Assembly (NCBI GenBank): GCA_037833965.1
Contig: AP031352.1
Location: forward strand, 10,768,501 to 10,832,500
Direction of reading: 5' to 3'
Source: Marchantia polymorpha subsp. ruderalis
Lineage: Eukaryota > Streptophyta > Marchantiopsida > Marchantiales > Marchantiaceae
DNA length: 64,000 nt
Part shown: piece by piece, positions 1 through 64,000 of the stretch
How positions within the stretch are numbered: position 1 is the stretch's first letter
Layout: each line of letters begins with the position of its first letter
Position numbers and translations under genes: made by a program
Notes under the pieces: generated by a model
What the model was told of the DNA's origin: nothing
Seen by the model: only the letters and a program-made list of their open reading frames with translations
Database searches by the model: none

Positions 1-1456
1 TGAATACCGTCTTATTGTCTTCCGAGCTTAGGTTTTGACCGTATTTCGACTCATGACCTCATTACATACTTAGCGCATGAGACTTGTATTATTAATAGTC
101 ATGCACCAAAGGTGAACTAGCTTTAAAACCATTTTATGGGATACAAGAGGATATTGATTTTCATCCTCATGTACCTGACAAACAACTACAGTTCGATCGT
201 ATTCATCATGACTCAAAGTGAACTACATTCTTCGAAGTCAACTAAACTGAATTGGACGATCAACAATTCCATAACTGATTTTCTAGGCAAAGTCGTACTG
301 TCATGTCTTAGAGAGAGAGAGAGAGAGAGAGTGAGAGTGTGTCTTCCACATGTCCTTCTGAAATCGATATCTCTCTCTCTCATATGGAATGAGGGACAGC
401 ATTTTGAGGCACTGTCCCTTGCACGATTCTCCAATAATCTGGGAAGCGAGGTTAATGAAAAGTAGCCGGAGGGTTGGTCCCGGTCCGCGTGCTAGGCACA
501 AGCGGCGCCTCCAGCTTTTCACTTTTTTCGTCGGTCTAATCGTCTCGCGAAAACGCAGAAAAACAGCCTCGAGAACAAATACCGTACTCGAGGGCATGCG
601 CAGACGACTCCTAGTCGGGTAAATTCCTCACTGCACCAAACTAGGGCCGCAGGGCTGCTGCTGTCGTGCTGCCAGGCAGGGGTCGGACATCGGTGGGTTT
701 GCGCCAACCACCCGTCGCCCGCAGGCATGCGCCTCTCATGAACGATTCTCGCCTCGTACAGGCCACCGTCTTCCACTGCATGGCTTATGGACTAAACCGA
801 ATCGGTGGGTGGATCCAGTGCATTCCCCTGCCGGATCGACGCATACGAATACGCATGTATTTCCAGCAGCCCATGCGCACGGCTTGCAGTAGTTCTCCAC
901 ACGTCCAGCTTTCTTTTTTCCAGCTTATTTTATGAGACCAGTGAATCTGCTCCCCTTCCCTGCTCACCCGAAAGTCAACTCGCTTTTGTATTCCGAAGAT
1001 GATGATCGAAGCAGGTCGTCGAGCTAGTGATCTATTTCCTTCTGGGAAGACAAAATGTTTCATAATCGAAAAGTTATGCGAATGGCATCAGGGCTCAGAA
1101 CCTAATAACCTTAGACTCAGAATTTTGAAAGGCCCAGCTTCACACCTTTGGATGCCACTCCAAAGGCATATGGGTACGCTGTTACCCTGTTCTCAAGGGA
1201 GAAAGAACATTGCCATGGAGGAGAGAGGAAACAATTGCAATAATGTTTTTAGTGTATTTCAGGACAGTAGGCTTAGGGGCTGCATTTATCGAGAGAATAA
1301 GACTTTGTGGATATGGAAGTTTGGATCAGGTGTTTGTCAATTGCGAGGGGACGTGTTTTCGGTGTGGAAATTTACTCCATGTGGTAGACTCAATAGCACA
1401 GCTTTGCGCATAAAAATTTTGTTATATATATTTGTATCTAAAAGGCCCAGGCATCA
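1..1456. other. Left edge, no recognised gene
   Basis: I see no convincing gene here. A GC-richer patch at about 480-900 carries short overlapping open frames on both strands with no family resemblance, typical of chance reading frames in GC-rich DNA. The only clear structure is a GA dinucleotide repeat at 311-331. Confidence 0.5.
311..331. repeat. (GA)n microsatellite
   Basis: This is an uninterrupted GA dinucleotide run of about 21 bases, followed by degenerate GTGAGAGTG. It has no coding meaning, and the Ser/Leu- or Arg/Glu-rich short frames that cross it are repeat artefacts. Confidence 0.9.
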
Positions 1457-1537
1457 GTTGATATGGCCGAGTTGGTCTAAGGCGCCAGATTAAGGTTCTG
1501 GTCCGAAAGGGCGTGGGTTCGAATCCCACTGTCAACA
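1457..1537 (+). tRNA. tRNA-Leu (anticodon AAG)
   Basis: This 81-nt sequence folds as a type II tRNA. The acceptor arm GTTGATA pairs with TGTCAAC with one G-T wobble, followed by discriminator A. The D-arm region TGGCCGAGTTGGTCTAAGGC carries box A. The anticodon stem CCAGA/TCTGG encloses loop TTAAGGT, which gives anticodon AAG. A variable arm comes next, then T-arm GTGGGTTCGAATCCCAC with box B GGTTCGAATCC. There is no intron. The long variable region and the AAG anticodon identify leucine. A T-run directly downstream fits Pol III termination. All stems are intact, so the gene is probably functional. Confidence 0.95.
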
Positions 1538-1543
1538 CCCTTG

Positions 1544-1551
1544 TTTTTTTT
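1544..1551 (+). terminator. RNA polymerase III terminator of tRNA-Leu
   Basis: An eight-T run starts seven bases after the tRNA discriminator base, the usual Pol III stop signal. Confidence 0.85.
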
Positions 1552-4500
1552 CCCAGAAGTCTTGAGGGAAGATCTTATTGCTCAAGACTTGGAAGGGAAC
1601 CAAAACTTGCACATATCTTTATCTGCCCGACTGGCTCCTCAAGCGGCTTCATTTACATCTCCGTTCTCACTTCAGTGTGGATAATAGGAAAGTATACTCA
1701 CCTGGTTCCCTCCTGACCACTAGAGAAGTATTCTTTCACATGAGGCGATCAACTTGGAGCAATAACACAACTCTGTGGACGTAATACGTGCATAGGGGGG
1801 TACAGATGAATTTGGAGCTAAGCGCGCAAAGTAAATACGATACGTGATATGAATATAAGTATTATATTCATAGTATATTATAAAAAATACTATATTTCAT
1901 CATATTTTATCATATATACTCAAAAATATATGCTTTGTGCATAGAGCACGGTTGAGTACTATTGATTTATCACGACCGTGTGAGTTACCAGCAAACATGC
2001 AAGGTTTCTAGCTTTCTGTCTGGCTTCACACCGACTTTTCAATATCAAACGCGCATACTCAGGGTCATTAAGTTTGGAAATTCTGGTAATCTCTCACGAT
2101 CCCTATCGGGGCTGGCCTCTGGTCTCCCGTTTCTTTTGGCTTGATGGGGTGTTCGCATGGTTTTTGTTATCCATTTGGCCCCATCACTTGGGAAGAATTA
2201 ACAGTAAATGCAGATGTAATCAGAAGTCTTCCTGTGCATGGCATGTTTCTTGTCGAGCATGACATCATACATCTCGTTCAGGCCAGGACCAGATGGGAAT
2301 GGACTGTCCACTTCGCTCTCAGCTTACTGTGAGCTCTTGGTTCGTAAGTCTTTTGAATGAACTCGTAAACTTGTACAGTGACGGCCATATTTTGACAGTA
2401 CATAATGTATTTGGAGGAATATGCAGCACATTCTGTTTTCTTTCTCTCCCTTTAATCTAATCGCCATCACAGTACACTTGTGGGACTCGATGCATCAACG
2501 ACCGAGAAGCCAGCAAATATGCCGTCTGTCATGACCCATAGCAAGCAATCAAGTAAAGAGATTTAGGTGAGTGCGCCCGTTTTGAGCCAAATATTCAGGA
2601 CGCCTTAGTTGAAAGAGGCGTGGCTAAGATATTCGCACGAATTAGGATTGACAGCACTTTTCTCCCATTCATTAAAATGGAATAAACTTCTCTCACCAAG
2701 AGCTAAACAAGGCGAAGTTACTTATTTTCCAACTCCCCCTACCTTGTGCCAAGGACGAAGGGGTTCCGCGTTAAACACTGCGTGTGCCACAAAGATCTGG
2801 GCAAAGCAATTCCGAGACTGCAGCTATGGTTCAGTTTATAGCAGCTACTTTTGAAGCCGAGATTGTTACAGCAAAGCAGATGCAAAGGCTGGACCCAAGC
2901 TGCTAATGAAATAAGCTCGGGCTGCATAGAGGCTACAGCCCACCAGCTCCGAATTTTAGATTTGTTCTGTTTCGAATTACACTGACGCTGGCCGCTGGTT
3001 AGTGGCCAGCATCCATGCTTTCTCGAACTTGACAACGTGTTCGAATTGGGTCGGGGGGAGAGAGAGAGTGTGTTCATCTCCGTCAGCTGTAGACAGGAGT
3101 TGAGAGAAGGTGAGCTTGTGGTGGACAGAGTGAAAAAAGTAGTGAAGTAAAATAAAGTAGATGCTAGAGAAAGGGAAGTTGGAATGAAAAGTAAAACTCG
3201 ACAAGGGATTTGACTTGACGATGGAATGAAGTGGGACTCCAAGCTTTTGGGAAAGCAGCACCCAATCTCTACACAGAACCGATGTACCCTCAACTTTGCA
3301 ACGGAGGCATGCTATGGCTTGGAATTCAACAAGGAACGAGTGACAAAGCATCGTAACCATGTTTTGACAAGCTGTCTGGTGCCAGTGATAATGATGAGCT
3401 CAATCTCATCGACAGTCATTCAACGTTGGGTCTCCACCCGGACTGCAGGAGATCATCTTGCAGGGCTTAATATGCTACATCTCTTGCAACCACCTTACAT
3501 ATATCGCACTATATGGAGATTGGTGATCGTTTCTGAGCTTATATTACGGAGTCATTTTCTTGCGGCAGTAATGAAGTAATAGTGGGGACATCCAGAGCTG
3601 AAAGCCTCCACCTCACAAAGAGTACAACAGACCTTATCAGAACTTTTTTGGAATGGATTTCATCCCTTTAAGCATCCGAGATTCTTTCCAAATTGGCCGC
3701 TGCTGAAATGTGCAGCAATGTTTCTATCTTGTCGTATGTCATTTTCATCTAGCGCTGTCAAAACTCCTTGCCACAGCAGCAGTCGCCTTAGGCCAATACA
3801 TTACGGTGATTGTAGCAATGTTACATTGTAGCAATTGATACATTGCCAATGTATCAAGTAAATAATCAACATTAATATAGCTCGATCCAAACTATCGGTG
3901 CTGCCAAATTATGTCGCGACAGAACATAGTCTGAGCTTCGGTGTCTGCTTACGTTTATCAAATGCTTTATTGACAAGAGAATACTCGTGGGGGCATACTA
4001 ACATATTGAAAGTCCGGAGTTTGTTGCTATCAAAGGATGTTGCATCGTGCTCTCAGCTCTTCACCTCAGGTTCCTGGCCTTGACAAGGGGATGCGACTTC
4101 TCGAAACGCATCCAAATTGCAGAATGCGACATGGCAACCGGAATCTCGTCACACCGTACAATTTGTACACAGTACAATCAGACTGTAGTCGTAAAGCCCT
4201 ACTCGTTCAAATGACAGACAAAAGACTAGTCACATCCTGAGTCATAGGCAGCAACTTGTTTGATATTACTATCGAGCTAAACGCTTGATTCTTTGATAGA
4301 TAACGATCCAAAGCAAAAGACCCAAACCCGTGCTGGGAGATTTGGCGGAAAGAGCGTTCTTGTCCCGGCACCTTCAGGAATTTCTTCACAAATATCTGGA
4401 TGAAGCAAAATCATCACAAGATCTTCATGAGGTATATAACAAACAAGAAATGGTTCACGACAAACAAAAGTCTAATGGTTCGGGCGATTGCATAATGATC

Positions 4501-7090
4501 ATATGATGTTTCCCACGAATATCTCCTGTCCTTTTCAAGTCCATAGTTTCCTCCTTTCAGCATCGCATTGCGAGTCCGAAGAGCCATGAGATCTGATCTA
4601 GAATGTCCCCCGGCCAAAAAGAGGAGATCTGTTTTATATTTAAGTAGCGAGATCATTGGAGAATCCAAGCGGCACGTGTTTGGAGCCATGATAAAACACT
4701 TGTTACCACGGAGGGAAGAAGTATAGCTGACATGATGAGAGAAACTACTCCCCAAGCATGTACAATACTGTACTGCACTCGGGAGTACAATGCGGCTCCC
4801 TCTGGCCGTGACTAAACAATTAGAAAAAACATCGCCAGGAGAATGGAAGCGGGTGGCGGGGCGAAATCTCCCACACCGTAGGGTAGGAGAGTTGCTAAAA
4901 CGCAAGAGAGAGAGAGAGAAACATGATTGGAAGTACGTGCAGGTGGCCGGTTTGCTTCATCATGAACGGTCAGCAGTTGTTGCATCATGGGCAAGGACAT
5001 GGAAACCGCAGCTCAGCAGTCCACCGGGACAGGACTTGCTGTCCAGGCAGGCACACGAACAGTAGGAGGAGGACACAGAGCGACAGAGTCTCACGAGAAG
5101 GAAGGAAGAAAGAAAGAAAGAAAGAAGGGTCGAACTCCGCTGCTGCTCTTCTCTTCTGATCTGATTTCTTTTATTTTCGTGCCTGTGGCCAGTGCCAGCG
5201 TCCGGTGGCTATGTGCTGCTGGGGCTGTACGTATCCAGGCTGTAATAACAGGGCGGTCTGCTGACATACCACCACCTCCACCTTCGTGTGTCGTGGGGAT
5301 CCGTTAAGCAGACCGGTATACATTCCTCATGCCCCCATGTCCGGCTGACCAGATTTCCACGGTTTCGTGTGACAAGGCTCCGTGTCCAGATCAGAGAGAC
5401 AAGAAACTGGAGCTGGAAATGATCCCCTACGACCGGTCCGGCGAGGGATGGCGAGGGATGGCATCATGTCTGCCCCGTTTGATACCCGAGCAGCCCTGAA
5501 TCAACGAGAAATGTCGCCCAATGGATGAGTGAAATTCCTCGGGGCTTCATTCATCATTCATTGATTTCATTGATGCAAAGCCATTCGCCATCGCTGAATC
5601 TTCGAGTGAAGCTTTTAGGGCAATGATGCGTTTTGCTTGGCTCCAGACGGGCCAGCCGTTGAGGCTCATAAACCATTATCGTTAGGACTTCGTCCCCAGC
5701 AGCGACGGCATCGCTGGGGAAGGCGATAAGGCATGCGGTGATACTACACCTTAGGAACACCGCCCGAAAGTGACTGGAGGCCATGCAATTGTGACCTCAG
5801 GACGACTGGGATTTGACCAGAGCGCCCCAACAGGACTGCTTTATTGACGAGTTTCCCAACCACGTTGCGCACATTGAACGCCTTTTGCCGCCGGTGTTCG
5901 AGCACAGGTCTCAGAATCTGTAACCCCCTGCTCTGCAGACTCGCAATTTGACCCGCCAGATAAAACCTGCGCGCTTCTTCACGAGAGGACAGACAGTCTC
6001 GCAAGAAAGCTCCCCCGGCTCATCCTCGCCAGCGTGAGGTCGTGGTTAGAGCCCAGCGAGTGCACCATGCCATTTGGCATGGTCCAAGGTCAGACTGTCA
6101 TAAAAATCCCCAGGGGCACGAAGTAATGCGCCGCGACAACTGAAAGTTACACCCGTCGAGCCCGTACACGGGAACCAACCTGAACACTAAAGGCTGCCTA
6201 GACCCGTATAGCAAACAATACAAGTATTGAAAGAATCATGGCGTATTTTTGTCTCTCTGTCTAGAACCCCCTGCTGCTGCAAGTGCGACACATATTCAAT
6301 TTGGATACGTCGTGGGTGATTATCAATCACATTTTGAAAACAAACTGAAATTTCCAAACACAATATAGATTTGCTACCGATGCTAGTTGCACAATATTTG
6401 TCCCTACTCGCGGTGTTTGCTAAAGCGCGCTCTAGCAAACATCGAATGTCAATATTGAGTGTTTGCTGCACATGATGTCATACGCTAAAAATTGTTGTAA
6501 TGAAATCTAGTTGTAGCTCAAGTATCAACTCACACTTACAACTCCATCAATGTCCGGAGTCAAGGTAGAACCTTGCTATTGTAGAAAAGCAAGTTGAAAT
6601 ATCTTATTACATGTTCTATCCAATCTATATGAGCATGCAAACTTGTCTTATGAAGATTCATAGTAGTACAAGGATGACATGAAATACAAAGAGTGAACTT
6701 AAAAATCTATTTATTTTAATAATCCATAGAGATACACTCTAACATTTGGATTCAATCAATGAACTCAACAACAGATTCATTTTGTACCAGCAAGAGTCAT
6801 AAAGTGCTATATGTGAACATAAGGAGTATGATCTCAAATACACATAATCTCAAACATACATACATTTGCAATTACACATTCACAACATAAGATAATTGTA
6901 TGAAATGCTTGACTTAATACTTCTATATGCGGTGTTTGTTGCTTGTATAATATATCTACATCTCCATGCAGAAATGGCATATAAGTATATTTTTTTGCAT
7001 CAAATCTTTTCTAAAATTTTTCCGGTCTCAACAAAAACGGTAGGGTCTGAATGCATACATACACATGAAGCAGTAATCGTATAAAGACGA
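1552..7090. other. No recognised gene; scattered microsatellites
   Basis: I see no protein family in this stretch. There is a GA run at about 4904-4919 and a GAAA/GAAG run at about 5096-5128. A short direct repeat GGCGAGGGATGGCGAGGGAT lies at about 5443-5462. A GC-rich patch at about 5600-6180 has minus-strand open frames of 76 and 86 codons that I cannot assign to any family. From about 6460 rightwards the DNA becomes strongly AT-rich. Confidence 0.4.
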
Positions 7091-7092
7091 TA

Positions 7093-7942
7093 CAGAGTTA
7101 ACCTCCCAATAGTGAGGTACATTAGTTTTAGAGTTTTACATCACTATTATGAGGTGTCACTCACACGAGGTTGGATGTATTTAGCGGATCATATAGATAC
7201 ATTATTATTGCACGTTTAGCGGATCCGCTAATTATTTAGTGGATCATTTGGCAGATATTATCATTATTGACTATTTGTCTTCGTATTCAAATATCGTATT
7301 GTCTTTAGTACTAGTAATCTCATGTCGTCAGTGTAAAGCAGAGTTATAGATTGTGGAAAGTGAGGCAGCAGAGCTGAGGTGTCCAAGATAAATCAGAGTT
7401 ATAAATGATGAAAAAGTGAGGAAACAGAGCTGAGGAAATTCTTATAGTGATTTGTGTCTTTTCTCATATGTAAAATGATTGAAAGAACAAAATGAAAATA
7501 ACATAACAAGAATAAAATGGACTGGGTTATATGGTGGAAATATGTGGACAGATAAATTTTAATAGATTGAATTTACATAAACATCATTTGCATTTTTTCC
7601 CGCATTTCTATAAAGCAAGGTGTTGGGGAGGGCACACTTGGAGACCGATCGAATGCAAGGAAAGCCTGGGGCAGCAAGAGGGAGTCAAGGCAGGTTACGC
7701 GGTACGCTTCCACGCCATGTTTGCGGCAAGTAAGAGAAGTAAAGAATCAAATTCAAAATATTTTTTGAAAATTAACGTTGGTTTGTCACTATTAGATAGT
7801 ATCATGTCAGTATTGTCAATAGTGACATTATCGCTCTTATTGGATAAATTTACAATTTAAAACATAATGTTTTTTCTATTCTTTGTCACTATTAGGAGTA
7901 TGTCACTAATAAGAGTTGACACTATTTGGAAGTTTAACTATG
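7093..7942. mobile_element. Non-autonomous pogo/mariner-like DNA element
   Basis: The left end reads CAGAGTTAACCTCCCAATAGTG. The right end, read inward on the other strand, is CATAGTTAAACTTCCAAATAGTG, so the termini form imperfect inverted repeats of about 23 bp. Both ends abut a TA dinucleotide (7091-7092 and 7943-7944), the target duplication of the Tc1/mariner/pogo superfamily. The ends resemble the CAGTxAAACCTC-type termini of plant pogo-like elements. The TCACTATTA motif recurs near both ends. The 850-bp interior has no recognisable transposase. A 109-codon frame at 7531-7860 crosses a GC-richer core at about 7610-7730 but matches no family I know. It is likely a MITE-class derivative. 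Confidence 0.6.
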
Positions 7943-7944
7943 TA

Positions 7945-10900
7945 TGTGATTTTGATTTGAGATAGAATGCATAAACAACAAGAGTCACACAATGAACGAA
8001 GTAGATATGAGATCGATGAAAGAAAACATATGTAACAACACATAAATAGCTTCAATGATGAAAATGTATTGATAATTTTACTTCACATTATTTTTTAAAA
8101 TTACTGCAACCAATATTGATTAGCATTGACTAACAATAAAAAGTAAGTTATATTTAACTGAATTTCAAATTTTACACCAACATAATTTTACAACAACACA
8201 CAAGTAACGATAATTAATGAAAAATAAGATGTTTGGAGATTTAATAAGCAATTTATGTAATATAATAAATAATCTCACTTCTAATTATTGATTTCAAAAA
8301 ATTCACAATAAATTCATGTATATTATACTCACATTGTCAAATATATGATTCAAACTTTCAAACATAATGTTCATGTAAACTTTATATTTATTCTTATAGA
8401 ATATAATCGTAATAAATCAAAAAGATTTTCAACCAATACTAATACAATAAATAGACCAACTATTAGTGAAGTTGATCTAATAAAAATATTTTTTTTAAAA
8501 ATGTATTATCAAGATCTTAATTAATTCTCAAGTAAAACAATATCTTCTTTGATTTCTTTTATTTTATTTTTAAATAAAAAACAGAAATAAATTAAAACTT
8601 TAATTGAAAAAAAATTTAGCAATCACAAGACAAAATTTTGCAGTTAAATTTTTCTAATTGTGGGAATATTATTTGAAATTACTGCAACTTGAAATTTTAA
8701 AAAAAATTAACAAACAATGATATTCTAAGATCGATGTACAATAAAAACATTATGCAAATATTCCATAAATATACGGTGTTCAAACATATGAAAGTCAAAA
8801 TCTGAAAACTTTTTATTTTTTAAATTATCAAAAAAGTATAGAAATCTATATATCTTCATGTTCAAAAAAATCTTATTATTAGTATATACAAACAACCAAA
8901 ATATCAGGATTTTTAAAAAAATTCTTGTTAATGTTTATTTCATCAAGATAAAATATATATATATATATATAATTCAAATTAATCATAAAATTTAAAATTT
9001 AAATTAATAAATTAAATTATTTTTCAAAATGATATCATGTAAAAATACATTTTTTATACTTATTGTCATTTTAAAATCATAAACATATCTATGATTGTTA
9101 TTTTTAATTTTTAAATACACTAAAAATAAAATAAAATTTTGTACCGAATGATTTTTTGATTGAAGATAAAACTAAACTAAATACGAAATAAATAATACAA
9201 TAAAAAACTGAATGAAAAATCTGATTGGATTCAAACCATCATTTTCTGAAGTTTTTGATCATCAACTTTGTAAAAACAAAATTCGATCTATTAGGTATCT
9301 TTGTAAGCAAGTAATCCCATATAAAATATATTAAATTTTGATGATTTAAAATATTGATTGACTCCCAGGTATTATTCTTATCTAATGCAGCTATTTTTGC
9401 ATTTTTTCTATCTAGTTTAACTTTTTAAAACTTTTATCAAATCATCATCAAGTGATATTATGTTCTATTTTAAAGTCAAGCATAACATAAATATTTCTTG
9501 GTTTAATCATATCAGTTACTTTGCGAAAAAAATTGTATATCACAATAAAAAATTCATTATTTTTCAAATTGATGATTTTGCTTCATGTTACATCTCTACA
9601 TTTTTCAAAATTTTTCAACATCCTCAAACTCAATTTAAAATTATGATCTCAACCTTAAGAAAGTATCTTTTCTTTGATAACAATTTTTGTGTTTCATTAT
9701 TTATACTGACAGAATTAATCTCAGTTTTAATAGTATGCAAATAATATTTTTATAGATTTACAGATTGTATCTGGGGATTTGTATGAGTTGTTTACAAGTT
9801 TACGAGTTTTAACTTTTATTTCTTTGCTTGACGTTCTAAAGTTACCTAACATTCATCTCAAATAGCCATCAACTTACATAATATCACAAGTAATGTTTCA
9901 TATTACTTTGAAATTAAAACAACACATTCTTGAAGATAAGATCAGGATTATATGATCTGTTTTGTAATAAGAATATTTGTATTATAATTAGAGAATTAAA
10001 AAATTTCACAATTTTTTAATTTTAAAGATGTCATCATATAAAAAATTAAATAAGAACCAAAGAGAACATAAAAATCAATTGCAGTGTTGAACATTTTCAC
10101 CAAAATGTGATAAATTTTATGAGCTCAACTCATGCTCCAAGAGCGTTCGATTGAGTTCTTAAAAAAAAGTCTATATATATAAGCAAGCTATTCAATCTTA
10201 AGAACGACATATGTCATATTTATGAACCAACATTATCTAATTGCAAAGTTCTGAATGTCTAATCATTATGTGGACTTAACTCATACTTCTTATTTCTTGA
10301 AAGTGATAAAAATCTGATACAACTGATGTAGGATTTGAATGTATAAAAAAATATTATTTATTATTGATGAAAATATGACTTGAAAAAAAAATTCAACTGA
10401 TGGGAGAAAATAAAGTGCTATCTCATAAATCACTATGTATAAATTTGAAAATTTATTTGAAACCAAGATCTGAAATATCAAAATCAATTCAAGGCTGCTG
10501 TAATTTTGCATAATGGTCAAAAAAATCATTTTAAATAGATTAAATTGTAGAAATTAATTGGATAAATGCAAAGCAAATTTTTCTTTCAATTCAACTCAAT
10601 CATTAATATGATTGAGTTTTGAATATCAGAGTCATCAATCTTCTTTCTAAAGGTTTTATATAACCTTTTCACAAATAATATTGTACTCTTGTTTGAATAT
10701 CTGTCCATGTTTGACTTTAGCATGTCAGCTCGCTTAGTCATGAAGCAAAGTACAAATATTATTCATGATCATCTAATGAATATTATTTATGAATATGTTT
10801 TATTCATTATCAGTCAACTGAACAAGAATTTTCAATTCAATTGATAATTCACAATTTAAAAATTTACTCATAACTATCAAAATTGAGTAACTTGATATTC

Positions 10901-13000
10901 GATAACAAGTTTTCAAAAATATAATTTTAATTTTAATTTTTAATTAATATTAACAAAAAAATACATTTATTGAATTCATCTTTGTAATAATGAGTCGCAA
11001 AAAGCGTATTGTAGCAACATAGAACTTAGTTTTCATCAAGCAAATTCTTTTCATCTTCTTCAGTGTTATAACTACCTTGAATGTTCATGGAAATTCACTA
11101 CAAAAATGTATTATTTACTTTCAAACCTTTAGAAGTGCTAAGAAACTTGTCAAGACAATGATACTCATACATTGAGTATACTTTTTTTCAAATGAAAAAG
11201 AACGTTGTATTACATAACTCTCTTGTTTGTTACAGCTGTTTCAGTCATAATCAACTTTGCGCATGGCTAAGATTTTTTCCCCTTTTGATAACTTGTTAAA
11301 AAATATTAAAGAGATATTTGTGACAAAAGTTTATCAAGAAAATAATGGTTGGTCTCATCTACGTCATCATCAGAATTAGCTTCATAGACAATATAGACGA
11401 CTAGGCACCAGATGGTGGAAAACCTAGTTATTGAGGTATAATGTGATTCCGAATTTAGCCTCAATGTGTCAAAAATCCAAGCTGCTTCCTGAAGCTAAGG
11501 TTATCAACAAGCTCTAGTCAGCAAGGATATTTCCTTAACCGTCTCACCATTAGCTCTTCTTCAGCCAGAATGTGCTCAAAATATGCTCCTTGCCTCGCTC
11601 CAACAGAGTTCAAAGGAGTAAGCAAATAATATATATCAAGCATATTCAACGAAGGAATTAAATTATATGTCTCACTTGGCAACCAGCATTTATGCATAAA
11701 GATACAACAAGTTTCAGAAACTTACTATCTTACAGTTTTTATTATCAAAAAGTAAGTGATTCACTTGATCAAGGCTATAAACACACCGGTATCTTTATAC
11801 ATGACATCTAATGTGTCAAAGAGAGGTTACATTAGATTTCTTAGTTGAAATGACAGTACGAATGTAACTAACCTTAAGTAAACTAACAGGAGTTATAAAA
11901 AACCTGAGTTGAATATTTTTGTGAATCCAATTAGCCTGGATGGCTAAGTATAAATGCCATATATCTGAAATAAATCCAACAAGTGGATAACAAGCATCAC
12001 CAGAGAGTATGTCAATCGTCCTTTGACTCACAAGACTCACATATTATAATTCATCTACTACTGAGGAAAACACATAACCTGCTAACGCCAAAGCAATATA
12101 CTAATATTTTATGGTGTACCATGCATCTTGAGATGATTTTTTTAATTCAAATTATCCTCTAACTATAATACTGGAAATTTTCTTATCAATGCGGTGATAG
12201 TAGAAGAAAAAAATAATGTCAATTGTGAAAAGAACATACTAAAGGAATGCAGGAGCATACAGTCCTCTTTTCCTCATACTTCTGCTTCAATATCCTACAC
12301 TATTGCAATCGAGCGGAATCAACATTGTCATGTCTCCGTACAGACTACTCTTACGATGCAGTTCAATTAACTACAAAGAATCTTAACTGTTAAGTGTCAT
12401 CTTACTAATTACATTACGTATAGTAAGTACTGGACACAAAAATCACATTGACCTCGTGCCCACTTCTTCAAAAAGACCAACATGTCTGCCCTCATCATGT
12501 TTCGAAATGCGCGAGAGATATTACAATATAAATGTATACATGAATAGTTTAAAATATGATATTTTAGAATATCATAAAACTGAACTTGATTATAATCACT
12601 ATTACTATACTATAAGTATACTTGGTACAATCGTATACATCTTTGCAGCTTCTATAAATGGACATTGACCCATGAAGAGACATTGAACATGATTTACGAA
12701 GGAGAAAAGGTCTAGGTGACAATTTAGCAATATTGAACTTGGACATTTCATCATGAATCTACTCTCACATGTAAACATTATGCTTTGATATCTGACCTCA
12801 CATGTGGAAATGTGAAGTATTAAAAGCCTGAAATCTAACAAGGATCCGAACTTTTTAGGCCGATATCTATAACTTTTCAACTAGCTGGCAACATTTCCAA
12901 TCATGAAAATGGACTAATTGGAACCCATATGATAAAACCCACATGTGTGACTCCACTTACGATACTATAAATAAAAATCTAACTTATCCCAATACATTTC
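7945..13000. other. AT-rich intergenic block
   Basis: This block is very AT-rich with long A and T tracts and a (TA)n run at about 8953-8970. Open frames are short and rich in Ile, Phe, Asn and Lys, as expected by chance at this composition. I see no gene, tRNA or intact element. It is probably eroded transposon sequence. Confidence 0.5.
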
Positions 13001-16000
13001 TGAATAATGTTAACGTGTTTAACGTTTGGAAAAAATATATCCCTGTAACATGTGAATTACTAGTCGGCCCTAAGTTTCTCTCTCGCCCTAGCCTTTTCCG
13101 CATGAAAAAGGGATTGACATGACGGCCGCAGGTTCAGAGAAGCTTTGAGAATTTTATGAATCTACGAACCGAGTGTCTGACGGAGAGTGTGGAAGCAAAT
13201 GGTGCACTGACCTGACCGTGATCATAAATATGTCGAAGAAGGTGATGTCATAGCATGCCATCATTTGTTTAGGTCATCACCGAGTTTGGTTGCGCCAATT
13301 CATTTGTATAAAATAAATGCCCCTCTTTGAATGTCGTCATTCAGATGCTTCGCTTCAGGTAACATTCGAACTTACCTCGAATGAACCATCCAAAAGTGCT
13401 GAATCTAAAGTGCCTACGGTGCCTACAGAATCCAGAGCATGCAACTTCAAGGCTACTTCAGTCCTTATATAGATGAGTGACTTTGTACACTTAGACACGT
13501 ACCCAGTAGAGGTTGGGTCGACAATTGAAAAGAATGTTGGATCCTTACTTCATAAATAGTCGCAGGAAGCATAGGAAGCATAATATATTATTTGTTCCTC
13601 CTTTCCACAATGCTTCTCCTTCAATCTCCTCCGATTACGTGCAGGCTCCTACCTCCTGTCCTGTGTGGCATGAGTCAACCAGCCATGGCTTTATTCTCTT
13701 TCTCGCTGGCATATTCAAGTAAGGTCGAAGTGGTTCGAGGGTTCAACCTCCTGCTGCAGTTTCAGCATCTACATCAAGCGGTTCCACTTGCTTCAGAGGA
13801 ACTAGAACTCGTGATACAACTACTGCACTCTTTACCATAGCCGGGAACGGATTCACAAGAATCAGGAGCTGTCAAGAGTTTCAACTCAAAAGTTCTCTGA
13901 CATGATAATTTGCATTTGCAATTATTCTTTGGGCAATGAGATGGGGCAGACAAATTCTCTCACCTTCAACTCGTAGACAGACAGCCCCGGCATCGTATCT
14001 AGCGGGCTTCTTCTGAGATCTTTCGGTGTCAAGTTGACATGATTCTCACGTTACATTGTCCAGCTTTTCTTCTTCATTCCTTAGCGACGAACGCACTGCC
14101 GCGTCTTGGAATCTATTATTTGGAGCCGCTTAGTTTCCTTCAGACAGTGCAACTCATGTCATACAGAGTAATGTGGAATAGTTTTTGCCACAACTGGCCT
14201 AGGCTTCTGAGTTCTGAAATGAGAGGGATAAATGATGCACACCGTGGTCTCTAGGTCCTAGGACAGAATCCCTCGATAGGCGTTCTGGATCATTAGAGGA
14301 ACCGAAGATTCGAGGTTCCATCGAAGATCGCCTGACTCGGGATGTGAACTGGACTCCAAGTCGGTGCTTCGACGTCTGGTCTTGCCAGTGCACTACTGAA
14401 GTCGAGTCTCCGAGTCCTGTCCGATAAGGTAGTAAATGTCTGTGTGGGGATGCGAAAACGTCACGAGACGAAGCTGTAACCGACAACAAAGTGATGCGAT
14501 AGGAACACTGAGAGAAGGAGATGTTGCAGAAGTTGAAACTTGCGTAAAGCAGATAGAGGAATCCGATGAGGGAGCTGTTTGCAACTAAAAAAGGAGCAGA
14601 TAGTGTCTTTCAGATACAGTAGATAGAGCGAACTGCCTCAGGATCTTTGATTGCACGACCACAGCTTCGCCATCACTATCACTGGACCCAGAAACGTCCC
14701 ACCTGCGGCCGCCTATCCGATCCTCAAATCAATCCAGAGGAAGACTCCATGGCCGAGAGGATGACTGCAGCTGCTGCTGCTACTGCAGCAGCAGTAGCAG
14801 TAGCAGCAGTCCTTGCATCTCTGACTCCGAAGCACTCTAACAACGACCACTGAGAAAAAGAGGAGTGTTGTAGATCGACTTTCGTAAGTTACAACGTAAA
14901 GAAAAACTGATGGCGAGTGTCGTCCTCTCATCAGATTTCTCAACTGTCGATGTCGGGTCCCACAGGGATGACACATTGGCTTACCAAAACTAGGCAGCTT
15001 TACGGCGAAAGGCAGCAATCAGCGCAGGTCGGGGGAGGAGCAGGTCGAACCCACCCTACTCTGCTGCCGAGAACACGACAAACAACAACAATGCGTCCGG
15101 CCGGCCTCCACAAAGCAGCTATGGAGGCTGCAGCAGCAGAAGCTGAGCTCGTCAGTACCAGCCATGGTCGTAGACATAATGCGACAATCACCACCCACCA
15201 GACCATACCGGACGAGCCCCAGGCAGGGAGGGGCAGAGGAAGAATCATCTATCAGATCACCAACTTCTTCCTCTTCGGCATGACCTCAGAGTCCCCCGCC
15301 CGCCTCCCATGAGAAGCAGTTGAGGCTGGGATCCAATCTTCCAAGCCCAGAGTTGCTTCCATTGCCGAAAGGAACAGCATGGCATGGCATGGCGTTGCAG
15401 TCCACTGCCACTGGCAAAATCCCATCCTCTCCACAAACCCCAGGAAGGCATCCCAGTTCAAAGAGTGTCCCATTGTAACTGCACAGAAACGACCCCATAT
15501 CCACCACAAACAGAGAGCAAACGCACACAAACTCTTTTCTTTCCTCTTCTTTTTGCCCACGAACTCACAGCTGTGATTCTGCCATACGCGCACTGATTGG
15601 GAAAAAGGGACGATGATGACCACTTTACAACATGTGGAGGGCAGGAGGATTTCCATTCCATGGGCAATGCGGGGTCTATCTATAGTATCTTGGCCCACAA
15701 TTTTGAGCTCCTACACAACATCTAGTTCCATTGATTAGAATAATAGAACAGGAATGGGACGAAGAGAGCTTGAGCGGTACAAATGTCTTGACGGCGCCCT
15801 ATCATAAAAAGTTGCTTGCGTTGAAGACAAGAACATCGAGTAAAGTTCCGACCGGTTATCTAAAGATAGTGCAGGCCCACCTCATCGTCATGTGTGTCGC
15901 CCTTCGTTCATCCTCTGATCCGTGGAAGGATGAACTCCGAATTTTTTTGGACATTGCTCGTGGCCATGTTAGGAAGATCTAAAGATAGTTGGGACACATT

Positions 16001-16300
16001 CAACTTCCCCACTGACCAGTTCATCGTTTCCAGCACGAAGTTCTCGACCTGCTCCTCCACCTACACATGAATTCGAGCAGAGGCTGTTAGGCTTGAAGAA
16101 CTTTGGTTGCAGAGGTGAAATTGCTGTTAGGGAAATCACAGCGATGGAATTAGTGGGCAGATATTGCGCAACTGAAGAATGTCGAGAGGGATGGAGTGAG
16201 CGGAAAGTTTTCTAATTTTTGTTTCTAGCGTCCACCAAATATGACTTGTCCAAGGGTGCAACAAGGGGAGATTCAGCTCATCTGGCTATGCCGAAACTAA
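13001..16300. other. Mixed-composition region, no recognised gene
   Basis: Base composition returns to near-balanced and several 60-150-codon frames occur on both strands, for example at 14917-15312 (+) and 15252-15698 (-). None shows a domain, conserved motif or convincing splice structure. A CTG/CAG-rich stretch lies at about 14765-14813. The region could hold a non-coding transcript or a lineage-specific gene, but nothing I see proves it. Confidence 0.35.
14765..14813. repeat. Imperfect CTG/CAG trinucleotide stretch, self-complementary
   Basis: Runs of GCTGCTGCTGCTACTGCAG are followed by CAGCAGTAGCAGTAGCAGCAG. The first half is largely the reverse complement of the second, so the segment can fold into a hairpin. 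Translated, it gives poly-Ala/Val, which explains the alanine-rich frame at 14647-14853. Confidence 0.7.
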
Positions 16301-16524
16301 GCTCTTATCCGGGATGAAAGTCTAGGATGAGGGCCATCCTTTCCTCGAATGCGCTTCGCAAAGTCGAGAGGGATTCTGATTTGATCGTTCCATGTACCCA
16401 AGAGCATGTGGGAAAGCCGAACCCAACAAATCTATTACATGGAGAAGATAACAGAGAGGAAGATTTTGTTCTGTTTGGAATACCGAGGGCACATACAGAT
16501 CAGGTAGCTGATTGTACTAAGAGA

Positions 16525-16571
16525 CTCTTAAGCTACGCCCCGCTCGAGAGATGGGGGGCGTAGCTTAAGAG
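16525..16571. repeat. Perfect 17-bp inverted repeat (hairpin)
   Basis: The arm CTCTTAAGCTACGCCCC (16525-16541) is matched exactly by its reverse complement GGGGCGTAGCTTAAGAG (16555-16571) across a 13-nt spacer. The arms carry no mismatch, although nearby LINE-derived sequence is heavily mutated. It lies about 300 bp upstream of the LINE reverse-transcriptase remnant. Confidence 0.85.
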
Positions 16572-16869
16572 GCAGATGGCAGAAGCAAGCAATCATGGGG
16601 ACTACTATGGAACTGTGGGAAAGAAATATTCGGTTGGAATAAGAAGATCACAGCAATCTGATAGCCGAAAGTAAAGCTCCATTGGAGGCCGTGAAAAAAC
16701 AGTCGGTATGTCTCATCGGAAGAAGTACTTTGGATCTCGAGGGGCTTTTATGATACAAAGTCAAATGGTCGTGACTGAGAAACAATTCTGAGATGAACAA
16801 GCAGCTAAGCTCCTAGAAAAAGCCGGGTCCACAAAGAGAGTAATAAAGATGTTCCCAAAGGGAGAGAGG

Positions 16870-17290
16870 GATTGCAATACAGAATATTCTGGATGTCAAT
16901 TACGTTAATGGAAGTCACATATAAAGAGTCAGTGAAGCTCATCGCAAGGCGATAGCGGGATGAGCTTTCGTCAATGTGTGATAGGAGGCATTAGGCTTTC
17001 GTAAATGGAAAGGGAATTTCTAAGAATCTTTTAGCATTCAAAATAATGCCTGAGAAAGTGGAAGGAGACAAGACGGAGGCAATATCAATGCACTTTGTCC
17101 TTGAGAGAGCTTTTGATAGAGTGAATCATGGGTTTTGATGGGCCACAATGGAAGACATTTGCTTTGATGGAAAGTGTATCCGCTTGACTAGAGGACTTGT
17201 TGAAGGAGCCACATCACAAGTGTTCATACCAGCAGGCTATAAGCCAAAGATCAGATTTGAGAGAATTTACAGGGTGTTGAATGTCATCCA
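16870..17290 (+). pseudogene. LINE (non-LTR retrotransposon) reverse-transcriptase remnant
   Basis: With in-frame stops tolerated, one frame reads through the conserved finger/palm blocks of a plant-type LINE RT. It shows an ITLMEVTYKESVKLIARR-like block, then NLLAFKIMPEKVEGDKTEAI, then the block ERAFDRVNHGF that holds the first catalytic Asp. Next come WATMEDICFDGKCIRLTRG and LVEGATSQVF. The block order matches L1/RTE-like plant LINEs. At least two stops interrupt the frame (after IARR and after VNHGF), and the YADD block is not found downstream. The copy is dead and 3'-truncated or interrupted here. Family assignment rests on motif recognition only. Confidence 0.75.
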
Positions 17291-17432
17291 TTTGGTTGAT
17301 ATATCAACCATTCTTTTGAACTCGGTTGTGGAAGTAGACGAGACAAAGTGGATAAATAAAAATAAGGAAACCCCCATCAAGCCGTACAAGTTAACAGAAA
17401 GCAAGGGCCAGGTCCCTAAACCATCACTGTAA

Positions 17433-18870
17433 AAGATATGTCTAAGATATGACTATAACAATATTATAACATACCTTTATATAATAAGCAATGTCAAAGG
17501 ACACTTCATGGCCTAAAGTTAATGATTTTGTAGGGAAAGTATTACATATTGCATCAGCTAATATCATTTATCTCATATGTATATCATTAGTTTTTGAATT
17601 TTATAAATCAATAAATTGATGCCTAAAATCTGCTAGTGATTGTGATATACTTTGTCATATAACTGAATACTCATGTCCTCCATAAGTTTGTCTTGGAATC
17701 TATGATTAACGAGCATACATTCATTACTGTACTGTTATAACAACTTTAAATCTACCCTAATCCTAGTCAACCATAACACATGCCACAATACCTCTACGTA
17801 AACTGTCCACCTTCACATGTCATCTCATCCTTCATATCAATGAAAGAATGAATATGCTCTACCCTTTGAATAAAAATGAGTCATATGAATATCTTGTATC
17901 ATACTCACATGTGAACAATAAATATGATGTACATATAATTAGAGCCAAACAAAATCTCATCAGTTTGATAAGAGTTGGAATACATTAATGGATGGTCCAC
18001 ATACATGAATACAAACAATATCATAAAGAACGTCTTCTGCTACAAAGTGTTGTAGGAGAATGGATGGTAGGATCCACTATAAGTGAATGTAAAGCTCAAA
18101 TAAATAAATATATATAAAAGAGCACTTTAGACGGATAGTTAAGAAAAGAATTTGAGAGTTCTTGTTTCACTTCCGAGGATTTGATAGCTCTTGTATAACG
18201 TAGAAGTATACGCATAAAATATTCCCCTCTAACGCATCAATGCATGTATGCTAAAAATTTATCTTTTTAAAATCACAGAAGAAGGTTACGAAGTTTCAGT
18301 GAAGAGAATCTAACACTCTTGAAAATGATATAGATGGTTTCTTCAATTCCTAACCTCCATATGCAATCAGAAAATTGTGAGTGGATGATAAAAATTGATT
18401 GAAGAATCCGTTAAGGCTTGCAAGCTTGAAACCAAACTCGAAACTAAGGGCTTGTCTCTTGATTCTTCATAAGAAGTAGTAGACTGAGAAAGAGTGGATC
18501 AGATTCAATAGAGAAAGGACTCATGTATTGGCTACTTACTGATGACACAAGCTATGATATAAGCATCCATACAAAACTGTGAGAATATTCAAGCTCTGGT
18601 GGAAAATTTCTATGAGATCTTTGGAGCCTTACTCTACCTTCAATGACAGAAACTGGATAAGGATCAAGGGAAGCTATAAGTAATAGGGATCATGTAAATG
18701 CGTGGGGTACAACCCAAGCTGGCCATATGATCAACATAACTGGAAAAGATAAAAAATAATTAAGATACTGAATGTTTCAAAAGCCATAGTTTGCTTGTCA
18801 CATAGTTGTACCAAGACACACTTTAGAGTTCAAAACTATTCATTTACTATATTGTCTACATTCCAGTAGA
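17433..18870. other. AT-rich segment between two LINE fragments
   Basis: This stretch is AT-rich and carries no recognised coding domain. It separates the LINE RT remnant from the LINE zinc-binding remnant downstream, so it may be a later insertion or simply heavily mutated element sequence. I found no convincing terminal repeats at its edges. Confidence 0.35.
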
Positions 18871-19629
18871 AAAGAACTACACACTTCGAGGATCTTTATT
18901 TAAGAAAACAACTGCAAAGGAAAACCCATACCTCCTCTGGTGGATTGGGCAACACTCAGAAAGTCGAGATCTAGAGGGATTCAGTATGGTATAATTGGGA
19001 AATCTCAACAAATCCCTTAATGTGAAGCCAATGAACAACATCATAAGGTGGGGATACTGAAGAATGGATGGATGTGGCTTCAAAATTGTTGATGGACTCG
19101 TATAATCTGAGAAAATCTCCCTCATGATGGTTGGCACCGGAGAATCTTCTAACATGCCGGACAATAAGCACAGCAGAAGCTCCCACCCTGACTGGCATAG
19201 TCAAAGTGTGGCACGAGATCGAGAATAAAGTTAATCCTAAAGTTATCTAGGAAGGCAGAGGTAAGCATCTGCAGAATCTGGCACTATGGGAACGATGGAT
19301 GTCATAATTTACACTACGAAGGGTGTTTTGAAGATGTGCCAATCGGGTTGAAGAGAGGAGAGACATCAGGTTAGAAGTAATACACGGGCGAGGAAAGGGT
19401 AGTTGGATCGATGAACTTGCCTCTCATTCTGGAACGGCCGGATAATAAAACGGAGATGTAATTGATGGAGTTAGCAAAGTGAAGCACGAAGTAGAAAACC
19501 TGGCTGCTCAACACGAAGAAGTGGCCATGCTTCATTGCGAAAGAAGAAGAGCAAAGAGGCTGAATTCGAGGTGGCGAGAGCAGAATGGAAGAAAGTACTG
19601 AACAACTTGTAAAATCGATTATCCCGGTT

Positions 19630-19689
19630 TGTCCATGTCAAGGAGACGAGGAGTCTATTTCACGACTATTTTTTGACTGCAAGCACTCA
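19630..19689 (+). pseudogene. LINE zinc-binding (zf-RVT-like) remnant
   Basis: One frame reads CPCQGDEESISRLFFDCKHS, which fits the Cys/His pattern of the zinc-binding region that follows RT in plant LINEs (Cys-Pro-x-Cys, an acidic stretch, a His/Arg-Leu-Phe-x-x-Cys block). The second Cys is one residue early and the expected His before Leu-Phe is Arg, so the copy is degenerate. It is on the same strand as the RT remnant 2.3 kb upstream, which suggests one element broken by decay or insertion. Confidence 0.5.
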
Positions 19690-19699
19690 TAAAGATTGG

Positions 19700-22600
19700 G
19701 AAGAGTGGGGACTTGAGCGTATGAAGTAGAAAGAACTAGATCCATGCGCGCCTTTCACTCCTACAAAAAGAGGCTGCTTGGAGAGGGACGCACCCAAAGC
19801 CCCAGTCGATCATGGCAGAACTTCTCAAATTAATGAAGACGGAATGAAATGAATGTGTATCCAAAGGAAACCAAAGATCCCATACGCGGTGAAAGCCCTA
19901 TATAGATGGAAATCGGCAAAACCAAAAGGAGCTGTGGAAAGAGCTCTCGTCACCTGAAAGTCGTTCACTGCAAGAAAAGATCAAGGGATCCATCGGAGGG
20001 AGAGCTCAGCATAGAAAGCACGAGACGTCAGTCCGGGATTTGCTCGAGCCCCACCAGGGCACTTCGTAGCAACATAGACGTGTCCATCACGAGCAAACGA
20101 GGCGATTAAGGAGGAGTACGAGTCAGAAGGGACTATTTTCTGCGACCCTATATGAAACAGACTGGAGCTAACAAAGGTCGCGAGGGAGGAAGGGAGCTGA
20201 GCGAGTCGAGAAGATTAGGAGTGCCTGTAGGAGGCTGGAGAGCAGAGAGCGCAAAATAGAGAGAACTTACCAGATGATCAAGCACCGAAACAAGATGGAA
20301 CTCCACCCAACGCTCCATTGATAATCGAGAAATGACAGGATGTGTCAAGTTCCGGAGGCTCATGATAGAACAAGGCCCAAGCTGGTGCTTGGTCAGTGAC
20401 GCTCGATCTTCAAGATAAGTAGCTGATAACCCACTACAGAAGCTCTCCAATTTAGCACAACCATTCCCATTCACATAGAATTAGATCACAGGACCTTGGA
20501 GAGGACACAACAGTCATACTATGCCAGATAAATTAAGTTTTCTAATATGGAATTGGGTAAGAACACAAGACAACGCATCCAAGTTGGAGGAAACAGAAAA
20601 CTCTCAGAAAATGGATTGCAAGTGGTTTTCACGAAGCGGTCAGAGGAGTCTGAATGAGCCAATCCTTAAAGTTGACCTGGAGAATTATGCTACAATTGTG
20701 AGCATCGAGGGTTAAGAGCCAAATTTACTGTTTTCCGGTTAATACAAAGATTAAATTAGATTAAATTGCACAACTGAAGTGTGGTATGATGACAGGGGTT
20801 CAAATGTTTCAGTGGGACCGTAGCCAGTGTGCAGTCGCAGAGCACTGGTGTAAGTCTAAGGCAGTAGCTGAAAAGAGGTAGTCCAAATGCATGAAGATGA
20901 TTGAGCTCGTGAAGCAGGAGCTTTACACAACCATTTGGAGTTCCCCACGAGGGAGTACGATGGCTCGTGACAGGTACCGGAATGGGGAAGCGAACAAATG
21001 ATCTGCTGTGCATTCCCGCCAGGTGCTGATCTGGTCGTCCCAGTTCCAGATCCACCCGAGTAAAACAAATCGACACCAGTCGTGTGTAGAGTAGAAACCA
21101 CGAGGAGGGTGGTACGACTGCTTGAGATTGCACTGGGCCCGTGCACTGAACTCAGATCTATGAGGAGGCGCTCGCTTACGACAAAGGTGGGATGCTGCGG
21201 GCATCAGAAACTCACTGAGAATGTGAAATCATACCACCAAGCATAGCTATGAATGCTGTAGCCTGCTAGACCCACAGCGTGTGTAACCTGCATGGTCTCT
21301 CGAGAGCCTAGGCTCACACAAAATTTGAGCCAAAAAATACTTCTGACAGCATGCAATTCAATACTCATGTATCCACAGACAAAACATATCTCAGGTCTAA
21401 TTGCCCGCATAGGGCACATTGCAAGTCACCAGCTCTGCCTCCTGCTTCGGCATGGATATTTTAGCGGAATTGAGCTGCATTCGTCGAAGAAGAATTCGAG
21501 ATAACAAGGACCGACTTGAATATGAGCCTCCCAATCCCAATGCTGGCGCTGCGTACCTTTTTACCTTCTCAAGCGCTTCTCAAATCTCTAACCAAAAGGA
21601 TGGGATCTAGATAGCTCATACATGTTAGAGTTTGCATCACATACATTTCTCATTTCGAGCCAATAGGGGACTAGTCTAATGTTACACATCGGGTTTGGTT
21701 TCGTGCAAGTACGACTGGATGGGTCTTCCCATCCTTTTTGTTAATTTATTTAGTATAGGACATTTCAAGGTCAGAGTGTACCGTATTTCTGTAAGCTGAT
21801 GGAATGCCTAGAGTTGCTAAAGTAACTCTTTCTACTAGAATGTCCACCAATCGCAACAAAAGCATTTCCTGCTTTTCGTGGATTAGAGAAGACTCTCATG
21901 ATGATTCTTATGATGCTCAGACTGTTTGACCTGAAAAGTTCTAATGGTTCTTATATGCTAGATGCATTCTGACATATTTTCCATTGTAATATGATTGAGC
22001 CTAGTCCCCGTGATGTCCCTTTGGTTCCATCCATGTTTGGCTTCATGGGTTTCTCCCCATACTTTTTGCTGATTTACTTTGTACTTCTCCCTTTTCCTCG
22101 CTTGGAGATCAATTCAACAGCTGACAGTTAGTGGCATGCTTACCATGGGGCGGATTACATATCATAGTGCACCATTTTATCCATGTCCGTCTCCAACATC
22201 TCTATCGTGGCTCCAGTCCAATGCAGAACAACTCTGAGCCTTTTGTCCTGTATTCGGGAAGGTAGATATCGGCTGGCCAGATGATTGGTGCAGACTTCCC
22301 TTCTCCGAGTCCACTCGTGGACTCCTTGCTGCGCCTACCTGCTGGTCCTCGTCTTCAATAGTGGACGATCCCCAGAATTCCGCAGGTCTGCTCAAGAGTC
22401 CCATTACCATTATAACACATTCATTTTGCTCCTCATCTCCTCTCGGCAGGTGGTAAAGCAAAACAGTTATGCCCCGCAACTTCGAGCACACATCAAAGGA
22501 TCAACAAGATGTTTCACCCATTGTTTCTTAGGTGGATTCGTGTAGTCTTCTCGTGCCTGAGAGCCATAAACTTCTCAGGATCACAGCTTCCAGATAAGGA

Positions 22601-23540
22601 CTCCGCCTTTCCTACACTTAAAGACATCGACTCAGTTGAAACGTCTGCAGCGTCAATGACGTGCGGAACGCAATCTACGTGTTGCTTCTCGCGGATGTCA
22701 TCCATCTCAAAGGAAATAACACGAGGAGTGACATTCCGCGTAGGTAATGCCTAGTTCGAGACAAGTAATTCCTTCTTACTCAATAAAAATTAAAGCTTTC
22801 ACGAACGGCCAAGATTATGTTGGACCTTACACTTCGACGACACGAAAACCTAGACCAATCTTAGACTCACCGTGTCCTTCATGCGCAACATATGCATTTG
22901 AACTCGAGTACTGTCGCTACATTTGGGAAACCCCGTGAGTGTCCAGCTTTTCTTAAGACCACAGGCCTTAGAGAACTAGAATAAATTTCACTCGAAGAAT
23001 TAGCACCTAAGAGCAGGAGCAAGTTTCCAATTACAAAATCTCGACAACAGTAACAGACTTTCTTTTATAATCTTGCAAACGTTTGAACAGGCGATTGCAA
23101 ACTGTTAATATCTGTCCAGACAATCAAACAGAAAGTATAAGAGTCTGACAACTCAAGCTTGGAGTTTGTGTTTTCAAGATACTGATACTGTTGGTACAAA
23201 ACCTTCAAACTGGCCTCTGTCAGTTCATTATAGGCCCGATTTGACAAACAAGGAACATTACGATGTGTATTTGAGCTTTGGAACGTCCACACCCATCTTG
23301 CGGGTAGAGATCTGATGAACTACAAGAACCTTGGTTGATAGTTGTAGCAAACTATACTTATCACTGAGAATCTTGTAGCATAAGCAGATCAATCTCTAAA
23401 CGGCTCTACTTAAAACTGACATGCCGTGCGTGTCGATACAATTACTCCTCCATTTCCTCTCTTTATCTATCTACATCTAGACTTAGAACAAGTGCAGGTT
23501 CAAATAAAACGAGTGGAAGACAGTTGATGCGCAGCTAGGG
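19700..23540. other. No recognised gene; left of KU80 3' end
   Basis: The DNA is of mixed composition with open frames of 60-125 codons on both strands, including 20148-20474 (-), 20756-21133 (-) and 22177-22491 (-). I recognise no domain in them. The part right of about 23050 is likely to include the KU80 3' UTR, because that gene ends at 23548 and is transcribed leftward. Confidence 0.35.
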
Positions 23541-23547
23541 ACGTCAC

Positions 23548-26500
23548 TCAGATGACGTCATCTAAAAGTGCTTCTATCTCATCAACTTCCTCTTCTGGAA
23601 CTCCCTCTGAGACATGTCCTGAGTTCTGCACTCTGCTCAAGAATGACGCCGCCTCCTCTTGTGTTACATCACTGTCACCACATTACGCACTCGAAACGAT
23701 CAGACAAGAAGGCTCAAAAGACCTGATTCTATTCAGGAAATCATCCGACCAAGGGCCAATAGAAATTTCTAACAAAATCGCTTTCATACGTACCTGTCAG
23801 GTGTTTCGTCCTTGCTAATAAGGGTCAAGTTTTTAGCAGTAACCAATTCCCAGAAGTCATTTTGACGTTTACCCCTGCATCTGTTGGAGATTTCTTCCAG
23901 GAACGTATTGAAATCAGACGGCTCCTGCAATAAGAGTGGTTACACGGAAGGAATATGTCTCTTACATACATAAGGTTCAACACTCTACTATATAACAATA
24001 TCGGTCAGTGAAAGAAAGGCTCTTCTATAGACGGACAATATACGGACAAACGTATCAATATACGGACAATTCCTACAAAATAAAGGACGTGAATCGAGAA
24101 CTCGGAGGAAGTCAGTATTTCTTCGGCGTTTGTTGGACTTTGATATCTTCTCCTTCTTTTAAATGAAGATAAGTAAGGTTATACAACTACAAGGGGATAT
24201 ATGAAGCAGCAGCACGTCATAAACCACAAGGACTTAAAAGAGGAGGAATCAAACCTAATCCACTATGAGGTCGCATCAGAAAGAATTAACACAGTCTGGA
24301 GTAAAGCTGTGAAACAATAATGGACATCGCAGAAGCCAAATAGGTCTGGACTCGAACGTACTTGCAGTATAGACGAGAATTAAATGCAATGTGCGCTTTA
24401 AGTTCCCACGGGAGACGCCGTAAGAGGCCAGTAACCATCACCGACAGCTGAATGGCAAACATCAATTTGCCATCACACAGCCCTACCTCAGTGTGCAGGG
24501 TACAAAGATCTTATTTTCGAAAACACTGAATCGTTCATTTCACCAACTCTGTTAGTAAACTGCACTTACTGCAGCTAACACACAATCCAGAACTCGATCC
24601 TTGCTAGCACTGTCAGTTGAAAGTTCCACACTCATATAACCAAGAACGTACTCTGCTGTATCAATCCACAAGGTCTCATCATTTACACCAGTGTCGCAAG
24701 AGCCAACTTCTAACTCGAAAGGGCGGAACTATAGTGATACATAACTGTGCACACTAGGTCAGGTACCGAAGATAAACTAGAGCACTAAATGATTTGAGAT
24801 TTGTGAAGGCATGGATGAAATGTAGGTTCCATTCTCCAAAAAAGTACATAAATGAATGTGAAGAAGAACAACAAAAGTGGAAACAGGGAGGACTTACAGG
24901 GCTAAGAAGGTGGAGATTAGATCCCATTGAACAACGCAGCATGTTTCCTATGAGACTTCAATCAACACCTAGTACTTCTCATCTGGCCCAAATGCAGGAA
25001 CTACAGGACTTCTTTGAGTAGACTCTCGCCACAAGGACTTGTTGATGTGAAGAAATAAGTATTTCCTCATTATCAAAACTAACAGATGGAAATTAGATCT
25101 CATTGAACAACCCAGCATGTTGCCTAGGAGACTTCAATCAATACCTAGTGCTTCTCATCTTGCCCAAGGTCAGGAACTTCAGGACTTCTTTAAGTGAACT
25201 CTCGCCACAAGGACTTGTTGATGTGTAGAAACAAGTAGTTCCTCAAAATTAAAACTAGCAGAAGGAAATTTTGGAGGCCTATAATACTGGTAATGGTTCT
25301 ATGCAATATTAATGCAAAACAAACCCTTCTGCTGTGAGACCGTGTTTATTTTCGCTACGGAGATCTTGAACTTGCAGACTTTCTGGGACTAGATACGAAT
25401 GTTACTTGAACGCAAAGAGAGGCATGCAACCTCCAACCAGGACACAAGAACGTTATCTATTATTCCGCTTAGACCCGTCGCAATCATGTTTCTTACCTCT
25501 TGAATTACGCAGCCTCGCCGCAGAGCAATAAGACAGGTCACAGCCTTCTCATATGTATTCCCATTATAAGCGGAGTTGAGAAGATCGGTTATAATCTTTT
25601 TCATCCCTTTGATCGCTTTTGTTACCCACTGATCGCTGTCTCGTCGTGCAAGCAGAGCTTCAAAATCTTCAACAGGATTCAAACTTCCAACTTGCTCAAC
25701 TTTCTTGCCAGTGAGGAACTCAAACGTCAGTGGTTTTCCGTCCTCTATCTGCAGAAGGTCCTCCCCAGGTAAAGCAGCTTCATTTTCTCCTAATCTGTCC
25801 TTCCAGAATTTCCGGCCTCCCTTTTCCGTCTGCAATATAACAGATACAACATATTTTGAATACATCTTGGCCTTACAGACTAAATACAGGAGACAAAACT
25901 TCAAAAAATGATGAAACTAAATGTAATAAAACTAAAAACTTTTACTGGATTCATGCCACTCTATCATAACTTTCCTGAGAACGAACTCACTCATAATAGT
26001 TCGCTCATTGTAAATTCATCTTGCTATGATCTATATCACTTTACGCTTCCGTGCAGATGAGGCACATTCATCTTACACACCTGAGTACTTCGTATAAGTT
26101 GGAACTGTTCTTTGAAAGTCTGCAACATGAAGTCCACCTTTTGAATAAATCGTTCCTCGGGCTGAATGATGATTTGAAGTGCTTTATCCAGAGGTGGGAC
26201 AGCTGCCTCAGGATTCACTGACTTCAGATGAAGGAAGCTGTAAAACCGCTGCAACACCCAGAAAGATCACCATCGGGAGGTCTACGTGTTTTAAGCACTA
26301 GGTACTACACGTTTAAGTGCGGCAAGGAAGCATAAGAAAAGAGAACATATTCGTTTCAGTAATCAAGTTCCCACTAACTAGACGTGGCTTATGAGACTTG
26401 TCAGTTAGGATTAAAGCAAGAAGCACGATCGATTCTTCATTGTTTCTTCGTGCGGTTTACAACGAAAATCCAACGAATGAATCTCGACAAAAGCCTGCTC

Positions 26501-29500
26501 AGAGTCCACAATAGACCCGTACAAATATGACAACCTCAAGCCGAACCTAAGTTCTGAAAGTTGCTTGCACAGTGTGTGGTAGAGGGAGACCTTATACAAT
26601 GTGTTTTTTGGAGAGGTCCCCAAGACTTTAAGAGACCAAAGACACTGCCTTCACGATTACGAACAACTTATGCAGGCAAATCGAGTGAGCGAGGCCACAC
26701 TCTGCACTTAAGGCTTGCTGGAAAAATAATAGATGAACACCGAATCTAACAAGCTATATACTCAAAGAAACTTTAGCCAGAAAACACAACGTCAGATATT
26801 GTTAATAAACAACCAAAAAAACTCAGCAAGCAACAAGTTCCTCGTACAAAAGCAAAGCGGCCATGTCTTTACAATCAAATGATGTTACTCTGTTATAGCA
26901 ACTTGAAATGAGAAATATGCAGGAATTTTTATTCTTTCTTCAAAAAATAGAGCATTGTTCGTTCAGTGAAAAATTAAAAACGCCTTACAAGGCCCAGAAG
27001 GGCAGTATTAATTGAGATATGAGGTATAGTGCAAGCACGGAGGAACTTCTACAAACCTGCAATACGGGATTGACAGTTCTTTCTGGCATCAGAAACTCCT
27101 GTCCGGGATAGGGTACGAGGTCCATCATTTGGACTAACGCATCCGCCGCTTCTTGCTGCAATCTTGTTGGTTGCTGCGTGGAAGGACGGTCTTTGAAGGA
27201 GGCAAACGCAAATTCACGAAGGTCTTCTGAAAAAGGAATGTTGTTGAAGTAGAAGCAATCAGCCTAAAACACACGGTCGAAAGCAACTGTTAGCTAGACA
27301 GGCATCGCTCCATCACGGTTGGCAACAACTCACGCTTCAAGCAGCAGAAGAGCGGGGGTGCGCATTTGAACAAAGAGTCCAGTGTATTGAGTGAGCAAAG
27401 AAAGAAAACAAAAAGTTAAGAGTGATTTGAAGACTCACTACGGAGTCGTCACTGCCAAGGCAAGGTGTAAGAACTCCTAACGCAACATTAGCTTGGCCTG
27501 CTCTCCAAACACAACGAACAATTGCAACCTTGCCCTCAGCTTCCATCGCTCGAGCAAGACAGGAAATAGCAAGTGTAGACCTTGTGTTCCTTAGTTCGGG
27601 TACAAATACATTGGTCTCTTTCATAAAATAATGTCTGCACATACAAACATGTTGAGCCTTTTCTAAGCAATTTGTATCGCCAAATTATTTGCGGTACGCG
27701 ACTCACGGACTAGTTCTGAACTGGCCACCTGCATTCCAAAAACAGGATACCAAAACCCATGACTCACCTAGGAACATTTGACTTATCGGTGAAGCCAACC
27801 ACTTTCAATCCTTTCTCCGTCCTGAACTTCAGAGCTTCTTCTTCTTTCGACGAGATAGGAACGTATTGGGGACCATACTTATAAGCTTTAATTCGCTGTT
27901 CCGGAGCTATGCTAACATCCAGATCGACGGAGCTCTTGTATTCGATGTCGAATTTAACTTCATGAGTGGCAGTGGTGTCCAGGAGTGGTGCCTTGTCAGA
28001 GTAGATTCTCAATGTCGGCATTCTCTCCGAGCTAACCTTTTTGTAAACCCATACCTGCAAATCAGTCACCACCATTTAGAAATTACCAAAAGCTTCTTGA
28101 CCTAAAACCAGCGCTCGAAACACTAGATTGATCACTTGTGAATATCTCCTTTGCTCTTGCTTTAATCTTCCTGACACCTCTGCATGAAACCCCAGCGTGT
28201 AGTTGTTATGAGCCCGTTCTCTCCGAGCTGTTATCACATATATCTTCCTCGATATATAGCACTAGCTCGTTTCCCCTGACTATAGGTCAAAAAAACCTCA
28301 AAAAAGACAAATGTCTGCGATAAGGTAAAGTTCAACACGCGAGGTTGTCCCAGTAATCGCTTGGCTGCAAAATATGACGTACAGAAGCTAAATGAAACGG
28401 GTCGAACAGGCCACACCTTGATTGACATGTTTGGGGTGAGCTCCAAATCACCCCTGTAGAGTGTTGTTGGAGAAACTGATCTGGACTTGACGGCTCCTAG
28501 CAGGGTAGTGTAACTTTCCACGAGTACGAGGTCTCCCATGGTTCCATCAGCAAAACTTCTCAAAAGAAATTCGTTCTCTTGACTTGCTTTAGACTCCAGT
28601 GCGCCATTCTCCCCTTTAAGGCGAATAACAACGGCATCCAAGATTATATTGTGCATCTGCAGTTGATTACGAAGAAGTTCCACCTGCTCTGATTTGGTCC
28701 CTTCCTCAGGTTCCTTCACAGGAGATTCACCATCTGTGATAAGATAGATTCGCTTGTTGCCTTTGGATCCTGCTGCGCATTTTTTCACTATCAAGTCCAT
28801 AGCGACGACCATAGCATCCATAACTACCAGGTTGTTAAGATAGTCCAAAGGGTTTTCTCGTCAAAGTGAGAGACTTCCTATACAGCGCAATATGAGCAAA
28901 AACCGAAATACCAACATGCCAAGAAGGATACAATCACTAGTCCCATATTCCTTAGAGAACTGGTCCACAGCTTGGGCGAGTTCCTCCGAGACGACAGCGA
29001 TAGGCCTTAACACCACAATGTCCTCGTACCCCCCAAGTTCAGAACTGAGCTCATTGTCTGTATCTGTACGGGAAAATAAGGTACGATTTAGTGAAAGGGT
29101 AATGATGCTTACATCTCAAGGTTTAGGAAGGTAGGAATATATCGCTGTAAATCATCTGATTCACAGAACCTAGAGAACGCATTCGCATGCAATCACTTTT
29201 CAATTTAGTGTAACCAACATATTTTTCTCCTTCCTAGAGGTAACTCCGTCTCTCCTTCCTGCTAGGGGTTATCACTTAATGAGTGACTCCTGACATAGAT
29301 CTAACCAGTAAGAAGAAAATATGGTGAATTCCCTACATGCAAAGACTCTGATGCGGCTGCAGTTGACAACGGAAACCTGATTTGATATAAGAAGAAGGCT
29401 TCAACAATGAAGACGAGTCTAACGTACCATTGGCACCGAAAAACACTAATCCGACTTCATCGTGCTTATTGTGAACAATCTGCACATCACAGTTTTAGTT

Positions 29501-30852
29501 CAGCGATCAACGGTGTGGATCTTATCAGTTTCTATTTTTGCACAGATAGGTGTTACACGATAGTCAAGGTGGAAAATAGACTTGTAAAGCAGGGTTGAGT
29601 TTATGACTGACTACAAGTAGATACATCAAACAGATTACATATGAGGTATCACGGTGCATTAGGTGTCAGGTAACCTGAAGTGAAGTTCTGTAGAAGACCC
29701 CTTCTAAGAACAGTACAACTAGAACGGTTTTCCAAGCTTATGTATTGTTTCAAGCCTAGCTGTACCCCCCACTTTATGGACCCACGGTGGCCACCGAGTG
29801 ACCGCTAAAAGCAGACATAGACCGGATGTATAATACTTCGAACATGAGCGTTTTAGTCGCAATCAAAACAGGCACGAAGGCTTCTATTGACGTAAACACG
29901 CTGACCTGCTAGTTATATACGAAAGATAGATGAAAAACTATATCGAGGACAAGTAGATTTCATGACATGAATAGATGTCATTGGCTCTAAAAATGTTACG
30001 GAGAACGAAACAGCACAGGAACTCTTTCCTATAAATGTAGGGCCTTGACTCTTCTAAGTAAGCATAATACAGTGGAACGACGCACATACACAGCCACGGC
30101 TCCAAAGACAGTATCAAACTTTCGGAAATTATCGGACGAATCAACAAATCCCTACCTTCCTCTGTACGAGTGCTGAAATGGCCCTAGCTGCATAGTCCAG
30201 ATGAGGGTGCATGCTCGGTCCTATGTCCACCAAAAGGATTAAAGTCTCCTGCAATAGGATGAAACAGAAGAAAGATGATGTATTAAAAGAATGTATTTCC
30301 CAAGTACGACTGAGATTAACGACTTATAATGACTGTGCTCAAACAATTGGCAGAGAAGAAGCGCGTTTCCACTCGAAGTAGGGGTGTAAGCAATTTTGGT
30401 ACACCAGAATTTAGCAGCTGGTTCACTATATACTTGAAAAAGGTTCAACAAGACTAACCACTAATCTGCAATTTAATGACCTACAACGGTATGTGGGCTA
30501 GTGCCACAGAGAGTTATGCAATATAAAGTTTTGATCGAACTCCATGGACCAACCTGTTACACAAGAGTAGCTGATCACTAGACGCTAGTAAAGGCGCCGC
30601 AACTTTTGCAGATATTGGAACGAACAATGCTGCAAAGAGCACCCCCTATATATTTCACCTACTCTCACAAGTATCTGAAAAAGGTTGCATTGCAGTACTG
30701 TCCTATCGAGCTTAATTTCACGGACTCTGCACTAATTGGCATGAGGAAACTTTTAAGCATGATCACTATCTTCCAAAAATGTAATCCCACAACCGACATG
30801 TTCACGCTTAGAAAACGTAAAGCAAAACCAGACATACCTTGTTCCTCGCCAT
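23548..30852 (-). CDS. KU80 (XRCC5) DNA-end-binding protein, 12 exons, 714 aa
   Basis: KU80 pairs with KU70 in the nucleus to encircle broken DNA ends for non-homologous end joining and to protect telomeres. Coding exons, in transcript order, are 30838-30852, 30156-30248, 29428-29479, 28932-29063, 28417-28823, 27768-28054, 27439-27634, 27057-27263, 26081-26248, 25497-25829, 23794-23924 and 23548-23671. All junctions are GT-AG and phases chain without a break. Residues 6-230 form the vWA-like domain (ETLILLVDIGPSM; RIYLITDGESP). Residues 234-515 form the DNA-encircling core (KAYKYGPQYVPIS; VGFTDKSNVPRHYFMKETN; VAIVRCVWR; NPVLQRFY). Residues 520-630 are a helical arm (NPVEDFEALLARRD; LIALRRGCV). 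The C-terminal helical domain starts at EPSDFNTFLEEI. The start MARNK matches plant KU80 proteins. Length compares with about 680 in Arabidopsis. The protein ends EEEVDEIEALLDDVI, like the PIKK-recruiting tail of animal Ku80. Exon 5's 5' boundary is inferred from homology. Confidence 0.95.
24909..25263. repeat. Tandem duplication (~176-bp unit) in KU80 intron 10
   Basis: Two adjacent copies of about 176-180 bp lie within the largest KU80 intron. Shared landmarks include CATTGAACAAC, CAGCATGTT, GAGACTTCAATCAA, ACCTAGT, CTTCTCATCT and CTCTCGCCACAAGGACTTG. The copies differ at scattered positions. They carry no KU80-like coding sequence on the minus strand. This local duplication partly explains why intron 10 (23925-25496) is the longest. 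Confidence 0.85.
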
Positions 30853-31280
30853 GATCGACTTTGTTAAGTGACAGGCCAACCCACTGTTCTCTACTTAGCT
30901 GAGTCAAGCCTAAGTTTCAACCGTCATGAAGCCCATGCACAGCCGAATTCGAGAATCCGCTTCTCCAGCTCTCAATATGCTTCTCCCTAATTTTCTGTTC
31001 GACTATACAACAATCCAACAATTCAGATAATAAACAGAATCAGTGCACGTGGAATTCAATTCCGACAACCACGAAAACACAACGAGAAGTCTCCCTTCCC
31101 CGTACTCGACGGGCATTTAAATCACCCAAAAATCTTAAAGGCTGGAACAACTCGGTTTCTTTCCCTCCGAACTTGCTGAAATTTCTCACTTCCCTTCCGC
31201 GCCTTGCTCTTCAGCAATTCTACTGCCTCTGACTACTACTCATCATACAACCGTAGGTCCAGTTCCCGGACCTGATATCG
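30853..31280. promoter_or_regulatory. KU80 5' leader and presumed promoter
   Basis: This is the interval immediately upstream of the KU80 start codon (transcription leftward). It presumably contains the 5' UTR and core promoter. An ATTTAAAT stretch near 31114-31121 and a pyrimidine-rich block near 31160-31200 are the only notable features. No transcription start can be fixed from sequence alone. Confidence 0.35.
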
Positions 31281-31490
31281 ATGACTTCAGAGACAATTCC
31301 AGAATCCCAATCGCCGAGCTCTGAGTCGAATTCCGTGACGTCGTCGCTGCCCGAGAAAGCCCCCAGCAACTCGAACATTGAGCTTGACGCAGATACTGTG
31401 CAGTGCAGAATGTCCACGAGAAGACATCCCCTGGCGAAGAAACGGAGAACAGACAAGAACAGAGGGGCCGAAGTGGCCGATCGGAGCACT

Positions 31491-31511
31491 GTACAGTACT
31501 GTACCAGGTAC
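31491..31511. promoter_or_regulatory. GTAC cluster with 14-bp perfect palindrome
   Basis: GTACAGTACTGTAC is a perfect 14-bp palindrome that holds three GTAC tetramers, and a fourth GTAC follows at 31508-31511. GTAC is the core recognised by plant SBP/SPL transcription factors. The cluster is about 640 bp upstream of the KU80 start codon. The regulatory role is inference from motif density only. Confidence 0.3.
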
Positions 31512-31760
31512 GGTATGAAGAAGGCGGGCGGCTGTTCATGTCGCAGCGTCAACTTGACGCTCCCCCGACTCGGCCCCCGAGACGTTGGGCGAGGCGACGC
31601 CGATTCGCACCATCATGACTCCGTCTCACGACGGACGGGCATCGACCGGTCCAACCGGTCAGCACTTACGGGCTATGAGAATGTGGGTCGAAACCCACAG
31701 CTGTTGTTGCCTCGTCGCATGCCACGTGTCGACAAACTATTAAGTATAGTCCAGTACTGA

Positions 31761-33767
31761 AAGAAAAACGAGAATTTGTTATTATAATTTATATATATAC
31801 AGTATATATATTGTAAAATTTAGAATATTTAAAAAAAAAATACGACTCATTTTTTTAAAAATATATATAATAAGATAAAAATTATGTAAAGTAAAAGAAC
31901 ACTTGTATGAAAATGATATGACACCTTCGGTATCTGGGATACATAGAACAGTATATTTTTAATTTTTTCTTCAATATATTTTTTAGTACCAAATATTCTG
32001 AAAAATCCATTTTGGATAGAATTCAGGTAGTTGGCTTAAGAACCCTTGAATATCTAGCTATATGAGACATTTTTAAAACTATGTCAAATGTTTTAAGGAA
32101 TTTTTTGATTAAATATTTATATATAATGATATATGAAGGTTATAATTCCACATAAAACATTGCAAATTCCAAAAATCATCTATTTATTCACTTAGACTAT
32201 GATACTATTTGTTTTTTTCAAAACATATACAATGTTTAACTTCGAATCTTGAAATCTCAAAACATCTCTAAAATCAAGCATTTATTTACGGTAAAAGATT
32301 TTCATTTTCACATATTCTCAACCAATATTCAATCAAACTTTCATCCAATATTCACAACAAAATCTCAAAAATTAGTTAAATTTTAAAAACCATTTATTTA
32401 AAAACATCTCAGATTAACCTTACAAATTATTAACTATGATATTAATATTCTTATTTCATTTATTGCAATTTTCATTTTATGATTATTTTTAGCTTATCAC
32501 TTTGCACTGGATAGTCATCTAATTGAATGATAAATTTGGAATTTGTTCAAATCAAACCTAAATTTTTTATCAATGTAATACTTGTTGAGACACAAATTAT
32601 GAAAAGATATTATATATGAAATAGTACGGACTTTAAAAGCTTTTTCTTATGTTAGAAGAGTAATCGCATCAAGAAGTGGATGAAGGAATGTACACGTTTT
32701 TGTAAGAAATAAAAGGATCGCCCTCAGAGATTCATTGTGACAACAAGATTATCCTACAGAGTGTGGTTCCGGTGGATTTGAGAAATAGTATTACAATGCA
32801 AATACAACATATTTTGTTTTTCGAAAACAAGATTATACATCAAATTTTGATTTAGATATATTTTTGAACTAAATCACGCGAGATCATCGAAATGAGAACA
32901 GGAAAAAAAAAACTATGTGAATATTTAGGACTTTTGAATTCACTGTTGTCAGCATTTACCACATACATGTGTGAGGTAAATCTTAGGTTTACCAGAATAA
33001 CCGAACCTACTCTCGAGAATTGAATAGATCACATCAACTAGATGTTCAGGTTGAAATTCAGATAGCAAAAGAAGAAGACATTGGAAATCATGCACACAAG
33101 AATCTCAGGTGCTTTTTCATATTTCCTTCATCGATACCTGTCAGATGTTCCGGATTTCTACCATGTAATTCAGATGACTGGCTAGAATAAATTGAACTCT
33201 GTATATAAGTTGATGTATTAAAGACTACAGTATAGAAAATGATATATGTCAATGGTAATTTTTGGGACACTAACAAACTTGACACAATAACAGGGTGTGT
33301 TTGAAGGAGTTTGAAGGCGTTGAGTAGGCAAGAAATACGAGATCTCTTTGTCAAGCATGGGGCTTAAGGATTGGTAGTCTCATTTGCTAGATCCATATAT
33401 ATGCATTTAACACTCTACAATTTTAGCAACAACTTGAGAATACTTTATGAATTGATCGACTCACATCACGTGAAGGAAGATTTAAAATACAGAGACGTAT
33501 AAGTAAGCCCGCTGATTGACACTTCGTTACAGCTTCAGGTACAGGGAAGTAACGTTTGCTTGGAGAATCCCTCGACCTTCTCTTCACAGCAGGAGATTTC
33601 ATCTTTGCTTTAGTGATATCTTGGAAGCAAAACGTACTTTGCGCAAAGGAGGAATTTCAAAGCGCTAATAATCAGTTGAAACTCCTCCATTTACAATGTA
33701 CAACAAGAATGCATGAACGCAAAAATCAGGTCTTCATGTTGGCAAATGAACCGGTACGCAGTGGATA
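31761..33767. other. AT-rich intergenic DNA
   Basis: Strongly AT-rich sequence with TA-rich and poly-A tracts (for example 31788-31870) and no recognised gene or RNA. It ends at the target duplication of the hAT element. Confidence 0.5.
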
Positions 33768-33775
33768 GTCATCAT

Positions 33776-36358
33776 CATGCCAATTTATTGTAGGATTTGA
33801 TCCTTCTATCCCATATTAATAAGATATAGGACGAATTTTTGACGCTAATATAGGATTATATAGGATCCTATTGAGGTAGGCAGTGATTAGAGTAGTACAC
33901 ATGGACACAGCGATGTTTTATTGCTTTCGATGGTCATTTGATATCAATAATTGTATTCTGGAGATCACGAAGCTGCTTGGAATGCATCACTCCCTCTAAT
34001 GCAAAGTCGGAAAGGTTTGAACAGTACTCGTTGTTGCGATAGTGAATCAGGGAGAAGTCTCCTTCGACTCGGAAAATGATAGGCATCACAGTGGCTAGAC
34101 CAGCAGCAAAGCTTTGAAGATCCCGAAAACGAAAACGGCCAAGTGCCCACGCCAAATCAAAGTCTTGATTGCATGAAGAATGGAGAGACCTTTCGAGATC
34201 CGGCTCTGTAGAGACACATTGTTTCAACTTTGCGTGTTGATCACAAATGCTTCGAATGATATTGTCGGCTTTGTCTGGAAAATGATTGACAAGTCTTTTC
34301 TTATGCTTTCGAACCAGCGCTATGAAATCACAGTGAGAAGTATCGACCAACTCCAATGGAAGGACAGGAGGGATCATCTCGGATTCCATGTGTGTGCTTT
34401 GGCGCCCCTTGATAATTGTGACGATACCGTTGAGAGCGGTGAGATACACAACAGCCAATGCATAGATGACTTCATTGTAATCCTTGGGTTGCAACCCTTC
34501 CTAGATTTTTTGAGCAGCACCCCTGTGCTGCGCACCAAAGTGTTCAATCCATTTGCATCAAGTGTGAATTGGGCCATTGTAGCAGCACCGTTTTAGATCG
34601 TCAGTCGATGATCTTCGCATGACATTTTCTCGTTTCTAATTGCTGTACACTGGGCCTGTATATTCAAGAGAAGCTTCGTGAGACCATTGTAATGCTTGGA
34701 CACAACAGCTGAGTCAATTTGTAATGGTGAAAGGTAGCATTGATCCGTTCAAAGAACTGCTTCTGGAGAACCATAGCCATCAGCCACCATTGACTACTCG
34801 GTGTCGGGGCAAACTGTTTCTTAATACAAAAAGATTGAATCCGCACACGATGGTTGAGCTGCCACTGTAAAACTTTTGACATTGACTTCCAATGAACGTT
34901 GATCCAGTAAGGACATTTGCTTCCCATACTCCGAATCAATGTTTCCTGCCTGCATTGGTATCCGACCAGAGTCGTCAACGTCTTCTCCAATGGGAAGTTC
35001 ACAAGATTCTGCATACTGACAATGGATGTCTTCACGATGATGTCGAGTTGATGAACGAGACATTAAATGCAATAGAGTGACCGAAACTATGCAACTGCGT
35101 CATTGAGTTGAGTCAAAAATCCTTGTATAGCGCCGTTCATGTTCGGTGCACCATCAGTAGACAATCCAATCAAACAACGGTCCCAATCCGAACAAAGTGC
35201 ATTCAACAAATAAGTCATAAATCCATACAGAGATTGACCAGAATGTGACTCATTGAACAAAGGAATAGCCAGCAAATGGAAGGAGAGAAGAGGCTTTCCT
35301 ATCTGAACTAAAGGTAATCGGATTCTGGTGTCAAGGTAAGCATTTCCGAATTCATCCGTGGAAGCATTAGAAGCATTCGAGAACGTTCACGAATTCCGCA
35401 TCAGATCGGAGAGCAGCTGTAATGCAATGGAACAAACAATTCGGCGTGTACATGAAACCTCTCCAGGACTCAGAGATTTCTACTTGCCAGCGGTTTCCAG
35501 CACAGTTAGATTGCAATCGATGACAGTAGATATCTGGTTAAATGACAACCCAGTCGCAAGCAACGACACCACGTAGTCAAATTCCATTGGCGCCGATATC
35601 ACAACATTGTATCGCTCAACAATCTTAGAACCATCGTCTTCAATGGAGAATACTGGTTTGAACACGTTCATTGCACGATCACCAGCAAGCTGATGATTCT
35701 CATCATTGAGATTATACAGCATTTCGCGAACAACAACCTCAACAATGTTCTTGTCAATATACATGATCCTATGACGGCCTTCAATGTTCATCCGCTTCTC
35801 AAAGAACACATACATTCTTGTTTGCTTGAAAAACAGTTTTAGAGGTTCAAGATCTGACTGCTTCGTCTTGAGCAAGACTGAATACTCGGCCCATTTCCCG
35901 GCATGCTGCTCCCTATGATGTTTCTAAATGTTATCCACGCAAAACTTCGTACAGTGCTGCGTCTTGGTAGTATTTTGATGCTTTCAAGCACATAGTTCCT
36001 CTTTCGTAGAAAGGGGCAATGCGCTTTCGTCATGAACTGCATTTGAATCTTCGCGGCCATAAATTTCACAGGAACATGCAAGTAGCGGATTTCATTGCAC
36101 CAGTATGCGCAAATTCTGTTGGCCTGAGTGCTAAATCGATGGAATATGAGTCACTCCACTTCTCACGAGCATCTTTAGATTGTTTCTTGGGCGGCATGTT
36201 GCTGAATTACGTTGAATTAATGAAGTTGTTCAATCCACAGAATATGACAAAGCGTAGGAATACCGCCACGCACTTTGTTTAATATAGGACGTCTTGGGGC
36301 AGTTAATATAGGATAATATCATATATTAACACAAAAAATCCTACATTAAAATGGCCTG
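33776..36358 (-). mobile_element. hAT-superfamily DNA transposon with perfect 8-bp TSD
   Basis: The ends are CATGCCAATTTATTGTAGG on the left and, read inward on the other strand, CAGGCCATTTTAATGTAGG. Apart from a few mismatches these are matching terminal inverted repeats. The 8-bp sequence GTCATCAT flanks both sides exactly (33768-33775 and 36359-36366), which fixes the boundaries and the superfamily. TATAGGA-type motifs recur in the subterminal regions of both ends (about 33833-33870 and 36285-36315). The 2583-bp interior encodes a broken minus-strand transposase. Confidence 0.85.
33934..36081 (-). pseudogene. Decayed hAT transposase
   Basis: A minus-strand transposase remnant is spread over several frames. 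The block LIGLSTDGAPNMNG (about 35125-35165) matches the catalytic-Asp region of hAT transposases (TDGAxNMxG). About 40 residues further along, after a stop, comes CLVHQLDIIVK (about 35040), the C-x-AHxLx-type block in which the usual Ala is Val. The last 186 codons (33934-34494) are open and end in an LRDLQNTIIDIK-like tail. Several in-frame stops and frame changes separate these parts, so the gene is dead. The DNA-binding N-terminus is not clear. Confidence 0.7.
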
Positions 36359-36366
36359 GTCATCAT

Positions 36367-38463
36367 GGATGTTCCCTGTGTCAGTGAGTTGGAATTACTA
36401 TTTTGAACAAGTACAACAAGGCTTTACAGAAGCAGCCGCATGAAAGTTAAGCTTCATAATATATTCGCTTAATTTATGTCTTCATAAAGTGAAATTGATT
36501 CGAGACATTTGCTCTCTTATGGGGGCAAAGATCTCATTGGCTTCCATCTAGCCAGTGCAATTCTCAAGCACCATTTCAGCTGTTCCTTTCCAGTAAAGCC
36601 ATGGTATACAATCTTTTATCTGTTATGAAATATTGTAGAGGTAAATTCTTCTCACCCTATTCCTTCACCCTTTCTTTCTCACCCTGCCCTATAAGTCTAA
36701 CGATATGTCTAAATATAAATCATAAATTATCAAACTTGAAAAGTCATGATGATTCAATATGCATAGCACATGTAAATGAATCTTCATAATAAGAATTTAA
36801 GATTTATCATCTTGGATATTATTGGATAAAAAAATTATTAGATTGTAAATAAATAAAAAATGAACATAGAATCATTTGCACTAAACTAATTGTATACAAA
36901 TAATCTTAATCTTCATTATTCTCATTCTCAGTTTAGCATTCATACAATTATACTTAAAGTTTAGTTTTATTTTATTTTATTATTCTGTTATATCAAAATA
37001 TTACTCTTTCAATCAAATCAAATCAAAGTAAAATGCATAATAATGCAATATGATACCTTACGCTATATATTTTATTCATATATTTTTTTTGAAAAGAAAA
37101 AAGTTAACAAGAAATATTCAATTTATCACTCATAGAGTGATCAAAATTTAAATGAACTGAATATGGTGGCATTCACTTCTTTCAATTCATATCATAATTA
37201 CATTACATTGAAATAAGCTTTATAATAGTGATTTGAGTGTATGTGTAATTGATATAAGTAAATTTCATATACTTTCATGGTCAGAAATTAATTTTTAATT
37301 TTAAAACAAGCATTCTTTAGAAAAATTTCAATTTTATGATTGATCACTTAAAAATATCAATTAAATATTACATTTAATAAAAAATGCATCTTTAATTTAA
37401 ATTCAAATATAATAAAAAATATGCATGAAAAATTTTGTTGAACTTAACTTCGGTTAAAGAGTAACGTTAGGTTTTAGCTAGATAGATCGTTAGTGTTGGA
37501 TATATATACACAAGTTATGTGTATTTCTAGACAGAATGTTCAATACAATCTCACAATGCACTTCCCAATGTGTGAACGTAGCCCCTCCCAAGTGTGAATC
37601 ACGTTATTTTTGTCTCTCGTGTTGGTGGTTTGGCTTGGCTTGAGTGTGTCAATGTGTTTCTCAGGTTTTATCGTAACAAATTCAAAATAATTTAGTAACC
37701 ATTCAAAAATATTTGCATATATAATTGCAATAAATCAAACTCAATAGAAGTAATTTTAATTTATAATTTGAATAAAAAATATGAAATATTTTCAAAACTA
37801 ACATATGATACAATGATAAAATTCAAATCAAAAAAATTTACATTAATATTATTTATCAAAAAAGGAGACATCTATGCGTATTTCGTATGTGAAAACTATA
37901 AAATGTAATCATTTTGAATAAATATTTTTTTTCACTTAAAAAAATTAATATAAAAAAATTAATGTAAATTGTAAAAGAAAAACTAACATCTCACTAATAT
38001 TTAATCTTTAGCTTGTACATTTTCAAATCAATCGAAAATTATATGTAATTAATAATCTAATTTTGCTTTGAAATCTAAACTATTTGTGAAGTTTCATGGA
38101 TATATATGTGTGAATGTTATATTTGGATTTACAATTTAAGTTTTCAATTAAAAATTGCAAGTTTAAAATATAATCATGATTACAAATTTTAATTATAATC
38201 AACTTTTGAAAAATAATTATCTTTTTATATTTATAGTAATTTTTTAAAAAACTTTAATCTTACAAAAAAATAAGAGTATTACCTAAAATAAAATTTATAA
38301 TTATGTGTGTAAAATAGAGACTTTTTAAAAAAATATATAAATAAAGTAAGCATTTAATTTAATTTTATCTCAATGTAATTAAGATTCCAAAATATATGCC
38401 TTTTTAAACTGAAAATAATATATATTTATTATTATTAATTTCATTAAAAATTATAAAACAGTA
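36367..38463. other. AT-rich intergenic DNA containing a solo LTR
   Basis: Very AT-rich DNA with no gene. It contains a solo Copia LTR at 37436-37678 and ends at the 5-bp target duplication of the full-length Copia element. Confidence 0.5.
37436..37678 (+). mobile_element. Solo LTR related to the downstream Copia element
   Basis: The sequence starts TGTTGAACTTAACTTCGG and ends TCGTAACA (TG...CA). Its layout parallels the LTRs of the full-length element 800 bp to the right: the GGTTAAaGAGTAAC block, a TATATA box, AATGTGTGAACGTAGCCC resembling CCGTGGACGTAGCCC, GTGAATCACGTTAT, and a final CGTTAACA-like end. No PBS, internal region or PPT is attached. The flanks AATTT and AATTC match at four of five positions, consistent with a decayed 5-bp target duplication. 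It is therefore a solo LTR left by LTR-LTR recombination, from a related but diverged family. Confidence 0.75.
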
Positions 38464-38468
38464 ATATA
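38464..38468. repeat. Copia 5-bp target site duplication (left copy)
   Basis: ATATA precedes the 5' LTR and is repeated exactly at 47949-47953 after the 3' LTR. Confidence 0.9.
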
Positions 38469-38720
38469 TGTTGAGGTTAACTCCGCTTAAGGAGTAACCT
38501 CAAGCTCTAACTATTTATAGTTATGTGTGTCGCTAGCTTTGGATATAAATATACCCCCAAAGTCAAGGCTTCTTCGAGGAGCTGAAGTATTGTGTATTCA
38601 CTTGTCAGTAAACTTGCTTAGTGTTCCAGCCGTGGACGTAGCCCTCGAGGGTGAACCACGTTATATGATAGTCTTGTCTCTTCGTACTTGGTTTGAATGA
38701 TTCTTGGTTTTACGTTAACA
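38469..38720 (+). repeat. Copia 5' LTR (252 bp)
   Basis: Starts TGTTGAGGTTAACTCC and ends TTTTACGTTAACA (TG...CA). It matches the 3' LTR except for scattered substitutions and a 71-bp tandem duplication present only in the 3' copy. Confidence 0.95.
38544..38550 (+). promoter_or_regulatory. Putative TATA box in Copia 5' LTR
   Basis: TATAAAT sits 75 bp into the LTR, in GGATATAAATATACCCC, a position suitable for driving transcription from the U3/R boundary. The 3' LTR carries the same box as TATAAATAAA. Confidence 0.55.
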
Positions 38721-38722
38721 AA

Positions 38723-38734
38723 TGGTATCAGAGC
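38723..38734 (+). other. Copia primer-binding site (initiator tRNA-Met)
   Basis: TGGTATCAGAGC lies two bases after the 5' LTR. It is complementary to the 3' end of plant initiator tRNA-Met, the standard primer of plant Copia elements. Confidence 0.95.
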
Positions 38735-38760
38735 CGGTTTTAGCTTCAGATATATAATGA

Positions 38761-38934
38761 GTTTGTGTGCTGAAGGTTTTCTTAGTGACAGTTTCAGCAG
38801 ACGGTTTTCTCACGGACAGTTTGTGTGCTGAAGGTTTTCTTTGTGACAGTTTCAGCTGACGGTTTTCTCACTGACAGTTTGTGTGCTGAAGGTTTTCTTT
38901 GTGACAGTTTCAGCTGACGGTTTTCTCACTGACA
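38761..38934 (+). repeat. 58-bp tandem repeat, three copies, in Copia leader
   Basis: Three units start at 38761, 38819 and 38877. Each begins GTTTGTGTGCTGAAGGTTTT and contains GTGACAGTTTCAGC and ACGGTTTTCTCAC. Units 2 and 3 are nearly identical and unit 1 differs at a few bases. Confidence 0.95.
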
Positions 38935-39228
38935 ATTTGGTTTACAGTTTCCTTAGTGATAGGTTACACTTTAGTGATGGTTTTATGAGATGATTTTGAG
39001 TTTCTAACGTTCCTGATATTTATGACGGTTGTGAAGTTTCTTCGAGTTTGAAAAAATTAATGTCGTATGGCTCGTATATTTGGGAGACTACCCTGATTGT
39101 TTTCTGTTTTCTGTGATTTATTTTCACGATGTTTTTTGGGATAGACAATGAGCCCTGGATATTGAAGTTGCGAGCCTCATTTTGCTACGTCGATTTTAGG
39201 TTTTCTGATCCCACGAAGTTTTCTGACA

Positions 39229-39560
39229 GTTTTCTCGTCAAATTCAAAATCATTCCGTTTTCAGTCGTTCGGAAGAGTTTTTCTTTCTCTTCAAAGTTCG
39301 GGAGTAGCTTGAAGTTTTCTCGTCAGATTCATAAGCTTTCAGACAGTTTTCTTGAAGTTTTCTCGTCAGATTCAGAATTGTTTCGTTTTTAGTCGTTCAG
39401 AAGCATTTTTTCTTTCTCTTCGAAGTTCGGGAGTAGTTCAAAGTTTTCTCGTCAGATTCAGAATTGTTTCGTTTTTAGTCGTTCAGAAGCATTTTTTCTT
39501 TCTCTTCGAAGTTCGGGAGTAGTTCAAAGTTTTCTCGTCAGATTCAAAAGTTTTCAGACA
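39229..39560 (+). repeat. ~86-bp tandem repeat, about four copies, in Copia leader
   Basis: GTTTTCTCGTCAGATTCA-type unit starts occur at 39229, 39314, 39357, 39443 and 39529, with spacings of 85, 43, 86 and 86 bp. Full units carry TTTAGTCGTTCAGAAGC and TTCGAAGTTCGGGAGTAG. The 43-bp step shows a half-unit, so the array has expanded and contracted. Confidence 0.9.
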
Positions 39561-39619
39561 GTTTTTTCAAAGTTTTTACGTCAGATTTAGTTTCGTTTTC
39601 AGTTTTCAGATTATGGTTC

Positions 39620-39940
39620 CCTTAAGGGGCAACGAGCGGCCGCCACCCCTGTGACTAGGAGGATTTCGTCAGGCCGCCCCCACCTCCTACTTCGCGGGTA
39701 AACCCGCTGCGCATATACTTCGCGAGCGGCGCGGGCACCGTCCTATGCGATCATAGCAAGGCCGAGCTGCGCGAGCAACACCCTGCGGGAACAGGGAAAT
39801 TCACGAGCGGCGCGGGTCACCATCTGCGCGAGGACATTGGGCATTTGCGCGCGGAGGTATAGCGAGCGAAAGCTGGGCGGCGCGGGTCGGCACTTCGCGG
39901 GTGGGGGCCGGGTGGCGCGGGTTGTCATTTGCGCGAGAAC
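39620..39940. repeat. GC-rich degenerate repeat island inside Copia leader
   Basis: About 320 bp of very CpG-rich DNA repeats the motif GAGCGGCGCGGG or variants (for example near 39724, 39804, 39878 and 39912), often followed by TTGCGCGAG or CTGCGCGAG. The surrounding element is AT-rich, so this looks like an acquired segment, possibly brought in with the adjacent tRNA-like unit. Confidence 0.65.
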
Positions 39941-39944
39941 ACGT

Positions 39945-40015
39945 TCTGGGAGAGACTCGAACCCACAATCTCCTGCTTGCGAGCCCGAAGCACTAACCAC
40001 TGAGCTACTATTGTA
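39945..40015 (-). repeat. tRNA-derived (SINE-like) sequence in Copia leader
   Basis: On the minus strand the sequence has box A TAGCTCAGTGG (39997-40007) and box B GGTTCGAGTCT (39953-39963) at tRNA-like spacing. A D-arm-like GCTCAGTGGTTAGTGC and a T-arm-like GGGTTCGAGTCTC are visible. The acceptor halves do not pair and the anticodon arm is imperfect, so it is not a functional tRNA. A SINE head or tRNA pseudogene is the best reading. The GC-rich segment 39620-39940 would be the SINE body on this strand. Confidence 0.55.
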
Positions 40016-40322
40016 GACGTGATTATAGGTACTTCCATTCCTATAAGAGTTGCGAGGCAGAAGGAATAGACTCTGCAGAGTTCCCTACGTAGTTGTAGTT
40101 GGACGTGGTCAGCATCTTGTTGAACGTAGTAGACGACCACACTGTTAAGGTTTTGCACCTTTGTAGTTGGACGTGGTTGAAATCGAAAGAGGTCACTGTG
40201 AACATGGTCAGTTGTGGACGTAGTTAGCGAAAAAAAAAGGAAAAAAAAAAGGTTTAGTTTGGAGTTTAGGGTACACGCTCACGTGGTCGGCACATATGAG
40301 GTTAAAGCGCCATCACTTGTTG

Positions 40323-40435
40323 TCGCGGGTGACGGATACAATCGCGGGTAACAGATCTTTTTCAGTCGCGGGCGACGGTGGTCACGGGCGACAAGAGTCG
40401 CGGGTGAGGGATATAGTCGCGGGTGACAGACGTAA
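40323..40435 (+). repeat. Short TCGCGGGTGAC minisatellite before gag
   Basis: Six imperfect copies of TCGCGGGTGACGGA or TCGCGGGCGAC, spaced 16-24 bp apart, precede the gag start codon by about 40 bp. Confidence 0.8.
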
Positions 40436-40466
40436 AGTGCATCTTGACCATTTTCAGCAGTTGAAA

Positions 40467-41425
40467 ATGCACTTGAAGAACGAAATTGCCGTGACAACAA
40501 ACGGTATCTCTAGTTTTCGTCTAACTGAGATGACCTCGAAACAAGTTGCAGGAACAGTGTACAACATTCTTCCTCTTGATGGCCGATCCGATTACTTGCT
40601 TTGGGAAAAGCATGTGAAGGGCAAGTTGAGATCTATGGGTCTCGCTAATGTGCTTAAAGACAAACCAATGCACATTACCGACATTGATCGGAAGGATTCA
40701 CAAGAGCAAGCAGTCTACATTGTGATGGGTTATCTCGATCCTTCGGTTTTGAAGCAAGTTGAGGAGTATCCTGAGGTTACAGAGCTTTTTGATGCCCTAC
40801 AAAGACGGTTTCATCAGAAGTAAATCTCCCATGTGATGAATACCTACATGAGGCTATTGAGTTTCAAGATGAGGCCGGGCTCAAAAATTCAGATCATATT
40901 CACGCCTACGAAGATTTGTTGGTAGATCTTCAAAGTATGGGTGAGGAGCTTTCTGACATTAAGAAAACTATGCATCTACTTCACTCATTGGCTCCCTCCT
41001 GTCAGACACTATCAAAGATTCTACTCCATCGTGATAACAAGGCTGTAAGTTACAACGAGGTTGTAAGTGCTCTTCTGGCAGACGCAGTGGTACAAGAGAT
41101 GTTGTCATTCTCTCGCCCATTCACTTCAAGTACTGCACTTATTGTGATCCGGGGTCAGTCGCAACCATCGGGTCAAGGCATTCTGCAGCGTATAGGGTTC
41201 AAGCGGAAGAGATCGAGATCCCCTGAGCGTAGGAGAGTTCAGTTTCAGGTTCCATCCCCTAACAAGAGGAACTTGAAGAACTTGGTGTGTTGGAGATGTG
41301 GCAAGAATGGCCATATCAAGAAGTACTGTCGGATGCAAATAAGAGATGCGAATCTTCCTCAAGTGGCGAATGTTGCGGAGCATCTTCACTCTGAAGAGGA
41401 AGACGTGTTTACCGACGGTCTATGA
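40467..41425 (+). pseudogene. Copia gag (nucleocapsid), broken
   Basis: From MHLKNEIAVTTNG the frame runs through a Copia gag body (PLDGRSDYLLWEKHVKGKL; a VLKQVEEYPE region) to a stop at 40821. The body resumes in another frame at about 40850 (LLVDLQSMGEELSDIKKTMH) and continues to a CCHC zinc knuckle, CWRCGKNGHIKKYC, at 41288-41329 (CX2CX4HX4C). It ends at 41425. Gag packages element RNA in virus-like particles. The stop and frameshift prevent a full-length product. Confidence 0.9.
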
Positions 41426-41429
41426 TGCT

Positions 41430-42510
41430 AGAGGTATGCCCTCTGTAATTCACCAACAGTTATTGGTGATGTATGTATTTTAAATAGTGCTTGTTCTTAT
41501 CACATTTGCTACATTAGAGAGTTCTTCAATACTTTCTCAAGATCAAACGGGTCTGTTCTTATGAGTTATGACCAACCTTGTAAGATTGAGGGTGTTGGAT
41601 CTGTTAAAATCCGCATGTTTGATGGTGTAAATCAAACACTGACAAATGTTAGATTTATACTTAATATGAGAAAGAACTTGATCTCTCTTGGAGTGTTAGA
41701 CTCACACGGCTTATAGTGGAGCTCTAGGCATGGAGTATTAGATGTCAAATCTAGTGATAAGAAGGTTATACTTAAGGGTCATAAGCACAATAATCTGTAC
41801 TTATTAGAGGGCACCACAATTTGTGAAGAAGTCAACTTTACCAGATCTCGCAAAGAGATGTTTCATTTATGGCATTCTAGACTAGGCCATATGAGTGATA
41901 GGTACTTATGTCTTCTTGATGACAAGAAAGTGTTATCGGGTTTGGGTACACTTGACTTTGCATTTTGTGAACACTGCATCATGGGAAAACAACATAGGCG
42001 AGCTTTTAGTGTTGGAACTCATAATTCCAAGGAGATACTGGAGTATGTACATACTGACGTAAAGGGTCCATCTCCTACTGCCTCATACTCAAGAAAGTTC
42101 TACTATGTTTCATTTATAGATGATTACTCTAGGTATGTGTGGGTAAATTTTCTTACCCACAAGTCTAAGGTATTTTCAACCTTCAAAACTTGGCGCATTC
42201 AAGTTGAGAATCAGACTCGCAATAGTGTAAAATATTTACAATTAGATAATGGCGGCGAATATACTTCTGAGGAGTTTCAAAGGTATTGTACAGAGGAGGG
42301 GATTACTCGTCACTTCACGACAGTTTACACTCGCCAACAAAATGCTATTTCTGAAAGACTCAATAGGACAATGTTGGAAAAGATGCGGAGTATGCTAAGT
42401 TATCTGGTTTACCAAGAGAGTTTTGGGCCGAAGCCGTCAACACCGCAGTTTATCTGGTAAACCTCTCTCCTAGTGCAATCCAATTTTCCACACCGTTTGA
42501 ACTCAGGCAT
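41430..42510 (+). pseudogene. Copia protease and integrase, broken
   Basis: The protease active-site block reads LNSACSYH, where Copia proteases have an Asp-Ser-Gly-type LDSGCS/A motif. The catalytic Asp codon is Asn (AAT at 41483-41485). Downstream, a pre-integrase His/Cys region is clear: HLWHSRLGHMS followed by CEHCIMGKQ. The integrase core shows the DDE pattern: HTDVKG, LDNGGEY, then SERLNRT. An in-frame stop (LDSHGL-stop, about 41715) separates the protease from integrase. A frameshift near 42400 moves the tail (AVYLVNLSPSAIQFSTPFEL) into another frame. Confidence 0.88.
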
Positions 42511-43882
42511 AAACGGATGGCGGATTACAGCCGCTTGAAGGTTTTTGACTGTACTGCTTATCCTCTTACGCCTAAGAAGCACAGAACTAAGTTAGATCCT
42601 ACGTCCAAGAAATGTCGTTTTCTTGGATATGCTAGTGGAGTGAAAGGTTGCAGGCTATGGGATCCACTAGCACGTAATGTGATTGTTAGTCGAGATGTTT
42701 CTTTCAATGAGCTTGGCTTATTGAAAGAGGAGGAGAATTCTAAGACTCCTCGTACTAACAAGGGAAAATCTCCAGTCACGGATATCGCTGTGGGAGAGTT
42801 TGATCATTATATCACTAATGATCTGTCACAAGAAGAAGCACCGATTCATCAAGAATATGAGGAACTTGAGCGAATTATCACTGATGAGCCTATTGCAATA
42901 GTTTCAGAAAATAGAGATCAACCTGAAACGTCTACTAGGAGATCGCATCGTGCTAGTAGGGCTCCTGAAAGGTTTGGTGTGTGGGCAAATTCATCCATTC
43001 TAGAAGATTGTGACTTTGATATCGAAGATAGGGATGGTATAGCGTTGATTTTGAAAGAAGGTGAACCTTCTTCATACAGGGAAGCTCAAGCTTCGGTCAA
43101 TAAGCTTGAGTGTACAGCTGCTACGGAGCGGGAGATGGAATCCCTGATTGACAATAAGACTTGGGAGCTGGTTGAGCCTCCTACCAATCAAATGGTGATT
43201 GACTCCAATTGGGTGTACAAGCTGAAAGACAATCCAAGAGGAGACGAGGCAAAAATCTTCAAAGCTAGGTTGGTGGATAGAGGTTTCACCCAAGAGAAGG
43301 GCGTGGAGTACAACGAAGTTTTCTCACCGGTAGCTAAGTATGCTACAATTCGTCTGGTATGTGCACTGGCTGCGATATTTGATCTTGTTATGGATTAAAT
43401 GGATGTGATTACAGCTTTTCTCTATGGATATTTATAGGAGGAGATCTACATGAGATAACCTGTTGGTTTTGAGGTCAAAGGCAAAGAAAGGTTGGTTTGT
43501 AGATTATTGAAATCATTGTATGGATTGAAGCAAGCTCCTAGGCAGTGGAACATACGATTTGATCAGTTAATGAAGTCACAAGGATTTTTTTGGAGCGTGT
43601 ATGATCCTTGTGTTTACATGAAGAAGGTAAATGATGAGACGTTCTATCTCATCATTTTAGTACTCTACGTTAATGATATGCTCATATTGGCGAAAAACCA
43701 ATCCGATGTTGATGAATGCAAGATTAAGTTGAAGTCGCATTTAAGATGAAGGATATGGGGGAGTCAAAGAGAATATTAGGCATGGAGATACATAGAGATC
43801 ATGAGCAGAAGAAACTATGGTTGAGTCAAGGCAAGTATGTTCGTCGTATACTTGACAGTTTCAACATGATGGATTCCAAAGG
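42511..43882 (+). pseudogene. Copia reverse transcriptase, 5' part, broken
   Basis: The frame carries the integrase C-terminal GKSP-like linker, then RT: NKTWELVEPP, NWVYKLKDNPRG, KARLVDRGFTQEKGVEYNEVFSPV, then MDVITAFLYGYL with the first catalytic Asp, SLYGLKQAPRQW, and LYVNDMLI. The conserved YVDD box is YVND (Asn codon 43672-43674). In-frame stops lie at 43396-43398, 43435-43437 and 43456-43458. A 1-nt loss near 43741 shifts the frame before KDMGESKRILGMEIHRD. The hAT transposon then interrupts RT at 43891. Confidence 0.92.
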
Positions 43883-44143
43883 AGTATGGATAGACATGGC
43901 AGCGGGTTGACCCGACCCAGGTCGACCCGGGTCCGACCCGACCCAACCCGACCCATTTTGCAAGATCGTGGTTAGCCCGGGTTGACCCGAGCACCCGATT
44001 TCGAACCCGGGTCGACCCGAAGCTTTATCTTCACATCCCGCTTGCTTGCTGCTCCGTGCGCATCGGGCCAGTTATCATCGCCGAATCTGATCGACGCCAG
44101 CTGTATAGCAGCCAATCACAATGAACCATGATGTATTTTTATC

Positions 44144-46341
44144 TTAATCATGTCGCTTCGCTATCTTCATGCTTGCGTTGTTGAACTGGAGTAACGACTG
44201 AAGCTCGCAGAGCGCCGAAACGGTGTCGTCATCTAAGCACGCACGGCGCTTGCTATTCAAGGCACTTGCTTTTGAGAAAGCGCTTTCACTTGGCACTGAA
44301 GTCGATGTGACACCCATGTAGTCTCGTGCCATGAATGCGATTTTGAGGAACAAAGCCTTGTTCACTTTGAACCACATGCAAACATTCCTAGATGTTTGAT
44401 CGAATGTCATCGGCTGGTGTTCGAATCATCGCTTGGCCTCATTCTCAAACTTTTCTGCAGTTGTTGATGATTGCGAGGCTGGCTGCGGTGCTTGCAACAA
44501 TTGAAGGAGGGAACTCATCGTGGATGTCGTGGCGGTTTTGTCCTGATGCATGGAACCACTTGCCCTTGCATCAGAGGCAAACTCGCGATTGTAGAGGGGC
44601 TCATAGTGGTCGTCCCACGCTGCGACAAGTTCCAGTTCGATCTCCGCTTGCCGAATCCCAATCCCGTTCATGAACGCCTTCGTTCGAGGATCCAGAGCGG
44701 TGGCAATTCTTGTGACGTTATTGCGCACCTTGCCATCGTATTCAGCAAGCTTTGCAACTACATGCTTCGCAAATTCAATAGTTCGTGTGGATCTGAAACC
44801 AGTGCTAGCCGCGATAGCGGCTTTCGCATGCTGAGTGCACATGTGGAACACCGGGATCGCCATTCCTAACGTCGGGTACTCCGATGCCGATAGCAAGACT
44901 GTGACGTCTTTGAATGGTTTTAGAAAGCTGGCAAAATCTTTCAGGGCGGACCACGATTCTTCTGCGATGTGTTTGATTAGGGTGTCGGTGGGTGCAATTG
45001 TAAACCCAGTAAAGCTGTCATGTCGCTCTCAAATATGTAGAAGGAGCTCCTATAACGGCTTGCGGATGTGCAGTATGCCTTGGACCATCTCCCATGTGCT
45101 GTTCCACCTAGTCTCAACATCCAGTTGTGGCAATGCCAGCTTTTCCAACTTCAGGGTTGATGCAACACTCTTCAGCGCTTCCATCAACTTTGGGGAATCA
45201 TTGATCTTCTTGAAGAGGTCTCGAAAGGTTCCGATAGCCACGTCCATGTGACTACTTCTTTTCAGTCCCTCCTTAACTGCAAGTTGCAGTGTATGCGCCA
45301 TGCACAAGAGCAGGAAAACTGAAGTACACAACTGCACGTCCTCGCTACGGTCGATGTCCGGGTTAGTGTCAGAGTTTGCGACTTTGGCAATCGAGCTCGA
45401 CAGGAAGTCTGCAATTGCTTCTCAGAGCATCAGATTGATGTGGTTCACCATCGACGTGTTGCTTGATGCATTGTCACCAGTGATAGACCACAGACCTGGA
45501 AGTAAAGATGGATCCATTTCTTTAACGGCCTTGATCAGGTGCACAGCAAGTCGTTCGCCCGTGTGTGGGTACAACACTCGAATAAAGACTATGATGCAAT
45601 GTCGCATGTCCCAATTGCTATCGATATAGTGGATCGTGACGACCATATAATATCGTTTCGCTACTGACGTCCACATGTCGGTTGTTAGGCCGAAGCGGCG
45701 CTTTTCCAAATCCTCCCGAAGCTTTGATCGCACTTTGTTTTTTGCATCATGCCAGCGTTTCAGGACTCTTGAACGAATGGTATTTCGCATAGAACCTCAT
45801 ACTCTTATCGAAGAGCCTCGCAAAACTGTCGAAAGTTGGCTTGCTCAACAACGGAGAAGGACTGGGCATGATTAACAATCCAATCGACCATCTTCTTGCC
45901 CGCGAACTCTTTGTCTGCTTTCGTGAAGCCATCATCTGCATGTTTGCGCTTCTGAGGTCTACTGGCTGCTTGATTGCCCGCGTGCCGCTCAAATCCATCG
46001 TAGTGATGCAGTTTAATTTGAACAGTTTTTGAGATCGTACTGGTGTAAACATCAGCGTGTTTTTGCTCTAAAAACCGTCGAAAGTTTGTGGTGCTCTTGT
46101 TCGTCCACTTTTGCACGATTTTCTTATCATGGCACAGCTTGCAAATGAAATGTTTCTTGTCAGCTGATGGCACAATGTGCAGAAACACATCCGAGACTTG
46201 TTTCTCGGATCCTGCGGCTGAAACACTATTGCTTGCGAACTCTAATTTGTGACCGTTGGGCTCAGCAGATTCAGAATCGCGTGGGACGTCATCGTCATTA
46301 CTGTCGATTTCAATTGGCATCTGATTGTTTTCACCGCTCAT
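44144..46341 (-). pseudogene. Ac-like hAT transposase with BED zinc finger, broken
   Basis: Starting at MSGENNQMPIEID, the N-terminal part has a BED-type zinc finger (FICKLC ... FRRFLEQKHADVY). After a stop at about 45805 and a frame change come the hAT catalytic blocks: LTTDMWTS, SITGDNASSN (catalytic Asp), MAHTLQLAVKEGL and DVETRWNSTWEM. A linker with TALDPRTKA follows. The C-terminal hAT dimerisation domain reads ARDYMGVTSTSVPSESAFSKA. In-frame stops separate these blocks (near 45420, 45048 and 44425), although the last four lie in one frame. The transposase would cut at the element ends, but this copy cannot make a full protein. Confidence 0.92.
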
Positions 46342-46441
46342 TTTTGTCTATTGGTACAGGTCAAGTTTAAAGGCAATGCAATTTCAGCTATGGATCTTCT
46401 AAAGCACTAAGAGTATGCCGGTGGCAGACTGGCGTCTCTCC

Positions 46442-46478
46442 AAAGGGCGGCGCCCTTTGACCGCCCTTAGGGCGGTCA
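46442..46478. repeat. Double hairpin in hAT 5' region
   Basis: Two perfect stem-loops share one base: AAAGGGC-GGC-GCCCTTT (46442-46458) and TGACCGCCC-TTA-GGGCGGTCA (46458-46478). They lie about 100 bp upstream of the transposase start codon, between it and the subterminal GGGTCGGGT motifs. Confidence 0.85.
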
Positions 46479-46677
46479 GTGTGAGTCATGGGCGTGAATC
46501 ATGGGGCGGGAGTCACCACTATGTGTATTATTACTTATCTACTATCAACCCGGGTTGAAACCTGGGTACGGGTCGGGTCGACCCGGACCAATGCGCCTTC
46601 GACCCGGGTTTGACCCATTGGGCATCCGGCTAACCCAGCCGACCCGGGTCGGCCGAGTTGACACGTTTGAGTATGGA

Positions 46678-47435
46678 CTCCTTTGGGAGCACATTTCAAA
46701 CTCTTTGGAGCTCAATTTCCTATGGATGCGGTGGAGAAAGGAAATATGTCATGTGTTCCCTATGAACAAGCTGTAGGCAGCCTCATGTATTTGATAGTGT
46801 GCACTAGGCCGGACATTGCTTTTGCGATGGGCAAGATGAGCAAGTACATGTCAAATTCAGGGAAAGTTCACTCGGAAGCAGTGAAATGGATTTTGAGATA
46901 TTTAAAGAGTGCTCTGGATTATGGCTTATTGTTTGATGGTTTATTAGACAATGCCAAATTCTTGTTTGGTTACGTTGATGTTGATTACGTACAAGATCTA
47001 GATAAAAGGAGATCTACAACTGGGTATGTATTTACACTTGGCGGTGGAAGCATTAGTTGAAGGTCTACCTTGCAGAAATGCGTAGCTCAGTCAACAACGG
47101 AAGCTGAATATGTGGCAGCAGCAGAAGCGGCAAAGGAAGCTATTTGGTTGGATAGTCTTATCATGGAAATGGGATTGAAGCAGGGCGTGGTTAATCTTCA
47201 TTGTGATAGCCAGAGTGCTTTACATTTGGCCGCAAACCAGGTCATGGATAGCAGAGTGAAGCACATTGACATCAGGTATCATTTTATCAGACAAGAAGTG
47301 TCAGATAAAACGATTGAGCTAGTCAAGATTGACGGTAAACTCAATCCAGCTGATGCTTTGACCAAAGTTATTCCATTGAAGAGTTTCAGGCGACACTGTG
47401 CTACCATGCAAGTTGTGCATGGGGAGCACATGTAA
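46678..47435 (+). pseudogene. Copia RT C-terminus and RNase H
   Basis: After the hAT target duplication the Copia frame continues: TPLGAHFKLF, then VPYEQAVGSLMYLIVCTRPD (RT thumb/connection), AVKWILRYLKSALDYGLLF and YVDVDYVQDLDKRRSTTGYV, the RNase H entry. An in-frame stop near 47058 interrupts GGGSIS before STTEAEYVAAAEAAKEAIW, HCDSQSALHLAANQ, KHIDIRYHFIRQEV and the C-terminal NPADALTKVIP. The RNase H motifs are otherwise well kept. The ORF ends at 47435, about 180 bp before the polypurine tract. Confidence 0.93.
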
Positions 47436-47614
47436 ACTTTGCTAGCATAGTAACTCTATTTACCTCTTTATGTTATTACTTTATCCTGTAATGACTACGG
47501 TCTAGTTCTAGTTAACTCTCGTATAAAGAGGGACCTTGTGATAGGCTTCTGTCTAGAACTTCCCGTTGAGTAATAATATAGATTTTAGAGATTACTGTTT
47601 CCTTAACACGAGTT

Positions 47615-47625
47615 AAGGGGGAGAT
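47615..47625 (+). other. Copia polypurine tract
   Basis: AAGGGGGAGAT immediately precedes the 3' LTR. It is the plus-strand primer for element replication. Confidence 0.9.
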
Positions 47626-47948
47626 TGTTGAGGTTAACTCCGGTTAAGGAGTAACCTCAGGCTCTAGCTATTTATAGTTATGTGTGTCGCTAGCTTTGGA
47701 TATAAATAAACCCCCAAAGCCAAGGCTTCTTCGAGGAGCTGAAGTATTGTGTATTCACTTGTCAGTAAACCTGCTCAGTGTTCCAGCCGTGGACGTAGCC
47801 CTCGAGGAGCTGAAGTATTGTGTATTCACTTGTCAGTAAACCTGCTCAGTGTTCCAGCCGTGGACGTAGCCCTTGAGTGTGAACCACGTTATATGAGTGT
47901 CTTGTGTCTTCGTACTTGGCTTGAATGATTCTTGGTTTAACGTTAACA
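47626..47948 (+). repeat. Copia 3' LTR (323 bp) with internal 71-bp tandem duplication
   Basis: Starts TGTTGAGGTTAACTCCGG and ends CGTTAACA. It is 71 bp longer than the 5' LTR because GAGGAGCTGAAGTATTGTG through GACGTAGCCCTC occurs twice in tandem. Once this is removed both LTRs are 252 bp. Confidence 0.95.
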
Positions 47949-48644
47949 ATATATCATAGTAGTGCAGGCAATTCAAATAATTTTTTTTACATTTGTAGTT
48001 AGTTATTACAATATATCTTTCAAATTTGTATATTATTTATGTGCGGAATTAACAAAATAAAAGTTTTGTGTTTTGAATGTTAATTTGCAAAATTTTAAAA
48101 CTATTTCACATTCATTGAAGATATTATGGAATTACATTGAATCTATATGATTGCGCAACTCATGAAATTAAACAATGATGGGATGAATCCATATATGACT
48201 AAATAAAATCAATTTAAAAATTCATCATTGATCTTACATTTTTTAAATCATCGTATTTTTTAAAAAATCTTTATTAAATAAAAAATCAGATTTGATTCTT
48301 ACTAAGATATCATTTAAAAAAATACAACTTTTGGCATGATTTTGATAAATTAGATTTATTAACTTCAATGATAGTTTTATTCTGATCATTATCTTTACAT
48401 TTCATGATTGAATTACATTTAAAAAAAATATAATTTCTAAAACCAAATGTGAACACAAGAAACAGATATGAAGAATTTACATTTATCATATTTGTAAGGT
48501 TTGATTTTCAAATGGTCCGATTGCCCTGTTATGCATATGTGAATGTTTATTGTATTATCTACACAGGTGGATTGCATACTTGGTTAACATATGCAACATA
48601 AATCTGTAAATCGTAGAAGGTTGCTGAATACAATAAGCTAGCAG

Positions 48645-49527
48645 CTAGTTATATATCACTTTTGGCTAATTATCCCTCACCCTACTATACTCTCTACTGT
48701 AGAGCTCTGTGATTGATTAGATGACGGGATGTGCATATAGTTTTTTGTGGATAGGTGGATGCTACTTCGACATGTATCGCTTCCACAACCTTCAAACGCT
48801 GAAAGTTCTGAGACATGGCAATGCACCTCTTCTCCAAATGAATAATTCTCATGAGATCTGTGTCGTCAAAACTGTCATGTTTGAAGCAATGAAATAATGC
48901 TCTGTTGAGCTGCAATTCAAGCATGAATGTCGTGTGATACTTCTTCAGAAACTTGGTTTGAGGATCCATTTTGGCTAGAGTCCTGCAGACCAAATAGCCC
49001 AACACCTCCACCTGCTTCATGATCATTTTGCAGAAGTACATGACGACAAGACGGGCTTTGACCACCGCCATCTTGAAAAATTCCACGATGGCCAACAATT
49101 CCGTGTCATGCAATTTCAAAGTCTGAAACTTCAAAAAGGCCTCTTCCGCTTGCGCCACATGATTTTGGTCGTGTTGGACTTTGCTTCATTCTTCCGAAAA
49201 CGAAATGTTGCTTGAGTACTACGAGTACAGGATGACTCCCTCCATGCTTGGAGCCACAAAATTCATCTTTAGTTAGCTCTCCTTGGCATGTGCGATCGAA
49301 GTCAGGAAGATGGTGTCGGGAGTGGCGGCCGAGTGCGCATGCAGCTACTCTAATTTCCACGCCACAAAACTGGTGGAAGCGATCTAGGTCGTTATTGTAG
49401 AAGAAGCATCCATCCATCTGCAAAAACTACATCCCCGTTCTGTTTTGTCGTCTGACCAATCATAGAGCTCTACATTAGAGTATATAATAGGGTGATGGAT
49501 AATTAGCCAAAAGTGAGGTATAACTAG
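48645..49527. mobile_element. Small element with 71-bp terminal inverted repeats
   Basis: The left repeat (48645-48715) and the right repeat (49457-49527, inverted) are each 71 bp and match at about 63 positions. Shared blocks include TCACTTTTGGCTAATTATCC, TCACCCTA and GTAGAGCTCT. No 8-, 9- or 2-bp target duplication is obvious at these edges. The 741-bp interior holds minus-strand open sequence with no transposase motif. Long TIRs around non-transposase sequence are typical of Mutator-like or Pack-MULE-type elements, but superfamily assignment is uncertain without a target duplication. Confidence 0.65.
48694..49423 (-). pseudogene. Unrecognised coding-like sequence inside the TIR element
   Basis: Two overlapping minus-strand frames together read like one protein with a frame change near 49150. 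The upstream part (from 49423) begins MQMDGCFFYNNDLDRFHQF. The downstream part (to 48694) contains AQAEEAFLKFQTLKLHD, a VVKARLVVMYFCKMIMKQVE helix-like stretch and KMDPQTKFLKKYHTTF. It is rich in predicted amphipathic helix. I recognise no family. It may be a captured host fragment or an unknown element protein, and the stop codon at the frame change argues against function. Confidence 0.35.
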
Positions 49528-52500
49528 CCTCTCCATACAAAAAAGATATAGAGATATCCAAAGTGATTATGCTGACATGAGTAATAATAAATCATTTCAA
49601 AATAATTATCGGCAAAAGTTTAAGATTTTTTGTGTTCAATTTAGTTGATAGAATATTATCAAATTGGTTCCAAACTTACATTTTGAAATATTAATAATAA
49701 TAATATAAAAAATTTGAGATTATGTAGTCATTAATTTCTTTGTACTTCATCATGTTCAATACTTAATACATTTTTACCCTTTTTTTTTCAAAACTTTTTC
49801 AACATCTTGATCATTCAGAATAAATACTTTTGTGATTTTCATCAATCATAAAATGTGTTGGCTATTATGTTGATCTACATTATTCTTGTCTTGATTATAT
49901 AATGTAAAAATTTCATCACCTTTCCATATTTGTTGAGTCACAATACTAAATATTATACCTCTTATACCTCAGTTTTCATTAGTCTATATATTTCATTGTG
50001 ATATCATGGTGGCCTAGCATCACATGTCCCGTTAAATATAGCCATTGAAGAAAAACATTGTTTTTAACACTATTTCAACGTTATTACTTCATGTCATGAT
50101 GAAAGATTTGAGTATGAGATACATACATATCCACGTTTGAAACATAAATCAAGTGAAACTAGGGATGACCAAGATGGTTACAAAAATATATAGCAATATG
50201 CATGATAGCTCAATAGAAATATAAGTATAGAGTTCAAGATCTTATAAATATTTGTATTGTGTATTACTTTACTTTCTGGTATGTGGCGAGTCACTAACAA
50301 GATTTTGGTATGATGCAACAATACTTGAATGGATTAGGACTATGTGCAATGTTTGAATTTCATGAAGTTCTCAACACCCTCACTTACAATCATGCAAATT
50401 GTTAAGCTATTATAGCATCGCTCTACAGCATGAATGGGTGGATATCCGATAGTTAAGTGATCCCAAATTCCAGGGTCGAGATACACAACATGCGCGATCT
50501 AAGCTAACTAGCTAGACTAAGTCCGTACATGATTTCACCTGAAGAAGGAATTTAAAAACTTAACGTGGATCTATTTAAGGCGTAGATAGTGTTGCCCAAG
50601 ATCATGAGGAAGTGTCTCAAGGGATATAATGATCTTTCAGTTGCGATAAAGATATATGCTTAAAGAATCAAAACATCTCAAGCTTATCTGGGAAAGGTAA
50701 TGAACTTGAGCAAGCTTCGATAAAATAATATATAAGGGAACGATGTGTACGTCACACCGCACCCACACATGAATCAATCTTAAGTGATCCATATTCTGCA
50801 TAATCAGGTCCCAAGATATTTTACCTATTTGAGATGATATTCTCTTGTTCGTTATCCAGGTTTCTATCCAAATTAGGCCACAGGATTCGATTCTCCCGAA
50901 AGGATTGAAAGCCATACGTGAAATTACATTCCTGAATAGGGGCAGGGTTTGTCTGTTTGAAATGTAACAGTTCCTGCATTACAAGACACGTACACCATAC
51001 ATTTTCCTCGGGTAAAATGTGAATCGAACATCTATATATCCTCTTAATGCTTGTCTTATGTACCAATTAGGCATAAAATACGTATGCAAAAAATTGGGCT
51101 TGTATGACATTATATATACAATTATGTATATATAATATATACAAAGATGTGGAAGACTAGAACGCGGACGTTTATACTGAAGAATAATCAAATTGTGATG
51201 GAAATAACTCAAAACAGAAAACATCATTATTGAGTGGTAGTTACGATTCTCAAGAATTTTTACACTCGCTGTTAGAGATATACAAATCACAGAACACTTT
51301 GCAAGAACACATAGATAGCAGAACGTATTTGCGAATTTAGACGAGACCGGTTAGGACTGCACGAAACAAGGGACTTCACTTTTGTAGCCCCAGCTTCGCA
51401 ATGTCGGTAACACAACACAGTCACATGTACGAGCGTCGTCTGATCCGAAACAAACATGAAACGCTTGGGACGTATGCATGTAGGCGAAGGAGGTTGTAGG
51501 GAAGTACTATTTCAGATAGTTACAAAACACCAGCAGTGCTGCAGCAGCAGGGAGCTGCCCAGTTGCCAACGCCCGGCGAGTGGTATTTCCCTGTTGGTCA
51601 GATCCTGATTCGTTTGTCTTGAATGCTGTGGTGGGGTTTTCTCGACTCCTGGAATCGAATGATTCCCACACGCAATGTTCAGAGAAACAGTTTGCCCTTG
51701 TCACTGAAGAAGCATGTGCTTGCTTGCGGCACCTGCTATTTGGCTCCTGTCTTTCGGCTGCTTCGTGCAGGGATATTGTACTTGGGTAGATAGAGCACGT
51801 CCGATGGATGACACACTGGCTTTACGAATTACGTCTACAGTACTGCGAGGCTCGGGAGGGTGTCTCGAAAGCTCAGGGGATCATCTAAATACTGGCATGT
51901 TTGTAATCCATCGTACTGTTGGTAGATTGCTCATTGTGGAGAAATCTCTGGCGGACAGATAGTAGTAGAAGAAGTAAAATATGAAAGAAGTAAAGTGAAA
52001 GACTCGTGTAAAAGTGGAGTACATTTCACTCATGAGTCACATGCAGAAAGTGTGTGTTCTCGTGGACAGGGCAGTGTGTAGAGGCTTACATGCATGCTTC
52101 GGAAGTCGAGGAAGCTTGTGAAAGGAGCATATAATTTTGCTGCATTGAAAGCCCAGGCAGGAGCTGAGTTGATCATCTCTAGTAGTGGATCAAAGAATGA
52201 TTGTCTCACGCCTGCATGCAGTTGTTGAGATATTTGTGATTGCCTACGACTTCTTTGCTGTTGAATCTTCTGATGTTATGCAAGTCAAGCGAATATGAGG
52301 AACTTTTGCTCCGATCCGAGTCCTTGTGATGTTGACAAAACCTGGCACTTTCAAAAGGCAACTCCTCTGATCATGAGTAGAGTGACCTCCAACTATTCCA
52401 CAGGTCCACGAAAGTCAGTCAACCGTACATCTTGCAGTTTATTCACATCGTTCCAACTCTAGAGCGGTTGAGAGGTCCACAGTGGAATATATCAAATCGC

Positions 52501-53540
52501 TGTCCACAAGCTTGTGGTGCATTTAAGAGAAGAAGGATGTACCTGGAGTCTCGCGTTACTCAGCTGGGTCATAAATGCCATCCTACATAACATGGGGTTT
52601 CAAGATGGATACATGAATTAATGGACGTGCATCGAGCAATTCCCACAAAACCACTCCTCTTCCCATAAGGTTCATGACTATTGAGTTGAAGAGTTCCGTA
52701 AAGCTTTTGTTGGATAGAGCTTGTTAAACAAAATACATTTCTCGTGTGCTCCGAAATTGAGAGCAGTTTTTTTCTTTCTTGGAAGGCCGATAGGGGCAAG
52801 TTATAATTATCTAGCCCATGTGATTTACGGGATTGGTTTTTCAAGATCTCAAAGCTGTCTCGCCCTTAAAAAAAGACCAATTTCTGATGTTGCCCCCGAG
52901 GATAATGGGCAAGTTTTTAAACCCCCTGATTTTACGTTGTTCATGTTGTCCAATCTGAACTCGACATGGATTGAACTGCCATCACAGGCTGTATACGGAT
53001 TCGCCTCCTATGCTACACATTCAGTCGCCTCCGCTAGAAATTGTATTTTAATTTATGGTGCATTCAGAATGATGTGAACCATATTCAGAAAATTTTATCA
53101 AAGAAAATGGTTTTCATAGAGGTGTGATAACTACTTTCCGCTTACTCTATTTGAAACCATATAATTACTGAAAAAGTACTGTTTGGATTAGTTGAGCTCC
53201 ACCCCGGACATATCCATTTGTTTGTGCTATAACGACATGCTTCCGTAGGAATCACTATTATCTTATGAACCCCTGTGATGTTTCGCTGCAAGGCTTCTCC
53301 TTGTGCTTGACTATTATAGTCGCAACATATATAATTGCCTTGCACTCAGCGTACTAACCTGTTTTCTAGCCATCGACTCAACGTGCGTTTAGTGTGTATT
53401 TGCTTCTGTTGTCATCCTTAGGGCTTTAACTACCTTGATCTATGAACTTCGTCACACTTTTAGCGTAATGGCTCGTAATATATGATCCCCTCCACCCGAA
53501 GACACTAAGTTCTATTTGGACGCGTATACGAACTGCCAGA
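49528..53540. other. AT-rich to mixed DNA, no recognised gene
   Basis: 49.5-51.3 kb is AT-rich. 51.4-53.1 kb is nearer balanced composition with open frames of 60-118 codons on both strands, none with a recognisable domain. The frame at 51714-51962 (+) begins with a hydrophobic stretch (MCLLAAPAIWLLSFGCFVQG) that could mimic a signal peptide, but nothing else supports it. Confidence 0.35.
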
Positions 53541-53566
53541 ATTACTAAATCCAAAGTTTGGGTATA

Positions 53567-53583
53567 GCAGGACTTGAACCTGC
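53567..53583 (-). repeat. Isolated tRNA T-arm (tRNA or SINE fragment)
   Basis: On the minus strand GCAGGTTCAAGTCCTGC is a perfect tRNA T-arm: a 5-bp stem with a 7-nt TTCAAGT loop and a consensus box B. The upstream D-arm and anticodon region are not recognisable, so this is a fragment or a decayed SINE head. Confidence 0.5.
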
Positions 53584-53689
53584 GATGTGCATTGATATAC
53601 AAATTTATCATTCTTCGAATAGTTTTTATTGCTTCTCTTGGACAAATTATCGGGATATTCTGGGTGCTAAATGTGATAAAATGGATCAC

Positions 53690-56600
53690 ATATTTCTACA
53701 AGATAGAATTGAAAGTATAACTTGATGTTTTGTTTTGGAGGAAGCTATCATGCTTGACATTGTTTTATGTTAGTGTTGTCGTTTGACACTAGTGGTCTGG
53801 CTTCAAGAGACATCACCACAGATATTGGAATCCAAATCTAATCATTTGTAACCATCAGATAACCCCCGAAACATTTGACGTCATGAATCGCAGTAGAGAT
53901 CATGAATGCCTTCTACGTATCATTGTGAGATCACAGAGATCCTTAAATGCAACCCACTGTCCAAATTTTACAAAACAAACATATGATCATGCAACAGTCA
54001 GATTATTAAAAAATTAGACTGCCAATCTCAACAGATTCTCCAAAAAAATACCTAGAAATTTTAATGTTTCGTAATGAGCTTATTTCATAGTAAAGAAGAG
54101 ATATATTGCTATTATGTGTATATCAATGTAGCGATAAAAAATAGTATTCGGATTTTACGGTGTCAAATATTTCGTGAATTTGATACAAATCCCATTTTTA
54201 TAAATCTCGCTATGATGATGTATTCTTCTATTTTTGTTATTCAAAGAATCAATTTTTGATATTATTTAGTTTGATAGAAATTTGTGTCAATTTTTCTTAA
54301 GATGAATTTTAATTTAAGCATTAGTTTCAATCAATCTTACATATTTTTGTTTTTTAAATCAATATTTTCTTTAATTATATCATGGAATTTGAGAAACGAA
54401 TTTTCTGGCATTAGTTTTTAAATTTTGAGAAATTAATTATTATGTGTTTCTAATATCTTTTTAGAAACGTGGTGATATTATTGAAAAATGGAAAATATAA
54501 ATTTCTTGATTTCTTATCTTAATTAGTGTCGAATTTAAGGTTGAATGAAAATGAATCTGCATGGTTGAACTAATTTTCAGAGCCAAATTTTTATCCAAAT
54601 TCAATCCAATATATAATTGAATATAATATAGTCTTTGCATTAGATTTTATTGATGGATGAAAGTTCAAAAAGCTATGTAAATAAGTGTTAAACTTGAATC
54701 TGACCTCAACAATTTCAGATTCAATAAAAATTTAAAATAGTAAAATCATATAATAATAAATAGCAAGAAAAATAAATTTAAATAAAGAACTATGAATAAA
54801 CTATTAATAATAAAATTTTGTTGAAATAAATATATTAAGTTAAATAATTTTTATATTGATATATATATGTATAATTAAAGAATAATATTATAATAAGATC
54901 ACTTCTATATCAATACATAATATTTATTTATTTATATTTATAATATATATTATACAATAATATGTTTATAAAATTTTTTATGAGTGCATGATTACATTTT
55001 TTTTTAGTAAAATTTCTTCATTTATCTTGCAAAACATTATATTGAAATCAATAATAAATTTCACAATATAATAAGCATTTTCTAAATTTATAATTACATC
55101 AACATAAAAGAATTCATTTTTATAACAATAGTAAATCTTTACTCAATGAAATATAAATACGTATATAAATCACATTTTTTTATAAATTAATGTTACAAAT
55201 ACCACACATTACAATTTTTTAAACTGAATCAATATATATACATCAAATCCTGTTGACTTTATACAGAAAACTTTCATAGCCAACACAAATATTATGTGCA
55301 TGGAGCAGATATGTAGATCATACCTATGGATACGTAAATATCACTTATGAAGACTATGTCCAGAGCAACCAAAGACTTTACATAAAATTGTAAGATTATG
55401 TTCAATAGAATTAATTGAAGCTTCCATATGTAATGACAAATTAATCCAAGCCTTGTAAAACCTACTTTTTTTTTTAGATGGCAACTTTGCCAGAATTGAT
55501 TTGGACAAAATGCCATATGTTGTAAAGATCACTTGCCACGGACTCAAGAAACACAAAAGGTTTCAACAAAAGAAAACTGTATTAAGAAACTGTATAAAAT
55601 TTTATTCTGTATAAAGAAAAATTGTTGACTTGAAATATATATTTATACAAATTACAACGTATTCCAACAGACTGAAAAGTTATATAATTCTTTCCTTCAT
55701 GAAAATAAGATTCAAGAAACCAATTGGAATTATAGTGTTTATGTGGAAGAAGATATGATTTATCCTTATTTTCCTTCCAAATGGTATTTTTTGAAAGTAA
55801 ATTTTACTAGTTCTCGCATGGATATATATATATTTTCATCCACTCTTGTAGAAACCATGCCATAAGTTTCATGAACGCTCAAGTTTTAGCATGTAGGTCA
55901 ACATACTATACTCCATAATTATCTTCATCCATAAATAAAGTGAAGTGTCGCTTTGGTTTAACATCTGATTGTATAAAAAGTTTTTCGATTATATGTTTGA
56001 GTAGATTTATATTTTTCTTAATGTTTTAATTTCTTAACCACTTGGCCCTTTCTACTATTGGATTGAAGAGTTACTAAAAATAATATATCACAAATACTAT
56101 TGGAATGTATCACAAAAAAGCGCAGATAACGACGGAAAAGACGAGATTGATTTTACATTGATTACATTTTAAACCAGTAAAGAATATTACTAAAGATTTG
56201 ACAAATATGATGAAGCCATAAAAAGAACACTACACGGGGGGAAATATGGAGATGGTTGGGAAGCGTTTAAAGGCTGGACGTAGAAATAACAATTTCTTCT
56301 CAAGATGTGTACGTCTAAGGTGAGTTTTGCCAAATGATCCGATTTGTTGCATTCGATTGATGTCATGGAGCAACCTAAAGCAAAAAAAGCTTGTTTCTAA
56401 CGACTTGAGGTGATATGAAATGATATGGTGTGAGAAGCGAGGAGTAGTTAACGTTGACTCATGCTCGAGGAGATAAGGCAAGGCAAGGCAAGGCAAGGGA
56501 GGGAGAGCAGAGCGAGAGACGACAAACAGAAAGATGTAGAGCCATGGTTGTGTGACCTATCATACCTCCCAGTACAGCTCTTCCAATGAATAAAAAGCAC

Positions 56601-57190
56601 CTTCGAATGCACCACCTCTGCGTTCCGTGTGCCTCCTCAACCTGACAGATGGCCAATCCATGCACATTCCCGACAGTAAAAAACCCAATCCGAAAGTTAA
56701 TGTGGCCTTCAATCCAATGAGAACTTTCAACTTGTCGAGCAGGTCAATGTTTGCTTAACGACTTTGAATAGAATCGAAGTGCCTTGTAGCTTACTCCGGA
56801 TTGAACAATCGCTTCCTCCAACCCCCAACCCCCAACCTCCAACCCGATCCTAACTGACTTCCAAGGGATAGTTGCAAATTAGGAACAACTCAATGTAAAA
56901 TGTGGGTGATTACACTTTGACAGTTGCAGCATTTCTAGGGTATTTCTAAGGACATATTGATGTCTCTATGCGTGGTTTCAACTTTTTCAAGAAAGTACGT
57001 ATTTATGACAGCATAATCGGACTTGAATTGCAATCTCACGGAATATATTTGCAATTGTCAAGGTCATTCATGAATACTCAGTTTCGTACATGCCCTAGAA
57101 CCATATATTCGAAACAGATACGAAACATAAGTGAACATAAATGGCATCATACAACCAAAGCGAGTGATCCTGTCCTTTTCGTGTGCGGTA
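53690..57190. other. AT-rich DNA, then distal 5' flank of MKP1
   Basis: 53.7-56.2 kb is strongly AT-rich with no gene. From 56.2 kb composition rises towards balance. An (AAGGC)n repeat lies at 56475-56499. No coding sequence is recognised. Confidence 0.45.
56475..56499. repeat. (AAGGC)n pentanucleotide repeat
   Basis: About four to five copies of AAGGC in direct tandem. Confidence 0.85.
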
Positions 57191-57199
57191 TTTGAGGCC

Positions 57200-59539
57200 G
57201 GCCATCCGCGTCCAGATTACATGCGCCCATGGAACAAAATCTGAAGCACAGAGGGTTACTAGAATCGAGATGAGCAGCGCGGAAGCTCGTCGGAGCTACG
57301 ACTGCCCGCTTTTCGAGCCGCCCATCCCGTTCTCGTGATTAGAGTTGTTGATAACGGTGTCACGCCTTCGTCTGGCCACACCAGTTCGCGCTCAAGCAAG
57401 GCGGAGAGCGTGGATCCGAATCACCCGAGTTAATCCTTTGCTAACCCGGGTTAAGATGCGGGTTAAGGCAGCGTCATGCAGCCGGAAGACGTGCCGGAGC
57501 AGGCATCGAGCCGGACAGCGGCGGGCAGCGCCGACGGCCCCGAGCGTGTGTGTGGCGGAGGAAGGTCGCCGGGCGACGGGAGCGGCCGCGCTTTTGAGCC
57601 ACCGGATGGATGGATGTATGGATGGATGGATGTGGGGGGAGGCTCATGTTCCCGTCGCCGCTGCTCCAGAGATAGAGACAGCGCGAGACCGAACGCGCGC
57701 GGAGCGGCGCCATCCCGAACCGACCTCCAGGCCAGAGGAGGAGCGCGGGTGAGAGCGGAAGATTCCGCCCCATCGAAAGCGCACAGCTTCGGCATCCGTC
57801 GCCAGAAGACGCGCGTCGCTCGTCTGGAGGCTCCAGAGTGCGCGGGTGAGCGAACCCATCGTCCGAGCTCGAGGCGGCCCGGATCGGATATCCGGAACCG
57901 TCAATTCTGGCTGGCTTCCAAACTGGCTGGCTGGCTGGCTGGCTGACTGGGTCGGTGCGGCGGCCCGTGACGACGAGGCGGAGGATTGCTGCGGAGGTGT
58001 GGGGGACGCCGGAGAGACGGAGCGAGCGAAAGAGAGACAAAGGGAGAGAGAGAGGTACGGAGGGTATTTTTATTCCCACGACAAGACCCGATGGGCGTCG
58101 AGCCTTCCTGCACACGTGGCGGCGGTCGAGTGGCCGATGCGCGAGCTTTTCAGTTATCACGCCTCCTCTCGTCTCTTGTCTTCCGGTTGCTTCCTGCGCC
58201 TTCCCTTCCCTTCTCGTCTCGTGCTCTCGCTCGTTCTCGTTCTCGTGGCCGCTGCCATTTTGGGTCGATTTTGCGGCCCTTACACTTCTTCTTCTTCTTC
58301 TTCTGCTGCTGCTGCTGCTGCTGCTTCCGCTTCTGCGTCTGCTGATTTTCGTTTCTCGTCCCTAATCTCCCGACCGACTCACCGTCGTCGTTGTCGTCAT
58401 TTATCCTGGCAATTCGACCTCGTCGTCAGCAATCGATGTCTGAAGCTGATGTTTCTGACCTGACCTGACCAGCACGCAGTCGTCAGTCGGTCGGTCTCTC
58501 TGCCTTCGCGACGGCTTCTCGCTGCCGCCAGTTTGATTGATCAATGCGTCTCCCGTGAATGCTCCGGTGTGGGGTGTGGTGGGGTGGGGGCGGTTCGGCT
58601 GATGGTTAAATTGGTCACCCTGCCTTGATTCCCGAAGGGCGGGCGGGAGGGCGGGCGGCAGATGATCCTGCTCTAATCATTCGGAGCCGTCGGTCGGTCG
58701 GCTTCAGGGTTTTCCTCTCGTGCAGCAGTTGGTGGTTTCGGCCCCGCGCCGTCGAGCGGGCGAGGTCGGGTGACGTGACTTGCGAATGGGGCCAGCGACG
58801 AGGGATTGCTCGTTGCTCACGCGCGAGCCTCTGCGATGAGGTCGTTCGTCCCTGCAGGAGCTGCCGCTGCCCCAGCAGCTTGGAGATGACGACGTTTTCT
58901 CGATGCTGTGGCGCAAGTGACGGTTGTATCGTGCCGCGGTTGGATCGAACTCCTCGAAGGTCGGTCGTCGTATGAATTGAGGAGGACGGCGTGTTGGTGA
59001 GCGGAGTCGCGACCATGGAAGCAGCCTGCAAGCTGTCGAAGGGGAGCCACTCTTCCTTTTGGCCTACCGGAGTCTTATGGGCGAGGAGAGGGCACGGGAG
59101 GAAGATGGATGGATAAGCTTGCGCGTGTCCACCACCATTGTTGCATCGGCTGGAACGTTTACGAGGGTTTTGAACTGATCCGGAGTTGGTTGTTCTTGGA
59201 GGATCGTGGTGCTGATGGGAATGGAGGAGGATGGACTCGAGCCTGAGCCGATCGATCGTTGTTCTTATCGTCTGCTCACAGTCTGCGTGAGCAGCCGCCG
59301 CTCCTCAAGAAGAGCCGGGCAGCGCAGCGCATGATTAACTTGTTCGATGAAACCAATCACTCTGGGGAGGTGAATTCGAACAGGAAGCTGGGCTCGTGAG
59401 GAGACGTGGCCGTGTCCGGTTGAGCTGGGGCTGGGGAATTTGAGAAAGGATTCGGAACGGACAGCAAGGAAGCAGAAGGTAGGGCAGGGGGAAAGAAACT
59501 CGAAAGGAAGTTTGAACGAATTAAAGGATTCCCAAGAAG
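57200..59539 (+). promoter_or_regulatory. GC-rich promoter and long 5' leader region of MKP1
   Basis: This 2.3-kb stretch is far more GC-rich than the DNA to its left. It is packed with simple repeats: (GGAT)n at about 57604-57632, (CTGG)n at about 57923-57946, and (CTT)n followed by (CTG)n at about 58285-58324. Open frames occur on both strands (up to 228 codons on the minus strand), but they are Arg/Pro/Ser-rich low-complexity translations of GC-rich DNA, with no domain. The transcription start cannot be fixed from sequence. Pyrimidine-rich blocks around 58190-58300 are compatible with a plant leader or promoter. Confidence 0.55.
59015..59116 (+). other. Candidate upstream ORF (33 codons) in MKP1 leader
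   Basis: ATG in a favourable context (GCGACCATGGAA) opens a 33-codon frame that ends at TAA, 423 bp before the MKP1 start codon. If the transcript starts upstream of it, it could damp MKP1 translation. Its peptide is not recognised as a conserved uORF peptide. Confidence 0.35.
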
Positions 59540-61126
59540 ATGGCAGGTGACGGTCGGAGTCAGAGAGTGAAGTCAGAGACCCACCATGGAGGAGGTGGGT
59601 CTCCTGGCTGCGGAACACCGAGGCACCACTGGCGATCGGTGTCGTGGACTGCGAGGTCCAGAGAGAGGGAAGCGCCCGAGAGCTCGGGGTCTTCAGCGAA
59701 CTTGCCAGTGGGTTCTGGCAACAGCCAGCAGAGCAGCAGTAATTCGGGCGAGTTAGACCCAGCAGCAGGAGGGGCTGGATCAGATTGCAGCAGCGACTTT
59801 TCCCGGCAGACTTCTCTTTTGTGCCCACCCCTTTCTTCACTCTCTGTCTCTCGCGGAGGTCCTGATGGCGGAGGTGGAGCTGCTAGATTAGGTTTGGATA
59901 TCCCGCGACTGTCAGGAGGGGGAGCAGCTGTGGAGGAGAGGAAATTTGAGAAGTTCCAAAAAGGGAGGAATGGATTGGACATCAAGCTGGACCTTGGAGC
60001 CGTGCAGGAGGTGACCTTCCAGGAGAGTGATGCATCGGAACCCACGGATTCGGAGCTCTCGCAGAAGAGAGAAAAGATGGCTTTTTGCGAGAAGCAGTGC
60101 TCACGAATTCGGGGCCATCTGTACTTCGGCAGCAGTATCGTGGCCCAAGATTTCGACACGCTGAGGACGAACAAAATCACCCATATTCTCAACTGTGTCG
60201 GTTATGTGTGCTCTGAATATTTCCCCAAGAGCTTCCACTACAGAGTCCTCTGGCTGCAGGATAGTCCGTGTGAGGACCTCACTTCTGTTCTCTACGATTG
60301 TTTCGACTATTTTGAAGACGTGAAGGAGCAGGGAGGACGCGTTTATATCCACTGCTGCCAGGGCGTGTCGAGATCAGCCGCCATAGTCATTGCTTATTTG
60401 ATGTGGAGAGAAGGTAGACAATTCGAAGACGTGTTTCAGGATGTGAAAACCTTGAGGGGAGTGACCAGTCCCAATATGGGTTTCGCTTTTCAGCTCATGC
60501 AGTGGCAGTCCAGAATCCTGGGATCGCCTAAAAGTCCTACTTTGCGCATGTTTCGGATGGCTCCGCACTCACCCTTCGATCCCCTCCACCTTGTCCCAAA
60601 AAGCGTGAATAACCCGAGCATGGCTGCTCTCGACTCTCGAGGATCTTTTGTCATTCAATTCAACAACAGGTTGTATGTCTGGCAGGGTAGACTGTGCGGG
60701 AGGTGTATGGCTAAGGCGGCTGACAAAGCGGCCTTTCAGTTGATTCGTTATGAACATGCCCTAGGCCCGATCATCACAGTCAGGGAAGGAAATGAGCCTT
60801 CCGAGGTTCTCGATGCGTTGAACAGCTCACGGTACACCTCTGAGGACGGAGGATCGAATGTGCGTAGAGGAGAGAGGCTGTCCACTGTGAATGAGACTTT
60901 GTCTCCGTGTGGTGCTTGTACCCCTGCATGGGACTCAGAGGTGACGAGAGGAATGTTCTTGAACAATTCTTACGATGCAGATTTTGAAGCATTTGACAAA
61001 GCGAGACTGGGAGAAGTTGTGTCTTCCTTGCCGGATTCGACGAACTTGCGAGGCTGGGATGGAAGATGGAACATGCCGAAACATGATTTTTGCTGTGGGG
61101 CTCCCTACTCCAGAACCAAGAGATAA
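59540..61126 (+). CDS. MKP1-type MAP kinase phosphatase with gelsolin-like domain, 528 aa
   Basis: This dual-specificity phosphatase dephosphorylates Tyr and Thr in activated MAP kinases, in plants mainly MPK3/MPK6-type stress kinases, probably in the cytosol. Residues 1-180 are low-complexity Ser/Gly-rich and carry the conserved N-terminal WRSVSW patch (31-36). The phosphatase domain spans about 185-330. Its general acid is D241 (LWLQDSP) and its P-loop is HCCQGVSRS (271-279), with Cys272 and Arg278 catalytic. FDYFEDVKEQGGRVYIHCC and AYLMWREG match plant MKP1 closely. Residues about 350-430 form a gelsolin-like domain (FVIQFNNRLYVWQG; AFQLIRYE). Arabidopsis MKP1 is about 784 aa, so this product is short at the C-terminus. 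The start codon context AAGATGGC is good. The reading frame is intronless as read, but a spliced longer C-terminus cannot be excluded. Confidence 0.9.
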   Translation: MAGDGRSQRVKSETHHGGGGSPGCGTPRHHWRSVSWTARSREREAPESSGSSANLPVGSGNSQQSSSNSGELDPAAGGAGSDCSSDFSRQTSLLCPPLSSLSVSRGGPDGGGGAARLGLDIPRLSGGGAAVEERKFEKFQKGRNGLDIKLDLGAVQEVTFQESDASEPTDSELSQKREKMAFCEKQCSRIRGHLYFGSSIVAQDFDTLRTNKITHILNCVGYVCSEYFPKSFHYRVLWLQDSPCEDLTSVLYDCFDYFEDVKEQGGRVYIHCCQGVSRSAAIVIAYLMWREGRQFEDVFQDVKTLRGVTSPNMGFAFQLMQWQSRILGSPKSPTLRMFRMAPHSPFDPLHLVPKSVNNPSMAALDSRGSFVIQFNNRLYVWQGRLCGRCMAKAADKAAFQLIRYEHALGPIITVREGNEPSEVLDALNSSRYTSEDGGSNVRRGERLSTVNETLSPCGACTPAWDSEVTRGMFLNNSYDADFEAFDKARLGEVVSSLPDSTNLRGWDGRWNMPKHDFCCGAPYSRTKR

Positions 61127-63690
61127 TACTCATAAGAAGCAAAGAACAGAAGAAGAAGGCTGCTCAAACATGTTACGCATTATACTACCTTGGCTAGGAA
61201 CGTTTTTATCTGCAAGTGAGGGAAGGAAGAAAGGAAAAAGCTGAAGCTTCATCATCTGTGAGAGTTTGTGGGTATGTTGAGGGTACCAAGCATAATCACA
61301 AACATATGATTCTGAAGCTTTCGTTCATTTCAATGCTTGGATCATCTGGTGGTGTCAATTGGAGTGCATCCACTTGCAGGTGCATGCCAGTAAAACCCAC
61401 ATTAACTGAGGCAACTCGGAAGAAGATTGCGGCAGTAAGATTCTCTCCAGTTTCTGAGACAGTTGCAAATGATCCAGGCCACTGGAGAGCAAGCGGGTGC
61501 ACAAACTTATGCCCTTGATCCCGATATACAAGATTATTCGTACGAATCTTCAGAAGTCACAAGTACTAAACGTGCTTGTTGAAGCTGGTGTTATGATTCA
61601 AGGAAAGTTGTTCCCACCCAACAAATCTCCCTCAACTAGGACCCTTGACAAATTCGATGGCTCTGAGGGTCACGGACTACTTCCTCTCGCTTCTGGAACT
61701 GCGGGAAGAGTTTTGGGGTTTCATGTGCTGTAATGCAGTCTTTGAAGCAGGAAGATTTCTTCTAAGCATCACTTCAGTTGAAGTCGTTTGCGCGGTCGAA
61801 TTGTACAATGTCTACATTCTGCAGGCATTGTTCAGAATGAGGTGGTGAGTGTCTCACGTCATTGACTTTCTTGATTTGTTTGTGAGAATGATGTTAGGTT
61901 GTCCCCGAAAATCTGTTTTTATTACAAATTCAGGAGTTGAAATACCATGTTTTAAGGAGACTGTCGATTAGGCTAGTCTACATACGCAACTTCTGTCCAG
62001 TAGTGGTCTCCGCCCTCACTTGATGTTGCGTTGAGAATCTCCTTCATTATATCAAAGGCACTGCCGGCCATCCTGACATTTGGTGCCACAAACTGCAGAG
62101 CTTTCATTACAATCCAGCTTAGGTAGTTGCTGATATCTGACAGTCTGCGTCAAGAATAGACCATTCATCAGGTCATGGATGGTCCGTTCTTGATTGGAAT
62201 TCAACTTGTTAGAGCAGGTTGTGTCGTAGAAATTGATGGTAATTCATCATATGGTTATACAAGCGAACCTTGGTCATGTTGCAGGACACTAGAGCTAACC
62301 ATTCCTTCTATCTATTCTCCTCATGCTAAAGGTCAGTAGAGGTTGGTAGTGAAGAAATTGTGCTTGTCAACTGGCACCTAAAACGTGATCTGGATGGTGT
62401 TAGAGTCTAACAGTTAGACTTTATGGGTTGATGTAACAGTAGGTTTGGAGGGTTGTGCCTTTGGTCGTGACTAGGATAGAAACAGGTTTTGTTTCTCCGC
62501 TTGCAAAGTCGTGTTAGCACTGTTAGCTTTCATACTTTGAAGGCCTTGATATGTTCTTCTGTCGTCTTGTTAGGGCCTCTTTCATGTGCTCTTATTGTTA
62601 GTATCTTCTTCCAGTAACAGCCAGAAGGTTAAGGTTGTTGACAAATTTGAACCTACTGGATCACAGCCTTCTATAGTCTTGAAGGAACAAACAGGATTTG
62701 TCAGTAGGTAAATGCAGTGGTTGTTTCTCTCCGGAACTTGAGCATATGATAAATCTCTGAAAAACGTTGACGATTGCTCCTCATTCTCAAGAAGCCGGAT
62801 GTGAGATATTTGTATTCATTCTACTTCCATGTGATCCTTGGCATGCGCTGCATTACCCATTCACACGACCATGATTTGCATTTGTCCAGGAGAAGTACGT
62901 GAAATGCACGTTACTGACATTCTTTTTCAGTATGATCCTTGGTAATTCTCAGTCAGGCTTACTCACATGAACTTTTGTGTGCTCAGAAGGATGTGAGCCG
63001 GATACCTGTCAATCGGCAAGCTGAAGAAAGTGACCTTCTCCTGGTTAGCAAGAGTATCAAAAACTTGAGCTTGTATGGCTCCTTATCTCGTATATTTCTT
63101 CTTGAGGTTTCCACGCTATATGTGGCGAGGCCTGAGGAATTGGGTTTGCGGCCAGTGTAAAAATATGGTTTAGATACTGCAAGCATCAAGTACCAGCGCC
63201 AGGGATGGCTTGCCCAAAGTTATTGCTACCTGGGAAGCACGGTGAGTTGGTAGTAGTAACACATCAGCAGTGTGAAATGCACTTGAAACGTGTTCCTTAT
63301 GGAACATGAGGTTCTTCCTGACCACGTTTCGAATTCTTTTAGGTTGTACAATTGGATAGCTGAACATTCTTATTATTGTGCTCAACATTCTTTGCTTTGG
63401 CGATGCAGTGGCTATCGCTCATCGGCCGAAAGACAGTGAATATTTATGTAGTCCAGGACAATTCTTGAGATCCGTTCTCCACTGAGAATTAGCAAATTTA
63501 GGTAGGATATCTTCTACCTGCTGATAACCTCGGCAGTCAATTCTTGTCATTAATGATGAAGCCCAATCACAGGGCCAGGTTTATCAAATCTTTTAGTTAG
63601 AAATCCAGTCCGAAACGTCACTGGATTCGAATGATGATTGATTGAGCTTTTTTTCGTTCAGAGAATCCCGATATGCATATATTTATTTTG
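61127..63690 (+). other. MKP1 3' region with an exon-like open segment
   Basis: No recognised gene starts here. A segment at 61451-61582 is preceded by a good acceptor-like TTCTCTCCAG and reads FLRQLQMIQATGEQAGAQTY, then on to a stop after TSTKRAC, with composition more protein-like than its surroundings. A second open stretch, ending at 61733, reads VLVEAGVMIQGKLFPPNKSP. These could be 3' UTR, an alternative MKP1 C-terminal exon, or chance frames. The rest shows nothing. Confidence 0.35.
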
Positions 63691-63724
63691 GCTTCTTCAA
63701 TTCGTTAAGTGGACTGCGCAAGCT

Positions 63725-63770
63725 GGGCTTGAAACTCTTATTTGGGATGCCCTAACCACTTGGACCGTAT
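63725..63770 (-). repeat. Degenerate tRNA-like (SINE-like) sequence
   Basis: On the minus strand GGTCCAAGTGGTTAGG resembles a box A/D-arm, and AGTTTCAAGCCC, 15 nt downstream, resembles box B. The spacing is shorter than in a normal tRNA and no stems survive, so this is a decayed tRNA-derived sequence at most. Confidence 0.3.
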
Positions 63771-64000
63771 AGGCTTCCGAAGTCCTGTTGTTAGTTCTGT
63801 CACTCATACCCATGTATTCTGTACGCGTCAGTTTGACTCTTTTGTTTGTCCATTGTATATTATTCTGACAGAGCACTGCAAATGTGAGCTTTGAAAAAAT
63901 GAGCCCACCAGTCTATAGGTATGCTCCGGACCACCGACCTCCACTAGTTCAACAACCGTTTTTTGTTGAGCCTCTGAAAGTAGTTCTGCTGGGGAATCTG

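Follow-up and report, generated by a model that had tools for sequence, protein, structure and literature searches.

Among the closest described counterparts of the liverwort KU80 tail considered here is the C-terminus of human Ku80 (XRCC5). In the account given in a 2021 review (PMC8549938), residues 725-731 of human Ku80 are helical on the NUC194 domain of DNA-PKcs in the long-range complex, and the likely tail contacts in human NUC194 are 1912-1923 and 1955-1970. The role of the human tail is debated. For example, one study reported that human Ku without the whole Ku80 C-terminus still recruited DNA-PKcs to DNA in vitro, and that the loss showed in kinase stimulation (PMC4433226). Among plants, the review describes the tail as conserved in non-flowering plants with DNA-PKcs, and flowering plants as being without the Ku80 tail and without DNA-PKcs; the legend to its Fig. 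6 includes Ku80 of the liverwort Marchantia polymorpha (PTQ30121.1) in the alignment. DNA-PKcs was reported in 2023 across green plants, with none in angiosperms (PMC10419180), and the main text of that paper has no mention of Ku80. In the open-licence literature, we found no paper with an experimental test of a plant Ku80 tail.

Here, we analyzed a window of 64,000 nucleotides (the whole stretch of DNA studied) from Marchantia polymorpha subsp. ruderalis, which contains a KU80 gene. We consider it very probable that this gene encodes an orthologous DNA-PKcs-engaging tail that was inherited from the common ancestor of eukaryotes possessing DNA-PK, and that the tail acts together with a DNA-PKcs whose gene is on the same chromosome. 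The published liverwort Ku80, PTQ30121.1, is another close described counterpart, and the alignment that includes it is said to show the tail kept (PMC8549938). The KU80 of the window may be the PTQ30121.1 gene or a close orthologue, the two being likened by description. The genome has one Aux/IAA locus, in keeping with a Marchantia-like liverwort; an ARF PB1 fragment compared with solved structures gave four matches above threshold, to IAA17, IAA4 and ARF5 proteins, none of them near-identical. The pairing of tail and DNA-PKcs is already in print for liverworts and other non-flowering plants, in a review that has Marchantia polymorpha in its alignment (PMC8549938, as above).

On the minus strand, the predicted KU80 gene spans 30852..23548 in 12 exons, from the ATG at 30852 to the TGA at 23548. 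Its 11 introns are all GT-AG, and joining the exons gives a single open frame of 714 aa. In this gene model, the start codon is in exon 1 (30838..30852) and the Ku_N/vWA region begins in exon 2 (30156..30248), as placed by Pfam domains, followed by exon 3 (29428..29479), exon 4 (28932..29063) and exon 5 (28417..28823). The Ku beta-barrel is carried by exon 6 (27768..28054) and exon 7 (27439..27634), where PF02735 matches at C3:10796261-10796560 and C3:10795894-10796136, respectively (C3 is the contig on which the window lies). Exon 8 (27057..27263) precedes exon 9 (26081..26248), which encodes the C-terminal arm with a weak Ku_C match of 21.7 bits, slightly under the cut-off of 23. The first and second halves of Ku_PK_bind are in exon 10 (25497..25829) and exon 11 (23794..23924), located by Pfam and by the genome profile search. 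Exon 12, read from 23671 to 23548, has an AG acceptor, is entered in phase 2 and ends in the TGA stop; it encodes a linker and the C-terminal tail EEEVDEIEALLDDVI, and is backed by the human alignment, the score controls and the structure model described below. The last exon proposed in the initial annotation (23548..23671) agrees with this model in its interval, acceptor and phase.

The domains of the predicted protein fit Ku80. Pfam places Ku_N (E=6.3e-13) and the Ku beta-barrel (E=9.8e-41), both above their cut-offs, in order with Ku_C. Ku_PK_bind, a domain absent from Ku70, is complete: it covers residues 570-686 and profile positions 1-120 of 120 (E=5.9e-37), which leaves 28 residues beyond it. 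When the genome was searched with the Ku_PK_bind profile, the sole matches were the two halves within this gene. A search of solved structures gave human Ku80, not Ku70, as the best match. From domain order and Ku_PK_bind, we therefore identify the predicted product as Ku80 (XRCC5).

The initial annotation had also supposed that the species may keep a DNA-PKcs-type kinase, and had proposed a genome search for a PRKDC orthologue. Profile searches over the full 241 Mb of this genome, in nine contigs, located one DNA-PKcs gene, on the chromosome that carries KU80. The DNA-PKcs signature PF08163 (NUC194/CC3) has a single match in the genome, at C3:28576828-28577970 (E=2.7e-53), and matches none of 14 control genomes, which are prokaryotes as far as they are named. 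The strongest PI3/PI4-kinase match, at C3:28569395-28570225, is on the same strand, ~7 kb downstream of the PF08163 match; other kinases of the PIKK family are also present in the genome. The long exon around the PF08163 match (1392 aa) contains CC1-2, CC3 and CC5 domains, and the exon of the kinase match (869 aa) contains the kinase domain PF00454 and FATC. The former scores 254 bits to human DNA-PKcs, and all six sequences listed are DNA-PKcs, with no other molecule among them. For the latter, human DNA-PKcs is the top match at 435 bits, followed by mTOR (158), ATR (146) and ATM (122). A separate kinase locus, C3:13858753-13859358, has ATR as its best match (252 bits, with 83 to DNA-PKcs), which indicates that the method tells PIKK kinases apart.

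The YRPD motif of this gene is split by an intron. An unspliced search of the genome for the YRxGxxPD pattern gave no match, as expected for such a motif, and YRTGELPD is read by joining two exon ends over a GT-AG intron (SYRTGELPDIEITHADILAP). The spliced YRTGELPDIEI fits the plant YRPD pattern given in PMC10419180, and Met-Arg replaces Tyr-Arg just before the motif (MMRSYRTGELPDIEI). In the 162 residues preceding YRPD (C3:28574496-28574981, coordinates computed from the ORF) there are 11 SQ/TQ sites, a number that none of 5000 shuffles reaches; such a stretch is what would be expected for an ABCDE-like autophosphorylation cluster. With NUC194/CC3, kinase plus FATC and YRxGxxPD all present in the predicted exons, we conclude that the genome encodes DNA-PKcs (PRKDC). 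Green-plant DNA-PKcs is described with the same Pfam domains (CC1-2, CC3, CC5, kinase, FATC) and with a plant-type YRPD pattern preceded by Met-Arg, and among the exons read here we found no departure from that description (PMC10419180).

The tail itself, EEEVDEIEALLDDVI, closes a longer C-terminal stretch of the joined-frame product that reads PEEEVDEIEALLDDVI. It has an acidic stretch followed by LLD and a hydrophobic end at the extreme C-terminus of the protein. As in human Ku80, where the tail comprises residues 720-732, it comes after Ku_PK_bind and a linker; LLD is identical in the two proteins, and both have the acidic stretch before it and the hydrophobic end after it. Compared with human DVDDLLDMI, EIEALLDDVI has a conservative E-I-E for D-V-D and Ala for one Asp, and one extra residue stands near the end (LLDDVI vs. 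LLDMI). The vertebrate-type layout that had been proposed for this tail held up, as a phmmer alignment to human Ku80 covers residues 224-711 and reaches the LLD. The label "animal-like", on the other hand, is misleading, and "ancestral" is the better word, because the tail is common to non-flowering plants with DNA-PKcs in the review's account (PMC8549938). The human tail is helical in the long-range complex. For the tail here, an AlphaFold single-sequence model of the 40 exon 12 residues, as an unbound peptide, predicts a helix at H26-39 (EEEVDEIEALLDDV), that is, the 14 residues preceding the terminal Ile (block pLDDT 81, mean pLDDT 76, pTM 0.32).

With the human tail sequence given in PMC8549938 (EEGGDVDDLLDMI) as the reference, the best ungapped BLOSUM62 score of the KU80 tail is 25. 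This score is reached in 4 of the 699 16-residue windows of KU80, and all four overlap the tail itself and contain its core. It is also reached by 10 of 4000 random 16-mers of KU80 composition and, when the tail itself is shuffled, by 122 of 4000 sequences, so that composition accounts for a good part of the score. The letters of the tail alone are thus moderate evidence, and the case for homology draws no less on the orthologous position. Much of the weight comes from where the tail sits, immediately behind Ku_PK_bind and a linker of roughly human length.

It could be argued from these shuffles, from the shortness of the motif and from the extra residue that the likeness is a chance acidic-hydrophobic end without docking function. 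Conservation of the supposed NUC194 docking groove is likewise modest: the likely human contact stretches are only partly kept in the plant NUC194, with 2 of 12 residues identical in 1912-1923 and 5 of 16 in 1955-1970, as counted by hand on a pairwise alignment in a gappy region. We nevertheless find chance improbable, given that the tail holds the orthologous position past a full Ku_PK_bind, that the human Ku80 alignment extends into it, that no other part of the protein among the 699 windows reaches the score, that the partner kinase is in the genome, and that the published alignment is described as having the motif conserved, including in the liverwort (PMC8549938, as above).

Another possibility is that the KU80 tail recruits ATM or ATR rather than DNA-PKcs. 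C-terminal motifs of NBS1 and ATRIP, which are related to the Ku80 tail, recruit ATM or ATR in animals, and the genome contains an ATR gene and other kinases of the family. This is highly unlikely in our view. DNA-PKcs, the partner of the Ku80 tail, is present in the genome, and because of this recruitment of ATM or ATR is not needed. In addition, the tail tracks DNA-PKcs: flowering plants are described as lacking both (PMC8549938), yet they keep ATM, as in Arabidopsis. Searches of the genome for the Nbs1_C and XLF families gave no match and the controls were equally silent, hence they have no bearing on either reading. Since the tail is kept in non-flowering plants with DNA-PKcs, with Marchantia listed among them, the most fitting interpretation is an ancestral tail that this plant has kept, and it looks to have been lost in flowering plants together with the kinase.

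If the tail engages DNA-PKcs, Ku70/80 would thread onto the broken DNA end, and the globular Ku_PK_bind and the flexible linker would deliver the acidic-hydrophobic helix at the end of KU80 to the NUC194 region of DNA-PKcs. This contact would then help place, activate or tether DNA-PKcs during end joining. We infer from the parts described above that KU80 binds DNA-PKcs via the tail and that this binding is of importance in the plant. The word "recruiting", which the initial annotation had used for the tail, may be too narrow, and "engaging, activating or tethering" is safer, because the human C-terminus was dispensable for recruitment in vitro in one study. The locus adds a clear genomic case to the published pattern in which the Ku80 tail and DNA-PKcs occur together. 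A plant with both partners allows DNA-PK to be studied in plants; Arabidopsis does not, as both the kinase and the tail were lost in flowering plants. In an expression time course of the moss Physcomitrella, upregulation at 24 h was reported for PRKDC, Ku70 and Ku80 alike (PMC8803787), which suggests a system open to genetic tests.

Intron 11 of KU80 is 122 nt long (23672-23793, minus strand). If it were retained, a stop would follow two codons past the donor region, and the protein would end in ...DETPDRYV without the tail. There is a slim chance that one KU80 gene could, via retention of intron 11, give both a tailed KU80 and a tail-less one like that of flowering plants; if true, retention could set the balance between two end-joining modes. 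That exon 12 is mis-modelled and the true end of KU80 lies elsewhere, for example at this early stop, is scarcely credible, since the sequence-based model has exact splice sites and the correct phase, and is homologous to human Ku80 both before and after the junction. The neighboring intron 10 holds two tandem 176-nt copies, 87% identical, at 24908-25259.

Elsewhere in the window, pieces of a Ty1/copia-type retrotransposon lie at 40296-43398 on the plus strand, where separate frames hold GAG-pre-integrase, integrase core and SH3-like domains and the beginning of a reverse transcriptase. No Pfam match was obtained for the first ORF of this region (40296-40823). At 44426-46341 on the minus strand is a hAT/Hermes-like transposon remnant with a weak match to the Hermes DNA-binding domain at 45805-46341, beside which the ORF at 44426-44896 has no Pfam match. 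Three strongly AT-rich blocks (8001-12000, 36001-38000 and 54001-56000) have 20-28% GC, compared with about 40-45% around them. A 528-aa ORF at 59540-61126 on the plus strand contains a dual-specificity phosphatase domain and is MKP-like, and a tRNA-Leu (AAG) at 1457-1539, also on the plus strand, is the one Rfam hit in the window to reach the gathering score.
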